Source: Robiginitomaculum sp. (lineage in GTDB: Bacteria; Pseudomonadota; Alphaproteobacteria; Caulobacterales; Maricaulaceae). From it: 64,000 nucleotides of DNA. Below the pieces are notes generated by a model. That model did not search any database, was not told where the DNA came from, and saw only the letters and a program-made list of their open reading frames with translations. The stretch is taken from positions 1-64,000 of the forward strand of contig JAUZSF010000005.1 of NCBI GenBank assembly GCA_030949705.1. The letters are read 5' to 3'. Shown here piece by piece: positions 1 through 64,000 of this stretch; the stretch's first letter is position 1, and every line of letters starts with the position of its first letter. A program made the translations under genes and the position numbers.

Positions 1-1259
1 CTACCCTCTTTTCTTCTGTTGCTACCGTGCCTGCCGTTCAGGCTTTGTTGGTGGCGCTGATATAGCAGTGTTTGCCAGTGCAATTGATGTGCGGTTACCG
101 GTGTAGCACAAAACTGCCAGATCGCTTTACCGGCCAAGCGCCCCTGTGACTTTGAGTTATCAGGGAAACCGATGCGAGAGCAATGCCAATAGGGCCAGCT
201 GGCGCTTCCTTTAGATGCTTGCTATTGGCCGAAAGCCAGATGCATTCATTCTGTCTTTCACTCCCACAATGGGTGAGTACGGGTGAGGACGTATTTGCAG
301 ACTTCATCTGCGATGTCGGTGCCAATGTTGGATGACGCATCCCCGGCGCCAATACCGCCTTTCTTACGATTGAAGCCATTCGCTGGGCCTGATATTCTCT
401 CTAACGGACTTACCCCGTCAGAGATGGTGTAATCGACGTTCCGCCGGTGGCACCGAGACATGACCGTTTCTGCGCCCAATATCGGCGTTGGCGAATCATG
501 CTGGTTCAGCAGATACGGCCGTGATGGTATCGGCTGAAATGCAGGGTTTTCAGCCTCTGGCCATGCGGCTACAACTTTGTGGGAGCTGGATGCTGCATCA
601 GTTTGCGCTCACGCCGCTGGGGCCTGATCCGAATTTGATACGGTGTGATCAGTGACACGCCCCCGATTTCTTTTTGCTGTCTTTGTTTGCTGATCAAACG
701 AGGGGGCACAGGTTTGCCTCTGGATCCGGCCAATGCGCGGGTGTTTGTACGCTTTAGCGATGCCAGCGGCACAGGGTTCGCTCGGATCGCCGGTGCGGCC
801 ATAACTGTGCCGACGGCAGCTGCGCTGAAAGCCCCGATGTCCGCTAAAGGCTGGCCGGCTCCCCGTTGGGCGCTGGGCGGTGATGGTGCGCGCCGGGCCA
901 AGGCATCCGCCATGCGCGGGTGCCTGCAGCACGCTGTATGTATGGCCTGATGGTACCGCCGCCCACACGCTACACCGGCAAGGGCGAACCGCCCCAGCCA
1001 TGCAATTATCCGCCAGGGAGCAGCCGGGACGTTTTATCGGCGTTGCACGCTCACCTGGTGCCCTGGCTGGACAGTTCAGCCTTGATCCGCCATTGGCCCT
1101 GGTTAATGCGATCCCAGCGACAATACCCGCCTTGATATGCTGGGGCGTCCATGACACCTAGAGGAGTTAACTGAGCCAAACTAACAGCGTAAGTCAAAGT
1201 TTAAAGTCAACAACAAACGTTAATGCAAAGACTTAAAAAGATAATTATATTGATAAATA
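1..1259. other. Unassigned stretch without a convincing gene
   Basis: I find no recognisable gene here. Several short overlapping reading frames exist on both strands, none longer than about 180 codons, and their translations look like random high-GC frames rich in Arg, Ala and Pro. The plus-strand frame at 645-950 contains PANARVFVRFSDASGT, which has a beta-sandwich look, but I cannot assign a family. Positions 1160-1260 are AT-rich. Because decayed genes follow directly, this is probably the inner part of a degraded accessory island. Confidence refers to the absence of an intact known gene. Confidence 0.5.
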
Positions 1260-1765
1260 TCAATGTGTTATGACTTTGCACTTATAACGTTGCATTGTTA
1301 ACGCAACGCACAACAAGCCCCTCGCCAACTCCGGGTTAAGCCTGCACGTCCGGCTGCGTTGATGGAGATGTCAGAGGGCGAGAAGGTGTTGCCCTTAATC
1401 AACGCGAGGATGCGACGATCTACGAGCGGTCTTGCGGGCTCCATCTTGTCAAAGACGAAGGTCTGGCGGTTGTTGTATTTGTCGCCATGAATGATGCCCT
1501 TGGTGGGATCATAGCCTTGGGTGATGATGTTGATGCGGGTTTGTACTTCCAACATGCCATAAGCGTAATTGAGCATGGCGTTGATTGGGTGAGTTGCACG
1601 GATGTTACGCGCTGTTTTGCGTGACCTTAAGGCGGAGCGTGAAGCATATCCAAGCCATTCATCTGAGATTGGGTGTTGATTAAGGCCTTTCCACTTGATG
1701 GCGATTGTGTTCCAGGCCCTAAAGTAGGCGACGGCACTTTTGCCCTCAAGGCCAAGCAAGCCACT
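1260..1765 (-). pseudogene. cas1: Truncated Cas1 endonuclease (C-terminal domain remnant)
   Basis: The translation shows the alpha-helical catalytic domain of Cas1, the integrase of CRISPR adaptation and of casposons. Visible hallmarks are the Glu of LLGLEGKSAVAYF, the block THPINAMLNYAYGMLE, the His of GIIHGDK and the Asp of FVFDKMEPARP. The His-Asp spacing of 13 residues equals that in E. coli Cas1 (H208/D221). The N-terminal beta domain is missing: homology starts near 1762, where a polymerase fragment begins on the other strand. Near 1345 a frameshift is needed to continue into the frame reading LNPELARGLL, which ends at 1260. The protein lacks its N-terminus and is broken near its C-terminus, so it is a pseudogene. 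I see no CRISPR array, cas2 or effector genes, so a solo Cas1 or a casposon-like element fits better than a CRISPR-Cas locus. Confidence 0.8.
1289..1308. repeat. Short inverted repeat CGTTGC-N8-GCAACG
   Basis: Six-base perfect arms (1289-1294 and 1303-1308) flank eight bases inside the 3' part of the cas1 remnant, next to the AT-rich 1160-1290 stretch. It may be an operator or chance. No second copy was seen. Confidence 0.3.
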
Positions 1766-1776
1766 CGCCGTGGTGG

Positions 1777-2742
1777 GTGAACTGGGCCTTTTGTGACACG
1801 GACAGTCTGGCCATCGCCAGGCCAAAAGGAATGAGCCGTGCAGAGTTTAGAAAACGCGCCCAAAATGTGGTGGATCAATTTACGGCCTTGAACCCCTACA
1901 AAAAGCCAGGATCAATCCTGCAAATCGAGGATGTAAATTATGCTGGTGGCACGAGCGAGTTACTTATGCCGCTTTATGTTTTTGCCATTTCTGCAAAGCG
2001 CTATGCGCTTTTTAATCTGGATGACCAAGGCAAGCCTATCATCAGAAAGGCCTCGGCCCACGGTCTAGGCCATTTGATGGCCCCTTATAGGGAAGATGAT
2101 CCCGCCTCTGGCATTCCTGATCCATTACGTGGCATTGGCGTTTCACGCTGGCAGTATGACTACTGGTACAAGCTTCTGGAGGCCGGGCTGTCAGATAGCC
2201 CAAGGCAATTATCACTCGACTACCACCCAAAGCTACAAGTGCCAGCCATGAGCCGCTATGGGGCAACCAGCCCGAAAATGTTAGACTGGATGAAGTCTCA
2301 TAATGAAGGTCGCGATTATAAAGATCAGATCAAACCCTTTGGCTTTATGGTCAGTTTTACCGCCAGAGATGGTGTTTATGCACAAGCGCCAGAGCCTGCC
2401 CTTGTCGACCCAGGCAAGCGCGGCAGGCCCATGGGAAAATACCCACCAAAACCAAGCGCACCCTTTGAGCGTGACCCAGCTAAAGCCGTTAGCTTGGCCT
2501 TTGATCGGATTACTGGCGAGCCCGTAGATCAATCCATGCTCAAAACCTATGCCGAAGCTCTAGCAAACTACCACCTACACCCCGAAGACAAGTTCGAAGG
2601 CGGTGACTATTATGATAGCGGGGAAACGCGTAGGCGGCACGTAAAAGCGGAGACTGTTGGGCTGATCGGCAAAGAAGCCAACCACGTGGGCGAAGGTGGG
2701 GAAGTTGATCCTACCGGTGATGGGGTGATGGAGTTCATATAA
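1777..2742 (+). pseudogene. C-terminal fragment of a family B DNA polymerase-like protein
   Basis: The first residues read WAFCDTDSLAIAR, which matches palm motif C of family B DNA polymerases (YxDTDS). About 60 residues on, YVFAISAKRYALFNL resembles the KKRY motif (K-x-Y) that precedes the thumb. The remaining 240 residues are polymerase-associated sequence I do not recognise, ending in an acidic tail. Everything before motif C (exonuclease domain, motifs A and B) is absent. The open frame begins at a GTG and can be extended upstream only to a stop at 1720. The fragment abuts the cas1 remnant head to head, so one deletion that removed the 5' ends of two divergent genes explains both truncations. 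In casposons, Cas1 and a family B polymerase are the defining pair, which is why I link them; bacterial plasmid or phage polymerases are an alternative origin. Confidence 0.65.
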
Positions 2743-2780
2743 CCAAATCGAATTAACGAGAATATTATATAATTAATTTT

Positions 2781-3525
2781 GGGGGGCTTGATTACAGATA
2801 GCAGATAAAGGCAATATATGTCATATGAGTTAGTGTTAGGAGACGGAGCAGGCTCTCACACTGCAAGCTATTCCGAAGTGAGCTTATCAAGTATTTTGTG
2901 CAGGTGAACTGCGCGCTTCTGCGGCACAATTAACGGGGGTAACTCGCAACACGGCGATCCTGTTTTAGCAAGTTGCGCAGCAGGTGATTTTCACTGAGCT
3001 AGCGGTAGAAACCCCGGAGATTTTCAGCGGCGAGATTGAGGTCGATGAGAGTTACTTTTGGTAGGACACCGAAACGGGCAAGCGAGGACGCGGTGCGGCG
3101 GGTAAGGTGGCGGTGTTCGGGCTTCTCAAGCGCAAGGGTCGTGTGCACTGTAGTCATCATCCCAAATGCTTCCACACAAACGCTTCTTCGCGTCATCAGG
3201 CGAAAGGTCAAGCCAGATAGCATCGTCTATAGAACCGATTGCTTTCGATCGTATGATGTTCTGGATGTTTCCGAGTTTCATCACCTGCGGATCAACCACT
3301 CAAAACTGTTCGCAGAGCAATCAAACCATATCAACGGCATAGAGAACTTCTGGAACCAGGCCAAACGCCACTTACGGGCTTATAACGGCATTTCCAAACA
3401 GCACTTTCATCTGTTCATCAAAGAGTGCGAGTGGCGCTTCAATTACCGGCCCGTTGCCAACCTCAGCAAAACCCTCCACAAATGGTGGTTCAAGTAATGT
3501 TTCAACCCTTAGCTATGTCAGCCCC
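2781..3525 (+). mobile_element. IS1595-family insertion sequence remnant
   Basis: A transposase relic lies between imperfect inverted ends: GGGGGGCTTGATTACAGATA at 2781 and, read on the minus strand from 3525, GGGGCTGACATAGCTAAG. Both start with a G run followed by CTtGA/CTGA, as in the IS1016 group of the IS1595 family. The flanks are AT-rich, but no clear 8-bp target duplication is visible, in keeping with an old or rearranged copy. Confidence 0.65.
2880..3497 (+). pseudogene. IS1595-family (IS1016-like) transposase, disrupted
   Basis: The reading frame from about 2894 gives AGELRASAAQLTGVTRNTA, then FSGEIEVDESYF, the first conserved Asp region of ISXO2-like transposases. In-frame TAG codons interrupt it near 2970 and 3061. 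Around 3140 the frame must shift to continue as VVIPNAST-like sequence, VYRTDCFRSYDVL (second Asp), and HINGIENFWNQAKRHL with the catalytic Asn/Glu region, ending in CEWRFNYRP. No N-terminal zinc ribbon is seen, as is usual for the IS1016 subgroup. With at least two stops and one frameshift the transposase is dead. Confidence 0.8.
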
Positions 3526-3778
3526 AAAAAATAAAATCTGTGGCAGTGGCGGGCTTAATGATATGGATGGACCAACGATACTTCTAATAAAGGATACCGC
3601 TACTCAAATTACCTTAAATATCGAGATACGTTACACAGATATTTTTGGAAAAAATCTCAGCGTACAGTATTTTTTGATGGCTTTAAGTGGTCCGGGGCAC
3701 AGTATCTCAAACTGGATTCTATTTCATCCACAACCAGGCGGCATGGGGAGTGTGATAGCAAACAATGATTCCGAATAG
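3526..3778 (+). pseudogene. C-terminal fragment of an unknown protein cut by the IS
   Basis: After the right IS end an open frame continues to a stop at 3778. It includes ITLNIEIRYTDIFGKNLS, which looks like real protein (alternating beta residues, YTDIFGK motif). I associate that motif from memory with small membrane-anchored hypothetical proteins of alphaproteobacterial accessory regions. No start codon, signal or N-terminal half is visible, and the matching 5' part is not found upstream of the IS, so insertion was accompanied by deletion or rearrangement. Function unknown. Confidence 0.4.
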
Positions 3779-3841
3779 GCCAGTTTGCTAAAACTGTATG
3801 TATTTATTTCTGGATATAACTATACCCCCCCTTGGCAAGGC

Positions 3842-3864
3842 GGGGATAAAACGGGGTTATCCCC
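3842..3864 (-). terminator. Hairpin GGGGATAA/TTATCCCC downstream of pyrF
   Basis: Perfect 8-bp arms with a 7-base loop lie 39 bases beyond the pyrF stop. No long T run follows on the minus strand, so this is a weak terminator candidate. A closely related hairpin occurs at 35991-36013. Confidence 0.35.
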
Positions 3865-3902
3865 ATCCTCTAAAGCGCGCCTATAATTATAGATTTTGAA
3901 AA

Positions 3903-4769
3903 TTAAGATGCCAGGGCACGGCTCAGCTCATCATGAGCTTTGGCAAGGGCGGCATCAAAAAGCTCTTCCCACTGGCGGGCGCCGGTGGCCTCTTGTGCGC
4001 CTTCGGGATACAGCACCCCGCGAGAGGAATTGACCACCACGCCCTGACCGTCACGGGCGGCGCTGACCGCATCTTTGGCACTGGCCCCTTGCGCCCCATA
4101 GCCCGGCACCAGAAAGGGGGAATGGGGCAGGATGAGGCGCAATTGGCGGGCTTCATCCGGGGCAGTGGCCCCCACCACCACCATCAGGGATGACCAGCCG
4201 CTTTGCGGGCCCCGGCGGTCCCGCGCAAACGGCGCCAGCGCCGCTGCAATGTGTTGGTATAAGGGTTTTCCATCCATCGACAGGTCTTCAAAATCGGCGG
4301 CACCGGGGTTTGAGGTGCGTACCAGCACAATAATGCCCTTATCCTGATCATCCGCCATGGCCAGAAAGGGCTCCAGCGTGTCCATACCCATATAGGGGTT
4401 CACGGTAATGGCATCGCACGGCACCCAGGCATCGGGGCCAAGATAGCCGCTGGCATAGGCACTGGCGGTGGAGCCAATATCGCCGCGTTTGGCATCCATC
4501 AGCACCAACAGGCCCCGGGTTTTGGCATGGACGCACAGCCGTGCCATCACCGCCAGACCGTCCGGCCCATAGCGTTCGAAAAAGGCAATTTGCGGTTTGA
4601 TCATGCCGCACCGGGTATCCAGACGGTCCAGAACGGCCATGAAAAAGGCCTCTATACCGGCCAGTCCGTCACCAAATAACGCTGGTATGCGCCCGGGGTG
4701 CGGATCCAGCCCGACGCATAGCGGGCCGTGGGTGGCAATGGTCTTTGCCAAATGATCGCCAAAATGCAT
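3903..4769 (-). CDS. pyrF: Orotidine 5'-phosphate decarboxylase
   Basis: Catalyses the last step of UMP synthesis (OMP to UMP) in the cytoplasm. The 288-residue length and the motif LVLMDAKRGDIGSTASAYA identify the longer 'type 2' PyrF; the Asp and Lys of DAKRGD are catalytic. GLDPHPGRIP near the N-terminus and the C-terminal VVGATAPDEARQLR and LVPGYGAQGA are TIM-barrel phosphate-binding regions. The start at 4769 follows a GAGGG ribosome-binding site seven bases upstream. It is the first intact housekeeping gene after the decayed island and lies 49 bp downstream of the DUF4149 gene on the same strand, so the two may be cotranscribed. Confidence 0.93.
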   Translation of the reverse strand: MHFGDHLAKTIATHGPLCVGLDPHPGRIPALFGDGLAGIEAFFMAVLDRLDTRCGMIKPQIAFFERYGPDGLAVMARLCVHAKTRGLLVLMDAKRGDIGSTASAYASGYLGPDAWVPCDAITVNPYMGMDTLEPFLAMADDQDKGIIVLVRTSNPGAADFEDLSMDGKPLYQHIAAALAPFARDRRGPQSGWSSLMVVVGATAPDEARQLRLILPHSPFLVPGYGAQGASAKDAVSAARDGQGVVVNSSRGVLYPEGAQEATGARQWEELFDAALAKAHDELSRALAS

Positions 4770-4818
4770 GATTTTCCCTCATGCCTGCGCAAATCACAGG
4801 CCCTTTCGGGAGGGCAGT

Positions 4819-5256
4819 TTAGCCAAATGCCAGAAAGCCGCAAGCGGCGATGAGAGCCGCATATTGCAAGGCATTGGCGCGCACGGCCTGGCCGCGGGCC
4901 TTGCGAAAATCGGCCAGCGCCAGCTCGTCCCCGGCCCGGGCCGCATCGCGGGCCTGTTCCAAGGTGGGCGTAATGGACCAGCCGGCCCACAAAAAGGCGC
5001 AGGCCGCAATGATCAATATGGCGGCCCCGGTAGTCTGGTTGCCAAAGGCCGAAAACAGCGCCGCGGCAGCGCTGAGCAGGGCAAACAGGTCAAAGGCGCG
5101 GGGAAACACGGCGCGGCTGAGCAAAAGGACGGTTTTGGAAGACCCGGCGCGTCCGGCAGCCGGAGCCACAAAAAAGGCAAAAAACGACATGGCGCCCAAA
5201 ATGGCGGCAGTTAAAACAAGGGCAATGGCGATCACAATCACTCTCCGGCGTATCAT
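4819..5256 (-). CDS. DUF4149 integral membrane protein
   Basis: A 145-residue protein with four predicted membrane helices (about residues 7-30, 50-72, 76-96 and 125-145). The early motif FFAFFVAPAAGRA, the following LSRAVFPRAF, and the late FRKARGQAVRANALQY match the pattern of DUF4149/TMEM205-like proteins (FFxFxVAPxxF ... LFPxYF ... FxRLHxxSxxLN). The function of the family is unknown. It is 98 bp from the DUF4167 gene upstream on the same strand. MAPEG was considered because of the size and four helices but lacks its Arg/Glu signature. Confidence 0.6.
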   Translation of the reverse strand: MIRRRVIVIAIALVLTAAILGAMSFFAFFVAPAAGRAGSSKTVLLLSRAVFPRAFDLFALLSAAAALFSAFGNQTTGAAILIIAACAFLWAGWSITPTLEQARDAARAGDELALADFRKARGQAVRANALQYAALIAACGFLAFG

Positions 5257-5354
5257 TTCGGTGCGCTTTTAGGGGTTTCGCACCCGTATGAGCACACCAC
5301 AGCAAGAGCCGCGCCGAAAACGCCGCGTTAAAGGAAAAGAGCAAACAATGGGGT

Positions 5355-5981
5355 CTAGGCGGTGGTTTCGCCGCCTACGTCCGGAGTGCTGGCAATATTG
5401 GCTTCGGCCTTTGGTTCCGCCTTGGATTCTGGCGCCGGGCGACGTACGCGCCGTCGGGGCGTACGGGCCGGTTTGGTCGTTGCCGGGGCGGGCACCGCTT
5501 CGGGGGTGACCACATCCATGGGACCGGTGCCATTGCCATGATTGCTTGCGCCATCCTTGGCCGGGGCCGGGCTGGTGGCCTCGCCTGTATTTTGGGTCGT
5601 TGCCAGCGGTGGGGTTTGTGTGGGCTGGGGCGCGTTTTCGGTCGAGGCGGCGGCGCGCTCCTGTTGTTGCTGTGCCTTGCGGGCATCATATTGCGCCTGA
5701 CGGGCGGCGCGCTGGGCGGCCTGTTCTTCTTCGCGGGCTTCGCGCTGTTCCTGTTGGGCGCGCATGACGCGGTAATAGTGTTCGGCAAATTGCAGATAAT
5801 TTTCGGCCATAACCCGGTCGCCGGAAAGGGAGGCATCGCGGGCCAATTGCTGATATTTTTCGTAAATGGTTGATACGGCCCCACGGACTTTAACGCCCGG
5901 CCCGTTGCTCTCCATCGCCCGGTTGGCATTTTGAGATTTGTTATGGTTGTTATTGCGGCTTCGGCCTCTTTGGCGTTTCAT
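5355..5981 (-). CDS. DUF4167 domain protein
   Basis: The first 80 residues are the conserved DUF4167 domain of alphaproteobacteria: a basic, Asn/Arg-rich start (RQRGRSRNNNHNKSQNANR), then VRGAVSTIYEKYQQLARDA and AENYLQFAEHYYRVMRAQ. The remaining 120 residues are low-complexity: a Glu/Gln/Arg-rich coiled-coil stretch, then Ala/Pro/Thr-rich sequence and a basic patch near RTPRRRVRRPA. RNA binding is inferred from composition only. The gene almost always lies next to prmC in this class, as here. An AAGGACAAC ribosome-binding site precedes the ATG. The 227-bp gap to prmC probably holds its own promoter; I see no clear boxes. Confidence 0.85.
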   Translation of the reverse strand: MKRQRGRSRNNNHNKSQNANRAMESNGPGVKVRGAVSTIYEKYQQLARDASLSGDRVMAENYLQFAEHYYRVMRAQQEQREAREEEQAAQRAARQAQYDARKAQQQQERAAASTENAPQPTQTPPLATTQNTGEATSPAPAKDGASNHGNGTGPMDVVTPEAVPAPATTKPARTPRRRVRRPAPESKAEPKAEANIASTPDVGGETTA

Positions 5982-6208
5982 GCCTGTTGTCCTTGAAATT
6001 CTCTATTTTGCATTGGCCTGTTCCATCGGGGTCCAGGTCTTTTTCAATGCGCTTCACTCTGCACTTGCAGTACTCAATAACGCGCGTCGTCCCGTCCACA
6101 GATCAAATTAAAAGCGGGTGGTCCAGACGGAAAGTCATATTTCTTTCTTGCGTCTTGGCAAGATACTAGCGTCCGGCGCGGCGCTTTCCAAGCGTTTTCT
6201 GCTGCGTT

Positions 6209-7078
6209 TTAGCGACTGTATCCACAGATTACGCGATCTCGGCCAGCAAGGTCCTGAAAAATTTCGATTTTGTATACGTTTTTCTGGTTCTGCGCCAAAT
6301 TGAACAGGGCCCTGCCCTGATCGGCGCCGATCTCTAAGGCAAAAAAACCACCGGGTTTCAGATAACGGGGAATGAGCGGAAAAATGGCACGATAGGCATC
6401 CAGACCATCGGCCCCGCCATCCAGGGCCAGCATCGGCTCATAGGCGCGCACCTCTGGTTCCAGCGTGCTGATCTGGGCGCTGGCAATATAGGGGGGGTTG
6501 GAGACCAGCACATCAAATGGGGCCATATCCAGTGCAGCCTCCCACGGACCTTCTATGAATTGCACCCGCTCTTCCAGATTCAGGGCTTGGGCGTTGGTCG
6601 TGGCTATTTTCAAGGCGCCGGGCGACAGATCCACCCCCAACCCCCGGGCCAGAGGGCGTTCGCTTAGCAGCGAAAAAAGAATGGCCCCGGTGCCAATCCC
6701 CAGGTCCAGGATATTGCAAGGATCATTTCCAAGAGCGCCCAGGGCCAGCTCGACCAGACGTTCGGTTTCCGGGCGCGGGGTCAATACATCGCTGGAAACG
6801 GCAAGGTCCAGCGACCAAAATCCCCAGGAGCCCAGAATATGGGATAAGGGCTCACGCCGTTCCCGGCGCGTGACCATGGTTTCCAATTGTGTCGCCGCGG
6901 TTTCATCAAGGCAGGCATCCGGATCGGCAAAAGCCGCCCCGTTGGCCAGAATGGCGCGCAACATATGGCGCACTTCGATGTCTGCATCTTCAATCTTGGC
7001 GGCACGCAGGCGGGCCGCCAACGCCCGGCGCACCTTGAACACCGGCACGCCGCTCCACGAAGAAACCGCTGAGTTCAA
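6209..7078 (-). CDS. prmC: Peptide chain release factor N5-glutamine methyltransferase
   Basis: Methylates the Gln of the GGQ motif in release factors 1 and 2, using S-adenosylmethionine. The 289-residue protein has an N-terminal helical domain (residues 1-90, including [15 protein letters not shown]), then a Rossmann fold with SAM motif [11 protein letters not shown] and the catalytic VSNPPYIAS. The C-terminus ends in [12 protein letters not shown], as usual. The start overlaps the prfA stop by four bases (ATGA), so enzyme and substrate are translationally coupled. The NPPY codons include a run of seven C, which here keeps the frame intact. Confidence 0.95.
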
Positions 7079-8166
7079 CTAAGATTCTCGTCTTCCATGG
7101 CGGCCAGTTTGGCAGCCTGGTCTTCGGCCAACAGGGCATCGATGACTTCACCCAGTGCTTCACCGGCAATCACCTTGTTCAGATTGTAAAGCGTCAGATT
7201 GATCCGGTGATCGGTAACCCGCCCTTGTGGGAAATTATAAGTACGGATGCGTTCCGAGCGATCCCCCGAGCCGATCTGGCCCTTGCGGTCAGCGGCGCGA
7301 ATTTCATCCACCCGGCGGCGCTCGGCCTCATACAGGCGTGCCTTTAGCACCTGCATGGCCTTGGCGCGGTTTTTGTGTTGGGATTTTTCGTCCTGTTGCG
7401 AGGCAACAATGCCGGTGGGAATGTGGGTGATGCGCACCGCTGAATCCGTGGTGTTGACCGACTGGCCACCGGGGCCGGAAGCGCGAAATACATCAATGCG
7501 CAGGTCTTTTTCCTCGATCTGAATGTCCACATCTTCGGGTTCGGGAAGCACCGCCACCGTGGCTGCCGAGGTGTGAATGCGCCCCTGGGTTTCCGTATCA
7601 GGCACCCGTTGTACCCGGTGCACGCCGGATTCGAATTTCAACCGCCCATAGGTATTCTCGCCCTTGATCGAGGCAATGACTTCCTTATAGCCGCCCATTT
7701 CACCTTCCGATGCCGAGACCAGCTCCATCTTCCAGCCTTGCAACTGGGCAAAGCGCTGATACATGCGAAAAAGATCACCAGCAAACAGCGCCGCCTCGTC
7801 ACCGCCGGTGCCGGCCCGCACTTCCAGCATGACCGGCGCGCCGTCATCCTTGTCTTTGGGCAGGAGCATGATTTGCATGGCCTGTTCGCGTTTGGGCAAG
7901 GCTGCTTTCAGCCCCTCCAGCTCTTCGCGCATCATGGCCTGCATATCAGCATCTTCGCCGCCATCGGCCAGCATGTCTTCCAGGTCGGCGATTTCACGGC
8001 GCATTTCATTTAACGCCCGCGCTGCCTTGGCCACCGGCATCAGGGCCGCATGCTCTTTGGAAAGGGCAACGATTTCATCACTGTCCGTGGTGGCCCCCAT
8101 GCGGGCCTCGATCTGTTCAAAACGATCAACCACCTGATCCAGACGGGATTGAGGAATATGGGCCAT
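7075..8166 (-). CDS. prfA: Peptide chain release factor 1
   Basis: Recognises UAA and UAG stop codons and triggers peptidyl-tRNA hydrolysis. Length 363 residues fits RF1. The catalytic GGQ lies in [12 protein letters not shown] at about residue 235, and the region near [15 protein letters not shown] belongs to the PCRF domain. It is a class I factor with its own start, so it is RF1 rather than the frameshifted RF2. Its start codon overlaps the ispG stop and its stop overlaps the prmC start, giving the operon ispG-prfA-prmC. Confidence 0.96.
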
Positions 8167-9293
8167 TATTGGTTTTCCTCTTTGGCAGCCCGAAGGCTCG
8201 CCGCCCGCGCTTCGACCAGTTCGACAATGTGTTCGATCATGGTTTCATTGCTGCGTTTATGGTCTGTCTTGCCGGCAAAATAGACCATGCCATGGCCCGC
8301 CCCGCCGCCGGTATAGCCAATATCGGTATAGGCCGCCTCGCCGGGGCCGTTGACCACACAGCCAATGATCGAAAGGCTGACCGGCTCGGCAATATGGGCC
8401 AGACGCTGTTCCAGGGTTTGTACGGTTTTGATGACGTCAAAGCCCTGGCGCGAGCAAGACGGGCAGGCAATGATGTTTACGCCGCGGGTGCGCAAGTTCA
8501 GGGATTTGAGAATATCAAAACCCACCTTGATTTCTTCCACCGGGTCCGCCGACAGGGACACCCGGATGGTATCGCCGATCCCGGCCCAAAGCAGCATGCC
8601 CAGACCGACTGAAGACTTCACCGTGCCGGATCTGAGACCCCCGGCTTCGGTAATGCCCAGATGCAGTGGGCAATCAATGGCCTCAGCCAATTGCTGATAG
8701 GCCGCCACGGTGAGGAAAGGGTCCGAGGCCTTGACCGAAATTTTATATTCGTGAAAGTCATACTCTTCCAGAATGGCCACATGGCGCAGGGCGCTTTCCA
8801 CCATGGCTTCGGGGCAGGGCTCGCCATATTTTTCCAGAAATTCGCGCTCCAGCGATCCGGCATTGACACCAATGCGAATGGCACAGCCATGATCCTTGGC
8901 CGCCTGGACCACATCGCGCACCCGGGCCGCATTGCCGATATTACCCGGATTGATGCGCAGGCAAGCCACCCCGGCTTTGGCGGCCTCGATGGCCCGTTGA
9001 TGGTGAAAATGAATGTCGGCCACTATCGGTACATTGGCGGCCTGTACAATGGCGGGCATGGCCGCGGTGGAATCCTTGTCCGGGCAGGAAATGCGCACAA
9101 TGTCGGCCCCGGCCTCTTCCAGCGCATGCACTTGTGCCAGGGTGGCCGAAACATCCGGGGTCGGCGTATTGGTCATGGATTGCACGCTGATTGGTGCATC
9201 ACCGCCCACCGGCAGGTTGCCAACCATAATCTGCCGGGAGGCGCGCCGCTCGATTGCACGCCAGGGGCGAAGCGCGCTTATAGCGTCGGTCAT
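8166..9293 (-). CDS. ispG: 4-hydroxy-3-methylbut-2-enyl diphosphate synthase
   Basis: Converts methylerythritol cyclodiphosphate to HMBPP in the MEP isoprenoid pathway using a 4Fe-4S cluster. The 375-residue length is typical of the bacterial enzyme. The TIM-barrel half starts with [19 protein letters not shown], and the cluster ligands are seen in [11 protein letters not shown] and [12 protein letters not shown], with the conserved C-terminal Glu in NGPGEA. The gene heads the ispG-prfA-prmC run and lies 62 bp after the RodZ-like HTH gene; that gene order is common in alphaproteobacteria. Confidence 0.95.
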
Positions 9294-9355
9294 CGCAAAT
9301 ACCGTTTCATTATATTAAAATCTGTGTGCAGGTTTGGCGTGCCTAAAGGCTGGCG

Positions 9356-9925
9356 TCAACTGTCATCCAGTGTGACATAGGTGATCGAAATATCCGGCAC
9401 ATCGCTCAGATCCTTGGAATTGGCCCAATCCGCCAGGGCTTCGGGAACTGGCGGCACCGCAGCAACGCTTTGGCTGGGAACACGCAGTCCATACCAGGTG
9501 GCCAGCCCCAGAGCACAGGCAATGACCAGAACCACGCCAGTACCTTTAGGCAGACGAAAATCCACCCAGGCTGGCGCCGGGCGTGGCGACAGATCGCCCA
9601 GCGGCGATACCCCGTCATAAAACTGGGCCTTGAACCCCGATACCATCTCTTCGGCATTCAGGCCCAGATGGTTGGCATAACAGCGCACAAAGCCCAGTGC
9701 ATAGGCCCGTTGTGGCAAGGCGGCACGATCCATGGATTCGATGGCTTCGAGATATTCAGTGCTGATTTTGGTGGCCGCGGCAACATCCGCAATACTTAAT
9801 TTGGCGCGCAGGCGGGCAAGACGCAAGGCATCGCCTATACCCTCGGAGGTCATTTGCGCTGCGCCACTGAACTCAGACTGATAGTGGAGTGCCCCCGAAG
9901 CATCCATGGTAATTTCCCTTTCCAA
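9356..9925 (-). CDS. RodZ-like membrane-anchored helix-turn-helix protein
   Basis: 189 residues. A Cro/RodZ-type HTH occupies about residues 30-95 (LRLARLRAKLSIADVAAATKI, then YLEAIESMDRAALPQRAYALGFVRCYANHLGL, the typical RodZ tail of the HTH). A single membrane helix follows at about 130-152 (GVVLVIACALGLATWYGL) and a short periplasmic tail of about 35 residues. RodZ links MreB to cell-wall synthesis; this version is shorter than E. coli RodZ and lacks its periplasmic DUF4115 domain, so I keep the name general. The 137-bp upstream gap to ptsP probably holds its promoter. Confidence 0.75.
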   Translation of the reverse strand: MEREITMDASGALHYQSEFSGAAQMTSEGIGDALRLARLRAKLSIADVAAATKISTEYLEAIESMDRAALPQRAYALGFVRCYANHLGLNAEEMVSGFKAQFYDGVSPLGDLSPRPAPAWVDFRLPKGTGVVLVIACALGLATWYGLRVPSQSVAAVPPVPEALADWANSKDLSDVPDISITYVTLDDS

Positions 9926-10062
9926 CCAAACCCTAAGCCCGAATCAATGATGCAGGCATCATTTTCACAAGCGTGACATTTTGGTCGCACGCAACATAAA
10001 AACCTAATATATGAATCAAATCAAGGTGATTCCCTAAATATGTTTACATTTGTGCAAGGTTT

Positions 10063-12348
10063 TTACAGGGCCAGGCCATTCTCTTGTGCATAGGCCAACA
10101 GATTTTCCCGTATCGAACCTTGTAATTCTCCCGTGATTTTCTCTGATCCATCTTCAAGCCACTTTGCAAGTTTGGTGCCAAGTGATTGTTGATCCAAAGA
10201 GAGAATCATTCGCTTGACCGGACCGATGGCCGCAGGGGGTACGGAAAGTTCAGTAAAACCAAGGGCGATCAGGATTGCCGCTTCGGCGCATTGCCCGGCG
10301 ATTTCACCGCAAACCGAAACCGGGCGCCCCGCCCCATTACAGAGTTTGGCAACATGGCCCAGCATCCGCAGCGCCCCAGGGTTGAGAATATCATAGCGGG
10401 TCGCCACGCGCGGGTTTTCCCGATCAGCGGCAAAGAAATATTGCATCAGGTCATTGGCACCCACCGAAACAAAATCGGCGACTTTAAGCAGGCCTTCCAA
10501 TTGCCAGACAATGGCCGGGGTCTCCACCATGGAGCCAACCCGCACCGAATCGGGGACCGCCTTGCCAAACCGCCCCATGCGTTTGATTTCCGCCTCCAGC
10601 AAGGCCCGCGCCGCGCGAAATTCATCCAGCGTAGTGATCAGCGGAAACATAATATTCAGCTCTCGTCCAGCAGTGGCCTCGATCAGGGCGCGCAGCTGGT
10701 AACGCAACAGGCCCGGCCGGTCGAGCGCCATGCGCATGGCCCGCCAGCCCAGCGCCGGATTGCTTTCGCGCTCGTGCGCCACATAAGGCAGCACCTTGTC
10801 GCCACCAAGATCGATGGTACGAAACACCACTGGCTTGTCACCAGCCGCTTCCAGTACATCGCGATAAAGCTGCATCTGTTCGTTCTGGCGGGGCAGATGA
10901 TCGGAGAGCAAAAACTGAAATTCGGTACGAAACAGGCCAATGCCCTCGGCGCCGGATTCGTCCAATTGCGGCAAATCCACCCGCAAGCCGGCATTCATTG
11001 ACAGGGTGATACGTTTGCCGTCGCGGGTCTGGGCCGGCTTGTCACGCAGGCGGGCATAGGCCACCCGGCGCTGGCGGCGATCACTGACCCGCTCGCGAAA
11101 TTCTTCTTCGGTGGCCGCATCGGGGCGGATAGAGACAATGCCCTGTTCCCCGTCCACCAGCACCGTATCACCGGTACTGAGACGATCGAGAAGGCCGGTC
11201 ACATGGCCCACCACCGGCAGACGCAAGGCACGGGCCACAATGGCAGCATGGGATGTGGGTGAACCTTCTTCCAGCACCAGGGCTTTTAATCGTGAACGAT
11301 CCAGCTCCAACAGGCCTGCCGGTCCCATTTCGCGAGCGATCAGCACCGTGTCTTCGGGCAACTCTTCCAGCTCTTCAATGGCCCCTAAATGACGCAATAG
11401 CTGGTTGGCCAGATCCTCCAGATCGTGCAGGCGTTCGCGCAAGTAAGGGTCTTTGGCGCTGAGCAGGCGGGCGCGGTGCTCGCCGCGTACGCGCTCGACC
11501 GCGGCTTCGGCGCTCAGGCCAGAACCTGCCGCCTCACACAAACGATCCAGCCAGCCCTGATCATTGGCAAACATGCGATAGGCTTCAAGCACCTCACGCG
11601 AGGGGCCGCCAAGGCGATTGCCCTTGCCCTGATAAAGCGCATCCACCGTGCGCCGCAGGTCCGCAATGGCCGTGCTCAGCCTTTGTTTTTCGGCCTCCGG
11701 GTCATCGGCAATAATGTCGTTATACACCCGCCCCGGGGCGTAAAGAACGGCCCGGCCAACGGCCAGACCATCAGAAATCCTGAGACCCGAGAGCACTTCG
11801 GCGCGGATCGGGCGCAGGGCCACTTTTTCCAGTTCACGCTTGCTGAGCAGATCACCCGAGGAGACAATTTCGGCCAGCACCATGGAGACATTTTGCAAGG
11901 CCTCCACATCGTCATCACTGTAATGGCGGGCTTCGCGGTTTTGTACGACCAGCACCCCCAACAACCGGCCGCCGCGCAATACTGGCACGCCCAAGAAGCC
12001 GTGAAACGGGTCTTCCTTGGTTTCGGGATGGAACGAAAAAGCCGCATGGCGAGGGGCATCGGGTAAATTCAAAGGCCGTGCATGGCGTACGGTTTCCCCC
12101 ACCAGTCCTTCGCCGGCTTCCAGCGTGGTAACATGAACCGCGGTGGGGGCCAGACCATGGGTGGCCCAAAGTTCCATGCTGGCATCGGGACGGCGCAAAT
12201 AGAGCGAACACACTTCGGCCTGCAAGTTTGAGGCAATCGCCTCTACCAGACCGTCCAGGCGACTTTGTGCAGAGCCTTCGGCCGCCATGATCTCGCGAAT
12301 CTGGCGGAGCAGCTTCCGATGCCCACCGTGTTGATGCGTATTGGTCAT
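10063..12348 (-). CDS. ptsP: PTS enzyme I, nitrogen-related (EI-Ntr)
   Basis: Transfers phosphate from phosphoenolpyruvate to NPr in the nitrogen-related phosphotransferase system, a regulatory relay rather than a sugar importer. The 761 residues show an N-terminal GAF domain (about 15-165, with RPDASMELWATHGL and GFLGVPVLRGG), the HPr-binding helical domain, the swivelling domain with catalytic His in GSPTSHAAIVARAL, and a C-terminal PEP-binding TIM barrel with LFRTEFQFL, NIMFPLITTLDEF and the catalytic Cys of SVCGEIAGQ. The start overlaps the lysC stop by four bases; the lysC-ptsP pairing is classical in alphaproteobacteria. Senses glutamine through GAF in studied relatives (family knowledge). 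Confidence 0.95.
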   Translation of the reverse strand: MTNTHQHGGHRKLLRQIREIMAAEGSAQSRLDGLVEAIASNLQAEVCSLYLRRPDASMELWATHGLAPTAVHVTTLEAGEGLVGETVRHARPLNLPDAPRHAAFSFHPETKEDPFHGFLGVPVLRGGRLLGVLVVQNREARHYSDDDVEALQNVSMVLAEIVSSGDLLSKRELEKVALRPIRAEVLSGLRISDGLAVGRAVLYAPGRVYNDIIADDPEAEKQRLSTAIADLRRTVDALYQGKGNRLGGPSREVLEAYRMFANDQGWLDRLCEAAGSGLSAEAAVERVRGEHRARLLSAKDPYLRERLHDLEDLANQLLRHLGAIEELEELPEDTVLIAREMGPAGLLELDRSRLKALVLEEGSPTSHAAIVARALRLPVVGHVTGLLDRLSTGDTVLVDGEQGIVSIRPDAATEEEFRERVSDRRQRRVAYARLRDKPAQTRDGKRITLSMNAGLRVDLPQLDESGAEGIGLFRTEFQFLLSDHLPRQNEQMQLYRDVLEAAGDKPVVFRTIDLGGDKVLPYVAHERESNPALGWRAMRMALDRPGLLRYQLRALIEATAGRELNIMFPLITTLDEFRAARALLEAEIKRMGRFGKAVPDSVRVGSMVETPAIVWQLEGLLKVADFVSVGANDLMQYFFAADRENPRVATRYDILNPGALRMLGHVAKLCNGAGRPVSVCGEIAGQCAEAAILIALGFTELSVPPAAIGPVKRMILSLDQQSLGTKLAKWLEDGSEKITGELQGSIRENLLAYAQENGLAL

Positions 12349-13586
12349 GTCCGGGCTTGGTCCAGCCCAAAGGCACAGTGCAGGGCGCGCACCGCCATTT
12401 CCACATCCGCTGCGGGGATCAGCGCACTGATCCGCGTTTCAGACGTGGCCACCGCACCGATGGCAATGTCATGAGTGCAAAGGGTTTCAAACATGGTGTG
12501 TGCCATTCGTGTTTGTGAGCGCAGGCCAATACCGATTACCGATACCTTGGCCATATCCGGGTCCAGCGATACCTCATCTAGCGCCAGTTTATGACAAGGA
12601 TCGGTCAGCAAAGCCAAAGCCTGCTGGGCATCACCCCGGCGCAGCGAGAAAACCAGCGTGCTCTCGTTTACGCGATTCCCCGGGCTTTGTACAATCAGAT
12701 CAACCTGTATGCCGGCCTCGGCCAGCACGGCAAAAACCCGCGTTAACGCTTCTGATCCGGCGGGCAGGTGATGGACCATAATACGCGCTTCATCACGACT
12801 GTAACTGATGGCGCGCACCATGGCACGCTCCAGGGCAGCGTGAGTGCCAATGGTGGTGCCGTCTTTGGGTACTTTTCCCGCAAAGCTGGAGAGAATGCGC
12901 AAGGTAACCGCTTTGGCCATGGCCAGCTCGACCGAACGGCTTTGCATAACCTTGGTGCCCTGGGATGCCATTTCCAGCAGTTCTTCATAGCTAAGATGCG
13001 CAATGGGTTTGGCCGTGGGCACCATACGCGGATCGGCGCTAAAGACTCCCTCGACATCGGTATAAATCTCGCATGCCTGGGCGCCCAGGGCAGCGGCCAG
13101 CGCCACCGCGCTCAAGTCCGAGCCACCGCGGCCCAATGTGGTGATGCGGCCATCAGGGCCCAGCCCCTGAAAACCGGCCACCACCGCAATGGTGCCGCCG
13201 TCAATGAGCGCCGCCAGACGATCAATTTCGATAGATTGTATTTTGGCGACGCCATGGTCACCATCGGTCAGTATGCCGGCCTGCCAGCCGGTATAGGAGC
13301 GGGCGCGCAGTCCAAGACGGCGCAGGGCCATGGCCAGAAGCGCCGCATTGATCTGTTCCCCGGCTGCCAGCACCGCATCGCCCTCATCGGGCCATTGCCC
13401 TTTGGGGTCGGCATTGGCGACATCACACCCCAGCTGGTCTGTCATACCCGCCGGGGCCGAGACCACCACAGCAATTGCCGCGCCCTCTTTCTGGCGTTCT
13501 GCAATCAGGGCGGCGCAGGCCTCAAGCCGAGACGGGTCGGCGCTGGATGTGCCGCCAAATTTCATCACCAGACGTGTCATCTTCAC
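12345..13586 (-). CDS. lysC: Aspartate kinase
   Basis: Phosphorylates aspartate, the first step toward lysine, threonine and methionine. 413 residues, typical of the monofunctional bacterial enzyme. The kinase domain begins with VMKFGGTSSAD and includes LGRGGSDLSAVALAAALGA and EIYTDVEGVFSADPR; two ACT domains occupy about residues 265-410 and would bind feedback inhibitors. No homoserine dehydrogenase is fused. It is the first gene of the lysC-ptsP pair and is divergent from ubiG across 65 bp, which must hold both promoters. Confidence 0.95.
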   Translation of the reverse strand: MKMTRLVMKFGGTSSADPSRLEACAALIAERQKEGAAIAVVVSAPAGMTDQLGCDVANADPKGQWPDEGDAVLAAGEQINAALLAMALRRLGLRARSYTGWQAGILTDGDHGVAKIQSIEIDRLAALIDGGTIAVVAGFQGLGPDGRITTLGRGGSDLSAVALAAALGAQACEIYTDVEGVFSADPRMVPTAKPIAHLSYEELLEMASQGTKVMQSRSVELAMAKAVTLRILSSFAGKVPKDGTTIGTHAALERAMVRAISYSRDEARIMVHHLPAGSEALTRVFAVLAEAGIQVDLIVQSPGNRVNESTLVFSLRRGDAQQALALLTDPCHKLALDEVSLDPDMAKVSVIGIGLRSQTRMAHTMFETLCTHDIAIGAVATSETRISALIPAADVEMAVRALHCAFGLDQART

Positions 13587-13651
13587 CCTGTTCGTGCCTG
13601 CTTTGCCGGTGTAGTTAGGGGGCGAAAACGCAAACGTCTAGGATTCCTTTC

Positions 13652-14419
13652 ATGGCTTCGCCGTCCCACACCAACGCGCCCCACACCACCAGCATTGATC
13701 CTGATGAGGTCGCCAAGTTCAGTGCCATGGCGGCGGAATGGTGGGATCCGCAGGGCAAGTTTCGCCCGCTGCATCAATTTAATCCGGTCCGGCTGAAATT
13801 CATTCGTGATACGGTTATTGCGCATTTTGGCCTTGATAATGACCAGCGCCAGCCTTTTGCGGGACTGCGGTTTCTGGATATTGGCTGTGGCGGTGGCCTC
13901 CTTAGCGAGCCCATGTGCCGTCTGGGAGCCGCCATGACCAGTGTGGACGCCGCCGAAGCCAATGTAAAAACCGCCAAGGTACATGCGGACGAACAGGGCC
14001 TGAAAATCGATTATCGCCATGGGGCTGCTGAAGACCTGTTGCTGAACAAAGAAGGTGATTTTGATGTCATCCTGAATATGGAAGTGATTGAACACACCGC
14101 CAATCCAGAAGCGTTTTTGCAGTCCTGTGCCGCCTTGTTACGGCCGGGCGGGTTGATGATCATTGCCACCATCAACCGCACGCCCAAGGCACGATTATTG
14201 GCAATATCCATGGCCGAGCGTGTATTGCGCTGGTTGCCGCGCGGCACCCATGAATATGACAAGCTGGTCCAGCCACAGGAAATCCGCCAGCCGCTGGAAA
14301 ACGCTGGCCTGCAGGTCAACGGCCCCTATGGGGTCAGCTATAACCCGTTCAGTGGCGTTTGGCGGCTTAGCCATGACAGCGCCGTCAATTATATGATGGT
14401 GGCCAGCAAAACCGCATAG
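13652..14419 (+). CDS. ubiG: Ubiquinone biosynthesis O-methyltransferase
   Basis: Performs both O-methylations of ubiquinone synthesis. The 255 residues contain the UbiG start region [20 protein letters not shown] and [13 protein letters not shown] motif I ([20 protein letters not shown]), and the segment [19 protein letters not shown]. The C-terminus ends with YMMVASKTA. The gene is single on the plus strand, ending 23 bp before the converging SapC gene. Confidence 0.95.
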
Positions 14420-14442
14420 ACAGCTTTGCTGGTCAGAGGTGA

Positions 14443-15254
14443 TTAGGCCTTGCCGGCCGGGGTGCCGATAGCATCGCCCGGTGCCGGGTTTTTCATTTCC
14501 TGGGCTACCAGACGTTGCCAGTTGGCCTGTGAAATCATTTGCGCATAAATCGCCAGTAAGCCGCCATTGTCGCGCAATTCCACAACTTTTTCAGCCGGCA
14601 GCTTGTTCAGCTTGTCCTGTGACAGGCCAACAAATTCGCCGATTTTCTGTTGTACAACCGATTTTCCATCGGGGCCCGGCTGAGGAATGGTGACATCATG
14701 GGTATCAAACAAGTCCAGCTCTTCCATCACTTTGACAAAATTACGGGCACCTTGGGTTTCCACTTCATAATTCTGGATAAATTCGATGGCGCGGTTGGTA
14801 AATTCTGATGGTTTGCCATCGACAAAAAATGGCTGTTCCGGCTTGTCGGAGATAACCGAGGCTTCGCGGTCAATGCACACCATCAGGTTTTCCGGGTCGC
14901 CATTATTGGTGGCAGGCACAAAAGGATAGCGGCGCAGGAAACCCGGGACATAAGCCCCATCGGGCATCAGGCCATCGGCATCCACATAGGCATTATGATC
15001 TTTTTTGCAGGCCCATCACCACAGCAGGGGTGCGGTCGGTACCGGCAAAGATAATCGGATAGCACAGGGCAGCAGCGGCAAATTCAGCAACCGTAACGGG
15101 GACAAGCTGGGTATTTTTTTGCAAAAGCAAAAGGGTTCACCGTATTGGGCGTAATGCCCAGATTACCATGAACATCGCTGTTGAGCGGCTCTGGCTTTTT
15201 GTAAAAGAGCAGATTGCCGGAAGTTTCAATCGTACCAGTATTGCTGTCCGCCAT
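14443..15254 (-). pseudogene. SapC family protein, interrupted by two frameshifts
   Basis: The intact frame would give about 270 residues. It starts at 15254 (MADSNTGTIETSGNLLFYKK) after a GGGGAAAATT upstream sequence. It then needs a shift at a T7 run (15114-15120) to read TQLVPVTVAEFAAAALCYPI, and another at a T6 run (15001-15006) to read NAYVDADGLMPDG and LRRYPFVPA, which are SapC hallmarks. Removing one base from each run restores the complete gene. SapC proteins were named after a Campylobacter S-layer locus, but in alphaproteobacteria they are usually near TonB receptors and peptide or tryptophan-halogenase loci, and their function is unknown. Either a recent pseudogene or two homopolymer errors. 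Confidence 0.75.
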
Positions 15255-15355
15255 AATTTTCCCCAATTGAGTAATGGATAGTGCAGCGGGCGTCTTAACG
15301 GATCGGGCCATGCCTGCCAACCGCGCAGATGCAGATAATTCTCCCCCATAACGCG

Positions 15356-15391
15356 AAAAGGCCGGCCTGTGTCATCACAGGTCGGCCTTTT
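15356..15391 (-). terminator. Rho-independent terminator downstream of ompW
   Basis: A strong hairpin AAAAGGCCGGCCTGTG / CACAGGTCGGCCTTTT with a four-base loop starts 14 bp past the ompW stop. The T-rich end on the minus strand follows the stem. With A and T runs on both sides it could act in both directions. Confidence 0.8.
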
Positions 15392-15404
15392 GCGGGGAAA
15401 GTGA

Positions 15405-16046
15405 TCAGAAGCGTTTGCCAATCCCGACCCCGACAATCCAGGGATCCAGATCCACATTGCCCCTGACAATGCCAAGAGAGCCCGCATCAATGGTGACCTT
15501 GGTGTTGAGGAACAGTTTTTTTACATCAACATTCCAGAACCAGTCATCATTCATTTTGATGTCTACACCGGCCTGCAAGGCCACCCCGACATTGTCGCCA
15601 TAATGAATATTGGCCAGGGCCGACCCTTTGGGCAGGTCCGATGCATAGGAAACCGTATAATTGATGCCGGCCCCCAGATAAGGATTAATCACCGCCTCAG
15701 GCGCCATGTGATATTGCAATAACAAGGTTGGTGGCAAAAGCCAGACATCGCCCAGATCAAGATTTCCCAGCGCCGTCGCCTTGGCCGAGACATTATGATT
15801 GCTGGTGGCGAGAATAAGCTCCATGGAAACATTGTCGTTAAAGAAATACGAGATATCGAGTTCGGGCACATAAGACTGATCAACCGATGCCCGGCCCCCA
15901 ATAGGCGTTATGGTTGAGCTAACATCCGGTAAAACGGCCAGCGCGCGGACCCGCACCTGCCATGGCCCATAATCCGTGGCCATCGCCACCCCAGAACTTA
16001 GAAAACTGGTGGCCAGCGCCACCATAGCGATTTTTGAAAGCTTCAT
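15405..16046 (-). CDS. OmpW family outer membrane protein
   Basis: 213 residues with a signal peptide (residues 1-23, cleavage after VAMA) and an eight-stranded beta barrel ending in the aromatic IVGVGIGKRF (terminal Phe, as BAM substrates have). Family marks are DYGPWQVRVRALAVLPD, PELDISYFFNDNVSMELILA, LLPPTLLLQYH and the late FLNTKVTIDAG. OmpW porins pass small hydrophobic molecules and respond to stress or metal supply. The gene lies downstream of the ZnuD-like receptor on the same strand (143-bp gap) and ends in a clear terminator, so it may be read from the zinc-controlled promoter or its own. Confidence 0.88.
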   Translation of the reverse strand: MKLSKIAMVALATSFLSSGVAMATDYGPWQVRVRALAVLPDVSSTITPIGGRASVDQSYVPELDISYFFNDNVSMELILATSNHNVSAKATALGNLDLGDVWLLPPTLLLQYHMAPEAVINPYLGAGINYTVSYASDLPKGSALANIHYGDNVGVALQAGVDIKMNDDWFWNVDVKKLFLNTKVTIDAGSLGIVRGNVDLDPWIVGVGIGKRF

Positions 16047-16189
16047 CGCCTATCCCCTCGGTTAAACAGTCAGCCCAGCCATCTGGACCAGTTCCTACTG
16101 ATGGGGCGGACAATAACCACAAGGTCTGTGGGGATGCAGAGGACAGGTTGCCGCGCGCTCTAGTGTCGCAACTGTCATATATTACCGTA

Positions 16190-18193
16190 TCAAAAATCCA
16201 TAACCAGACGTGCTGAAAATGAGCGTCCGGCGGCGGGCACCCGGTCTTTCAGAAAAGACGCATGGGTACGGTGCACCGCATTGGTCAGATTGCTGAGCCG
16301 AAAAACCAGATGCAATTGCTCATTCGTGTTCAAGGGCTGCACGCTGGTGCTCAGATTGATTACGCTGGACCCTTTGGTGCGGGTCTCAAAGGCGGCCGTA
16401 CGGCTTTGCCTGTCTGTCCAGACCAGCTCTACACGGCTGGAAATTCGATCAGAGACCAGATTCAAACCGCCGGTAAGTTCCAGCGGCGGGATACGTGGCA
16501 AATCGCCAAAATGTTTGGTTTTGGCCCGTACATATTCCAGGGTGGCATCACTGCGCAGGCTCCAGCCATGGGCGCGCCATAAGTGGCGTTCCACCGATAT
16601 TTCCGTACCCAGAAAACGGGCCGTGTCCTGTAAATAGGCAAATTCGGATAGCCCATCAATAATGCCGCCGGTCGGGCCCAGAAATACAAAATCATTAAAG
16701 TGTGTATGGAACAGATTGATATGGGTTTCCCAGCCCTTGGCATGAAAACGGGCAATGGCCTCCAGAGACAAGGCGGTTTCTTTCCTCAGATCCGGATTGC
16801 CATGTTCAAACGTGCTTTCCGCCAAATGTGGTCCGTCGGAAAACAGCTCGATATCGGTGGGTGCCCGTTCGGTTCGTGACAGGGACAGAGAAACAAAGGC
16901 ATGCTCGCCGGGGCGCAAAAATGCCCCCACCGAAGCGCTGGTGCCGGTAAAGCGGCGTTGCTGGCTGTCGGTGCTAAGATGTCGGGTTTCCAGACGCAAC
17001 CCGCTTTCCAGCCCCCATTTGCCAAAATCCCGCCGCTGGGCAATGAAAACCCCTTCATCACGGGTGCGGGTCTTGGGCAAAAAGGCTTCGGCCCCCAATG
17101 CTGAAAAGGTCTTGTGCGAAACATCGGCCCCAAACGATCCGGACCATCCGCCCTTTGGCGCCTGTTTGATCCGGGTGCGCAGCTCCCACCCCTGATTGTC
17201 AAAGCGCGTGCCGATAGCCCCCTGGTCCAGTTCGAAATGCCGGTAATCCGACGTGCCAAAATCCAGGCTGAACTGTTCCAGCCATGTCGTGGGTAAGGCG
17301 ATGGCCGAGCGCGCATCGATGCGGGTTTGCGCCATGTCTATGCGCGCGGCGGCCTCCTGCGGCAGGCCATAATTGGCGGTGCTGCGCTTAACAGAAACCC
17401 CGGCAAAGCCCCAATTGCCGATATACGACCCACCCAGCGCCCGGGTATTGAAGGTCAGGTCTGAATTGGGCAAACGATCCTGTGGGCCATCACCTTCACG
17501 GGCACGCAATGCATTGGTGCGGGCAAAGCCCGGTATGTGCTCCACGCCACCATGGCGGCGCACTGCCTCGGCATTAAACACCAATGGCCCGGTACCGGTT
17601 CGCAGGCGCAAGGCCTCTACATCGCCATTATCCACCGAGGTTGCCCCCGTCACCACACGGCCTTCAATGGGCGCGTCCAGCAGGGCTTCGGGGATGCGTC
17701 CGTCAATGACATTGACCACCCCACCAATGGCATTGCCACCATAAACAATGGCCGCCGGGCCGCGCACCACTTCGATACGGGTGGCCTCCAGCGCTTCGGC
17801 CGCCACCGCATGATCCGGGCTGGCGGTCGAGGCATCCATAATGCCAACACCATTGACCAGCATACGCACCCGATCGCCGCCAAGGCCCCGTATGATGGGC
17901 CGACTGGCCGCCGGCCCAAAGGCCGAAGTTGAGATGCCGGGCATGGCGTCCAGCACATCGCCCAGCCCCGCCGCACCGGTCTCGGCCAGCGTGCTCTGTC
18001 CCATCACCGTCACCCCTTGCAGCAATTCATCGGCGCGGGCCCCCACCGGCGAGGCGGTAATCACAATGGTTTCTTCATGGGTGTGTTCCGGCGGGGATGC
18101 GGTATCGCTGGGGTCTTGCGCCAGGCTTGGGCCGGCCAATCCCATGAACACCGAAATCATTAACCCGTATTTAAACACTGATACGCCAGACAC
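16190..18193 (-). CDS. TonB-dependent outer membrane receptor, ZnuD-like
   Basis: 667 residues: signal peptide (1-25, ending SLAQ), a His-containing leader (EHTHEE) and TonB box EETIVITAS, the plug domain (about 45-165, with GDVLDAMPGISTSA, RPIIRGLGGDRVRMLVNGV and EVVRGPAAIVYGGNAIGGVV), then a 22-strand barrel ending in SFSARLVMDF. Its size, the His-rich start and its place next to a Zur-type repressor with a candidate operator in the gap suggest a ZnuD-type zinc receptor. The assignment of zinc rests on context; copper or iron-complex uptake is possible. Confidence 0.82.
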   Translation of the reverse strand: MSGVSVFKYGLMISVFMGLAGPSLAQDPSDTASPPEHTHEETIVITASPVGARADELLQGVTVMGQSTLAETGAAGLGDVLDAMPGISTSAFGPAASRPIIRGLGGDRVRMLVNGVGIMDASTASPDHAVAAEALEATRIEVVRGPAAIVYGGNAIGGVVNVIDGRIPEALLDAPIEGRVVTGATSVDNGDVEALRLRTGTGPLVFNAEAVRRHGGVEHIPGFARTNALRAREGDGPQDRLPNSDLTFNTRALGGSYIGNWGFAGVSVKRSTANYGLPQEAAARIDMAQTRIDARSAIALPTTWLEQFSLDFGTSDYRHFELDQGAIGTRFDNQGWELRTRIKQAPKGGWSGSFGADVSHKTFSALGAEAFLPKTRTRDEGVFIAQRRDFGKWGLESGLRLETRHLSTDSQQRRFTGTSASVGAFLRPGEHAFVSLSLSRTERAPTDIELFSDGPHLAESTFEHGNPDLRKETALSLEAIARFHAKGWETHINLFHTHFNDFVFLGPTGGIIDGLSEFAYLQDTARFLGTEISVERHLWRAHGWSLRSDATLEYVRAKTKHFGDLPRIPPLELTGGLNLVSDRISSRVELVWTDRQSRTAAFETRTKGSSVINLSTSVQPLNTNEQLHLVFRLSNLTNAVHRTHASFLKDRVPAAGRSFSARLVMDF

Positions 18194-18223
18194 GTTTTTC
18201 CCTCCGCCGGTCCTAAAGAGCAG

Positions 18224-18240
18224 ATGTAATAACGTAACAT
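18224..18240. promoter_or_regulatory. Candidate Zur operator
   Basis: The palindrome-like ATGTAATAACGTAACAT lies 31 bp upstream of the receptor start and 145 bp upstream of the Zur-type gene. Its AT-rich arms with ATGTaA / TaACAT symmetry resemble Fur-family and Zur boxes of alphaproteobacteria. It would allow zinc-dependent repression of the receptor. Confidence 0.5.
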
Positions 18241-18384
18241 TTTATCGCAAAGCAAGTGACTTTTCTGTAATGCCTGTCATTGTCCGGCGCGCGCCCCCTG
18301 GCCAGCATGCAAAGGGTGATGACTTTGCGCGCAGAACTGATACCTTCAGGCGATGACCCAGCTCGCTTGCAACAGGAGAGCGCC

Positions 18385-18804
18385 ATGCCAGATATTATGG
18401 AAGATGCGGATCGGCACTGCGCCAAGACCGGGGCACGTCTGACCCCCTTGCGTCGTCGGGTGCTGGAACTGGTGGCCCAGGCCAGAGCGCCGGTTAAGGC
18501 CTATGACCTGTTGTCTCAAATTGACCGCACCAGCACCAGCGCCAAGCCACCCACCGTGTACCGGGCGCTGGATTTTCTGATCGAGGCCGGACTGGTGCAC
18601 CGGGTGGAGGCACTGAACGCCTTTGTTGCCTGCCCCCAGGCCGGGCACGGCCATGCGGCGGTTCTGTATGTTTGTGAATCGTGCGCCAATGTAACCGAGG
18701 TTCAGGGTTCGCGTCCCGGCCAGGAAAACAAGCCCGCAGGATTTACCGTCAAGCGCAGTGTGATCGAGCATTACGGCCTGTGTGCTGATTGCCCACGGCC
18801 CTGA
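18385..18804 (+). CDS. zur: Fur family metal-responsive repressor, Zur-type
   Basis: 139 residues: winged-helix DNA-binding domain (about 10-85, GARLTPLRRRVLELVAQ and PPTVYRALDFLIEAGLVHRV) and a C-terminal dimerisation/metal domain with HGHAAVLYVCESCANV and the final CADCP. These two CxxC pairs form the structural zinc site. The phrase AFVACPQAGHGH is typical of Zur rather than Fur. The start at 18385 follows AACAGGAGAG. Divergent from the ZnuD-like receptor, so zinc is the likely ligand; no znuABC genes are in the window. Confidence 0.82.
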   Translation: MPDIMEDADRHCAKTGARLTPLRRRVLELVAQARAPVKAYDLLSQIDRTSTSAKPPTVYRALDFLIEAGLVHRVEALNAFVACPQAGHGHAAVLYVCESCANVTEVQGSRPGQENKPAGFTVKRSVIEHYGLCADCPRP

Positions 18805-18935
18805 TCGTCATAAATGTGCCGCCAAGATATTATCCAAACCATTAGAAGTTTCACGGCTGAATTTACCTGATTTTCAAGATTATCTCTTAGCCTTAACCCC
18901 AATAAATAGACGCGAAGAGCGCACAGGGGTGGATT

Positions 18936-19451
18936 ATGGCTTCAAAAATGCAATTTCCCGATGTCCGGGTTTTACTGGTGGAACGTCAGGCACAAAACAC
19001 ATCACTTTACCGGTTTGCCCTGGAGGACATGGGCTTTGGTAAAATCATGTTTGCCACCAATACCGAAGAGGCAATGGACCAGATGTATTTCAACGGTCCC
19101 AGCCTGATTATTTTGGGGGATGAATTGTTCCCCACATCATTGCTGGATTTTATGGACGATATCCGCAGTGGACGCACCGGGGTTGCCAAAGATGTGCCGG
19201 TGGTGGTGATTGCCACCAATGGCACCAAAAAAGCCATAGAAAAAGCGCGCGATTGTGGTGTCACCGAAATTGTAACCATGCCGATTTCGGCAAAGGGTTT
19301 GCGCATGCGCGTATGCGCGGCGCTAAAATCCTCGCGCGAATTTATCGACCGTCAGGCCTATCGCGGCCCGGATCGCCGACGCCGGCAGGTGGCCGGTAAG
19401 AACAGTCATCGCCGCACCAGCGATCACATGGACGATCATATTGAAATTTAA
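18936..19451 (+). CDS. Receiver-like protein with degenerate phosphorylation site
   Basis: 171 residues. Residues 9-125 have the CheY fold pattern: VRVLLVERQAQNTSLYRFAL, SLIILGDELFPTSLLDFMDDIR, VPVVVIATNG and TEIVTMPISAKGLRMRVCAAL. The usual acidic pair after strand 1 is ER, the phospho-acceptor position reads Gly (IILG), followed by Asp, and the conserved Lys of KP is Met (TMP). So it probably is not phosphorylated in the normal way. The tail (FIDRQAYRGPDRRRRQ) is basic. It stands alone with 131 bp upstream, with no histidine kinase nearby. Confidence 0.75.
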   Translation: MASKMQFPDVRVLLVERQAQNTSLYRFALEDMGFGKIMFATNTEEAMDQMYFNGPSLIILGDELFPTSLLDFMDDIRSGRTGVAKDVPVVVIATNGTKKAIEKARDCGVTEIVTMPISAKGLRMRVCAALKSSREFIDRQAYRGPDRRRRQVAGKNSHRRTSDHMDDHIEI

Positions 19452-19458
19452 GCGATCT

Positions 19459-20391
19459 TTATACGCCCTGCATCAGTCGGCCAAACTGTGTAAAACTTTC
19501 TTCCGAGGCCGCCAAGGCCCCGGGTACCAGTCCGGTAAGCGATATAAGCCATGGGGCATGGTTTTAAAGTGCAGTTTTTGTACGTTCACCCCGGCGGCAG
19601 CCAGCTTGTCGGCATAGGCCCCACCCTCGGCCTTTAGCGGGTCCAGCCCGGCGGTTACCACCAAAGCCGGTGGCAATCCTTTAAAATTTTCACAAAACAG
19701 CGGCGACAGGCGCGGATCGGCCGGATCAGCCCCGGCCACATAGAGCTTGCGAATAGCGTTCAGCGCCTGATTACCCAGTAAATGCGCATCGGGGGATTTG
19801 CGTTGTTTTGACTTGGTCTCCACCAATTGCAAAAGCGGGAAAATCAGAAACTGGCCTTTAAGGGTTATGCCTTCCTGGCGGGCAAAATGGGTCAGCCAGG
19901 CGGCCAGGGTACCGCCGGCGGAATCGCCCCCCCACCGCCAGTCGGTTGGCATCCATGCCAATGTCATTGGCGTTTCTGACCGCCCATTTCAGCACCTGCT
20001 CGGCATCCTCATGGGCCGCCGGAAAAGGATGTTCGGGGGCCAGACGGTAATCCACCGATAATACGCGCAGGCGTGAAAGGGCGGCCAAACGTCGACAGGC
20101 ACTGTCATAACTGGCCACATCGCCCACAATAAAGCCGCCCCCATGAAAGAAAATCAAACCGGTGCCTGGGGCCACGCCGGCCCCCAAAGGGGTATACAGT
20201 CGTGCCCCTATGGCCCCTGATGCGGTGGGAATGCGCACGCCGCGGGCATCGGCAATGGGGGGGGCCGGTTTTTGCCAATTATCCTTGCCATTGGCGATGG
20301 CCGAACGGGCAAAGGCCACCGCATGGGCCGGGGTGTCGCGGGAAAACTGCTCAATCGCTTTGGTGAAAAAATCTGTGAAACGCGTGTCCAT
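19459..20391 (-). pseudogene. Alpha/beta hydrolase (HSL/acetyl-esterase type), frameshifted
   Basis: The restored product is about 310 residues: IFFHGGGFIVGDVASYD holds the HGGG oxyanion hole, LRVLSVDYRLAPEHPFPAAHED is a family signature, then GGDSAGGTLAAW (nucleophile Ser), ALVVTAGLDPLKAEG (acid) and MPHG (His). Two frameshifts break it. One lies at a C7 run (19927-19933), exactly between VGG and DSAGG; removing one base repairs it. Another near 19545 switches the end into the frame that reads LVPGALAASEESFTQF and stops at 19459. Probably an esterase or lipase for short or steroid esters. It follows a 70-residue gene by 31 bp. Confidence 0.8.
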
Positions 20392-20422
20392 GGACGCCAG
20401 TTAGGCTCACCAGCGCCAGGCG

Positions 20423-20635
20423 TCAATGCATGGATAAAGGCTGATCGCGCTCAATACGCCCATCCAGCGCGTCTTCAATGACCGAGCGCAAGGCCTGCCA
20501 GGCTATGGTGCGGGGCTTGTCACCCAGGGCACGCATTTCGTCCACCGCCTGCCCGGCCAACAGGACCGCATTATCCCCGTGGCGGTCCACCATGGTAAAG
20601 GCCAAAAAGCGCAAATCGTCTGGGGTAATAGCCAT
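20423..20635 (-). CDS. Small conserved-looking protein of unknown function
   Basis: 70 residues, probably all helical (DDLRFLAFTMVDRHGDNAVLLAGQ and ALRSVIEDALDG segments), acidic, without membrane segments or Cys. A strong GGAGG ribosome-binding site lies seven bases before the ATG, which is the best argument that it is real. It sits between the acyl-CoA ligase and the hydrolase on the same strand, with 98 bp to the ligase and 31 bp to the hydrolase. I do not recognise the family. Confidence 0.6.
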   Translation of the reverse strand: MAITPDDLRFLAFTMVDRHGDNAVLLAGQAVDEMRALGDKPRTIAWQALRSVIEDALDGRIERDQPLSMH

Positions 20636-20733
20636 AAACGACCTCCATTGTGAACATTCAAGGCAAGGCGTTGCAAAAGCCGGACCAGACCTGTCCCTCT
20701 TAAAACAAGAGGGTTTGGCGTATAGGACGAACG

Positions 20734-22527
20734 CTATAGGCGGATTTTACCGGACAGGATTTTCCCATAGACCGTTTTGGTCAGGGGGATATAGGTGCCT
20801 GCTTTGCGATCCAGCACATAAAGCGGGTCTGTGATTTTATCGGGGTCAAATCCGTCTTCAACCAGATCCACTTTTCGAAATTTGAAGGTGCTGGTGGTTT
20901 CGGCCTGTTGTTGTTCACGCAGAAAAATCGGTATCGCATAAACGGGTAATTGTTCGTTCAGGTGGGCATAAAGGGCGGTATAATCAATTTCGCCCACCGG
21001 GACATAGGCAGCCATGCCGGCGCGCCCGTCATAGCCCGGCACCTCGACCCCATAGACATTGCTCTGAATGACCCCGGGAAAAGTGGAAAAAGCCGCCGCC
21101 ACCTCGCCAGTAGAGACGTTTTCCGCCATCCAGCGAAAGGTATCGCCCACCCGGTCGACAAAATAATAATAGCCATGCCGGTCCACGCGCATCAGGTCCC
21201 CGGTGCGAAAATAAAGGTCATCCTTCTTGAAAACATGGCGCAGCAGTTTTTTCTGGGTTTCGGATTTGGAGCCATAACCATCAAAACGAAAGCGTGCATC
21301 GGAGGGATCAATATAGCCAATGGCCTCGCCAGGCTCATTAAGACCAGCCTTGATGCAAAACCCGTTTTCATCGCGAAGAGGTTCCAGCGTTTCCGGATCA
21401 ATTTTCACCAAGGCAATGTTAAAGCTTTTGCGGGCATACCAGGGCACGCGGCCAATGGCGCCGATTTGTCCGTCAGCATTCAAAAGGCCGACATTGCCTT
21501 CGGTGGCTCCATAAAATTCAGCGATCTTATGAATACCAAAGCGTTCGACAAACCGCTTCCAGACATCCGGGCGCAGGCCGTTGCCGATCATGGCGCGAAT
21601 TTTGTGTTTGTGCTCGGCCGGGGTTTCAGGCGTGTTGACCAAAAAGCGGCACAGCTCGCCCACATACATAAAAAGTGTGGCCCCGGTGCTGACCGCTTCG
21701 TCCCAGAACCGCGAGGCGGAAAAGCCTTTTTGAATAATCAGGGCCCCGCCGGTGAGCAGCGATGTCCCGACGCCGCAAATGCCCCCCGTGGCATGATAAA
21801 GCGGCAGGACAATGATCATCCGGTCTTTTTGACCGGCGCGCACCACGCCGGAAAATGTATTCATATATCGCTGTGCCCGGGTGTGGGTAATCAATGCCGC
21901 CTTGGGCAGGCCAGTGGTGCCAGAGGTAAACATTTTCAGCACCACATCACGGGCGCGCAAATCCTTGCGAATACTGATATCGGGGGGCTGGTCCGAAGCG
22001 GCGGCCAGGGCCGCATCAAAATCTTGGGCCTCCTTGCCCGGCCCTTCCAGTGACCAGACCGGCAAGGGGGTGTCCATACGGCTATTTACCTTGATCGCCT
22101 CGTCAAGAAGCTCTGGCTCGGTAATGATGGCTTTGGAGTCGGCCACGGTAATGCAATGGGCCAGGCTTTTTCCCACCAATTGCGTGTTCAGCAGGGCAGC
22201 AATCACCCCCACTTTGGACAGGCCATACCAGATCGCCACATATTCCAGTCGGTTGTGACTGAAGAAAGCGATGGTATCGCCCGGCCCATACCCCTGGGCC
22301 AGCGCCCAGCTGGCGACGCGATTGGCATAGGCATCAAACTCGTCATAGGTCCAGCTTTGCCCCCCCATGACAAAGGCTGTGTTCTTGGCATAGCGCTTGG
22401 CCGCCTGTTCCATTTCATCAACCAACAGAAAGCTCGAATTGGGATCAATATGTTTGATCCGCTTCAAGGTGGCGGTCATCCCGCTAATGAAAAGATATTC
22501 GCGCCGTATGGCGGCGATAAGGCCCAT
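20734..22527 (-). CDS. Long-chain acyl-CoA synthetase, FATP type
   Basis: About 597 residues of the ANL superfamily that adenylates very-long- or long-chain fatty acids and forms the CoA thioester. Motifs: MFTSGTTGLPKAALITH (ATP-binding P-loop), EFYGATEGN, YFRTGDLMRVDRHGYYYFVDR, and the late FKFRKVDLVEDGFDPDKI, all as in FATP/SLC27-like bacterial enzymes rather than E. coli FadD. The start at 22527 (MGLIAAIRREYLFISGM) has AGGAG nine bases upstream. An exact 18-bp tandem duplication lies just upstream of the start. Confidence 0.88.
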   Translation of the reverse strand: MGLIAAIRREYLFISGMTATLKRIKHIDPNSSFLLVDEMEQAAKRYAKNTAFVMGGQSWTYDEFDAYANRVASWALAQGYGPGDTIAFFSHNRLEYVAIWYGLSKVGVIAALLNTQLVGKSLAHCITVADSKAIITEPELLDEAIKVNSRMDTPLPVWSLEGPGKEAQDFDAALAAASDQPPDISIRKDLRARDVVLKMFTSGTTGLPKAALITHTRAQRYMNTFSGVVRAGQKDRMIIVLPLYHATGGICGVGTSLLTGGALIIQKGFSASRFWDEAVSTGATLFMYVGELCRFLVNTPETPAEHKHKIRAMIGNGLRPDVWKRFVERFGIHKIAEFYGATEGNVGLLNADGQIGAIGRVPWYARKSFNIALVKIDPETLEPLRDENGFCIKAGLNEPGEAIGYIDPSDARFRFDGYGSKSETQKKLLRHVFKKDDLYFRTGDLMRVDRHGYYYFVDRVGDTFRWMAENVSTGEVAAAFSTFPGVIQSNVYGVEVPGYDGRAGMAAYVPVGEIDYTALYAHLNEQLPVYAIPIFLREQQQAETTSTFKFRKVDLVEDGFDPDKITDPLYVLDRKAGTYIPLTKTVYGKILSGKIRL

Positions 22528-22552
22528 GGATAAACGCTCCTGCAAATGGGAT

Positions 22553-22588
22553 ATAGATTAGAAGATACGTATAGATTAGAAGATACGT
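22553..22588 (-). repeat. Perfect tandem 18-bp duplication before the acyl-CoA ligase
   Basis: The unit ATAGATTAGAAGATACGT occurs twice head to tail (22553-22570, 22571-22588), 26 bp upstream of the ligase start. On the coding strand each unit reads ACGTATCTTCTAATCTAT. The junction creates the palindrome ATACGTAT. Possible duplicated operator or -10 element; see findings. Confidence 0.9.
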
Positions 22589-22640
22589 TCTCTTATCAGC
22601 CGGTCAATGAGCCTTTGGGGAGGAATCGTGCAATATGTGC

Positions 22641-22673
22641 AAAAAAAGACCTCCTGTAATTTTTTACAGAAGG
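22641..22673 (-). terminator. Rho-independent terminator after the DUF3088 gene
   Basis: On the minus strand the stem CCTTCTGTAA / TTACAGGAGG with a short loop is followed by GTCTTTTTTT. It lies 116 bp past the DUF3088 stop and would end the helicase-EamA-DUF3088 transcript. Confidence 0.75.
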
Positions 22674-22788
22674 CCAAAGATTACATAGCTAGCAAACGCA
22701 AGCCGGGAGGGCTTTACAGCGTTCATGATGATTCCTGCAAAGAGCAGGCCAATTCCAACCGACCCGATTTGTGCCGCTTTGGTTCAGT

Positions 22789-23133
22789 TCAGGATCCGCG
22801 CGGCATGGGCGTACCATAACGGTGGGCAAAATATTTGGCAATGTCGCGGGCATTATCCAAAAATCTATGCTGCCCGATTTTGTGCACGACCGCATGAGGC
22901 CCCGCATCAATCTGACCAGATAGCACCAGTGTTGGACAGTTCTGATTGGCTTTACCCAGCATTGCCACCAATTCGGCACGGGGGCGCGCAATCGGCTGGT
23001 AGCGTATATCCAGTGATTCTTTGATGGCAGGAAAATAAGCCAATACGCCCCAAATCTCGGCGCATTCCGGGCAAAACTCACGCCGGTCATTGTCTTCAAA
23101 GCCGGGCGCAAGCAGGAATAATATATCTTTCAT
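22789..23133 (-). CDS. DUF3088 (thioredoxin-fold-like) protein
   Basis: 114 residues. MKDILFLLAPGFED at the start, the CxxC motif in EFCPECAEI near residue 21, and FPAIKESLDIRYQPIARPRAEL and NQNCPTLVL match DUF3088, a small family with a thioredoxin-like outline. Function unknown; a redox or thiol role is inferred from CPEC. The ATG overlaps the EamA stop (ATGA), so it is translationally coupled to it. Confidence 0.7.
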   Translation of the reverse strand: MKDILFLLAPGFEDNDRREFCPECAEIWGVLAYFPAIKESLDIRYQPIARPRAELVAMLGKANQNCPTLVLSGQIDAGPHAVVHKIGQHRFLDNARDIAKYFAHRYGTPMPRGS

Positions 23134-23972
23134 TTTGATCCCCTCAGGGTAACCAGTGCAATGCCGCCCAGAATAATGAAACTGGAAAGGATAAAGCGCA
23201 ACGTCAACGCCTCCCCAACCACCATGACGCCAGCGGCGGCGGCCAGGGCCGGCACGCTTAGCTGGGCAATCCCGGCGCGGCTGGCGCTTAACCCCTTCAG
23301 CGCCATATACCAGATGGTGTAGCCCAGACCGGAGGTGATAACGCCCGAGGCCAGCACCAGCCAAATCCCGTTCGTGCTGGGCATGGTTTCAGGGTGAATG
23401 AGAAAAATCGGCACCGCCAGCAGGGACGCCATCAACGCCGCGCGAACAAAATTGCCTGCCGTATTTTGCCCGGGATCACCCGCGCCGCGTCCACGTACCG
23501 AATACACGCCCCAGCTCACCCCGGAGAGCGCCATGGCCATCGCCCCCAGGGGAGAAGGGGCATCAATGCCGGGGCCAAGTAAAGCAACCAGCCCCAGCAT
23601 GGCCAGCCCGGCCCCAATCCATTGCCAGCCATTTAGCCGCTCCCCCTGATATAGACCGGTACCCACCATGGTGATCTGCACCAAGGCAAACAGGATCAAT
23701 GCCCCGGTCCCTGTAGGCAGGCCAAGATAGGCAAAGGAGAAAAAGCCAGCATAGGCGACCAGCGCCAGCGCCGAGACCCAATTGCCCGCGCGCCTGACTT
23801 TTGCAGGCCCTACCAGCACGGTCAGCATGACTGCACCAGAGACCAGCCGGATCAGGGTAAACCCCCAGGGGCCGATCTCGCCGTGGAGTAAAGCCAGCCG
23901 CGCCAGTACCGAATTGGCGGCAAAGGCCATCAGCGCCAAAGCGGTTAAAAGAAAAATCCGTCCGCCCGTCAT
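23130..23972 (-). CDS. EamA/DMT superfamily transporter
   Basis: 280 residues with ten predicted membrane helices arranged as two EamA repeats. The first repeat includes LMAFAANSVLARLALLHGEIGP and FTLIRLVSGAVML, the second GLVALLGPGI, MALSGVSWGVYSV and LGYTIWYMALKGLSASRAG, ending in LRFILSSFIILGGIALV. The C-terminal half shows the usual LSVPALAAAAGVMVVGEAL. Substrate unknown; relatives export amino acids or metabolites. The start overlaps the helicase stop. Confidence 0.85.
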   Translation of the reverse strand: MTGGRIFLLTALALMAFAANSVLARLALLHGEIGPWGFTLIRLVSGAVMLTVLVGPAKVRRAGNWVSALALVAYAGFFSFAYLGLPTGTGALILFALVQITMVGTGLYQGERLNGWQWIGAGLAMLGLVALLGPGIDAPSPLGAMAMALSGVSWGVYSVRGRGAGDPGQNTAGNFVRAALMASLLAVPIFLIHPETMPSTNGIWLVLASGVITSGLGYTIWYMALKGLSASRAGIAQLSVPALAAAAGVMVVGEALTLRFILSSFIILGGIALVTLRGSK

Positions 23973-25297
23973 CAGCTATCCAGCACTGCCATGCGACAGC
24001 CCTCGCGCTCCTGTACATCGCACAATCGCCCCAGCGCCAGTGCCCGGCGGTCAATATTTAGATCACGCGGGCTTAGGGGGCGCGACAACATTAGCCCTTC
24101 CAGCGTGCGACAGCGGCTGAGCGCCACATAGGCCTGTCCATGGGCAAACAGGCCGCGTCGCAAATCCACATAGACCTTGTCCAGCGTCTGGCCCTGGGAC
24201 TTGTGAATGGTCAGCGCCCAGGCCAGGCGCACTGGAAACTGTTTAAAGGCCCCCACGGTTTCTTTTTTCAGCGTGGCTTTTTCTTCGTCAAAGCCATAAC
24301 GGATGCGCTCCCAACTGGCTGGTTCCACCACATGGGCGGCACCCTCAATCTCGACTTTTAATTCTTTGGGCGATGTGCTGAGCACCGTGGCCAGCGTACC
24401 ATTGACCCAGCGTTTATCCGGATCGTTTTTCAGCATCATCACCCGCGCGCCCGCTTTCAGGCAAAGCGGCGCCTCGGTGGGGAAAAGCCTGGCGTCAAAT
24501 TCGCCGCTAATGCGGGCCTCATAAGCCTGTGCATTGCCCGGTAAGGCTTCAAGGCGGCGGTGATTAATATCAAAGGCGGCATTATTGGTGCCGGTCAGCA
24601 CCACATGGGTCTGGCTGGCGGTTACCGGGTCCATTGATGAGACCTGATCTGATAAAATCTCTATCTGTTCCGGATCCATCTCGCCGCGGCGCACCCCGGC
24701 CAGAATATCCAGAAACACCGGGTCGGACTGGCGAAACACTTTGGTCAATTCGATCAGCTGAAAGCCGCCCTCGCGAAAGGCCCGCGGCGAGAAAAAATAA
24801 CTGCCCCCATGGGTTTCTTCCAGATAACCCTCCAGACCCCGCTCAATCACTGGCGGCAGCTGGTACGGGTCACCGACCAGCACCATTTGCACCCCGCCAA
24901 AGGGCGCATCAATATCGCGGTTTATCCGCAAAGACCGATCAATGGCGGCCATCACATCGGAGCGGATCATCGATACTTCATCTATCACCAGGGTTTTAAT
25001 GGCCCGAAGCGCCCGGGCATAACGAATGCGCTTGACGTCCTTTGGCTCGATCAGGCGAGGGGGAAGGCGAAAAAAAGAATGGATGGTCTGACCGCCCGCA
25101 TTGACCGCCGCAATGCCCGTGGGGGCCAGCACCGCGGTGGTATCAATATTGCGCGCCACAAAGGCCTTCAGCAAGGTGGTCTTGCCGGTGCCCGCGCGCC
25201 CGGTCAGATAAACATTATCGCGGGTTTTCTCTAACACCTCCAGCACCGGGGCATAAATGTCATGGTCAATGGCGGATGCGGATGGCGCTTTTTTCAT
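23972..25297 (-). CDS. Pif1-like superfamily 1B DNA helicase
   Basis: 441 residues. Walker A GRAGTGKTTLLKAF (about residues 33-46), VLAPTGIAAVNAGGQTIHSFF (motif Ia, typical of Pif1), Walker B TLVIDEVSMI, VLVGDPYQLPP (motif III), ELTKVFRQSDPVF (motif IV), and the C-terminal LTIHKSQGQTLDKVYVDL and AYVALSRCRTLEGLMLS (motifs V and VI). This matches bacterial Pif1/RecD2-like 5'-3' helicases that unwind G-quadruplexes and stalled forks. First gene of a three-gene overlapping set with EamA and DUF3088; the functional link is unclear. Confidence 0.88.
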   Translation of the reverse strand: MKKAPSASAIDHDIYAPVLEVLEKTRDNVYLTGRAGTGKTTLLKAFVARNIDTTAVLAPTGIAAVNAGGQTIHSFFRLPPRLIEPKDVKRIRYARALRAIKTLVIDEVSMIRSDVMAAIDRSLRINRDIDAPFGGVQMVLVGDPYQLPPVIERGLEGYLEETHGGSYFFSPRAFREGGFQLIELTKVFRQSDPVFLDILAGVRRGEMDPEQIEILSDQVSSMDPVTASQTHVVLTGTNNAAFDINHRRLEALPGNAQAYEARISGEFDARLFPTEAPLCLKAGARVMMLKNDPDKRWVNGTLATVLSTSPKELKVEIEGAAHVVEPASWERIRYGFDEEKATLKKETVGAFKQFPVRLAWALTIHKSQGQTLDKVYVDLRRGLFAHGQAYVALSRCRTLEGLMLSRPLSPRDLNIDRRALALGRLCDVQEREGCRMAVLDS

Positions 25298-25482
25298 GCG
25301 TCATCGTCACACCGATGAAAATCGGTGTCCAGTGCTTTAGATTTAGCACACATTTACAACTGAATTCCGGCACGTACTGAAATGACGATGAAGTGGATCA
25401 AATTTAAATACTAAAAGTGCAACATTGATAAATTGCATAAATTTGATATTCATCAAAACAGGCCTTTATTTTTAGGTGTGTC

Positions 25483-26662
25483 ATGCGAATAATTATTATT
25501 TTATTGCTGTTAATTGCCGGCTGTTCTGAAAAAAAAGAAGATTATTCCTATACACTTATGCCGGAAAACAACAAGGAACACGAGAGCGTCTATAACCTTC
25601 TTTATCAACCTCTCATTGAAAACAAAGTTATAAATCTGAATAAATCAATTGCTTTTCAATACCTGCCCTTGTTAGGGCGCGCCGATTTAGCAGCCAAAAA
25701 GTTTGAGAAATTTTACGCGGTACACCCTTGCCCGGATACTGGCATATCGGGCGGTGATGTGTTGAAACATATCATCGAGCAGGCCCGGCGCACTTCGGTT
25801 GTCATCATCAATGAGGGCCACGACAAACCCTATGAACGCGCTTTTGTTGAAGCGCTGGCACGCGGGTTGAAACCACTTGGGTATGATTATTTTGTGCGGA
25901 AACCTTTACCAATGGCTGGGACGAGGTGGATGTGCGTAACTTTAAGGACGAAGGCTTTTATCAGGTCCAAGTCAGGTTTCTATTCAAACGACCCGATCTT
26001 TGGACGCGAAATTCGCACCATAAAGGCGCTGGGTTATGAACTTGTTCCCTATGAGCAGGCATGGCCAGATAATCAGGATATGAGCGGTACACCAACAGAG
26101 CGACAGTCCAGAAGAGAAGAGGCGCAGGCTAATAATCTGGTCAATACCATTTTCAATACGTAAATGCCAGAAGTGCTGAGTCAGCTGCCGGTGGCGGTCA
26201 TTCAATGAAACGCCACAGTCTTTTGGTGGTGAGGCGGTCGCCACCGTGGCGTGCGGTTGAAACAAAAACTGGGCATTGACCCCCTTACAATCAACCAGTT
26301 TTCCTGTCGGGGCGGCGCTGATACGGTACGGCTTTCCGGGCATCCGGAAAAAGCAGGTGCAGCGGCCTATGATCTTTATATAGATCATCCGTTAATTGTT
26401 TTTAAGGCCGGGCGGCCCACATGGCGCCGAGAAAATGGAGAGAAGGACATCCTCATCCCTCCAGCCTTTTTGGGCAAGGACGAGCCGGTGATCGTCGATG
26501 CGCATTATGCCGATGAACCGTATGACGCGCCGTGCCGGTAGATCAGATACTGCTTGGCCCCGGCGAAGCTCGCGCTGATTTTGCTACCCGGCCATTATAA
26601 AAAGTTACCGCGTTACCAAGACCGACGTTTTGCCCGAAGCCTATGATCTGGTAGTTCATTAA
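25483..26662 (+). pseudogene. Decayed lipoprotein of about 390 residues
   Basis: An intact lipoprotein signal (MRIIIILLLLIAGC, lipobox LIAGC) opens the gene. Then come VVIINEGHDKPYERAFVEAL, in which NEGHD resembles the EGH motif of ChaN/Tiki-like or erythromycin-esterase-like folds, and DEVDVRNFKDEGFYQ and SGFYSNDPIFG in different frames. After 26163 the sequence goes on in other frames: KLGIDPLTINQFSCRGGADT, DHPLIVFKAGRPTWR, EPVIVDAHYADEPYDAP, and finally VTKTDVLPEAYDLVVH with a stop at 26660-26662. At least four frameshifts are needed, so it is a pseudogene. Low-GC promoter-like DNA precedes it. Function not established. Confidence 0.65.
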
Positions 26663-26748
26663 GGCATATCACCATAGCCCCCGGATAGCTTGACAGCTTC
26701 CGGGGTGACACGGTTTGGTTTGGTTTTTATAACGCGGCGCAGGGTCAT
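26659..26748 (-). CDS. Array-end micro-ORF (29 residues) over a hairpin
   Basis: The ATG overlaps the stop of the upstream NWN-family gene copy (TGA/ATG). The product begins MTLRRVIK, like the family N-terminus (MILRRVIK), but after eight residues goes off into NRVTPEAVKLSGGYG, which is encoded by a CCCCGGA hairpin. A near twin of the same layout lies at 51934-52038. It is probably a truncated family copy joined to a terminator-like hairpin rather than a functional protein; a leader-type role cannot be excluded. Confidence 0.35.
   Translation of the reverse strand: MTLRRVIKTKPNRVTPEAVKLSGGYGDMP
26679..26705 (-). repeat. CCCCGGA-type palindrome, copy 1
   Basis: CCCCGGATAGCT, a four-base loop, then AGCTTCCGGGG form a long stem inside the micro-ORF at the end of the first NWN array. 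Related hairpins occur at 51024-51050 and 51976-52004. Lacks a clean T run; may work as a terminator or a mobile palindrome. Confidence 0.6.
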
Positions 26749-27494
26749 TTGCGGGCCTCTAATAGTGCCTTTGTCGTTTCAAAAGATCTTGACGAAGTTT
26801 CTGCGTGATAAGTGGGCACTTCCGTCTGGAGCGTCTCCCAGACTATAAAACTTTTTGACAAGCTGATTATTTTGGCAGGCTTCATCAATCGGGACATTTA
26901 AAAATATACGTCTTCGGTTTTCGAAAACGTCAGGCCATAATATTGGCCAGAAAAATTTTCCATGGCCCCGATACCGACAGTCGGGATATCAGCCAAAAGC
27001 TTTTTTGTGGCTGATTTTCAAGAAAATTGGCTTCCTGTTGCAGAAAATTGAAGTTAAACTAACATCTCTACAAAACGTTGGCGCTCTATGGTTGGTTGTT
27101 GCGCCAGCAACGTCGGGTTTTCGGTCAGGTCCTTCAATGCATTACGCTGTAAATGCAGGCCGAAAGTAAATTGAAGATAATCAAAATTGTCATTGATCGT
27201 TTTACGGTTTTCTTGGCTTTCTATACAGGATTGCAAAACATCAAAGGCATTCCCGACGATTTTCAGCGACCGGGCGACCTGCGGATCAAGCTCGTCGAGC
27301 ATGGCAAGATTGGCGCTGATCTCGACGTCAAGGCGGTCAAGCGCACGGACGTATTCCGCCCGATCACCTCGCCTCTCATTCCAGTTTTGCACCTGCAAAC
27401 CCACAAAAACCCCAACCACAACAATCAGAAAATCAAGGAATATCGCAGTCCATTCCTGATTTCGAAAATGTTTGATGACGCGACGCAGGATCAT
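26745..27494 (-). pseudogene. NWN-family membrane protein, copy 1 (C-terminal part decayed)
   Basis: The first 146 codons are open: a basic start (MILRRVIKHFRNQEWTAIFL), one membrane helix (about residues 18-37, FLDFLIVVVGVFVGLQV), the motif QNWNERRGD, and a charged helical domain. A stop at 27054 ends it, but family-like sequence continues in other frames, including LADIPTVGIGAMENFSGQYY and the end TTKALLEARK with a stop at 26745, which gives the 250-residue length expected from the intact relative at 51164. The start overlaps the stop of copy 2. The layout resembles Bacteroidota DUF6090 proteins (membrane helix then NWN), a comparison from memory. Confidence 0.65.
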
Positions 27495-28210
27495 TTGCGG
27501 GTGTTCTCCTTGACCATTAATTGCAGTTGGCGAATCAATTTGACCTGTTCTTCTATTGCAGCGGTAATGCCGCCAAGGCGTCCATAATTGCTAAGCAGTT
27601 TATTACGCACCGCCAGACTTGCCCGCATGGCATCCAATTGGCAATCCGCGGCGATGGAGAGCATCAAGGAAGAAGCATACGCGGAAAAACTTCAGGGTAG
27701 GTATCGACCAGATTTTTGGCGTCGGACGCGATGAAGGCCGCCAAGCCCGCACTATAGTCCATCGCCCGCTGGTAGCTTATTACGCGTTGTAAATCCGTAT
27801 TCTGACAGGATTTCCAAGCCACGGGATTGCGAAAGCACTTCAACACTCAAGAGCCTGTTGAATGCGTAACTTCCGCCCAAGATGTGCGATTGCCAGGCGA
27901 TGCGACATTGTTCTTCTGTCAGCACTACGTCGGGATCATTGCTCTGCACAATAAAAATGGCCTGTTCGAGCAAATGTTTATCGGCGGTCGCACTCTTCAA
28001 GCAACAGTGTTTCAGCACTTTCCAGTTCCGCATCAATATCTTTGTCGAGCCTCTCCAAAATGCTGTTTCGTTTTGGCTGTCCAGCCGGGCGGCATTCCAG
28101 TTCGATGCCTGCAAACCCACAAAAACCCCAACCACGACGATCAGAAAATCCAGGAAAATGGCGGTCCATTCCTGATGACGAAAATGTTTGATGACGCGGC
28201 GCAAGATCAT
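27491..28210 (-). pseudogene. NWN-family membrane protein, copy 2 (frameshifted)
   Basis: Begins MILRRVIKHFRHQEWTAIFL and the membrane helix FLDFLIVVVGVFVGLQA, then ASNWNAARLDSQNETAF. Soon after it must shift to ILERLDKDIDAELESAETLL, then back to KHLLEQAIFIV, and again near 27790 and 27660 to reach LDAMRASLAVRNKLLSNYG and the end KENTRK. The stop TGA overlaps the start of copy 1. The first 45 residues are almost identical to copy 1 while the rest differs, so conservation is concentrated in the anchor. Its own upstream sequence has no clear promoter. Confidence 0.65.
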
Positions 28211-28325
28211 GAAGTTGCCCCCAATAACGTTTTTCATGTCTATGCCTTGGGAGCAGCTCTATCACACAATACGGGGGCCGGCGGGAAAAACCAAAGTGCT
28301 TAGCACTGTTGTTTTTACCGCAGGC

Positions 28326-29116
28326 TTATCCACCGGGTGTCGCGGCCGATCCGGCAAGCAAGCCACCATCAATGGTCAGCTCTGAGCCGGTGATATAGGC
28401 CGCCTCGTCCGAGGCCAGTAATACCGCCAATGCCGCCACCTCTTTGGACGTGCCAAAGCGCTGCATTGGTGTGTCGGCCACCATGGCCTTCATGCGCGCT
28501 TCGCGGGCCTCGCCCTCGCCTAACATAGGTTCCCACATGGGGGTGAGGATGGCCGCCGGGTGGATGGAGTTACAGCGAATGTTGAGACCGTTTTGCGCGC
28601 AACAAGTGCCACGGTTTTGGAGTGATTGCGGATCGCCGCTTTGGAGGCCGCAGGCAGGCCGCCGCCGCCAGAATGCCGACCATGCCCGAACGGGACGAGA
28701 TATTGATGATCGAGCCTGATGGCCGGCCGCGCATGGCCGCAATGCCATAACGGCAACCCAAAAACGTGCCATCGGTATTCACCGCATGGACGGCGCGCCA
28801 GTCCGCCAGCGATGCGTGTTCCGGATCATGATTAATGGGGCTCATTTTCAAAGCCGGTAATGCCGGCATTATTGACCAGCACATCCAGTTCCGGCACGGC
28901 CCTGGCAATGGCGGCCCAGCCAACCTCGCTGGCCACATCCAGTTTCCTAGAAAATCTGCCCCTAAATCCGTGCGCCGTTTGGCGACCGGTGTTTTCGTCG
29001 ATATCGGTTACATAAACCTCGAGCACACCTTCGGTGATGAAAGCCCGCGCGATGGCTTTGCCAATCCCACGCGCAGCCCCGGTGATCAGGCAGACCTTGC
29101 CCTTTAATCGTTGCAT
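28326..29116 (-). pseudogene. Short-chain dehydrogenase/reductase, multiply frameshifted
   Basis: Fragments of a classical SDR in three frames: LITGAARGIGKAIARAF (NAD-binding TGxxxGIG), [12 protein letters not shown] (NAG), [13 protein letters not shown], then [13 protein letters not shown], and finally [36 protein letters not shown]. At least four frame changes are needed. In the active-site region the sequence reads LPAASK where YAASK is expected, so the catalytic Tyr codon is missing. This favours true decay over sequencing error. Confidence 0.85.
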
Positions 29117-29267
29117 TGTTTTGAATGTCCTTGAGGAAGATAAAGAAATTTTGGGCATCAAATGCCCTCGTTTCGTCTTTGCCGATTACGAGCGGTTACG
29201 CGTGTTCATTGGCTTATCTCCTCAAGATGCGAGACCGGTCACATTAAATGGATATAAAGTCAATTGC

Positions 29268-29482
29268 TCAGAATTTGCCGCGAAACTTGCCGGTATGGAT
29301 GCCAAACATATTGGCGATATGCACCAGCATTAAAATACCCACCACCAACGCCAGCATATAAACCGGTTTCCAGCTGAAGAGAGTGGGATTACCCGGCTCG
29401 CGCGGGATACTGTCGCGCCAGACCCCAGCGCAAAAATAGCGGCAGAGATTGCAAGAACGGTCAGGGTAATCGTCAGGGTCAT
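29268..29482 (-). pseudogene. Small two-helix membrane protein, one frameshift
   Basis: From an ATG at 29482 the frame gives TLTITLTVLAISAAIFALG (first helix), then a frame change near 29425 gives RDSIPREPGNPTLFSWKPVY, a second helix MLALVVGILMLVHIANMFGI and the end HTGKFRGKF. About 71 residues when restored. I do not recognise the family; the proline-rich linker between two helices looks conserved. Restoration requires one base. Confidence 0.5.
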
Positions 29483-29512
29483 GGAGTATATTTGTGCGTT
29501 CAGCCGCGGTTA

Positions 29513-31048
29513 TCAAGCGCCGAAATCCACATCAGGGGTTTTGGGGCAAAGGCCATGGCGCGTTTTTTCCCAATAAAACGGACGCCTTACCAGATCCAAA
29601 ATGGCCCGGGCCATGGCCCAGCTGTGCAGGGGCCAATAGAGGGTCGCCCCCAGTAGATCCAGGAGACTATAGGTTAAGCTTGCCCGTTTGGCCCCCATGG
29701 CCAGCATCGCCATGCCGACCAGCGGGCCTGCCAATGCCAGACCATAGTCAATGGGGGCGAGCAGGGTTCCTGTCCATGGGGCCAAGAATAAAACCCCCAG
29801 CATGAGCATGGAAAACAAGGCATGGCCCAGGGCGGCAAAAACGGCGGTGCCCAAGGTGATCATCATGGAAAGCGCCCCGGGCAAAGCATTATGCATGGCG
29901 GGGCGGCGCATATGCACACCAATGGTTTGTATATAGCCCTTTAGCCAACGCGAACGCTGACGCTGCCAGGGGCCAAGCTGAGCGGTGGCTTCCTCGCGGG
30001 TGGGCGGCGTTATGGTGCCAAGACGCCAGCCATTGGCCCCCAGGCGATAGCCAAGATCCGCGTCCTCGGTCACATTATATGGATCCCAGGCCCCCACAGC
30101 CCGCAAAGCAGAAGCGCGAAAATGATTGCTGGTACCCCCAAGAGGAAATGGCAGGCCCAGGCACGCCATGGCCGGAACCAGCACCTGAAAATGGGCCGCA
30201 TATTCCAGCGCAAACTGACGGGTGAGCCAGTTCTGGTCGGCATTATAATAGCCCAGCGGAGCCTGCACACAGCCAAGATTGCCTGCCATATCTTCGGCAA
30301 AGGCCCGCACGGCATGGCGTAGCTGATCAGGGTGGGGGCGATCCTCGGCATCATAAATGGTCACCAATTCGCCGCGCGCCCGGGCAAAACCGGCATTCAA
30401 GGCCTTGGGTTTGGTCTGTGGCCCAATAGGCGGCACGATCAGGATTTCCCATGATGACCCTAATGGATGGTCTCTGACCGCGTGGATGGTGTTCTTGTCA
30501 TCGGCTTCCAACAATAATTTTATATCCAGTTTTGAGCTGGGGTAATTGAGCGCTTCAATGGCTTTGCACAAATCATCCAACACTTCGGCTTCATGATAAA
30601 GCGGAATGAGAAGCGTATAGAGCGGCAGATCTTGATCTTCGGGCAAGGCGGTGCGCGTTGTGGGTGGTGATGACAACACCAGTAAAAACGCGCGAAAGGC
30701 AATCGAGACCGCAAAGAAAGCCCACAAGACATGATGCAAGACCAAAGTCGTAGCCACTGGCGCAACCCAGGTCAGGCCCACCACCAGAAACAAAGCGCCT
30801 GCCAGGGCAGCTTTTTGCGCCTTACTGATCCCCAGCACTGCTGAGGCCAGCGGGTCTTTATGGCACAGACTGCCTGCCGCCAGGGCGGCCGCTTTGCGCC
30901 CCAAAACATGGATTTGTGCAACCCGAGAGCGATGTTGGCGTAATCGCGGTTGTACGCCATAACCATCACCCTTTATCCGCCCAAGGCGGAGAACACCCCG
31001 ATCTTTCACCCCAAACCTCCTCGAAAGGAGACAATAACACCCGCGCAC
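29513..31048 (-). CDS. Membrane glycosyltransferase family 2, cellulose-synthase-like
   Basis: Membrane processive-type GT2. The catalytic region holds LYTLLIPLYHEAEVLDDL, LLLEADDKN, TIYDAEDRPHPDQLRHAV (DxD), VTEDADLGYRL (general base) and QRQRSRWLKGYIQT (QxxRW). Membrane helices flank it: two near residues 80-125 and four or five after 380, ending with FYWEKTRHGLC, common to NfrB/BcsA-like transferases. No partner (PilZ, BcsB) is adjacent, so the polymer is unknown. The start is unsure: 31048 gives a long basic leader, while MAYNRDYANIALGLHK at about 30963, in another frame, would fit with one frameshift near 30900. Confidence 0.8.
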   Translation of the reverse strand: MRGCYCLLSRRFGVKDRGVLRLGRIKGDGYGVQPRLRQHRSRVAQIHVLGRKAAALAAGSLCHKDPLASAVLGISKAQKAALAGALFLVVGLTWVAPVATTLVLHHVLWAFFAVSIAFRAFLLVLSSPPTTRTALPEDQDLPLYTLLIPLYHEAEVLDDLCKAIEALNYPSSKLDIKLLLEADDKNTIHAVRDHPLGSSWEILIVPPIGPQTKPKALNAGFARARGELVTIYDAEDRPHPDQLRHAVRAFAEDMAGNLGCVQAPLGYYNADQNWLTRQFALEYAAHFQVLVPAMACLGLPFPLGGTSNHFRASALRAVGAWDPYNVTEDADLGYRLGANGWRLGTITPPTREEATAQLGPWQRQRSRWLKGYIQTIGVHMRRPAMHNALPGALSMMITLGTAVFAALGHALFSMLMLGVLFLAPWTGTLLAPIDYGLALAGPLVGMAMLAMGAKRASLTYSLLDLLGATLYWPLHSWAMARAILDLVRRPFYWEKTRHGLCPKTPDVDFGA

Positions 31049-31174
31049 GAATATTGCGAATCAACACAAACAAAACTCTATAAAGAGAAAATAATCTATT
31101 TTATACTTATAGTTATGAATCTAAACTTGTTCAGTTTAACCGGGTTGGAAAAGCTGTCATGGTTGATATTCTAT

Positions 31175-32632
31175 ATGGCCACCCTTCATGTGAGCACACC
31201 AGACATGCCAGAGCACGACGTTTTTGACCGCCTTTTTCAAATAATGGAGCATTACCGAAAGACACAAAATGATGGCCCGGTGGTGGCGTATCATAGTCCA
31301 GCGGCTTTGCGGGAGAAACTGTCCTTGGGGCGCGCTGACCGGCCACAAAACTATGATGCCCTTTTTGACTGGGTGGAAACCTATCTCAAATACGCGGTCA
31401 AAACCGGCCACAAACAATTCTGGAACCGTATGTGGGCCGATGCCAACCTGCCGGCCATGATCGGTGAGGTGATCAGCACCATTGCCCACACCTCGGCCTG
31501 TACATTTGAATCGGCACCGGTCTCCACCGAAATGGAAAAATACCTGATTGATGAATTTTTGTCCCTTGCCGGCTTCCATGGTGGTGAAGGGCAGATGACC
31601 ACGGGTTCGTCCAATGGCAATCTGGTGGCCATGATGGCGGCGCGCCATCTGGTGGCCCCAAACGCAAAGCGGGATGGCCTTTTTGGCACGTCGCCGCTGG
31701 TGGCCTTTGTCAATGCCGAGGCGCATTATTCCATGGACAAGGCGGTTAATCTGCTGGGTATTGGTACTGATAATTTGGTCAAAGTCCCGGTGGACGATCA
31801 CGGACGCATGCGTCTGGATGCACTGGAACAGGCGATATGTGACACCAAGGCGGCAGGCAAAATCCCGTTCTTCATTGGCACCACCGCGGCGACCACGGTG
31901 CGCGGGGCCTATGATCCGGTGGACGACATCTGCACTTTGCGCGATCGTCTGGGTCTGGGTTTGTGGGTGCATGTGGACGGGGCCTGGGGCGGCACGGTTT
32001 TTCTTTCAGAAGAGTTGAGTGACCAATACCTGTCCGGCCTAGATCAGGCCGACAGCTTCACCTTTGATTTTCACAAAATGCACGGCATCCCCATGGTGTG
32101 CAATTTCCTGCTGATCAATAATCGCGCCGGGATTTTGCAGGCCACCGTCAATAGCGGCAATGATGATTATATTTTCCGGGGCCAAGATAATGAACGCCCG
32201 GCGGATCTGGGCGCGCTATCGCTGCAATGCGGCCGTCATGTCGATATATTGAAGCTGTTTTTATCGTGGAAATTTTATGGCCGCGCGGGCTTTGTGGCGC
32301 GGATCGAACGGTTTCTGGAAAAGGCCGCTTATGCGGAGGCGGTGGTGCGAAAAACCCCTGAATTACAAATGCTGGTGCCGCGTGAAAGCTTTAATATCAA
32401 TTTTACGTACCGCGCCCCGGATGGCATGGACGAGGACGATCTGAACCGCGCCATTCGCCAACGCCTGTACGAGAGCGGCACGGCCATGGTCGGGCTGGGC
32501 ACTCTTGAGGGCCGCATTTCCATCCGCCTGCTGATCGCCAATGATGCGGTGGAGAACGCCGATATTGACGCATTTTTCCAACATGTTCTGGAGGCAGGCA
32601 ATGCCATCATTGCCGAGGCGGCAACGGCATAG
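31175..32632 (+). CDS. PLP-dependent group II amino acid decarboxylase
   Basis: About 485 residues, fold type I. PLP lysine in FTFDFHKMHGIPM, cofactor Asp in GLWVHVDGAWGGTVFL, TTGSSNGNLVAMMAAR, and IGTTAATTVRGAYDPVDDI. Resembles glutamate, cysteine-sulfinate and aspartate decarboxylases; substrate is open. The start chosen at 31175 (MATLHVSTPDMPEHD) has no good ribosome-binding site; an upstream in-frame extension is AT-rich and unlike protein. The AT-rich 31050-31170 spacer probably holds the promoter. The 3' end overlaps the convergent kelch gene by 26 bp. Confidence 0.85.
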   Translation: MATLHVSTPDMPEHDVFDRLFQIMEHYRKTQNDGPVVAYHSPAALREKLSLGRADRPQNYDALFDWVETYLKYAVKTGHKQFWNRMWADANLPAMIGEVISTIAHTSACTFESAPVSTEMEKYLIDEFLSLAGFHGGEGQMTTGSSNGNLVAMMAARHLVAPNAKRDGLFGTSPLVAFVNAEAHYSMDKAVNLLGIGTDNLVKVPVDDHGRMRLDALEQAICDTKAAGKIPFFIGTTAATTVRGAYDPVDDICTLRDRLGLGLWVHVDGAWGGTVFLSEELSDQYLSGLDQADSFTFDFHKMHGIPMVCNFLLINNRAGILQATVNSGNDDYIFRGQDNERPADLGALSLQCGRHVDILKLFLSWKFYGRAGFVARIERFLEKAAYAEAVVRKTPELQMLVPRESFNINFTYRAPDGMDEDDLNRAIRQRLYESGTAMVGLGTLEGRISIRLLIANDAVENADIDAFFQHVLEAGNAIIAEAATA

Positions 32633-33674
32633 CATACACGGCATCCATCACGGTCTGGGTTTCATCCATACCGCCAATGGTGATCAGCGCGCCATGCCAT
32701 AAGATCCCGCCGCGATAATCCATGCCTGACGGGGCATTGTCTTGCCACCAATGCAGATTGCCATCGGCGTCAAAACGGGCAACGTCCATGCGAGCCAGGG
32801 GCATGCTGGGCTCGCCATCATAGCCAATGCCATCATAATTATAGGGGTTCAGCGCCCCGCCATAAAAGAGGAAATCCCCATCAGACAGCGCCACCGCCGC
32901 GCGCCGATAGGCCGCCCCGGGGGCGGTGTCACCGGCTTTGGTCCAGATAATATTTTGTGCATTCTCGCTGATCCGGCCGGCCCAACAGCTTTCTGAAAGC
33001 ACAAAGTGACGTCTTTTTTGCGGCGGCACAGGCGGCACCACCTTGACCCCGCCGCAGATCAGAAGGTGATCGCCACTAATAGCCCCTGCATGGCCAAAAA
33101 CCGGCGCACCGGGATAGGCATTAATGGCAAACCAGCGGTTTTCGCGTGTGTCCAGCACCTGCACATCGGCAACATTATCGGTGTCGTGCCAACCAGAGAT
33201 AAGCACCGCATAACGATCCACAAAGCCCAGCACCACCGCATCATCCACGGGAACCGGCATATCTGGGGCGCGTGTATAGGTCTCGTCTTTGGGGTCAAAC
33301 ACCCAGACCTCGGGCGTGGATTTTTCTGTCCCATCCTTGGCGACACGATAGCCGCCAAAAATATAGATTTTTTCGCCCAGGGTAACGGCGTTTGCGGCCA
33401 GGCGTCCCTCCCCGTCCGGCAAGGGGGCGATGGCACGACACACGCCACCTGCAAGATCACAGGCATAGGCGTCGGCGGTCACATCACGCCAGGTTTTGCC
33501 TGCATGCAGGCCCGCAAAGACATAAGCCGTATCCCCCACACGGGCGATGGCGGCATTGCTGATCGGGACCGGCAACGTGGCAATTACCCCATGGGGAGGG
33601 CGTATCAAAATGGTCGCGGTGCACCCGAGAAGAAGGCTGGTCAAAGCGGTCAAAAGACTGATAGAAAAACGCAT
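32607..33674 (-). CDS. Kelch-repeat lipoprotein
   Basis: 355 residues with a lipoprotein signal ([18 protein letters not shown]). Six kelch-like beta-propeller blades are visible, each with GG or GD and Trp/Tyr: [85 protein letters not shown]. Probably anchored in the outer or inner membrane, with a binding or scaffold role; no catalytic site is seen. Some propellers of this type accompany sialic-acid metabolism (NanM), but no neighbours support this here. Confidence 0.78.
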
Positions 33675-33754
33675 AAAAGTCTCACTGTTTTCTTCGCGTC
33701 ACAGTTTCACACGGGAAGGACCGTTGAGCCAAGCAAAATAAAAAGAGGGCGATC

Positions 33755-35694
<1,940 letters not shown>

Positions 35695-35746
35695 GGGAGG
35701 GGGCAAAGCCAATCGGCAATGAAATGCGGGCCCACGACAAACGCTT

Positions 35747-35855
35747 TCCTCTCCCGATGGGAGAGGAATAAGGTGAGGGGGGTTGTGCTTTGATTGGTGT
35801 GCCGTTTTTTGCTTCAGCAGCCCCTCATCCCAACCTTCTCCCTCAAGGGAGAAGG
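35747..35855. repeat. Composite inverted repeat with two GGGAGA hairpins
   Basis: Two hairpins, TTCCTCTCCCGATGGGAGAG (35747 on) and CCTTCTCCCTCAAGGGAGAA (35834 on), flank GGTGAGGGG ... CCCCTCATCC, which pair with each other. This is a common dispersed palindrome in Gram-negative genomes. Confidence 0.7.
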
Positions 35856-35877
35856 AGGAAATAGCCACGCCACTCCT

Positions 35878-35947
35878 CGTCACCCCGGCGAAGGCCGAGG
35901 CTCATTTTGATGCATCACGATAGATGCCAGCCTGCGCCGGTATGACG
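35878..35947. repeat. Dispersed palindrome, CGTCACCCCGGCG type
   Basis: Arms CGTCACCCCGGCGAAGGC and GCCAGCCTGCGCCGGTATGA face each other over a 34-base centre. Elements starting with CGTCA..CCGG and ending in ..CCGG.TGACG are widespread alphaproteobacterial intergenic repeats; the 61266-61344 element is of the same style. Confidence 0.75.
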
Positions 35948-35990
35948 GCAGAGCAGGCTATGCGCGTGGAGCATTTTCTTGCGAAAGTGA

Positions 35991-36013
35991 GGGATAACCA
36001 TCATCTTATCCCC
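35991..36013. repeat. GGGATAA/TTATCCC hairpin
   Basis: Arms of seven bases with an 8-base loop. It shares its stem with the hairpin at 3842-3864 behind pyrF. Confidence 0.45.
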
Positions 36014-36231
36014 GTGGGAATAGGAGAGGGTCAATAAGGAACAGCCTTTACCCCTTGGGGCGCCTCCCTTTATCCCTCTTTTACCCTTAAATGATCAAAA
36101 ACGCCCTTCAAATTACCCTTAAACACCCCTTATTACCCCTCTTTGTTCCATGCAATTGCAGGTACAAATAAGGTTTATCCCCACCCCGATGGGCGCGGTT
36201 ATACTGGTGCAATTTGGATCACGGGGATGGC

Positions 36232-36720
36232 CTAGAGCCAGCGACGCACGGTCTTGCAATAGTCAAGATAGGCATCGCCAAAACGGGCGGTCAGATACCG
36301 TTCTTCGGCCCTGATCACCACCCGGTCAATGATCAGCGCCCCAAAGGGGATCAGGATCAGCGACAGCGTGAGGCCCAGCCCAAGACACAGGCCAGTGACC
36401 AGCAGCAACATGCCCGCATACATGGGATTGCGCGAAACTTTATACGCCCCGGTTGCAATCAGGGCCTGATCGCCCTGCCAGGGCAGGGCCGAGGTTTTGG
36501 CGCGTTTGAAAAGCCCGATTGTCCAGAACTCCAGCCCCAGACCGGTAAAAGCCATCAATGTGCCCACCGCCTGCAGCCATAACGGCACCTCGAAACGCAA
36601 AGCGGGATAGTATCGGGCGGCAAACCAGCCGCCAAAACCGATCAGGACAAAAAGCAGCGGCGGTGGAAACACGATACCCGGTGATTTTGGGCCGGGCGAT
36701 TGTGGTTGCCGATCGCTCAT
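36232..36720 (-). CDS. Isoprenylcysteine methyltransferase-like membrane protein
   Basis: 162 residues with four or five membrane helices. The C-terminal signature YKVSRNPMYAGMLLLVTGL, RAEERYLTARFGDAYLDYC and RRWL is that of the ICMT/PEMT-like family, which uses S-adenosylmethionine at the membrane (RNPxY and EExxLxxxFGxxYxxY). Substrate unknown; bacterial members methylate lipids or small molecules. Its start overlaps the stop of the ABC gene (ATGA), so it is coupled to it. Confidence 0.82.
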   Translation of the reverse strand: MSDRQPQSPGPKSPGIVFPPPLLFVLIGFGGWFAARYYPALRFEVPLWLQAVGTLMAFTGLGLEFWTIGLFKRAKTSALPWQGDQALIATGAYKVSRNPMYAGMLLLVTGLCLGLGLTLSLILIPFGALIIDRVVIRAEERYLTARFGDAYLDYCKTVRRWL

Positions 36721-38569
36721 GAAGCCAACAATCCTTCTGAGGTCTCACACGGGTCATGTTCAGCAACAAAATGCTGGGGTGAGACCTCGATCAATTGCGG
36801 CCGGGATTGATCCGCATCGGGGTCATCAATAACCTTGGAGCGCAAAAACTGTAGCGAAGCGCGGCTATCCAGCGGCGATGGCAGATCGCCATCAAGGATG
36901 AGACGCTTGCGCGCCCGCTCGGCCTTGGGATCCGGGATCGGCACGGCGCTGATCAGGGCCTTGGTATAGGGATGGCGGGCATCTTCATAAATAGTGGTCC
37001 GCCCGGCAATCTCCACCACGCGGCCAAGATAGAGCACCATTACCCGGTGAGAAATTTCGCGTACCACGGCCAGATCGTGGCTGATAAAAATCATCGCCAG
37101 CCCGGCAGATTTTTGCAGATTGATCAGCAAATCAATGATTTGCGCCTGTACCGAAACATCCAGCGCCGAGACGGCTTCATCGCAGATCACCAGTTTGGGC
37201 TGTAGAATCATCGCCCGGGCAATACCAACGCGCTGATTCTGGCCGCCGGACAGCTCGTGCGGGTAACGGTTGATCATATTCGTGTCCAGATCCACCCGTT
37301 TCATGGCGGCGCGGACCTCATCCATACGGGCGCTATGGTCCATATCCGGGCGGAAGGTTTTAAGGGGTTCGGCAATGGACTGACCAATGGTCATACGCGG
37401 ATCGAGAGAGGCCAGCGGATCCTGAAAAACGATTTGCAGGTCCTTGCGTTCGCGGCGCAGGGCCTCTTTTTCTGCCTCCAGCAGGTTAGAACCCATCCAG
37501 CTGACCACACCGCCGTTGACTGGCACCAGGCGCAAGACGGCCCGGGCCAGCGTGGATTTCCCGCAACCGGATTCGCCCACCACGCCCAGGGTTTCCCCGG
37601 CGTGCAGATCAAAGCTGACGCCATCGACGGCGCGTAAGGGTTTGGTTTTGGGAAAAATGCCGCCGCCCATACGCACCGGGAAATACACCTTGACGTCATC
37701 GACATTCAACAGGGGTTCTTCATCGGCCTTGGGGGTGAAGGGGGGGCAGGGAAACCCGGCCCGGCCGGTCCGGGCGGTCCAGACGCGGCATGGCATCCAA
37801 CAAGAGTTTGGTATAATCGTTTTTGGGTTTATAGAAAATTTCGTCTGCCGGGCCATCCTCGACATACACGCCCTTTTCCATCACATAAATGTGGTCGCAC
37901 ATGCGCGCCACCACGCCCATATCATGGGTGACCAGCGCAATGGCGGCGCCAAGATCATCTTTCAGGTCATTCATCAGGTCCAGTACCTGGGCCTGAACCG
38001 TTACGTCCAGCGCCGTGGTCGGCTCGTCCGCGATCAACAGTTCGGGCTCGCACAGCATGGCCATGGCAATCATCACCCGCTGGCGCATGCCACCCGAAAG
38101 CTCGTGGGGGTATTGATCCAGCCGGCGGGCGGCCTCGGGTATGCGCACCCGGTCGAGCCAGTCCAGACATTTTTGCCGGGCCGCCTCGCCGCGTAAATTT
38201 TCGTGAATGGACAACACCTCGGCCATTTGTGCGCCAATGCGCATATGCGGGGTCAGCGAAGTCAGCGGATCCTGAAAAATCATACTCATGCGCGCGCCGC
38301 GCACACTGTTGAGGGATTTTGGGCGGGGTATTGAGAATTTCCTTGCCGCAAAACCGGATCGAGCCCTCGGCCTTGCCATTTTGCGAGAGCAAGCCCATGG
38401 CCGCCAGAAAAGTCTGGCTCTTGCCAGAACCGGATTCGCCCACCACGCCCACACACTGACCCGGTTCTATGGTTAAACTCACTCCCTTGACGGCGTGTAC
38501 CTCTCCGTCATTGGTGGAAAAACGAACATTCAAATCGCGTACATCGAATACCGGGGGAGTTTTTGCCAT
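36717..38569 (-). pseudogene. Fused double-ATPase ABC protein (YejF/GsiA-like), two frameshifts
   Basis: Restored length about 617 residues with two oligopeptide/dipeptide-type ATPase domains. First: [20 protein letters not shown] (Walker A), [20 protein letters not shown] (signature), [16 protein letters not shown]. Second: [50 protein letters not shown], then HPYTKALISAVPIP. The first break is at a T4 near 38317-38320 (minus-strand AAAA). The second is at a G7 run (37740-37746), where removing one base joins LPPLHP to [10 protein letters not shown]. So this is one fused gene, not two. No permease or binding-protein genes are adjacent. Confidence 0.82.
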
Positions 38570-38662
38570 AATGAACCCTTCAGCTGACTCCAAAAAAATA
38601 TACTAACGCGCCTAAATGCCGAGGCCAATCACACGGTGCACCTGTACCGGGTGCGTTACAGT

Positions 38663-39817
38663 CTAATCGGAATGACCGGCATCGGGCAAATCAGCAGCGG
38701 TCTCTTTGATCAGATGGTCCACCACGGCTTTCAAGGCCTCCGGCTTGCTGGCCCCCTGGGCCATGGCCTGTTCATAGACCGCCAATTGCTGACTGGCCGA
38801 AGAGCCGCGCTCGACGATCTTGCGGGCATGGTGCACCTCTTCCAGACATTCCAGCGCCACCGCATCTTCTTCAATGATTTCCAGAATTTCTTCCAGCAAG
38901 GTGGCAAAGGGCGTTTGCGCGCCCTTGCCCAGATCGACCAGCCGCCCATTCACGCCAAAGCGCGAGGCCAGCCAGCGGTTTTCCTGGACCAGCAGGCGCG
39001 GATAGACCCGCCATTTCATATTGGCCCGGCGCAGGCGCGCCAGCATGCGCAACAGGCATATATAAATGGCAGCAATACACAGGGCATCTTCCATGCGCGG
39101 ACAGACATCGGTAATGCGCATTTCCAGGGTGGGAAAGCGCGCCGAGGGGCGCAAATCCCACCAGATTTTGGATGAATCTTCGATCACCCCGGCCATAATC
39201 AGGCGTTTGCACAAACGCTCATACTCGCCCCAGCTTTCAAAGCGATCTGGAATGCCGTTTCGCGGCATGCCATCCCACACGGTGGTACGATAGGACATCA
39301 TGCCCATTTTATGCCCGCCCCAGAATGGCGAAGAGGTGGAAAGCGCCAGAAGATGTGGCAGAAAATAACGCATCTGGTTCATCAAACCGATGCGCATGTC
39401 CGGATCCTCGATCCCCGCATGAACATGCATGCCGCATATCAGCATGCGCCGGATGGCACCTTGCATGTCAGCATCCAGCTTTTCATAGCGCGGGGCCTCG
39501 GTATGGCGCTGGCCATGCCATTTGGCAAAAGGGTGCGTGGAGGCCGCCATCAGTTCATAGCCATATTGACGGGCAACCCGCTTGATGCAGGAACGCATGG
39601 CCACCAGATGGCGGCGAGCCTCGCCAATGGTTTCACAGACCGGGGTGGCGATCTCGATCTGGCATTTGAGAAATTCCGGCGTGACGCTGTCGCCCAGCTC
39701 AGCCTTGCAATCTTCCATCAGGCCCGCCGGAGGCTCGGTGGCCAGATTGCCACTGGCCGGATCCACAATGAGATATTCTTCCTCAATACCCAAGGTCAGT
39801 ATCGGTATCATGGGCAA
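38663..39817 (-). CDS. ybdK: Carboxylate-amine ligase, YbdK type (GCS2 family)
   Basis: 384 residues. The glutamate-cysteine ligase 2 pattern begins with TLGIEEEYLIVDPASGNLA, continues with QIEIATPVC, AASTHPFAKWHGQ, LICGMHVHAGIEDPDMRI (His and metal ligands), SSPFWGGHKMGMMSYRT and SARFPTLEMRITDVCP. YbdK has weak glutamate-cysteine ligase activity in E. coli; the true substrate is unclear. Lies 20 bp upstream of nothing on the same strand but follows the N-formylglutamate gene closely (19 bp), so glutamate chemistry may be shared. Confidence 0.88.
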   Translation of the reverse strand: MPMIPILTLGIEEEYLIVDPASGNLATEPPAGLMEDCKAELGDSVTPEFLKCQIEIATPVCETIGEARRHLVAMRSCIKRVARQYGYELMAASTHPFAKWHGQRHTEAPRYEKLDADMQGAIRRMLICGMHVHAGIEDPDMRIGLMNQMRYFLPHLLALSTSSPFWGGHKMGMMSYRTTVWDGMPRNGIPDRFESWGEYERLCKRLIMAGVIEDSSKIWWDLRPSARFPTLEMRITDVCPRMEDALCIAAIYICLLRMLARLRRANMKWRVYPRLLVQENRWLASRFGVNGRLVDLGKGAQTPFATLLEEILEIIEEDAVALECLEEVHHARKIVERGSSASQQLAVYEQAMAQGASKPEALKAVVDHLIKETAADLPDAGHSD

Positions 39818-39836
39818 GCCCTCCCCTGTTCTGCGT

Positions 39837-40583
39837 CTATGGGCCTGCCCCGATTAAGGCCCGTAATGGCGTTTCAATCAAATCCGCCCATTGTCGCACA
39901 TGGGTTTCACCGGCGATCAGATCCTGGCGAATTTCCAGGGTTAGATGACGCAGCCCCCGCGCCCCCACATGGCGATCCACCGTATAGTTATAGGCCTTGG
40001 CCGAATAGGGCTCATTATCGCCCACACTAAGACCCTGATGACGCAGGGCGTTGATCATGGTCCAGGCACTTTCTTCATCATCTTTCCACAAAATGCCCAC
40101 CTGCCACGGGCGGTGACTTTCCCGGCACCGAAGGGCCCGGCAAAAACTGTGGATGGAGACCACCAGCGGATCAGAGACCGCGCGGGTATGGGCCTCCAGT
40201 TCATGATCCAGAAATTCATGATAGGGGCGGTAATAGGTGTTGATCCGGTGCTCGCGCTCTTCCCAGCCCAGGTTCTGATTGCCCGGTATGATCACGCTGT
40301 CGCTTTCCTCCACCACCAGATCATCACGCTCCAACCCGCGATTGGGATCAATCAGCAGGCGCGAAAATTTGCAATAAACGGTGCGGGCGCGCAATCGCTC
40401 GCCCAGCATTTCGGTCAAGGCCGCGGCCCCTGGATCATAGGCAATATGATCGTTGATCTGTTCTGCGCTCAGGCCCAGCGATCCATACTGCGCCGGCAGC
40501 GCATTGGTGGCATGGTCGCAAAACAGAAATGCCGGGCTTTGCCCTTTCGGGCCTTTCGCATAGGCAGGCACAAATTCGCTCAT
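39837..40583 (-). CDS. N-formylglutamate amidohydrolase family protein
   Basis: About 248 residues. FLFCDHATNALPAQYG, HIAYDPGAAALTEMLGERL, SRLLIDPNRGLERDDL, VSIHSFCRALRCR and LTLEIRQDLIAGET are the HutG-like amidohydrolase signatures, with the His and Asp/Glu ligands for the metal. The start at 40583 (MSEFVPAYAKGPKG) is preferred over a longer N-terminus that is not family-like. In histidine breakdown such enzymes yield glutamate from formylglutamate; no other hut genes are present, so the substrate is open. Followed by the YbdK-type gene. Confidence 0.85.
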   Translation of the reverse strand: MSEFVPAYAKGPKGQSPAFLFCDHATNALPAQYGSLGLSAEQINDHIAYDPGAAALTEMLGERLRARTVYCKFSRLLIDPNRGLERDDLVVEESDSVIIPGNQNLGWEEREHRINTYYRPYHEFLDHELEAHTRAVSDPLVVSIHSFCRALRCRESHRPWQVGILWKDDEESAWTMINALRHQGLSVGDNEPYSAKAYNYTVDRHVGARGLRHLTLEIRQDLIAGETHVRQWADLIETPLRALIGAGP

Positions 40584-40650
40584 TGCCGACACCCTAGACC
40601 GCCTTTGCCCAAGACGCGAGTGACCTTGCGCATCCATGTTGCCGCAGCCG

Positions 40651-42813
40651 TTATGGCGCGCCGCCAATCTGGTAACGGCGCTCGGTCTCTTGGGCCAAGG
40701 CCGCTGGTGTAAAAGGAAAGGTACGCAATTGCATCCGGGCAAAGGGGGGCGCCTGATCATCATAATGGGGCGAGGTTTTATCCAAAGTGGCACTGCCAAA
40801 TTGATGACGGGTACGCGCGCTCATATGGCCGTCCTTATCCCATTCCACCAGGGCAATATAGGTATCCCCGGCCACGGCGGTCAGCTTGCCATCTTTCTCC
40901 AGCTCATGACCGGCACTGTAAACCGCACGCAGAATATCCGGCCCACCATCCAGTGGCATATCCACATCGCCCCGGCGCATCCGGCTGATCTCGCCCCAGG
41001 GCACATCCAGACGCCCATAATGGTCCATCAGGTCTTTTGCCGAGGCCTTGAGGGCTTCGGTGGGGTCCATCATCCAGGGATCGCCATCAGCATTCATTTT
41101 GATGCATTTCAGCGATACCAGAACCCCCAGCGCCGCAGCCGGATTATGCTGGTCAGTGCGCAAATCCCACGATTGCAGTAATTTCTGGGCACGTTGCAGC
41201 AACGGATCGTGGGAAAAATCCATGGCATTGATTTCATTGACCAGCCGCGCGGTTTCCGAACGAAATGAATAGGTCAGGTCAAACTTGATGCGCTCCACAT
41301 CCGCCGCCCCCAGCAAATCCTGGGTATCCAGCAATTCGATCAGGCGATGACCGCGATTGGTCATGTAATGCTCGATCCCGTATCGCACAGAATAGGCCGC
41401 CGGGTTGGGATCATCCCCTGCCCCGCTGGAACGAAACGGCGTGTTGTTGGCATTGGCAACAAAACCAGATACCGGGTTTACCACATTGGGCAGGGTGGAA
41501 ATGGCCTCAAAGCCTTGCCACAGGGTTTCCGAAGTATCCCCCGGCAACCAGGACTGCCAGTCAAACCCGCCCTGACGTTTGGGCATTTTGGCATTATAGA
41601 AATAGCCAATATTGCCGTCCCGATCCCCATAGACCACGTTCAGGCTGGGAATGGCGTTCATCGCCATGGCGGCACGCCATTCATCAAAGTTTTTGGCCAG
41701 ATTCATATGGTACCATTGCTCGACCGCCCGAATTTCAAAAAGACCGGAAAAGCGCACCGCATAGGTGCCATGGTGCACGCGCAATACCGGACCATAGACC
41801 GACCACAGCACCGCCTTGGGCACCGAGATACTGAACGGTCCCCACAGTTTTACCCGCATATGGGCGGTTGAACGTTCAAAGGATTTCCACGCCCCATCAA
41901 ACCAGTACTCATTCTTGTTCTTGGGATTAATTTTCAGGACATAAATGTCGATCAGGTCCGGCTTGTTTACGGTGTGCGCCCAGCCAAGGTTTTCGTTAAA
42001 ACCATGCAGGATGACCGGTGTTCCCGGGAAAATTCCCCCGGCGGCATTCCATCCCTCTTCGGAGGTAACCTGTATTTCATACCAGGCCACCGGGCCACTA
42101 TAGGGCTGGTGTGAATTGATCACCAGCCGCGTCGCCCCATCGGTTGAGCGCTTGGGCGCCACCGCGAAGGCGTTTGAGCCCAGCTCTGGATTGGGTTTTA
42201 TGCTGGCCAGAAAGGCGCTGTCGCTGTCCCGCAAGGATATGGTCTTGGCCGGCTGATCCTTGAACAGTTCGGCCAGTTCATCCTGTAAGCCATAAAAAAA
42301 CGGTGCGCGAAACACAAACCCGGCCACCACATCCTTGCCGGTAATGGGCAGAATGCCGGGACGAACCGTCTCTGGATGATCCAGCGCATACAGGTTCAGC
42401 CCCGCCGCATAGCCATCCAGCATGGCCCGGGTTTTGGGCTCCAGATCGGTTTCATAGCGCGTATTCACCAGCTCCTTGATCCGAAACAAATTCACCAGAT
42501 AGTCGGTTTGCGTGCCGGCCAGACCTTCATAGCGCGCCATCTGTCCGCGTGAGGCCAGTATCATGCTCTCTATGGTTTTCCAGTCATCTTCGCCATGGGC
42601 ATAGGCCAGCCCAAAGGCGGCATCGGCATCGCGCTTGCCAGACACATGAGGCACCCCCAGGGTGTCACGTACTATCGCGGCGCTATAGGCATTGGCACTG
42701 GCACGCAAGGCCGCCGTATCGACAAGCCGCGCCGGTGGGTTCGGGGTCATGGCAATCAGGGCCAGCAGTATCAGGCCGAGGCACGCGCCGACCCAAATCC
42801 CAATTTTTTTCAT
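40651..42813 (-). CDS. Penicillin acylase family (Ntn) amidohydrolase
   Basis: 720 residues, an autoprocessing N-terminal-nucleophile hydrolase. Signal/anchor at 1-22 (WVGACLGLILLALIA). The alpha-chain part has VSGKRDADAAFGLAYAHGEDDW. Nucleophile Ser213 lies in ELGSNAFAVAPKRS, where cleavage would create the beta chain. Then GIFPGTPVILHGFNENLGWAHT and NVVYGDRDGNIGYFYNAKMP. Related enzymes hydrolyse acyl-homoserine lactones or beta-lactams; specificity cannot be read here. Stop overlaps nothing downstream; its start overlaps the thioesterase stop (ATGA). Confidence 0.88.
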   Translation of the reverse strand: MKKIGIWVGACLGLILLALIAMTPNPPARLVDTAALRASANAYSAAIVRDTLGVPHVSGKRDADAAFGLAYAHGEDDWKTIESMILASRGQMARYEGLAGTQTDYLVNLFRIKELVNTRYETDLEPKTRAMLDGYAAGLNLYALDHPETVRPGILPITGKDVVAGFVFRAPFFYGLQDELAELFKDQPAKTISLRDSDSAFLASIKPNPELGSNAFAVAPKRSTDGATRLVINSHQPYSGPVAWYEIQVTSEEGWNAAGGIFPGTPVILHGFNENLGWAHTVNKPDLIDIYVLKINPKNKNEYWFDGAWKSFERSTAHMRVKLWGPFSISVPKAVLWSVYGPVLRVHHGTYAVRFSGLFEIRAVEQWYHMNLAKNFDEWRAAMAMNAIPSLNVVYGDRDGNIGYFYNAKMPKRQGGFDWQSWLPGDTSETLWQGFEAISTLPNVVNPVSGFVANANNTPFRSSGAGDDPNPAAYSVRYGIEHYMTNRGHRLIELLDTQDLLGAADVERIKFDLTYSFRSETARLVNEINAMDFSHDPLLQRAQKLLQSWDLRTDQHNPAAALGVLVSLKCIKMNADGDPWMMDPTEALKASAKDLMDHYGRLDVPWGEISRMRRGDVDMPLDGGPDILRAVYSAGHELEKDGKLTAVAGDTYIALVEWDKDGHMSARTRHQFGSATLDKTSPHYDDQAPPFARMQLRTFPFTPAALAQETERRYQIGGAP

Positions 42814-43253
42814 GGCTGCTCTTCTCCCTTAATGGACATGACCGCCCGACGCAGGGTTTCGTTCAATGGTTTGGGTTTACGGCTTTGCCGGTCCACATAA
42901 ACATGTACAAACTGCCCCTGTGCGCTGGCCACATCCTGATCCGGCCCAAATACCCCCAACCCATAGACCACACTGGAATTACCCACCCGATCAGCGCGCA
43001 CCCCGATATTCAGGATATCGGGAAAGGAAAGGGGGGCAAAATAATGACACGCGGTCTGCACCACCAGGCCAATCTGGTCGCCGTTTTCAATATCCAGCGC
43101 CTTTTCTGCAATCAAAAAACGGTTCACCGCGGTATCAAAGAAACCGTAATAGGCGGTATTGTTGACATGGCCATAGACATCATTGTCGGCCCAGCGGGTG
43201 GGCATGGGCGTAAACCAGCGATAATCGCGGCGCGTGTGCGGGGTTTCCTTCAA
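42810..43253 (-). CDS. Acyl-CoA thioesterase, 4HBT hotdog fold
   Basis: 147 residues. The motif MPTRWADNDVYGHVNNTAYY holds the catalytic Asp of the 4-hydroxybenzoyl-CoA thioesterase family, with ACHYFAPLSFPDIL and GQFVHVYVDRQSRKP typical of the C-terminal strands. Hydrolyses a short or medium acyl-CoA; substrate unknown. Sits between and overlaps the iron alcohol dehydrogenase stop and the acylase start, so all three form one operon. Confidence 0.88.
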   Translation of the reverse strand: MKETPHTRRDYRWFTPMPTRWADNDVYGHVNNTAYYGFFDTAVNRFLIAEKALDIENGDQIGLVVQTACHYFAPLSFPDILNIGVRADRVGNSSVVYGLGVFGPDQDVASAQGQFVHVYVDRQSRKPKPLNETLRRAVMSIKGEEQP

Positions 43254-44404
43254 AGCGCGGCCTCGTAAATGGCAAAAATATCATCCCGGGTCATCGCTTT
43301 GGGGTTGTTCACCAACAGTCGCTCTATGGTGATCCCCTCATCGGCCATGGCAGGCAGGTCATCAGCACCGATGCCCACATCCGACAAGCGCCGTTCCAGC
43401 CCGATGGCCACGCAAATGCGTTCCAGCTCGTCAATGAGCGCCTCGGCCTTGCTGGCATTGCACATGGCGCCCGATAGGCCCAGTGCATCATAAATCTGAG
43501 CGTAAATAGGCGCCGCCTCGGAAAGGTTGAAGCGCATCACATGAGGCATGACCAGCGCATTGGAGAGCCCATGGGAGACATGAAACTGGCCACCAATGGG
43601 ATAGGCCAGCGCATGGATGGCCCCCACCGGGGCATTGGCAAAGGCCTGACCGGCCTGTAGGGCCCCCAGCAACATTTGCGTGCGGGCCTGTACATCATCG
43701 CCATGATGGCAGGCGCGCTCTATCGCCCCGTGCAGACGTTGCAGGGCGGCCAGCGCCAGACTGTCGGATAATGGATTTTTCAGCCGGGCCGAGGTCAGCG
43801 CCTCGATGGCATGGACCATGGCATCCACCCCGGTGGCCGCGGTAATATGACGGGGCAAGCCCAACGTCAGTACCGGATCCAACAGGGCCATATCGGCAAA
43901 CAGCAAGGGCGAAATGATCCCCGCCTTTTCACCATTATCCTTGGTCAACACCGATATGGGTGTTACCTCGGACCCGGTACCGGCGGTGGTGGGCACCAAC
44001 ACCAGGGGCAAGCGCGGCCCCTTTGCCTGATCAAATCCATAAAGACTATCCAGTTTTTGATCGCTGGCACACAACAGCGCCGCCACTTTGGCCGTATCCA
44101 TCGTGCTGCCACCGCCAAAGCCGATAATACAGTCCGGGCCAAAGGCACGCACCTTGGCCGCTGCTGCCTCGACCATGGCGCTGGGCGGATCGGCAGTGAC
44201 CCCGTCAAAAACAAAAACTGTTTTACCGGCCTTCTCCAAGGCTGCCAGTGGTTTTTCCAGAAGCCCCACCCCGACAATGCCCTGGTCGGTCACCACGGCG
44301 ACGCGCGATATCGCGCCCAGGCGATCCAGGTGTTCGCTCAGGTTTTCACATGATGCTTCGCCAACCACAATATGGCCAACGGTCTCAAAAATGAAACGGT
44401 CCAT
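43250..44404 (-). CDS. Iron-containing alcohol dehydrogenase
   Basis: 384 residues of the group III Fe-ADH family. NAD site GFGGGSTMDTAKVAALLC, then LVLVPTTAGTGSEVTPISVL, with metal ligands in GVDAMVHAIEAL (Asp, His), HALAYPIGGQFHVSHGLSNALVMP (His pair). The C-terminus DIFAIYEAAL is normal. Substrate may be an alcohol or hydroxy acid. It is first in the operon Fe-ADH - thioesterase - penicillin acylase, read away from the divergent AI-2E gene. Confidence 0.9.
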   Translation of the reverse strand: MDRFIFETVGHIVVGEASCENLSEHLDRLGAISRVAVVTDQGIVGVGLLEKPLAALEKAGKTVFVFDGVTADPPSAMVEAAAAKVRAFGPDCIIGFGGGSTMDTAKVAALLCASDQKLDSLYGFDQAKGPRLPLVLVPTTAGTGSEVTPISVLTKDNGEKAGIISPLLFADMALLDPVLTLGLPRHITAATGVDAMVHAIEALTSARLKNPLSDSLALAALQRLHGAIERACHHGDDVQARTQMLLGALQAGQAFANAPVGAIHALAYPIGGQFHVSHGLSNALVMPHVMRFNLSEAAPIYAQIYDALGLSGAMCNASKAEALIDELERICVAIGLERRLSDVGIGADDLPAMADEGITIERLLVNNPKAMTRDDIFAIYEAAL

Positions 44405-44592
44405 TCGTCCTTTAATCCCTCTTTGGTTATCAGGATAGGATGGTGCGCCAGAGCGGGCAATCTTTTTGCGAAATTTTTGGCAAAGCCATGTGCGTTACCT
44501 CCTCCCTTGTCGAAGTACGAGGGGTGTCCTGCCTTTACGCACCGGGCAAAATTTGTGATGACTGGGCATCACCACGCGGGAAAGGAACCATT

Positions 44593-45684
44593 ATGGACAC
44601 CGCCACACGCACCGGGGTTTTGATCCTGGCTACCGCCGCCGTGATTGCCGGCATGTACTGGTTTCGTGATATTCTGGCCCCGTTTGCGCTGGCCGTGTTT
44701 TTATGGCTGGTCATTGATGGGGTGGCCGAAGAGATCGAACTGCGCCTGCATATTGTTCCGCGCTGGCTGGCCCTTAGCATTGCCCTGGGCGTGGTCGGTT
44801 TTTCCGTGGCCATGATCGGTGCGGTGCTGGCCAGTACCGCCAGCGATATTGCCTCCAACGGCAGCGCCTATGGGGCGCGCCTGGATCAATTGCTGCGTGA
44901 TGCTTATGCCCTGGTTGGCAACAAGGATGCCCCAACCATCGGACAATTGCTGGAACGGATAAACCCCGGGGCGTTTCTGGCCGATCTGGCACAATCCCTT
45001 CGCGGGCTGGCCTCCAATGCCCTGTTCGTGGCAATTTATGTGGCGTTTTTGTTTTCCGCTCAGTCCAATTTTCCCAAAAAGCTGGATGCACTTTTCCCCG
45101 ACCCCGATGCCCGCGCCCGCGCCGCCGCCATCAGCGCCTCGATGCGTCATGCCATGGGCACCTATTTATGGGTACAGACCTTCACCGGCGCCATCACCGC
45201 CGTGGGCTGTTATATCACCATGAAGCTGGTAGGTCTGGACCAGGCCCTGTTCTGGGCCTTTGTGATTTTCCTTCTGGGTTATGTACCCACCATCGGACCC
45301 TTGATCGGCACCTTGTTTCCGGTCCTGTTTGCGCTGGTGCAGTTTCCCAATTACTGGCAACCGGCGATTATCTTTGCCGGCGTCGGCTTCTGGCAGTTCT
45401 CGATCGGCAATTTCATGGTGCCACGCATGCAAGGCGACAGCATGAATCTGTCGACACTGGTGGTGATCCTCACGCTTTCGTTATGGGGGGCCATTTGGGG
45501 CCTGCCAGGTATGTTCCTTTCGGCCCCGCTGACGGTTATGTTGATGATTATATTGGCACAATTCAAAAGTACCCGCCCGGTTGCCGTGCTTTTATCCCAA
45601 GATGGGCACCCGGAAAAAGGCCTCGAAACGCACCCCACAACCTGGTATGTAAAACCTTCTCGATTTCTGCTCACGCTCTTGTGA
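44593..45684 (+). CDS. AI-2E family transporter (permease)
   Basis: About 363 residues with seven to eight helices. The start at 44593 (MDTATRTGVLILATAAVIAG) follows GGGAAAGGAACC and is preferred over a longer basic N-terminus. Family marks are FLLGYVPTIGPLIGTLFPVL, WQPAIIFAGVGFWQFSIGN and MNLSTLVVILTLSLWGAIW, then RPVAVLLSQDG. Relatives export AI-2, other small molecules or drive Na+/H+ antiport; the substrate is not readable. A 25-residue extension follows the usual end at LLSQDG. Confidence 0.85.
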   Translation: MDTATRTGVLILATAAVIAGMYWFRDILAPFALAVFLWLVIDGVAEEIELRLHIVPRWLALSIALGVVGFSVAMIGAVLASTASDIASNGSAYGARLDQLLRDAYALVGNKDAPTIGQLLERINPGAFLADLAQSLRGLASNALFVAIYVAFLFSAQSNFPKKLDALFPDPDARARAAAISASMRHAMGTYLWVQTFTGAITAVGCYITMKLVGLDQALFWAFVIFLLGYVPTIGPLIGTLFPVLFALVQFPNYWQPAIIFAGVGFWQFSIGNFMVPRMQGDSMNLSTLVVILTLSLWGAIWGLPGMFLSAPLTVMLMIILAQFKSTRPVAVLLSQDGHPEKGLETHPTTWYVKPSRFLLTLL

Positions 45685-45762
45685 CCGGACGTGTGGTGCA
45701 AAGCCCCACCACCGGCCCTATATGGGGGTGTGCAAGAGAACCTATGGATCAGGGAGAGCGTC

Positions 45763-45861
45763 ATGAAAGGAATCGGAGCGGGCCTGTTCGCGCTTGTGAT
45801 TTTAATCGCGACCGGCTGTCTGGCCCTGGGTGTGCACTCAAACCAGTTGTTTATCAGCTGA
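45763..45861 (+). CDS. 32-residue single-helix membrane peptide
   Basis: MKGIGAGLFALVILIATGCL opens a peptide of 32 residues. It has one membrane helix and an ATGC that could be a lipobox. AGGGAGAG lies seven bases before the ATG, a good ribosome-binding site, and a terminator-like hairpin follows 60 bp downstream. Small entericidin-like lipoproteins have this size and start; I call that a resemblance only. It is too short for standard gene finding. Confidence 0.5.
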   Translation: MKGIGAGLFALVILIATGCLALGVHSNQLFIS

Positions 45862-45922
45862 AACGAGATTGTTTTCAGGCCTACGCGTGCGTCCCCCCAG
45901 CCTGCAAAGCGGGGCCTGTTAC

Positions 45923-45963
45923 GGGCCGTCGGACACTGTCCCCGTTCGGCGGCCCACTTTTTT
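45923..45963 (+). terminator. Candidate terminator after the 32-residue gene
   Basis: Stem GGGCCG / CGGCCC (45923-45928, 45950-45955) with inner pairing CCG/CGG, followed by ACTTTTTT. Ends the AI-2E and small-peptide transcription before gdhB. Confidence 0.55.
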
Positions 45964-46103
45964 CCGATGATGGAAAACAGTGGGTAATTTACCTCTTCAT
46001 AATTGTTCTTGCGCTAGAGCTTCAACAGGCTTAATAGGCCGCCATAATACAGCCTTAGGCTGCGACTTTAACCACGGCCTGTGCCGAGGTAAGGAGGACC
46101 GCC

Positions 46104-49100
46104 ATGACCGCGGCGAACGGCTCATCCAAACATGCTTTTGGTGTTGAAGAATTTATCGCCCTTGCTGAAGGACCAGCAGGGGCGCCTTTGCATGACAAGG
46201 GCACACTTTCCCGCGAAGCGCGGCGCTATCTGAAGCTGGTGCATGAAGATGCGGTGGCCGAAGACATTGAAGGCCTGAGTATTGAAGACGTATTGGCGGG
46301 GGCCGTGCGATTCTGGGAATTTGGCAATGTGCGCAAGCCCGGCGAAACGCTGGTGCAAATCCGCCCCGCTCGCACGGCGCAGGGCACGCCATTGGGCCGC
46401 GATGTTCTGGAAATCATCATTGGTGACAAGCCGTTTTTGGTTGATTCGGTTATGGGCGAACTGGGCCAATGGGGGGTCAACACCCTGGCCATGTTTCACC
46501 CGGTGATTGATCTGGGGCGCACTGAATCAGGCGAACGCGATCCGACGGCACCGGCGATTCGCGAGAGCATGATCCAGGTTCAGTTTGAACCCTTGAGCAA
46601 AAAACGCCGCGAGGACGTGCTCAAAGGGGTGCGCGCCACCTTGCACGATGTGGAAATGGCCGTGGATGACTGGATGGGTATGCGCGCCGAAATGAATCGC
46701 GCCATCGAGGAGTTACACGAAGCCCCGGCGGCCGCCCCCGAAGAGGAAGTGGCCGAATGTATCGAGTTTTTACGTTGGTTGCGTGACGAACATTTCGCCT
46801 TTCTGGGTAGCCGCCGCTATACCTTCCCCACCGATGAAAATGGGGAATTGCTGCACGCCGAGCCGGACATCGTGCCAGGCAGTGGTCTGGGATTATTGCG
46901 CGATGACAACATCAATGTGCTGCGCCGGGGTTCCGAACCCAGCATGCTGGCCCCCGCCATTCAGGAATATCTGAACGAGCCCACACCACTGATTGTGGCC
47001 AAATCCAATATGCGTTCGCGGGTGCACCGCCGTATTTATATGGATTATATCGGTGTCAAGCACTGGCGCGAGGATGGTCAGGTAACCGGGGAAACCCGCT
47101 TTGTCGGCCTGTTCACCGCCGAGGCCTATGACCGTATGGCCCGCGATGTACCCTTGATCCGTCGCAAGGTACGCCGGGTGTTGATGCGGGCCCAGCGTGG
47201 ACCAGGCACCCATAATGCCAAAAAACTGCAAAACATTGTCGAGAACTATCCCCGCGATGAGCTGTTCCAGATCTCGGAAGAGGAATTGCTGGAAATCAGC
47301 CGGGGCATCCTGCATCTGAATGACCGCCCCCGGCCCAAACTGTTTGTGCGCCGCGACCGCTTTGACCGTTTTGTGTCCGTTTTCGTGTTTATCCCGCGCG
47401 AGCATTACAACACCCAATTGCGTGAGGATGTGGGCGAGCTGGTCAGCAAGGCCTTTGGGGGCCGCCTGTCGGCCTATTATCCACATTTTGGCGATGGCCC
47501 GCTGGCGCGGGTGCACATCATTATCGGCCTTGATCCGCACAATCATCTGGAACCAGATCTGGTGGAGCTGGAACGTCAGATCGCGCAATTGGCACGCACC
47601 TGGCACGACCGGCTGGAATCTGCGGCGCGCAGTACCGGGGCGCCAGCCCATCTGCAGGAAATGCTGGGTGCCTATCGCGGCGCCTTTTCCGCCGGCTATA
47701 AAGAGGCCTATCACGCCGAAGAAGCGCTGGTGGATATCGCCCAGATTGAAACCCTGGAAGGGGAGCCTGGCCTGTCGGCACGGCTTTATCGCCATGATGA
47801 TGATGCGCCGGACCTGATCCGCATCAAACTTTATAAAACCGGCCATTGCCTGCCGCTGTCCGATGTCATGCCAATCTTTGGGACCATGGGTCTTGAAGCC
47901 TTGACCGAGGCCAGTTATCCAGTGCGGCCAAAAGATCGTGACGCGGTGTGGGTGCATGCCTTTGAACTGCGCAGCACCGATGGCGAAGTGCTGGACCTGG
48001 CGCGCATTGCCAAGCCGGTTCAGGATGCCCTGGTGGCGATCTGGAGTGGGCGTTCGGAAAATGACGGCTTTAACCGGCTGGTCCTGCGCCTTGGAGTGAA
48101 CTGGCGCAGTGCCGCCTTTTTGCGTACCTGCGCGCGCTATCGCTCGCAATCGGGACTGGATCCCTCGCAGAGGGTGCAAGAAGAAGCCCTGGCGGAAAAT
48201 CCCAAGATTTCCAGCCTGTTGCTGGCCCTGGCCCGGGCCCGCTTTCACCCCGATGCCTTCGCCACCCTGGACGAGCGCAAAGCCGAACAGGAAAAAATAT
48301 GCGAAGAGATTATCGCCTGTCTGGACAAGGTACCCAGCCTGGACCATGACCGGGTCTTGCGCCGCCTGATGCGGCTGATCTGTGCCATTCAACGCACCAG
48401 TTTTTATCAAAGCGATGCCAATGGCGAACCGCTGGACCGCATCTCCATCAAGATCGCCAGCCGCGAGCTGGAAACCCTGCCAGCGCCCAAACCCTATCGG
48501 GAAATTTTTGTCTGGTCCCCAAATGTGGAAGGGGTGCATTTGCGCTTTGGTCCGGTGGCCCGCGGGGGCCTGCGCTGGTCTGATCGCCGCGATGATTTTC
48601 GCACCGAAGTGCTGGGCCTGGTCAAGGCACAGCAGGTGAAAAACAGCGTGATTGTGCCCGTGGGTTCAAAGGGCGGATTTTTCCCCAAATGCCTGCCACG
48701 CAACGGCACGCGCGATGAAATTCAGGCCGAAGGCATCAATGCCTATAAAAGCTTTATTCGCGGCCTTTTAGACCTGACCGACACCCTGGATACCGCGGGC
48801 AATGTGGTGCACCCGGAAAACCTGGTGATCTGGGACGAGGATGACCCCTATCTGGTGGTGGCCGCCGACAAGGGCACGGCCACCTTTTCCGATATCGCCA
48901 ACGCCATGGCCGAAGAGTATGGCTTCTGGCTGGATGATGCCTTCGCCTCGGGCGGATCGGTGGGTTATGACCACAAGAAAATGGGCATCACCGCCCGCGG
49001 CGCGTGGGAAGCGGTGAAGCGGCATTTCCGCGAAATGGGAAAAGACATCCAGAACGAACCGTTCAGCGTGATCGGGGTCGGCGATATGTCCGGCGATGTT

Positions 49101-51011
49101 TTTGGCAATGGCATGCTGTTATCCAAACACACCCGCCTGCTGGCGGCCTTTGATCATCGTGATATTTTTATTGACCCGGATCCCGGTGATGCGGCAGCCA
49201 ATTGGGCCGAACGCAAGCGCCTGTTTGATCTGCCCCGCACCAGCTGGCAGGACTATGATCAAAAGCTGATATCCAAAGGCGGCGGCGTTTTCAGCCGCAG
49301 CGCCAAGTCCATCCCCTTAACGGATGAAATACGCAAAATGACCGGCCTGAAAGGCAAGACCGCCGCGCCCAATGACATTATCCATGCCCTGTTGCAGACC
49401 GAATGCGAGCTATTGTGGTTTGGCGGTATCGGCACTTATATCAAAAGCGCGCAAGAGCAGAACTGGCAGGTTGGTGACAAGGCCAATGATGCCATTCGCA
49501 TCAATGCCGAACAGGTCGGGGCCAAGGTTATTGGCGAAGGGGCCAATCTGGGCATTACCCAGGCGGGCCGGATAGAATATGCCAAGGCGGGCGGGCGCAT
49601 TAATGCCGATTTTGTTGATAATTCGGCAGGCGTGGATACTTCGGATCACGAGGTTAATCTGAAAATCCTGCTGAATGCCGCCATTCGCGCCGGCAAGCTG
49701 ACGACCGAGGGGCGCAACAAGGTTCTGGCCTCGATGACCGATGATGTGGCCAGGCATGTATTGGCCCACAATTATGACCAGACCCTGGCGCTTTCCATGG
49801 CCCAGCTGACGGCGCCCTATGATATGGAACCCTTTGAGCGCTATATGGAAAGTCTGGAAGACAAAGGCCAGCTGGACCGTGAAGTCGAGGGCCTGCCGTC
49901 ATCAGATGAAATGCTCTCCAGGCGTGAAGCCGGCGATACCCTGACCCGTCCTGAAATTGCCACGCTGATGGCCTATGCCAAAAATACGCTGGTCGAGGAA
50001 TTGCTGGACAGTCAATTACCGGACGATCCGCATTTTGCGCCTTTGCTTACCCATTATTTTCCAAAGGCGGTCGAAGACTATACCGAAGAGCGCGAACATC
50101 ACCGGCTGCGCCGCGAGATCATTTCGACGGTACTGGTCAATGATATTGTCAATCAGGGTGGCCCGACCTTTATTTACCGCCTAGCCGCCGGGGCCGGGGT
50201 GGGCACCGCCGATGCCGCCCGTGCCTTTGAGGCCAGTCGCCAGTTGTTTGGCTTTGATGCCCTGATCGCGCGCATAAATTCTTATGACAACAAGGCCCCC
50301 GTAGCCGGGCTTTATGAGCTGCACCGCGAAGTGATGCGTCTGGTTCGCCGTGAAAGCTATTGGCTGGCCCGGCGTTTCGGGACCAATATCAAGGAATTGG
50401 ACGCCTTCATCGCCACCTATAAGGACGGCATAGCAGGCCTGTGTGTGGATACCACCAGTTTCATTTCGCCCTTTGAGCAGGAACGCATAACCAACCGCAT
50501 TGCCCGCTTTGAGAAGGATGGTGCCCCCAGCGAACTGGCCCGCGATATTGCCATGCTGCGCCCCTTGATTTCGGCAACGGACGTTCTGGATCTGGCAACC
50601 AAGGAAAACTGGCCAGTGCTGCCGGTGGCGGCGCTATATCATGCCTTTGGGGACCAGTTCCGCTTTGATCGGTTGCGCTGTGCCGCCGGCCAGCTGGATA
50701 CCGACCAGCGCTGGGATCGTCTGGCCGTACGCCGCCTGATCGAGGATCTGTACAGCGCCCAGCGCGGCCTGACCTGTTCGGCCATTACCCACGCCATCCA
50801 AAACGGCAATGTCCCATCCAGCAAAGATGGCGCCCCGGACCGGGCCTGGGCGCAAGACATCGTCCAGGCATGGAAAGATGCCAATGGTGCCTTGGCCATC
50901 AAGACCATGAATACCTTTGATGAACTGGATGCCACTGGCGAATGGACGCTGGCCAAACTGGCCATTGCCAACACCCAGATGAGCGAGCTGGCCGCCCAGA
51001 TCGTGACCTAA
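46104..51011 (+). CDS. gdhB: NAD-specific glutamate dehydrogenase, 180-kDa type
   Basis: 1635 residues, the large GdhB class found in alphaproteobacteria, Pseudomonas and actinobacteria, that deaminates glutamate to 2-oxoglutarate. N-terminal regulatory region (1-700) includes an ACT-like part (DVLEIIIGDKPFLVDSVMGE) and LRWLRDEHFAFLGSRRY. The catalytic part begins near 800 with HLRFGPVARGGLRWSDRRDD, KNSVIVPVGSKGGFFPK (catalytic Lys), GVGDMSGDVFGNGMLLS and FGGIGTYIKS, VIGEGANLGITQAGRIEYA. The C-terminal helical region covers 1250-1635. GAGGTAAGGAGG lies before the ATG, a very strong ribosome-binding site. Read alone, ended by a hairpin at 51024. Confidence 0.96.
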   Translation: MTAANGSSKHAFGVEEFIALAEGPAGAPLHDKGTLSREARRYLKLVHEDAVAEDIEGLSIEDVLAGAVRFWEFGNVRKPGETLVQIRPARTAQGTPLGRDVLEIIIGDKPFLVDSVMGELGQWGVNTLAMFHPVIDLGRTESGERDPTAPAIRESMIQVQFEPLSKKRREDVLKGVRATLHDVEMAVDDWMGMRAEMNRAIEELHEAPAAAPEEEVAECIEFLRWLRDEHFAFLGSRRYTFPTDENGELLHAEPDIVPGSGLGLLRDDNINVLRRGSEPSMLAPAIQEYLNEPTPLIVAKSNMRSRVHRRIYMDYIGVKHWREDGQVTGETRFVGLFTAEAYDRMARDVPLIRRKVRRVLMRAQRGPGTHNAKKLQNIVENYPRDELFQISEEELLEISRGILHLNDRPRPKLFVRRDRFDRFVSVFVFIPREHYNTQLREDVGELVSKAFGGRLSAYYPHFGDGPLARVHIIIGLDPHNHLEPDLVELERQIAQLARTWHDRLESAARSTGAPAHLQEMLGAYRGAFSAGYKEAYHAEEALVDIAQIETLEGEPGLSARLYRHDDDAPDLIRIKLYKTGHCLPLSDVMPIFGTMGLEALTEASYPVRPKDRDAVWVHAFELRSTDGEVLDLARIAKPVQDALVAIWSGRSENDGFNRLVLRLGVNWRSAAFLRTCARYRSQSGLDPSQRVQEEALAENPKISSLLLALARARFHPDAFATLDERKAEQEKICEEIIACLDKVPSLDHDRVLRRLMRLICAIQRTSFYQSDANGEPLDRISIKIASRELETLPAPKPYREIFVWSPNVEGVHLRFGPVARGGLRWSDRRDDFRTEVLGLVKAQQVKNSVIVPVGSKGGFFPKCLPRNGTRDEIQAEGINAYKSFIRGLLDLTDTLDTAGNVVHPENLVIWDEDDPYLVVAADKGTATFSDIANAMAEEYGFWLDDAFASGGSVGYDHKKMGITARGAWEAVKRHFREMGKDIQNEPFSVIGVGDMSGDVFGNGMLLSKHTRLLAAFDHRDIFIDPDPGDAAANWAERKRLFDLPRTSWQDYDQKLISKGGGVFSRSAKSIPLTDEIRKMTGLKGKTAAPNDIIHALLQTECELLWFGGIGTYIKSAQEQNWQVGDKANDAIRINAEQVGAKVIGEGANLGITQAGRIEYAKAGGRINADFVDNSAGVDTSDHEVNLKILLNAAIRAGKLTTEGRNKVLASMTDDVARHVLAHNYDQTLALSMAQLTAPYDMEPFERYMESLEDKGQLDREVEGLPSSDEMLSRREAGDTLTRPEIATLMAYAKNTLVEELLDSQLPDDPHFAPLLTHYFPKAVEDYTEEREHHRLRREIISTVLVNDIVNQGGPTFIYRLAAGAGVGTADAARAFEASRQLFGFDALIARINSYDNKAPVAGLYELHREVMRLVRRESYWLARRFGTNIKELDAFIATYKDGIAGLCVDTTSFISPFEQERITNRIARFEKDGAPSELARDIAMLRPLISATDVLDLATKENWPVLPVAALYHAFGDQFRFDRLRCAAGQLDTDQRWDRLAVRRLIEDLYSAQRGLTCSAITHAIQNGNVPSSKDGAPDRAWAQDIVQAWKDANGALAIKTMNTFDELDATGEWTLAKLAIANTQMSELAAQIVT

Positions 51012-51023
51012 GCTGAATGCGTA

Positions 51024-51050
51024 CCCCGGAAGCCTTTGGGCTTTTCGGGG
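51024..51050 (+). terminator. CCCCGGA-type hairpin after gdhB, copy 2
   Basis: CCCCGGAAGCC, loop TTTG, GGCTTTTCGGGG. It starts 13 bases after the gdhB stop. No T run, so the terminator role is tentative. Same core as 26679-26705 and 51976-52004. Confidence 0.5.
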
Positions 51051-51163
51051 CCTATGCAAAATGCCTCGGCCCGATCGCCCGGGATAAGCCTTCGTTTTTA
51101 CGCAAGGATACGATAAGGTGTGCGCCAATCGCCGGGGGCCGTATCAATGAAAATTCTAAAACC

Positions 51164-51937
51164 ATGATCCTGCGCCGGGTTATATCGCATTTCCGCCAGC
51201 AGGAGTGGACCGCCATTTTCCTGGATTTTGTGATTGTGGTGGTGGGTGTGTTTGTGGGCTTGCAGGCCAGCAACTGGAATGATGCACGGTTAAGGGAACA
51301 AACAGCGCAAATCTATATCGAGCGCCTTCGTGAAGAACTTGCGGCAAGCAAGGAGGATATTAGTCAGCGACTTTCCTATTTTCGCCAGACCCGAACCAAT
51401 GCGCTGCAGGCCTTGAGCGCACTGGAACAGCCACCGGAGGCACTTGGTGAGCAGTTTTTGGTTGATATTTACCAGGCAAGCCAGATGTTGCAACGTGAAT
51501 ACGGACGTGACACCTATAACGAAATCCTGTCCGTCGGGGCCAATAATGCAATCTCTGATATCGCCGTGAGAAAGCGATTAGCCAATTTTTACCGCAGCAT
51601 AAAAGCCCAAATATCAAGCTTGCGAGACAAGACTTCTTACCGCGAGCTGGTTCGACGTAATATGCCATATAATGTGCAACAGGCGATCCGCGCGGCATGT
51701 GGTGATATTGTTACCACTGGCAAAAACGGAGAACCGACCCTTGCCCTGCCTGCCGATTGCGATCCTGACCTAAGCCCAAGCGATGCATCGCTTGGTGTTG
51801 CAGCCATATTAGATCTCAACATTCGCAAAGACCTTGTTCGTCAACTCTCCAGCCTGGACTCCAAACTTTTTGCCGCACAGCTTGTCATTGACCGAACCAA
51901 TCTGCTGGATGCGTATTTGCTGGATATCCAGAAATGA
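51164..51937 (+). CDS. NWN-family membrane protein, intact copy 3
   Basis: 257 residues. MILRRVISHFRQQEWTAIFL is followed by the membrane helix (about 18-37), ASNWNDARLREQTAQIYIER, then a charged helical domain of about 200 residues that would lie in the periplasm, with EQPPEALGEQFLVDIYQASQ and a Cys in RAACGDIV. It is the only intact member here. The first 45 residues are very like those of the copies at 28210 and 27494, the rest is not. The 150-bp gap to gdhB includes a hairpin. The stop overlaps the start of a 34-residue micro-ORF. Function unknown; layout resembles DUF6090 proteins (from memory). Confidence 0.75.
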   Translation: MILRRVISHFRQQEWTAIFLDFVIVVVGVFVGLQASNWNDARLREQTAQIYIERLREELAASKEDISQRLSYFRQTRTNALQALSALEQPPEALGEQFLVDIYQASQMLQREYGRDTYNEILSVGANNAISDIAVRKRLANFYRSIKAQISSLRDKTSYRELVRRNMPYNVQQAIRAACGDIVTTGKNGEPTLALPADCDPDLSPSDASLGVAAILDLNIRKDLVRQLSSLDSKLFAAQLVIDRTNLLDAYLLDIQK

Positions 51938-52038
51938 CCCTGCGCCGCATCATTGCCTGCAAAACCAGATGCGTTACCCCGGAAGCCCTCAGGCGATCCG
52001 GGGTCTATAGGGCGTTGCTCATACACCATGGGCCCTAG
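51934..52038 (+). CDS. Array-end micro-ORF (34 residues) over a hairpin
   Basis: ATG overlaps the stop of the NWN gene (ATGA). The product starts MTLRRIIACK and then reads TRCVTPEALRRSGVYR, encoded by the CCCCGGA hairpin, and stops at 52036-52038. It mirrors the micro-ORF at 26659-26748. Likely a truncated family copy with a terminator-like hairpin. Confidence 0.35.
   Translation: MTLRRIIACKTRCVTPEALRRSGVYRALLIHHGP
51976..52004 (+). repeat. CCCCGGA-type palindrome, copy 3
   Basis: ACCCCGGA and TCCGGGGT arms with an inner CC/GG pairing. Ends the transcript of the NWN gene and lies 74 bp before the convergent rph stop. Confidence 0.6.
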
Positions 52039-52077
52039 ATCAAACGGGTGTTTTTCCGAGATGGCCATGTGGGTAGG

Positions 52078-52791
52078 CTACCCCACCGCAGATTTTTGTG
52101 CCTCAAAGATTTTGGCGCAGCCCGTGCGCGCGAGCTTCATCAGGGCCTGAAAATCATCAAAGGCCAGCGGCTTGTCTTCGGCGGTGGCCTGGACCTCGAT
52201 AATACCGCCAGAGCAGGAGAGCACAAAATTGGCATCGGTTTGCGCGCGGCTGTCCTCTTCATATTCCAGATCCAGCACCGGGGTGTCATCGACCACACCA
52301 CAGGATATGGCCGCGGCCATGTCAAACACCGGATCGGTCTCAAGCAGGCCCTCTTTGACCAGACCCTGGCAGGCCAGTTTTAATGCTACCCAAGCCCCGC
52401 AAATGGAGGCCGTGCGGGTGCCGCCATCGGCCTGAACAACATCGCAATCGAGCACAATCTGGCGCTCGCCCAGCGCCGTTAAGTCGGTCACGGCACGCAA
52501 AGATCGCCCGATCAGGCGCTGGATTTCCTGGGTGCGGCCAGACTGTTTGCCCGCCGCCGCCTCGCGGCGCATGCGCCCATGGGTCGAACGGGGCAACATG
52601 CCATATTCCGCCGTTACCCAGCCCTTGTCCGAACCACGCATCCAGGGCGGTACCCGGGTTTCGATACTGGCCGAACAGAGCACATGGGTATTGCCAAAGC
52701 GCACCAGGCACGAGCCTTCGGCATAGGGCATAATGCCGGTCTCAAAACTAAAGGCACGTAATTCGTCTGTCTGGCGGCCAGATTGGCGCAT
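52078..52791 (-). CDS. rph: Ribonuclease PH
   Basis: 237 residues. Trims tRNA 3' ends by phosphorolysis. Motifs include [40 protein letters not shown] and [20 protein letters not shown] (catalytic Asp cluster), [12 protein letters not shown] near the end. Length and order are normal. It is divergent from hrcA, a pairing seen in many alphaproteobacteria, with 112 bp between the starts. Confidence 0.95.
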
Positions 52792-52867
52792 GGGGAAAAC
52801 TCCGTATCAATTTATGAGGCCGTACATAAACACCCTGAGCAATACTGCAATGCTCTTTTGCTTTGCC

Positions 52868-52895
52868 CTTGACGAAAGGGTCTGTGCACCATTTC
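52868..52895 (+). promoter_or_regulatory. Candidate heat-shock (RpoH-type) promoter of hrcA
   Basis: CTTGAC (52868-52873), 15 bases, then CCATTTC (52889-52895) resembles the RpoH pattern CTTGAA-N13/15-CCCCATNTA. The predicted start would fall at or within a few bases of the hrcA ATG (52904), so the mRNA would have almost no leader. No CIRCE element is visible. Confidence 0.4.
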
Positions 52896-52903
52896 TTTTG
52901 CCT

Positions 52904-53977
52904 ATGAATACCACACCATCAAACCCATTGAGTGCACTGGATGCCCGCAGCCGCGAAATTTTTCGCGAATTGGTGGAATCCTATCTTCAGGATGGGGAGC
53001 CGGTGGGGTCTCGCAAGCTGGCCCAAAACGGGAAAACCGGCCTGTCTTCGGCCTCTATCCGTAATACGCTGGCGGATCTGGCCGCCATGGGCCTTCTCAC
53101 CTCGCCTCATGTTAGTGCCGGGCGCCTGCCGACCCAGGCGGGCCTGCGCCTGTTTGTCGATGGCCTGTTGCAGATCGGCGATCTGGTGGAAAATGAACAG
53201 CGCGACATTGATGCCCGGGTGCGGGCCAAGGGCGCAACGCTGGATCAGGCCTTGACCGAGGCTTCCAGCCTGCTCTCCGGGCTGGCCGGCGGGGCCGGGC
53301 TGGTACTGGCTCCGGTGCATGAAAGCGCCCTGCGCCATGTGGAATTTGTACCCATCTCATCGGTGCAAACATTAGCCGTACTGGTCTATGAAGATGGCAG
53401 TGTGGAAAACCGCCTGATGAGCCCGCCGCCCGGGGCGACCCCGGCCGCCCTGAGCGAAGCCGGGAACTATCTTTCGGCACGTCTGAAGGGGCGCACCTTG
53501 GACGAGGCCCGCAAAGACATACTGGAAGATATTGCCAATCATACCAGCGCCCTGGATGAAGCCGCCGAAGGGTTGATCACCAAGGGGTTGGCGGACTGGG
53601 CCGGTGGCCCGCCCACCGAGCGCACCCTGATTGTGCGCGGGCGCTCCAATTTGCTGGGCGCGGTCGAGGCCGATATCGATCTGGAGCGCATTCGCTATTT
53701 ATTTGACGATCTGGAACGCAAAAAAGAAATGGTTTCGCTGCTGGATCAGGCGCAAAATGCCCCGGGGGTGAAAATTTTTATCGGTTCAGAGAACGCTTTA
53801 TTCAGTTTATCGGGTTCCAGCGTGATCGTGGCACCCTATATGGATAGCGAAAGACGAATCATTGGCGCCCTTGGCGTCATTGGTCCAACACGGATAAATT
53901 ATGCGCGGGTGATTCCCATGGTGGATTATACCGCCCGTGCTGTCGGGCATGTCCTTGACCGCCTGACTGGCAAATAG
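52904..53977 (+). CDS. hrcA: Heat-inducible transcription repressor HrcA
   Basis: 357 residues. Winged-helix domain (about 10-80, EPVGSRKLAQNGKTGLSSAS then IRNTLADLAAMGLLTSPHVS), a dimerisation/GAF-like region, and the C-terminal signature FIGSENALFSLSGSSVIVAP and IGPTRINYARVIPMVDYTA. HrcA represses chaperone operons through CIRCE. The chosen ATG at 52904 gives the family-like start; no ribosome-binding site precedes it. Followed by grpE with a 12-bp spacing. Confidence 0.94.
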   Translation: MNTTPSNPLSALDARSREIFRELVESYLQDGEPVGSRKLAQNGKTGLSSASIRNTLADLAAMGLLTSPHVSAGRLPTQAGLRLFVDGLLQIGDLVENEQRDIDARVRAKGATLDQALTEASSLLSGLAGGAGLVLAPVHESALRHVEFVPISSVQTLAVLVYEDGSVENRLMSPPPGATPAALSEAGNYLSARLKGRTLDEARKDILEDIANHTSALDEAAEGLITKGLADWAGGPPTERTLIVRGRSNLLGAVEADIDLERIRYLFDDLERKKEMVSLLDQAQNAPGVKIFIGSENALFSLSGSSVIVAPYMDSERRIIGALGVIGPTRINYARVIPMVDYTARAVGHVLDRLTGK

Positions 53978-53989
53978 ATGGAAACGAAG

Positions 53990-54634
53990 ATGAGCGATAA
54001 CGAAAACAACCAGGACGAACCGCAAACATCAGAGACGGAAACCGAAACGCCGCAGGACGATACGGTTGAAGCACAAGATGCCGCCGCGGTAGAACAGGAA
54101 CCGGATTTGCGCGAAGAGCTGGGCAAGCTGCGCGAACAAATGTTTCGCATAGCCGCCGAGGCCGAAAACACCCGCAAACGCGCTGCCCGCGAAGTAACCG
54201 ATGCCCGCAAATATGCAGTTACCGGGCTGGCCCGGGATCTTCTGGATGTGGCTGATAATCTGGCCCGGGCCCTGGCGGCCATTCCAGCCGAGGCACGCGA
54301 CCATGCCTCCGAGGCGTTAGGCGGATTGATCTCGGGCGTGGAGCTGACCGATAAAACCCTGCACGCAGCGCTGGACCGCCACGGGGTACGTAAAATTGAC
54401 CCCAAGGGCGAGAAGTTTAATCCCAATCACCATCAGGCCGTAGCGCAAATCCCCTCAACAGCCCCGGCCGGTGAGGTGGTCGAGGTGATCCAGCCTGGTT
54501 ACTTGCTGGGCGATCGCACCTTGCGCGCCGCCATGGTGGCCGTCTCCTCCGGCCAGCCCCCCGTGCCCGAAGATTATGCTGCCGCCGAGGCCAAGGGCGA
54601 AGAGCCCGGCAGCAAAGTAGATACCACCGCCTAA
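53990..54634 (+). CDS. grpE: Nucleotide exchange factor GrpE
   Basis: About 214 residues. Acidic, Glu/Gln-rich N-terminus (about 45 residues), a long coiled coil (EELGKLREQMFRIAAEAENT, KRAAREVTDARKYAVTGLAR), then the beta domain with DRHGVRKIDPKGEKFNPNHH, GEVVEVIQPGYLLGDRTLRA and AMVAVSSG, the classical GrpE end, plus a short acidic tail. Releases ADP from DnaK. Second gene of hrcA-grpE; dnaK is not in the window. The upstream in-frame ATG at 53978 is possible. Confidence 0.94.
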   Translation: MSDNENNQDEPQTSETETETPQDDTVEAQDAAAVEQEPDLREELGKLREQMFRIAAEAENTRKRAAREVTDARKYAVTGLARDLLDVADNLARALAAIPAEARDHASEALGGLISGVELTDKTLHAALDRHGVRKIDPKGEKFNPNHHQAVAQIPSTAPAGEVVEVIQPGYLLGDRTLRAAMVAVSSGQPPVPEDYAAAEAKGEEPGSKVDTTA

Positions 54635-54658
54635 GGTATTGAAACCCGGGATTCCCTT

Positions 54659-55624
54659 ATGATGATTTTGGGGGTAGTGCTGGCGCTCTGGGGGCAACCA
54701 GCGCTGCCCTTGCCCATTGCGCCCCTGATTGCTGAGGCACGATCCATTGCGGGGGCGCAAGGCGATATCATCTGGCCGGGCTTTGGCAAAACCCCCTATC
54801 CGGTTCTTTATGTTGGCAAGGATAACAGCTTTTTGTTTTGCCCCGCGGGGGCGGCCAAAGGGTTTACCCCTTTGCGTACCGATCCCTTTACCAAATGCGC
54901 CATCAAAACCCGCCAGCGCGTTTTTGCCACCAATTTAAAGGCCACCTTCCCGGCGGTGGATGGCATTTCCACCGTGGTCATCGGCGCCCCGGCACAGACC
55001 GAGGGCAGCCATGCCGCCTGGATTGCCACCTTGTTGCACGAGCATTTTCACCAGATGCAAATGAGCCAGCCCGGCTATTATGACGCCGTCGAAGCGCTGG
55101 ATTTATCTGGCGGGAATGGTGGCGGCATGTGGATGCTGGATTTTCCCTTTCCCTATGCCGATGCCCATATCGCCAATGCCTTTGAAAACATGGCCCACGC
55201 CCTCAGGGCGGCATTGCGCACCCAAACCGGTACGGATCTGCAAAAACAGACCGCCATGTATCGCCAGGCCCGGCGCGCCGCCTTTGCAACCCTCAGCCCT
55301 CGCGAGGCCCGTTATGGGGAATTTCAACTCTGGCAGGAGGGCGTGGCCCGCTATAGCGAAATTGCGCTGGCCGAAGCGGCGATCGAGCGTGCCCGGCGCG
55401 GGCAGAGCCCCTACGACTATTCAGCGCTGGCGGTGAATCTGCGAATGCGTGTGCTTGAGAACCTTGAGCATTTTGATCTAGCCCAAAACAAAAGGGTCAG
55501 TTTTTATGCCCTGGGGGCCGGCGAAGCGCTGTTGTTGGACCGTATCCGACCCAACTGGCGTATCCAGTATTTTCATACTGACATGGCCATGGGTCCCCTG
55601 ATCTATAAAGCCGACGCCAGATAA
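54659..55624 (+). CDS. Putative secreted zinc metalloprotease (HExxH)
   Basis: 321 residues. Hydrophobic start (MMILGVVLALWGQPALPLP) looks like a signal peptide. WIATLLHEHFHQMQMSQPGY holds HEHFH, and about 100 residues later LWQEGVARYSEIA gives a Glu that could be the third zinc ligand, as in gluzincins. The rest is helical. No named family is recognised. It is 24 bp after grpE on the same strand and may be cotranscribed from the same heat-shock unit. Its end overlaps the convergent adenine deaminase by 22 bp. Confidence 0.6.
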   Translation: MMILGVVLALWGQPALPLPIAPLIAEARSIAGAQGDIIWPGFGKTPYPVLYVGKDNSFLFCPAGAAKGFTPLRTDPFTKCAIKTRQRVFATNLKATFPAVDGISTVVIGAPAQTEGSHAAWIATLLHEHFHQMQMSQPGYYDAVEALDLSGGNGGGMWMLDFPFPYADAHIANAFENMAHALRAALRTQTGTDLQKQTAMYRQARRAAFATLSPREARYGEFQLWQEGVARYSEIALAEAAIERARRGQSPYDYSALAVNLRMRVLENLEHFDLAQNKRVSFYALGAGEALLLDRIRPNWRIQYFHTDMAMGPLIYKADAR

Positions 55625-56619
55625 GCGTCCAATTTGGCCAGCGCAGCGGCCTTATCGCCCTCATCCATAAACGAACCTTCAAAGCTGTTGCGCAACAGCG
55701 CTTCAATATCGGCGCGGCCAAGAGGTAGGGCCGCCATCAATGCGGCAAAATTATCATTTACATAGCCGCCAAAATAGGACGGATCATCGGCATTGACGCA
55801 CGGCTTTAACCCGGCCGCCAGCATGGCCGGAATGGGGTGATTTTTCATATCATCAATGACACATAATTTCAGATTGGAAAGCGGGCACACGGTCAGGCAC
55901 ATGCCTTCCTCGGCCAGCCTTTTGACCAGCTTTGCATCTTCCAGCGCGCGATTGCCATGATCGATGCGATCCACCTGCAGATCGTCCAGCGCTTCCCAGA
56001 CATATTCAGGCGGCCCCTCTTCACCCGCATGGGCCACCACGTGCAGGCCCGCATCGCGCGCCTTGGCAAACACATTTTTGAATTTGGATGGCGGATGGCC
56101 AACCTCGGAGCTATCCAGCCCCACCCCATCAATCAGCGATAAAAACGGCTGGGCCTCGTCCCAGGTGGCCAGCGCATCCTCTTCGGGCAAATGGCGCAAG
56201 AAGCACATGATCAGTTTTGAAGAGATGCCCAGTTTTCCCTGCGCATCGCCCAGCGCCCGGGCAATGCCGCCCACCGCATCGGCAAAGGCAACGCCCCGTT
56301 CCGTATGCCCCTGTGGGTCAAAGAAAATTTCCGTATGGATCACCTGATCGGCGGCAGCCCGTTGCAAATAAGCCCAGGTCAGATCGTAAAAATCCTGTTC
56401 TTTCAACAGAACGCTCATGCCCTGATAATAAATATCCAGAAATTCCTGCAAGCACGAAAAATCATAGGCGGCGCGTATCTCCTCAACGCTCTTAAATGGC
56501 AGGTCCACATCATTGCGCCGGGCAATTTCAAACATCAGTTCCGGCTCGAACGAGCCTTCGATATGCAGGTGCAATTCAGCCTTGGGGGCGTTGGCGGCAA
56601 GGGTGGTGAGGTCGGTCAT
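55603..56619 (-). CDS. Adenine/adenosine deaminase family protein
   Basis: 338 residues. ELHLHIEGSFEPELMFEIAR (HxH zinc ligands), FSCLQEFLDIYYQGMSVL, VVAHAGEEGPPEYVWEAL (His, catalytic Glu), IDHGNRALED (His) and VNADDPSYFGGYVND (Asp pair). SFEPELMF and FDIYYQG-like wording and the size favour the fungal-type adenine deaminase subgroup (adenine to hypoxanthine) over adenosine deaminase; this is judged from memory. Single gene between two convergent/divergent neighbours. Confidence 0.85.
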   Translation of the reverse strand: MTDLTTLAANAPKAELHLHIEGSFEPELMFEIARRNDVDLPFKSVEEIRAAYDFSCLQEFLDIYYQGMSVLLKEQDFYDLTWAYLQRAAADQVIHTEIFFDPQGHTERGVAFADAVGGIARALGDAQGKLGISSKLIMCFLRHLPEEDALATWDEAQPFLSLIDGVGLDSSEVGHPPSKFKNVFAKARDAGLHVVAHAGEEGPPEYVWEALDDLQVDRIDHGNRALEDAKLVKRLAEEGMCLTVCPLSNLKLCVIDDMKNHPIPAMLAAGLKPCVNADDPSYFGGYVNDNFAALMAALPLGRADIEALLRNSFEGSFMDEGDKAAALAKLDAYLASAL

Positions 56620-56686
56620 GGTCTGTCCTTTGGTGTTGGAGCAAAACTATACAGGGTGGCCAGAAATTGGAAACCGCATTCAAACC

Positions 56687-57142
56687 CTAACCCGGCGGAA
56701 AGACCGTGTTTTTCTTCACCAGGCCAAAGGCGAATTTGGAATCGATAGAGCGCACGCCTGGCAATTTGGTCAGCACATTGCGGATAAAGTTTTCATAATC
56801 CTGAAGACTGGCACTGACCACATGCAGCAAATAATCGCTGGACCCGGTCATCAGATAACATTCCAGAATTTCATCGGCCCGGGCAATGCCAGCCTCAAAG
56901 CCGCGGATCAACTCGTCGGAGGGGCGCTCCATCTTGATCTCCACAAACACATTCAGCGGCAGGCCGTATTTTTCCTGATCCACCAGCGCCGTATACCCAG
57001 CCAGCACGCCCCGCCGCTCCAGCGCCCGCACCCGGCGCAGACAGGGCGAGGGCGACAGGCCCACCCGTTCGGATAATTCCTGATTACTCAGGCGGGCATT
57101 TTCCTGCAAGGCGCGGACGATTTTACGGTCTATGGCATCCAT
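56687..57142 (-). CDS. Lrp/AsnC family transcriptional regulator
   Basis: 151 residues: HTH (about 1-60, DAIDRKIVRALQENARLSNQ then RVGLSPSPCLRRVRALERRG), then the RAM ligand-binding domain (IKMERPSDELIRGFEAGIARA, ECYLMTGSSDYLLHVVSASL). Divergent from the methionine gamma-lyase gene with an operator candidate at 57155; the pairing equals the mdeR-mdeA layout in Pseudomonas, so it probably activates the lyase in response to methionine. Confidence 0.9.
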   Translation of the reverse strand: MDAIDRKIVRALQENARLSNQELSERVGLSPSPCLRRVRALERRGVLAGYTALVDQEKYGLPLNVFVEIKMERPSDELIRGFEAGIARADEILECYLMTGSSDYLLHVVSASLQDYENFIRNVLTKLPGVRSIDSKFAFGLVKKNTVFPPG

Positions 57143-57154
57143 AACGACCTCTTT

Positions 57155-57171
57155 TTAGCATTATCTGCTAA
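57155..57171. promoter_or_regulatory. Candidate operator in the Lrp-MegL gap
   Basis: Perfect inverted repeat TTAGCA-TTATC-TGCTAA, 13 bp upstream of the Lrp start and 89 bp upstream of the lyase start. The position suits autoregulation of the Lrp gene and control of the lyase. Confidence 0.6.
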
Positions 57172-57259
57172 TATTGTTTCATTAACCGCAATCATACGCA
57201 AGCACATAGCGGCCAAAATCGGCTACTCTATGCCCGTGCAATATGCAAAGGTATGACTG

Positions 57260-58483
57260 ATGACTGATCACACTTCGAAGACCGGTTTTGCCACCCGCGC
57301 CATCCATGGCCTTGACCATGCGCGCCAGCCCGAAGGGGCGCTGAACCCGCCGCTTTATCTCAGCTCTACCTTTACCTTTGATCGCGTCGAGGATGGCGCG
57401 GCGATGTTTGCCGGCGAACGGCCCGGGCATTTTTACAGCCGGGTCAGCAACCCCACCTTGAGCGCCCTTGAAGAGCGTTTTGCCGCGTTGGAAGAGGCCG
57501 AGGCGGCGCTCTCTTTTGCTTCGGGCATGGGGGCGATAACCTCGGTATTTTGGACGTTCCTTAGCGCCGGCGATGAAGTGATTGCCGACAAAACCCTTTA
57601 TGGCTGCACCTTTGCCTTTTTGCATCACGGCCTTGGCCGCTTTGGCGTGAAGGTCATTGATGTGGACATGACCGACCCGGCGGCGGTGGCGGCGGTGCTG
57701 AGCGACAAGACCAAAATCGTCTATTTTGAAAGCCCGGCCAATCCCAATATGCGTCTGGTGGATATTGCCGCCATTAGCGCCCTTGCGCGCACCGTGGGGG
57801 CCAAGACCATTGTCGATAACACCTATTGCACGCCCTATCTGCAACAGCCCTTAAAACTGGGCGCCGATATAGTGGTGCATTCGGCCACCAAATATCTGGG
57901 CGGTCATGGGGATTTGATCGCCGGCATGGCGGCGGGCAGCGCCGACGACATGATGCAGGTCCGCGTAGAGGGCTTAAAAGACATGACCGGCGCGGTGATG
58001 ACGCCGCTGACGGCGCACCAGATCATGCGCGGCCTGAAAACCCTGGATATGCGCATGGATCGCCACACAGCCTCGGCGCAAACAATTGCCGAACGGCTGG
58101 AAGCACATCCGCTGGTGAAATCCGTGTCTTATCCCGGCCTTAAAAGCTTTGCCCAGTTTGGTCTGGCAAAGCGGCAAATGCGCGCCCCCGGCGGCATGAT
58201 CGCGCTGGAGCTGAACACCGATATTGGCGGGGCCATGCACATGATGAATACGCTGGATCTCATCAAGCGCGCCGTCAGCCTTGGCGATGCGGACAGCCTG
58301 ATCCAGCACCCGGCCAGCATGACCCATGCCGCCTACACGCCCGAGGAACGCGCCGAACATGGCATTTCAGACAGCCTGATCCGCCTGTCGGTGGGGCTGG
58401 AAAATGTGGAAGACATCTGGGCCGATCTTGAAAGCGCCCTGGATGCCCTCAAGACCAGTAAAACGGCCCCAAAAGCGGCCTAG
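57260..58483 (+). CDS. megL: Methionine gamma-lyase
   Basis: 407 residues, cystathionine-gamma-synthase fold, PLP Lys in VVHSATKYLGGHGDLIAG. The Cys-containing DKTLYGCTFAFLHHGLG is the segment that marks methionine gamma-lyase (Cys116 in P. putida). Others: SRVSNPTLSALEERFAALEE, IVYFESPANPNMRLVDI and QHPASMTHAAYTPEERAEHG. Converts methionine to methanethiol, ammonia and 2-oxobutyrate. An RBS is weak (AAAGGTATGACTG). Divergent Lrp regulator supports the assignment. Confidence 0.9.
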   Translation: MTDHTSKTGFATRAIHGLDHARQPEGALNPPLYLSSTFTFDRVEDGAAMFAGERPGHFYSRVSNPTLSALEERFAALEEAEAALSFASGMGAITSVFWTFLSAGDEVIADKTLYGCTFAFLHHGLGRFGVKVIDVDMTDPAAVAAVLSDKTKIVYFESPANPNMRLVDIAAISALARTVGAKTIVDNTYCTPYLQQPLKLGADIVVHSATKYLGGHGDLIAGMAAGSADDMMQVRVEGLKDMTGAVMTPLTAHQIMRGLKTLDMRMDRHTASAQTIAERLEAHPLVKSVSYPGLKSFAQFGLAKRQMRAPGGMIALELNTDIGGAMHMMNTLDLIKRAVSLGDADSLIQHPASMTHAAYTPEERAEHGISDSLIRLSVGLENVEDIWADLESALDALKTSKTAPKAA

Positions 58484-59739
58484 TTCGCGCCAAGCTCTGC
58501 CATGGCCCGCTCCAAAGCGCGATCAGCGCCGCTTCCCTCATCAGCCACGACAGAGATGGGCGGCAACCAATTATGGCGCGCCGTACCGTTCAGGTGTGCC
58601 AGATCATAGGTGGGAAAATGCACAGGGATAGAGGTTGCAGGCAAGGTAAAGCCGTCTGTTCCCCCCGCCAGCCCTGCCATATGTGAGCCGATAACCGTGC
58701 CACGCCCCATAGCGTCCAAACCGATTGCCATGCCCTCGCCCATGCTGCCGGTCCAGCGCCCGACCAAAACAACCAACGCCCCCTTGGCTGTCCAGGGACC
58801 ACGAGGGCTAACCTGCCTGTTATAGGCTGGTTTATCCAAAGGAAGAATGCGCTGATAGGGTTGTCTTGTTTCTATAAAGCGGCCAAGAATGGGTTCGGCC
58901 ACCGACGTATTGCCCCCACCCGGGGTATCGCGCAGATCAAGGATACAGGCCCTGGCCCCGCGCAAGCGCTCCAGAGCCTTATCAAAAGCCGCCACGGTGA
59001 CGTCATTTCCCAGACTGTTATTGATCCGAATATAGCCAATCTGATCATTCAGCATATGGGCTGTCACTGGCGGTAGAGAAAGATTTGGAACCGGATCACC
59101 CAACGTTACCGTTTTGCGCTTACCATCACGAAGAATGTCCAAAGACCGGGCTTCATGGCGATAGCCCGCCGCCGCGGCATTCAAGGCCCATTGTCGTTGC
59201 TCAGAAGGCGCCGTTTCGCAGGATGTGTGAATATGGCGGCACAGGGCCTCCTGCGTTTGCTGGCCATTTATTGCCGTCACGATATCGCCAACTTGTATTC
59301 CCGCCGTATCAGCACCGCCGTTTTTACGAACTGCCGCAACAATAATATTGTCACCCTTTTCTTCCAACCAGACATCAGACCCGGAAGGAATGAGCCTTGG
59401 TGATTGTGCCGTATTTGTACCCAATGAAGCATGAGGGTCATAAAGTGCATCAATCAGGCTTTCAAAAACCGATAGGGCCTCCTGACCATTGGTCACGCCG
59501 CGCACCTGTTTATGGGCCAGCGCACATGCAGCAACCCAACTGTCCTTGCGGGACGCATAATAAGCGTATTTTTGTGGCACCAATGCACATAAATAGGCGA
59601 CATCATCATCAACACGTTTCTGCCCGGCACTTAATGGTGTCGTGCCCCGACCTTCCGCAAAGGCTGGCAGGCTGGTCAGTAATATGAACGCGAGCAAGCT
59701 TGTGCCCAGTACGCCAGATTTATAGCGCAAAAAAGACAT
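58480..59739 (-). CDS. Secreted S41 family peptidase with PDZ
   Basis: About 419 residues. Signal peptide (FLRYKSGVLGTSLLAFILLT to AFAEG), helical region, PDZ (about 120-215, ADTAGIQVGDIVTAINGQQT), then the tail-specific protease core: GYIRINNSLGNDV, CILDLRDTPGGGNTSVAEPI, and the catalytic Ser in VLVGRWTGSMGEGMAIGLDA with RGTVIGSHMAGLAGG. Likely degrades misfolded or tagged periplasmic proteins. Five bases after the deaminase stop, so cotranscribed. Confidence 0.88.
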   Translation of the reverse strand: MSFLRYKSGVLGTSLLAFILLTSLPAFAEGRGTTPLSAGQKRVDDDVAYLCALVPQKYAYYASRKDSWVAACALAHKQVRGVTNGQEALSVFESLIDALYDPHASLGTNTAQSPRLIPSGSDVWLEEKGDNIIVAAVRKNGGADTAGIQVGDIVTAINGQQTQEALCRHIHTSCETAPSEQRQWALNAAAAGYRHEARSLDILRDGKRKTVTLGDPVPNLSLPPVTAHMLNDQIGYIRINNSLGNDVTVAAFDKALERLRGARACILDLRDTPGGGNTSVAEPILGRFIETRQPYQRILPLDKPAYNRQVSPRGPWTAKGALVVLVGRWTGSMGEGMAIGLDAMGRGTVIGSHMAGLAGGTDGFTLPATSIPVHFPTYDLAHLNGTARHNWLPPISVVADEGSGADRALERAMAELGAN

Positions 59740-59743
59740 GAGC

Positions 59744-61168
59744 CTAATTTTTGGCAGGGATTTCACCGGCTGCCAGCGCCACGCGAATTTTATTGGCCTG
59801 TACCTCGGCATTATGGATCACCGTTTTGGCGCTCAGCGTCCGCACCTTGGCGTTTTGCATCAGCACCTGGCCATCGACCATGGTCATCACCACATCGCGG
59901 GATCCAGCCACATAGACCAGATGGGATTCGATATCATAAAGCGGCTCCATGCGTGGGCTGGTCAGGGTGAGCTGTATCATATCGGCCCGCTTGCCCGGAC
60001 TTAAGGAACCGGTGACATCCCCAAGGCCGATGGCGGCCGCCCCCATGCGGGTGGCCATGGCCAAAGCGGTATTGGCGGGCATTACGGTGGCATCACCGGA
60101 TTTGCCTTTGTGAATGAGCGCGGCGAGGCGAATTTCCTCCCACATATCCAGATCATTATTGGAGGCCGCCCCATCGGTGCCAAGGCCCACATTAATGCCC
60201 TTGGCGATCATTTTGGGGACCGGCGAAAACCCGGCGGCGGTTTTCATATTCGAGGTCGGGTTGTGGATCGGCCCGGTTTTACCGCCCAGCGCCATCATGT
60301 CGATCTCGTCATCATCGGGCCAGACCATATGGGCGGCGATCAGCGGATAATCCAGCATGCCAAGACCGGCAATATGGCGCACCGATGTGTTATGATAGCG
60401 CTCTTTCATCACCGCCATTTCGGATGGGCTTTCGGCCACATGCATCATCAGGGGGGCGTTGGCCGCTTTGGCAGCGCCAAGCACCGCTTTGAGGTGCTCC
60501 GGCGACACCGTATAGGCCCCGTGGGGTGCAAAGGCGGGGATTAATTTGCCGCTGGGATCTTTGAAGTTGGCAACAAAATCCTTGCCCGCGGCAAAGCTGT
60601 CATCCCAACCTTTGAAACCGGGGCTGGGATAATCAATCATTGGCGCGCCCAAAATGGCGCGAATGCCACAGGTTTCGTAAACTTTTGCGGCCACGCGCGG
60701 ATAGAAATACATATCCACAATGGTAGTGGTACCGCCGCGTACCATTTCCCAACAAGCCAGCGCCGCCCCGGCCCGGACAAAGTCTTCGTCCACAAACTTG
60801 CCTTCCATGGGAAAGATATAATTTTGCAGCCAGTCGATCAGCGTCATGTCATCGGCCATGCCGCGAAACAGCACCATAGCGGCATGGGTATGGCCATTGA
60901 TCAGGCCCGGCATCAATACCTTGTTATGGCCGGCAATTTTCCTGGCGGCCTTGTATTGCGCGTTAATTTCGGCCCGCGGCCCCACGGCCAGAATGGCACC
61001 ATCTTTGATGGCCACCGCCCCATCACGCAGAACGCCCGCACCTTTTTCCATGCTCAGCACATAATCGCCATAAACGATCGTATCGGCCGCCTCTCTGGCC
61101 AGCGCTGACACCGGCATGGCAAGAAGAAGAAAGACAAGCAGAGATCGGATAAATGGCAATCGGGACAT
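59744..61168 (-). CDS. Secreted amidohydrolase, MtaD/TrzA type
   Basis: About 474 residues. Signal peptide (SRLPFIRSLLVFLLLAMPVS to ALA). Metal sites: GLINGHTHAAMVLFRGMADD (HxH), MMHVAESPSEMAVMKERYHN (His), HMVWPDDDEIDM (His) and GLGTDGAASNNDLDMWEEIR (Asp). Closest to 5-methylthioadenosine/S-adenosylhomocysteine deaminases and TrzA-like enzymes, but the signal peptide puts it in the periplasm. The start at 61168 gives the signal peptide. A CxxC or kinase site is not seen. Upstream 188 bp hold a palindrome. Confidence 0.85.
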   Translation of the reverse strand: MSRLPFIRSLLVFLLLAMPVSALAREAADTIVYGDYVLSMEKGAGVLRDGAVAIKDGAILAVGPRAEINAQYKAARKIAGHNKVLMPGLINGHTHAAMVLFRGMADDMTLIDWLQNYIFPMEGKFVDEDFVRAGAALACWEMVRGGTTTIVDMYFYPRVAAKVYETCGIRAILGAPMIDYPSPGFKGWDDSFAAGKDFVANFKDPSGKLIPAFAPHGAYTVSPEHLKAVLGAAKAANAPLMMHVAESPSEMAVMKERYHNTSVRHIAGLGMLDYPLIAAHMVWPDDDEIDMMALGGKTGPIHNPTSNMKTAAGFSPVPKMIAKGINVGLGTDGAASNNDLDMWEEIRLAALIHKGKSGDATVMPANTALAMATRMGAAAIGLGDVTGSLSPGKRADMIQLTLTSPRMEPLYDIESHLVYVAGSRDVVMTMVDGQVLMQNAKVRTLSAKTVIHNAEVQANKIRVALAAGEIPAKN

Positions 61169-61265
61169 GGTAGAAGGCTCCTTCAAGGGTAGCGCGCAGG
61201 TGTAAACCCACACGATTAAAAAGTCACCTTTGGTATTTTTCTTTCCACTTGAAAAAATTACCTGC

Positions 61266-61344
61266 GTCATTACCGGGCTTGTCCCGATAATCCAGAGCGA
61301 TATTGGGAAAGATGCTGGATTACCCGTATAAAGCGGGCAATGAC
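61266..61344. repeat. Dispersed palindrome, GTCATTACCGGG type
   Basis: Arms GTCATTACCGGGCTTGTCCC and, reversed, GGATTACCCGTATAAAGCGG ... TGAC face each other over 20 bases (79 bp overall, with ATAATCCAG / CTGGATTA inside). Same style as 35878-35947. A typical alphaproteobacterial intergenic palindrome, between the deaminase and CorC genes. Confidence 0.75.
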
Positions 61345-61355
61345 ATGTTTCCCCC

Positions 61356-62615
61356 CTACTCCACCGGGGTGATTTTTAGGGATGTGATCTGATTGCGTTT
61401 ACGCCCGGTAATTTCAAAACGATAGCCATAATAGGAAAACGCCTGACCAACTTGTGGAATGGTCTGGCTTTCATGGATCACGAGGCCCGCCACGGTCACC
61501 GCTTCTTCATCAGGCAGGTCCCATTCCATCGCCCGGTTCAGATCGCGCACGCTGACATCCCCATTGACCAGCACCGAGCCATCGCTCTGGCGGGTTACGC
61601 CGCGCACCGGGCGATCGTGCTCGTCCTCGATCTGGCCGACAATTTCTTCCAGAATATCTTCCAGAGTTACAAGGCCCATCAAGGCCCCATATTCATCCAC
61701 CACCAGGGCAAAATGTTCATGATCGGCCCGAAAAATATTCAATTGTTCCGGCAAGGTGGTGGTTTCGGGGGTGAAAACCGGCTTGCGCATAATGGCGCGA
61801 ATATCCACGGCGTTAAAATCGCCGTTTTTGGCATGAATGGCCCGCAATAAATCCTTGGCATGGATGACACCCACAATGTTTTCCGGGTCCTTCTCCCATA
61901 AAGGCAGCCGCGTATAGGCGCTTTGCAGGGCTTCGATAATAATGTCCTGAGGCGGCTGGCTGATATCGATAACGTGCATGTTCTTGCGGTGAATCATGAT
62001 GTCTTCAACGCTCAGATCCCGCAGATCCAATATGCCGCCAATCATGTCACGGTCGTGTTTTTTAACCCCGCCCTCGCGGGACAGAAGGTCAACCGCGCCA
62101 CGAATTTCCTCGTGGGGGCTGAGTATTGAGCCTTCGGCACGAATACCGAAAATTTTGAACAGGCCCTTGATAATGGCCTCTACGCCCAGCACCACCGGGG
62201 CAAAGAAAATACGCACCAGCTTGATCGGGGCAGACACCATCATGGCGGCCCGGTCCGGGTTGCTGATGGCCCAGGTTTTGGGGGCCACTTCGGCAAAGAT
62301 CAAAATCAGGGCAGTCATCACCACCGTGGCCAACACCACCCCATAATGGCCGAACAGGCGCAAAAACAGCGCCGTAGTCAGCGCCGAGGCCAGAATATTG
62401 ACCAGATTATTACCCAGCAGGATCGCCCCGATCAGGCTTTCCCGATCCGCGATCAGCTGATTAACGCGCTTGGCACCCTTCACCCCTTCTTTTTCCAACT
62501 GGTGCATACGCGCCCGCGAGGTCGCGGTCAGCGCCGTTTCCGAGCCGGAAAAGAACGCCGATAAAATCAGCAACAGCACCACAGCACCGCCGATCAGCAA
62601 AGTAGCCGGATCCAT
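61356..62615 (-). CDS. HlyC/CorC family protein (CNNM-CBS)
   Basis: 419 residues. DUF21/CNNM membrane domain (about 1-190; LSAFFSGSETALTATSRARM and GAILLGNNLVNILASALTTA), two CBS repeats (about 205-325; MIHRKNMHVIDIS and AIMRKPVFTPETTTLPEQLN), then the CorC_HlyC domain (VDEYGALMGLVTLEDILEEI ... VAGLVIHESQTIPQVGQAF). Thought to export Mg2+ or Co2+. Immediately follows aroB (stop and start overlap), the order aroK-aroB-corC being usual in alphaproteobacteria. Confidence 0.92.
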   Translation of the reverse strand: MDPATLLIGGAVVLLLILSAFFSGSETALTATSRARMHQLEKEGVKGAKRVNQLIADRESLIGAILLGNNLVNILASALTTALFLRLFGHYGVVLATVVMTALILIFAEVAPKTWAISNPDRAAMMVSAPIKLVRIFFAPVVLGVEAIIKGLFKIFGIRAEGSILSPHEEIRGAVDLLSREGGVKKHDRDMIGGILDLRDLSVEDIMIHRKNMHVIDISQPPQDIIIEALQSAYTRLPLWEKDPENIVGVIHAKDLLRAIHAKNGDFNAVDIRAIMRKPVFTPETTTLPEQLNIFRADHEHFALVVDEYGALMGLVTLEDILEEIVGQIEDEHDRPVRGVTRQSDGSVLVNGDVSVRDLNRAMEWDLPDEEAVTVAGLVIHESQTIPQVGQAFSYYGYRFEITGRKRNQITSLKITPVE

Positions 62616-63739
62616 CAGGCTTGCCCCGATTGCGCGTGTAAAAAGGCTTGCAAACCCGCCATGTTCGTTTCCTCATAAACAAAGGCATCACCAAGGGCGC
62701 GCGGCAGCACCAGACGCAAAACCCCATTTTGGTTCTTTTTGTCATTCATCAAAATCGGCATCATGGCCGCTGCACTATAGGGCCCGCCGGGCGCGGTGCT
62801 CAAGCCCGTGGGCAGATCGCACGCGCCAAGATGACGGACAAGGCGGTCATGCTCGCCTTGCGTACACAGACCCAGATGCACCCCATAGGCAAAGGCAACG
62901 CCCATGCCCGCGGCCACGGCCTCGCCATGGATCAGCGCCCCTTCATAGCCCGCCAGACTTTCCAGGGTGTGGCCAAAGCTGTGCCCAAGGTTCAAAAGCG
63001 CCCGCACGCCGTTTTCACGCTCGTCCCGGGCGACAATATCGGCCTTGCCAGAGACTGAGCGGGCAATGGCCTCGGCCAACAGGGCTTCATCACCGCGCAG
63101 GGCCGCCGCACCGTTTTCCTCCAGCCAGTTGAAAAAATCCGCATTGCCAAGGGCGGCCAGTTTTACAATTTCCGCATAGCCGGCTCGCATTTGGCGCGCA
63201 GGTAATGTGTGCAAAAAGCCGCTGTCGGCGATCACCAGGGCCGGTTGATGAAAGGCCCCGATCAGGTTTTTACCCGCCGGAACATTAATGGCGGTTTTGC
63301 CGCCAACCGAGCTGTCCACCTGAGCCAGCAAGGTGGTTGGTATCTGGATAAAGGCGGTGCCGCGTTTCAAAATTGCACTGGCAAAGCCGGTCAGGTCGCC
63401 CACCACACCGCCACCAAAAGCGGCAATAGCCTCGCCGCGCTCGACCTCCAGCGCCAACAGGTCCGTGCACAGGCTTTCCAGCCGGGAAAAGCTTTTTTGT
63501 GCTTCGCCGGGGGGGATGATCAATGCCTTCAGCGTGATGCCCGCCGCCGTACAGGCACTTTGCAAGGTTTCCAGATGATACCCGGCCACGGTTTCATCGG
63601 TGACGCACACCAGCCGCCCGTTGGGGCAAAGGGCCTTGATGTTTGCTATCGAGGCCTCCAGCGCCCCTAGCCCGCAATAAACGGGATAGGAGCGGGCGTC
63701 CAGGTCAACCTTGATTGTACGAAAAGCGGTCTGGTTCAT
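62615..63739 (-). CDS. aroB: 3-dehydroquinate synthase
   Basis: 374 residues. Second step of the shikimate pathway, NAD- and metal-dependent. Motifs: [60 protein letters not shown] and [22 protein letters not shown] (metal His). Overlaps aroK by four bases and touches CorC. Confidence 0.96.
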
Positions 63740-64000
63740 GAATTTTGCTGTCTGTCTTTTAAGGCGGCGATGATCTGCTCCACCGCCCGCCCATGGGTGT
63801 CGACGCCGCTTTCAACACGAATATCGGCCTGTGCATAGATGGGATAACGCTTCTCCATCAGGGTTTTCATAACCTGGCGAGGGTTGGGTTGTCGCAAAAG
63901 AGGCCGGGTATTGCGCAAGGATACCCGTTCCATCAACACATCCAGATCCGCATGCAGCCAGATGCTGAGACCTTTTTCACGAATAATGGCGCGGGTGGTG
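63736..64000 (-). CDS. aroK: Shikimate kinase, 3' part
   Basis: The frame runs off the window end, so only about 87 C-terminal residues are seen. [40 protein letters not shown] and [20 protein letters not shown] are typical of shikimate kinase (lid and adenine region). The P-loop lies beyond the window. Position before aroB supports the call. Confidence 0.9.

Follow-up and report, generated by a model that had tools for sequence, protein, structure and literature searches.

The window, a stretch of 64,000 nucleotides, forms the start of contig C5 in the 2.83-Mb, 29-contig assembly of a Robiginitomaculum sp. Its first part holds the remains of a cas1 gene and of a family B DNA polymerase gene (polB) on opposite strands, preceded by part of an adhesin gene and followed by a terminal repeat and host DNA:

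1..1161, plus strand: indel-rich 3' part of a giant surface-adhesin gene, cargo of the casposon, running past the contig start (BLASTN)
1298..1779 (ORF 1298-1825), minus strand: 3' part of a casposon cas1 (casposase) gene (Pfam PF01867, casposon Cas1 profile, comparison with contig C7, tree)
1774..1785, no strand: deletion junction between cas1 and polB (comparison with contigs C4 and C7; GGGT at both breakpoints in the C4 copy)
1780..2742 (ORF 1777-2742), plus strand: 3' third of a casposon polB, from motif C (FCDTDS) to the stop (PolB profile)
3036..3497, plus strand: fragment of an IS1595-type transposase between polB and the right end (Pfam PF12762, E 8.2e-19)
3801..3828, minus strand: terminal repeat with the terminus GGGGTATAGTTATATCC..., at which the casposon ends on the right (motif search)
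3829..3842, no strand: predicted target-site duplication, located downstream of pyrF and containing the short hairpin CCTTGGCAAGG (from the position of the terminus)
3903..4769, minus strand: host flank, a pyrF-like gene of 288 aa, which we take to be pyrF (ORF)

The minus-strand reading frame matches Pfam PF01867 (Cas_Cas1; E 2.7e-20, positions 146-266 of 283), in agreement with the original prediction of a Cas1 catalytic domain on this strand with E, H and D present and an H-D spacing of 13; this C-terminal domain lies at window 1346-1774. On a casposon Cas1 profile of 361 positions, the fragment covers 198-344 (E 1.2e-65) and positions 1-197 are absent. The catalytic residues are retained although the protein is truncated, and their equivalents E209, H295 and D308 are invariant in 16 full-length Cas1 relatives. 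Compared with the C7 copy, the window copy has its final cas1 codons in a shifted frame. The top PDB match of the Cas1 profile is 6OPM (E 3.5e-36; next Cas1 2.8e-25), the casposase of Methanosarcina mazei (PMC6977970). With the window fragment alone, four other Cas1 or Cas4-Cas1 structures outrank 6OPM, and the best ncbifam match is a generic cas1, below its cut-off. PF01867 is matched four times in this genome, at three places, each near a contig start (C4, C5 and C7), and these casposon pieces are the sole Cas1 matches in an assembly that is 92% complete. No spaced direct repeats of at least 22 bases were found in window 1-20000.

The plus-strand fragment, which had been read as a polymerase opening at motif C (FCDTDS), aligns with positions 590-910 of a 919-position PolB profile built from 15 full-length relatives (E 4.8e-146), and retrieves no Pfam match when searched alone. 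It is 96% identical in protein sequence to the C7 copy and 86% to that of the congener G242. Its N-terminal part is missing, as are two conserved motifs present in the consensus, DFKSMYP and NSTSYG. Its motif C, CDTDS, is the one that names the PolB group containing the casposon polymerase of Aciduliprofundum boonei (PMC7544198). Both profiles are thus matched in their C-terminal portions only, as expected from the proposal that the two genes had lost their 5' parts, and the breaks do meet within 1762-1785, the last base of cas1 lying at about 1779 and the first of polB at 1780. Judging from its sequence, the window copy is unable to make an active Cas1 or PolB. A chance origin of the fragments is excluded because homologous copies exist.

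Two of these copies are in the same genome. The longer, frameshifted copy on C4 contains the approximately 4.25 kb that is missing at the junction, C5 being equivalent to C4 without C4 3958-8208, which is consistent with the suggested reduction by one deletion. In this long form, cas1 (frameshifted) lies on the minus strand, and the plus strand carries ORFs of 215, 199 and 96 aa and a frameshifted polB. The 199-aa and 96-aa ORFs, which have orthologues in relatives, were labelled HTH and HNH, respectively, following the gene lists of PMC4046053. In Pfam, one of five HTH-labelled relatives shows weak HTH-domain matches and three of five HNH-labelled relatives, together with the protein of the congener G287, show HNH matches, all of them below the cut-off. 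The copy on C7 has the same junction as C5, base for base, next to a different left neighbour, an HlyD-type gene. The C5 and C7 copies differ at 61 of 1573 aligned positions; these differences are clustered and lie on both sides of the junction, with none between 2161 and 2727, and the C5 patch at 1935-1995 is unlike both C4 and C7. The dN/dS between the two copies is 0.15 in polB and 0.10 in cas1. Values below 1 were considered as a sign of selection on the truncated genes, a reading dropped in favor of recombination among diverged copies because the differences are clustered.

C5 1-1785 and C4 are separated by 67 gap openings, most of them before 1162, compared with 13 between the C4 cas1 region and G287 and two between C5 1164-2735 and C7. 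Consensus errors at contig ends are likely and, therefore, the frameshifts located there are no proof of decay; part of the apparent decay in the first 1.1 kb and in the C4 copy may reflect poor assembly. On the host side next to pyrF, C4 and C5 have a 69-bp stretch in common that is 96% identical. A single insertion present in two strains may underlie both copies, or they may have arisen by duplication.

To the left, window 1-1785 aligns with C4 2222-3958 at 87.6% identity by BLASTN, and the same adhesin gene precedes cas1 on C4. The left flank on C5 was initially considered as host DNA; this was dropped when the adhesin gene proved to be cargo. In the genome G299, the 3' end of the adhesin gene adjoins a cas1 piece on contig C5, and on C15 a distance of 394 bp separates a terminal inverted repeat (TIR) from the start of a related adhesin gene. 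On C92, a 46-bp cas1 tail and next to it a TIR come after the adhesin gene, which represents a second, larger internal deletion. Casposons may move adhesins in this genus. To the right, the 16-base TIR core has one match in the 64-kb window, without mismatches, where two were allowed and 0.01 matches were expected. The end motif is found four times in the genome at up to two mismatches, being mismatch-free at the right ends of the C4, C5 (3801-3827) and C7 copies, and C7 starts exactly at GGGGTATAG. Therefore, from the position of the motif and the GGGGTATAG terminus, the window element ends at 3828. The extent originally predicted, 1260-2742, was too small, as the element begins before the contig start and continues to this right terminal repeat. 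The pyrF-like gene beyond it is matched in 17 of the 18 genomes of the genus, this one included, where it occurs in one place, on C5; no casposon end was seen in the 260 bp beyond pyrF in G299 and G303.

Intact copies are available from two congeners, G287 and G307, and contain the full-length divergent cas1-polB pair, the TIRs and the target-site duplication (TSD) that the original prediction had proposed to look for; together with the longer C4 copy, they support its link to casposons. In G287, an inverted pair ending GGGGGTATAGTTATCTCC surrounds a 9.2-kb element (score 41.5, compared with a maximum of 14.5 in 10 shuffles), and G307 harbors a complete copy of 10.1 kb. Direct repeats of 18 bp (G287) and 22 bp (G307) border the two elements, and none of 2000 shuffles per element reached these lengths; when positioned relative to the GGGG terminus, the TSDs measure 16 bp (G287) and 15 bp (G307). 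The end motif is present, with up to one mismatch, in 5 of the 18 genomes of the genus and the reversed pattern in none. Local alignment gave a clear TIR pair in G287 only, among 16 loci, since the conserved end is short, and was replaced by motif and TSD searches. The G307 casposon also carries a SIR2-like gene (L066 12428-13330; below the Pfam cut-off), a possible defence cargo.

The distribution of these elements is broader than anticipated. A cas1-polB pair in an alphaproteobacterium had been expected to be unusual; the PolB alignment matches 21 of 398 sampled genomes of the order, and the casposon HenMar-C1 of the alphaproteobacterium Henriciella marina, assigned to family 3, was already published among the bacterial casposons in 2014 (Krupovic et al., 2014, PMC4046053). 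The window PolB fragment itself is matched in 17 of 299 genomes of the order, its own included; polB is present in 4 of 18 genomes of the genus, and 3 of 385 were matched in a wider draw of the class. A genome contig scan confirmed 120 relatives, of which the best 80 were kept. These 80 include members of Hyphomonadaceae, Maricaulaceae, sphingomonads, Acetobacteraceae and Nitrosomonas, and further of Actinomycetes, Acidobacteria, Chloroflexi and Nitrosopumilaceae; viral contigs and plasmids yielded no relatives. Far from never occurring together, the two genes are associated in 71 of these best 80 polB loci, on opposite strands in 68 of the 71 (they share a strand in L116, L119 and L135). An HTH-labelled gene accompanies them in all 71 and an HNH-labelled gene in 67. 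Nine polB loci have no cas1; on the side of polB where it would lie, the contig extends over no more than 3.2 kb in eight of them and over 10 kb in one (L147).

In the Cas1 tree, a quick reconstruction from casposon-region rows and CRISPR Cas1s of the genus, the window Cas1 falls into a nested group (starred) together with Robiginitomaculum sp. OFTM175 and OFTM401. The 65 rows from casposon regions and seven CRISPR Cas1s of the genus (one type I-C, four type II, one RT-Cas1 and one untyped) fall on the two sides of one branch (support 90, with a long-branch warning). The window Cas1 is therefore placed with casposons and apart from the CRISPR Cas1s of the genus, rather than inside a CRISPR clade, with the caution imposed by this warning; the PDB ranking of the profile points the same way. 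The PolB tree differs. OFTM234 is the partner of the window PolB (100, starred), with Marinicauda and Alkalicaulis joining next (89), whereas OFTM401 and OFTM175 group (99, starred) with Hyphomonas, Henriciella and Hirschia. At the DNA level, the C4 copy (L006) is 86% identical to that of G287 (L034) over 3469-4620 and approximately 65% identical over most of polB, the drop being located at C4 4620. As this drop matches the different positions of Cas1 and PolB in the trees, lineages appear to have swapped the two halves of the element, cas1 and polB, as modules.

We are therefore highly confident that window 1-3828 is a dead, internally deleted bacterial casposon, similar to family 3, that was inserted on the downstream side of pyrF, the target probably being a sequence able to form a hairpin. 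The anatomy of the locus, its homology, the junction and the right TIR are directly established, as are the TIRs, TSDs and palindromic targets of relatives described below; the window copy itself presumably reached its present site by transposition. Both casposon genes lie together in the window, and the hosts are bacterial, as in family 3, with a PolB that is related to that of family 2 as compared by its CDTDS motif. An ordinary CRISPR cas1 lying by chance beside a polymerase remnant would agree with the generic ncbifam match and with the CRISPR Cas1 structures that outrank the casposase; nevertheless, we give it next to no credence, as the only Cas1 matches of the genome are casposon pieces, no repeats of an array were detected in the 20 kb searched, the protein is separated from the seven CRISPR Cas1s in the tree, long-branch warning included, and such a cas1 accompanies polB in 71 of the best 80 of 120 relatives.

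MITE-like elements are non-autonomous, internally deleted transposons that keep both ends and occupy several sites with TSDs. The deleted form of the window could similarly be a casposon parasite with intact ends, mobilized in trans by a full-length copy. The internal deletion, the identical junction on C5 and C7 with different left neighbors and with the 61 differences of 1573 positions on both sides, the right TIR retained in both, and the other, larger deletion between cargo and TIR on C92 of G299 are all in line with this idea. Indeed, an engineered mini-casposon entered the M. mazei chromosome through chromosomally expressed proteins, with clean integration in one of three resistant populations (PMC10359463). 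However, the deleted copies on C5 and C7 are seen with their right ends only, and no paired ends (at most one mismatch) were found in the 18 genomes of the genus besides the intact elements of G287 and G307. The clustering of the differences and the C5 patch indicate that recombination could have spread the deletion, and the 69-bp host-side stretch common to C4 and C5 also argues against this explanation. We therefore regard this explanation as possible but the less probable one. A junction created by the assembly, from repeat copies misjoined at contig ends, is improbable. All three copies do lie at contig ends, C5 1-1161 and C4 are rich in indels and C7 begins exactly at the terminus, but the junction is found on two contigs that differ close by on both sides (1738-1761 and 1839-1888), and both fragments are open reading frames in C5 and C7. 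A domesticated remnant, in which truncated Cas1 and PolB were still made and selected, is even less probable: the mostly synonymous differences between C5 and C7 and their low dN/dS could be seen in its favor, but recombination involving diverged functional copies accounts better for these clustered differences, PolB is devoid of its N-terminal part with DFKSMYP and NSTSYG, Cas1 is devoid of its N-terminal half, and the C5 cas1 end is out of frame.

The wider set of relatives permits an analysis of where these casposons insert. An inverted pair of the motif GGGGTATAGNNATNTC was sought outside both genes in the 71 cas1-polB loci (from the best 80 of 120 relatives), and was found in 12, 22 and 32 of them at no, up to one and up to two mismatches, in contrast to 0 loci in each of three shuffled sets and with the reversed motif. 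In 31 of the 32 paired loci, the two ends are immediately bordered on their outer sides by an exact repeat of 14-17 bp (14 bp in 14 loci, 15 bp in eight, 16 bp in four and 17 bp in five). The end pair of each locus was chosen by TSD score, with one candidate pair in 25 of the 32 loci and two in seven; when ends of different loci were paired, a score of at least 12 was reached in 4 of 992 cases, and again in 4 of 992 when the control was equally maximized. A motif-free search (TSD of at least 12, at least 10 of 16 TIR matches) recovered 46 of 71 loci, compared with 3 of 213 shuffled ones. Both the inverted GGGGTATAGNNATNTC motif flanking cas1-polB and the palindromic TSDs described next are new in this wider set.

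Many of these TSDs are palindromic, for instance CCGGCCTTCGCCGG. The rejoined empty site of each locus was scored for dyad symmetry and compared with random positions of the same locus. Under a strict tolerance of 0.5 bp, a palindrome centered on the TSD was detected in 22 of 31 loci at p<=0.05, and in 20 of 31 at the 1% level; the mean dyad score was 6.77 at the center versus 0.48-1.11 at shifts of 4-24 bp. L138 was outside this test, having no TSD in the motif search and a probably misplaced one in the motif-free search. A looser test with a 1-bp tolerance was applied to the motif-free set after the removal of L141 and L158 from the 46 loci for their poor TIR match, and gave 31 of 44 at p<=0.05 and 29 of 44 at p<=0.01. 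The nearest intact relatives of the window, G287 (L086) and G307 (L088), fail the strict test (p 0.58 and 0.076) and pass at the 1-bp tolerance (p 0.0025 and 0.028).

The 13 failures of the looser test comprise L094, L109, L115 and L138 from the alphaproteobacterial main group, L108, L144 and L153 from a separate Cas1 clade, two Actinomycetes (L118 and L122), L150 (Acidobacteria), L159 (Eremiobacterota) and the archaeal L160 and L163. When 19 loci were scanned for tRNAs, three of the non-palindromic sites were found at tRNA or tmRNA 3' ends, the archaeal L160 and L163 at tRNA-Ser and tRNA-Arg and the actinobacterial L118 at a tmRNA, which corresponds to the known type of target. The non-palindromic TSDs of L108, L144 and L153, which group with L141 in the Cas1 tree (support 83), are preceded by GTTCTT or GTTCTG, suggesting from the sequences another class of target.

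Four A or four T occur within 10 bases of the TSD in nine of the 31 loci, as in intrinsic terminators (e.g., L089, AAAAGGCCCCAGCGAAAGCCGGGGCCTTTTT). L102 (Henriciella) and G095a, whose genus code is that of the H. pelagia genome, have one 44-bp palindromic repeat in common with different flanks and, therefore, a REP-like family seems to be targeted too. According to rough ORF calls, the genes facing the 44 sites are convergent in 12, tandem in 10 and divergent in four, while 14 sites lie inside an ORF and four were not classed; therefore, these positions do not show a strictly intergenic rule. As a hold-out, seven elements were fetched, of which three (G782, G747 and G433) were already in the 80-locus set. 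Three of the four left have TIRs and a TSD, two of them with a centered palindrome (p 0.0017 each); G006 lacks one at the preset tolerance and G095b, with polB in two frames, has no detectable ends. The two positives are not fully independent, since the site region of G702 is also that of L099 and the 44-bp repeat of G095a recurs in L102. Altogether, hairpins seem to be the target in much of this bacterial lineage, as the TSDs are often centered palindromes, with adjoining A/T tracts in nine of 31 loci; the sites reported for archaeal casposons are instead the ends of tRNA or EF-2 genes. A palindrome-centered target rule was not stated in casposon titles or abstract openings among the matches listed.

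Regarding the window copy, the element is followed after 3828 by CCCTTGGCAAGGCG, in which the hairpin CCTTGGCAAGG is centered at 3835, the center of a TSD of 13-14 bp. Its dyad score is 6.5, and a score of 6 is reached by 0.2% of 3000 random window positions; as this score partly uses the C run of the element itself, the hairpin is only consistent with the target rule. It is a weak one, with a 4-bp stem, and no intrinsic terminator was called at this predicted target. As the left end, with its TIR and TSD, lies off the contig, the target of the window copy is a predicted one.

These observations can be combined in a mechanism, whose biochemical steps would be analogous to those of the A. boonei and M. 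mazei casposases. Casposase integration elsewhere duplicates 14-15 bp of target, the A. boonei enzyme requiring only 3'-TCCCC and incorporating this pentamer, with which its TIR terminates at the 3' end (PMC6614799), and the M. mazei casposase is a tetramer on DNA (PMC6977970). In this lineage, Cas1 as the integrase would likewise join the 3' ends of the element (...CTATACCCC-3') to the two strands of a 14-17 bp target, mostly a palindromic stem-loop resembling an intrinsic terminator or a REP element, which gap repair would then duplicate. PolB and the small conserved HTH- and HNH-labelled proteins would presumably serve copying and excision. The window copy has lost about 4.25 kb between short GGGT matches, and with them the beginnings of both cas1 and polB as well as the intervening genes. 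Tentatively, and with less than even confidence, we propose that these casposases recognize their target by its folding, integrating symmetrically on the dyad of a hairpin that is thereby duplicated; this would offer a direct precursor, older than Cas2, of the palindromic CRISPR repeats, and deleted copies that keep both ends may ride in trans.

The enzyme of CRISPR adaptation has been proposed to derive from casposons, whose reported target rules come from a few archaeal elements. Bacterial casposons with exact ends show a second rule, in which the duplicated target is often a palindrome centered on the insertion, a link between Cas1 and palindromic repeats that lies outside CRISPR; in addition, a terminator or REP palindrome would be a place where insertion is safe. 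CRISPR adaptation relies on Cas1-Cas2 and its repeats are often palindromic. Both systems thus have in common the Cas1 chemistry and the duplication of a short, often palindromic target, but no array was found in the 20 kb searched here, the duplicated unit is 14-17 bp and no role of Cas2 is indicated. The present elements resemble family 3 in their bacterial, including alphaproteobacterial, hosts, in the combination of cas1 with a PolB akin to the one of family 2 and, in the intact relatives, in TIRs and TSDs; HNH and HTH genes are putatively shared, here by weak labels. In contrast to HenMar-C1, the window copy is internally deleted and has an adhesin cargo, and thereby adds a deletion derivative found on two contigs. 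In the text available to us, the 2014 account describes intergenic sites, tRNA ends and the aEF-2 gene, with TSDs of 1-27 bp (median 15), and gives no hairpin rule (PMC4046053); the relatives described here share the GGGGTATAG terminus and many are inserted on palindrome dyads. The family 2 casposons of A. boonei and M. mazei have in common with them the Cas1 integrase and a TIR starting with GGG, with TSDs of 14-15 bp (PMC6614799, PMC6977970, PMC10359463). The M. mazei TIR begins GGGATATAGGTAACTC (PMC10359463), of which 13 of 16 bases are as in G287, counted by eye. The preferred sites of family 2 casposons are tRNA 3' ends, the determinants being located upstream of the TSD (for A. boonei, the palindromic T-psi-C region according to a review), whereas here the TSD itself is often the palindrome.

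Several further casposon ends were encountered in these genomes. G299 contains four unpaired ends (L067-L070), two of them beside giant adhesin genes. In G287, the right end of the intact element faces another casposon end head to head across its hairpin (L034 10967-11050), possibly as a tandem insertion or a remnant. The fourth end motif of the window's genome, with two mismatches, is unpaired on C16 (L052 1475-2607), directly after a gene that we take to be clpX-like, and is followed by a DUF4145-DUF5655 gene (PADLOC family PDC-S18, E 1.8e-32) and a transposase-like ORF; it is perhaps the left end of another copy. Finally, a variant end, GGTATAGTTAAGTCC, is common to G242 and the window's genome (L071 3863-3888, L072 8888-8913), and in G242 a cas1 tail lies 1.4 kb from it.
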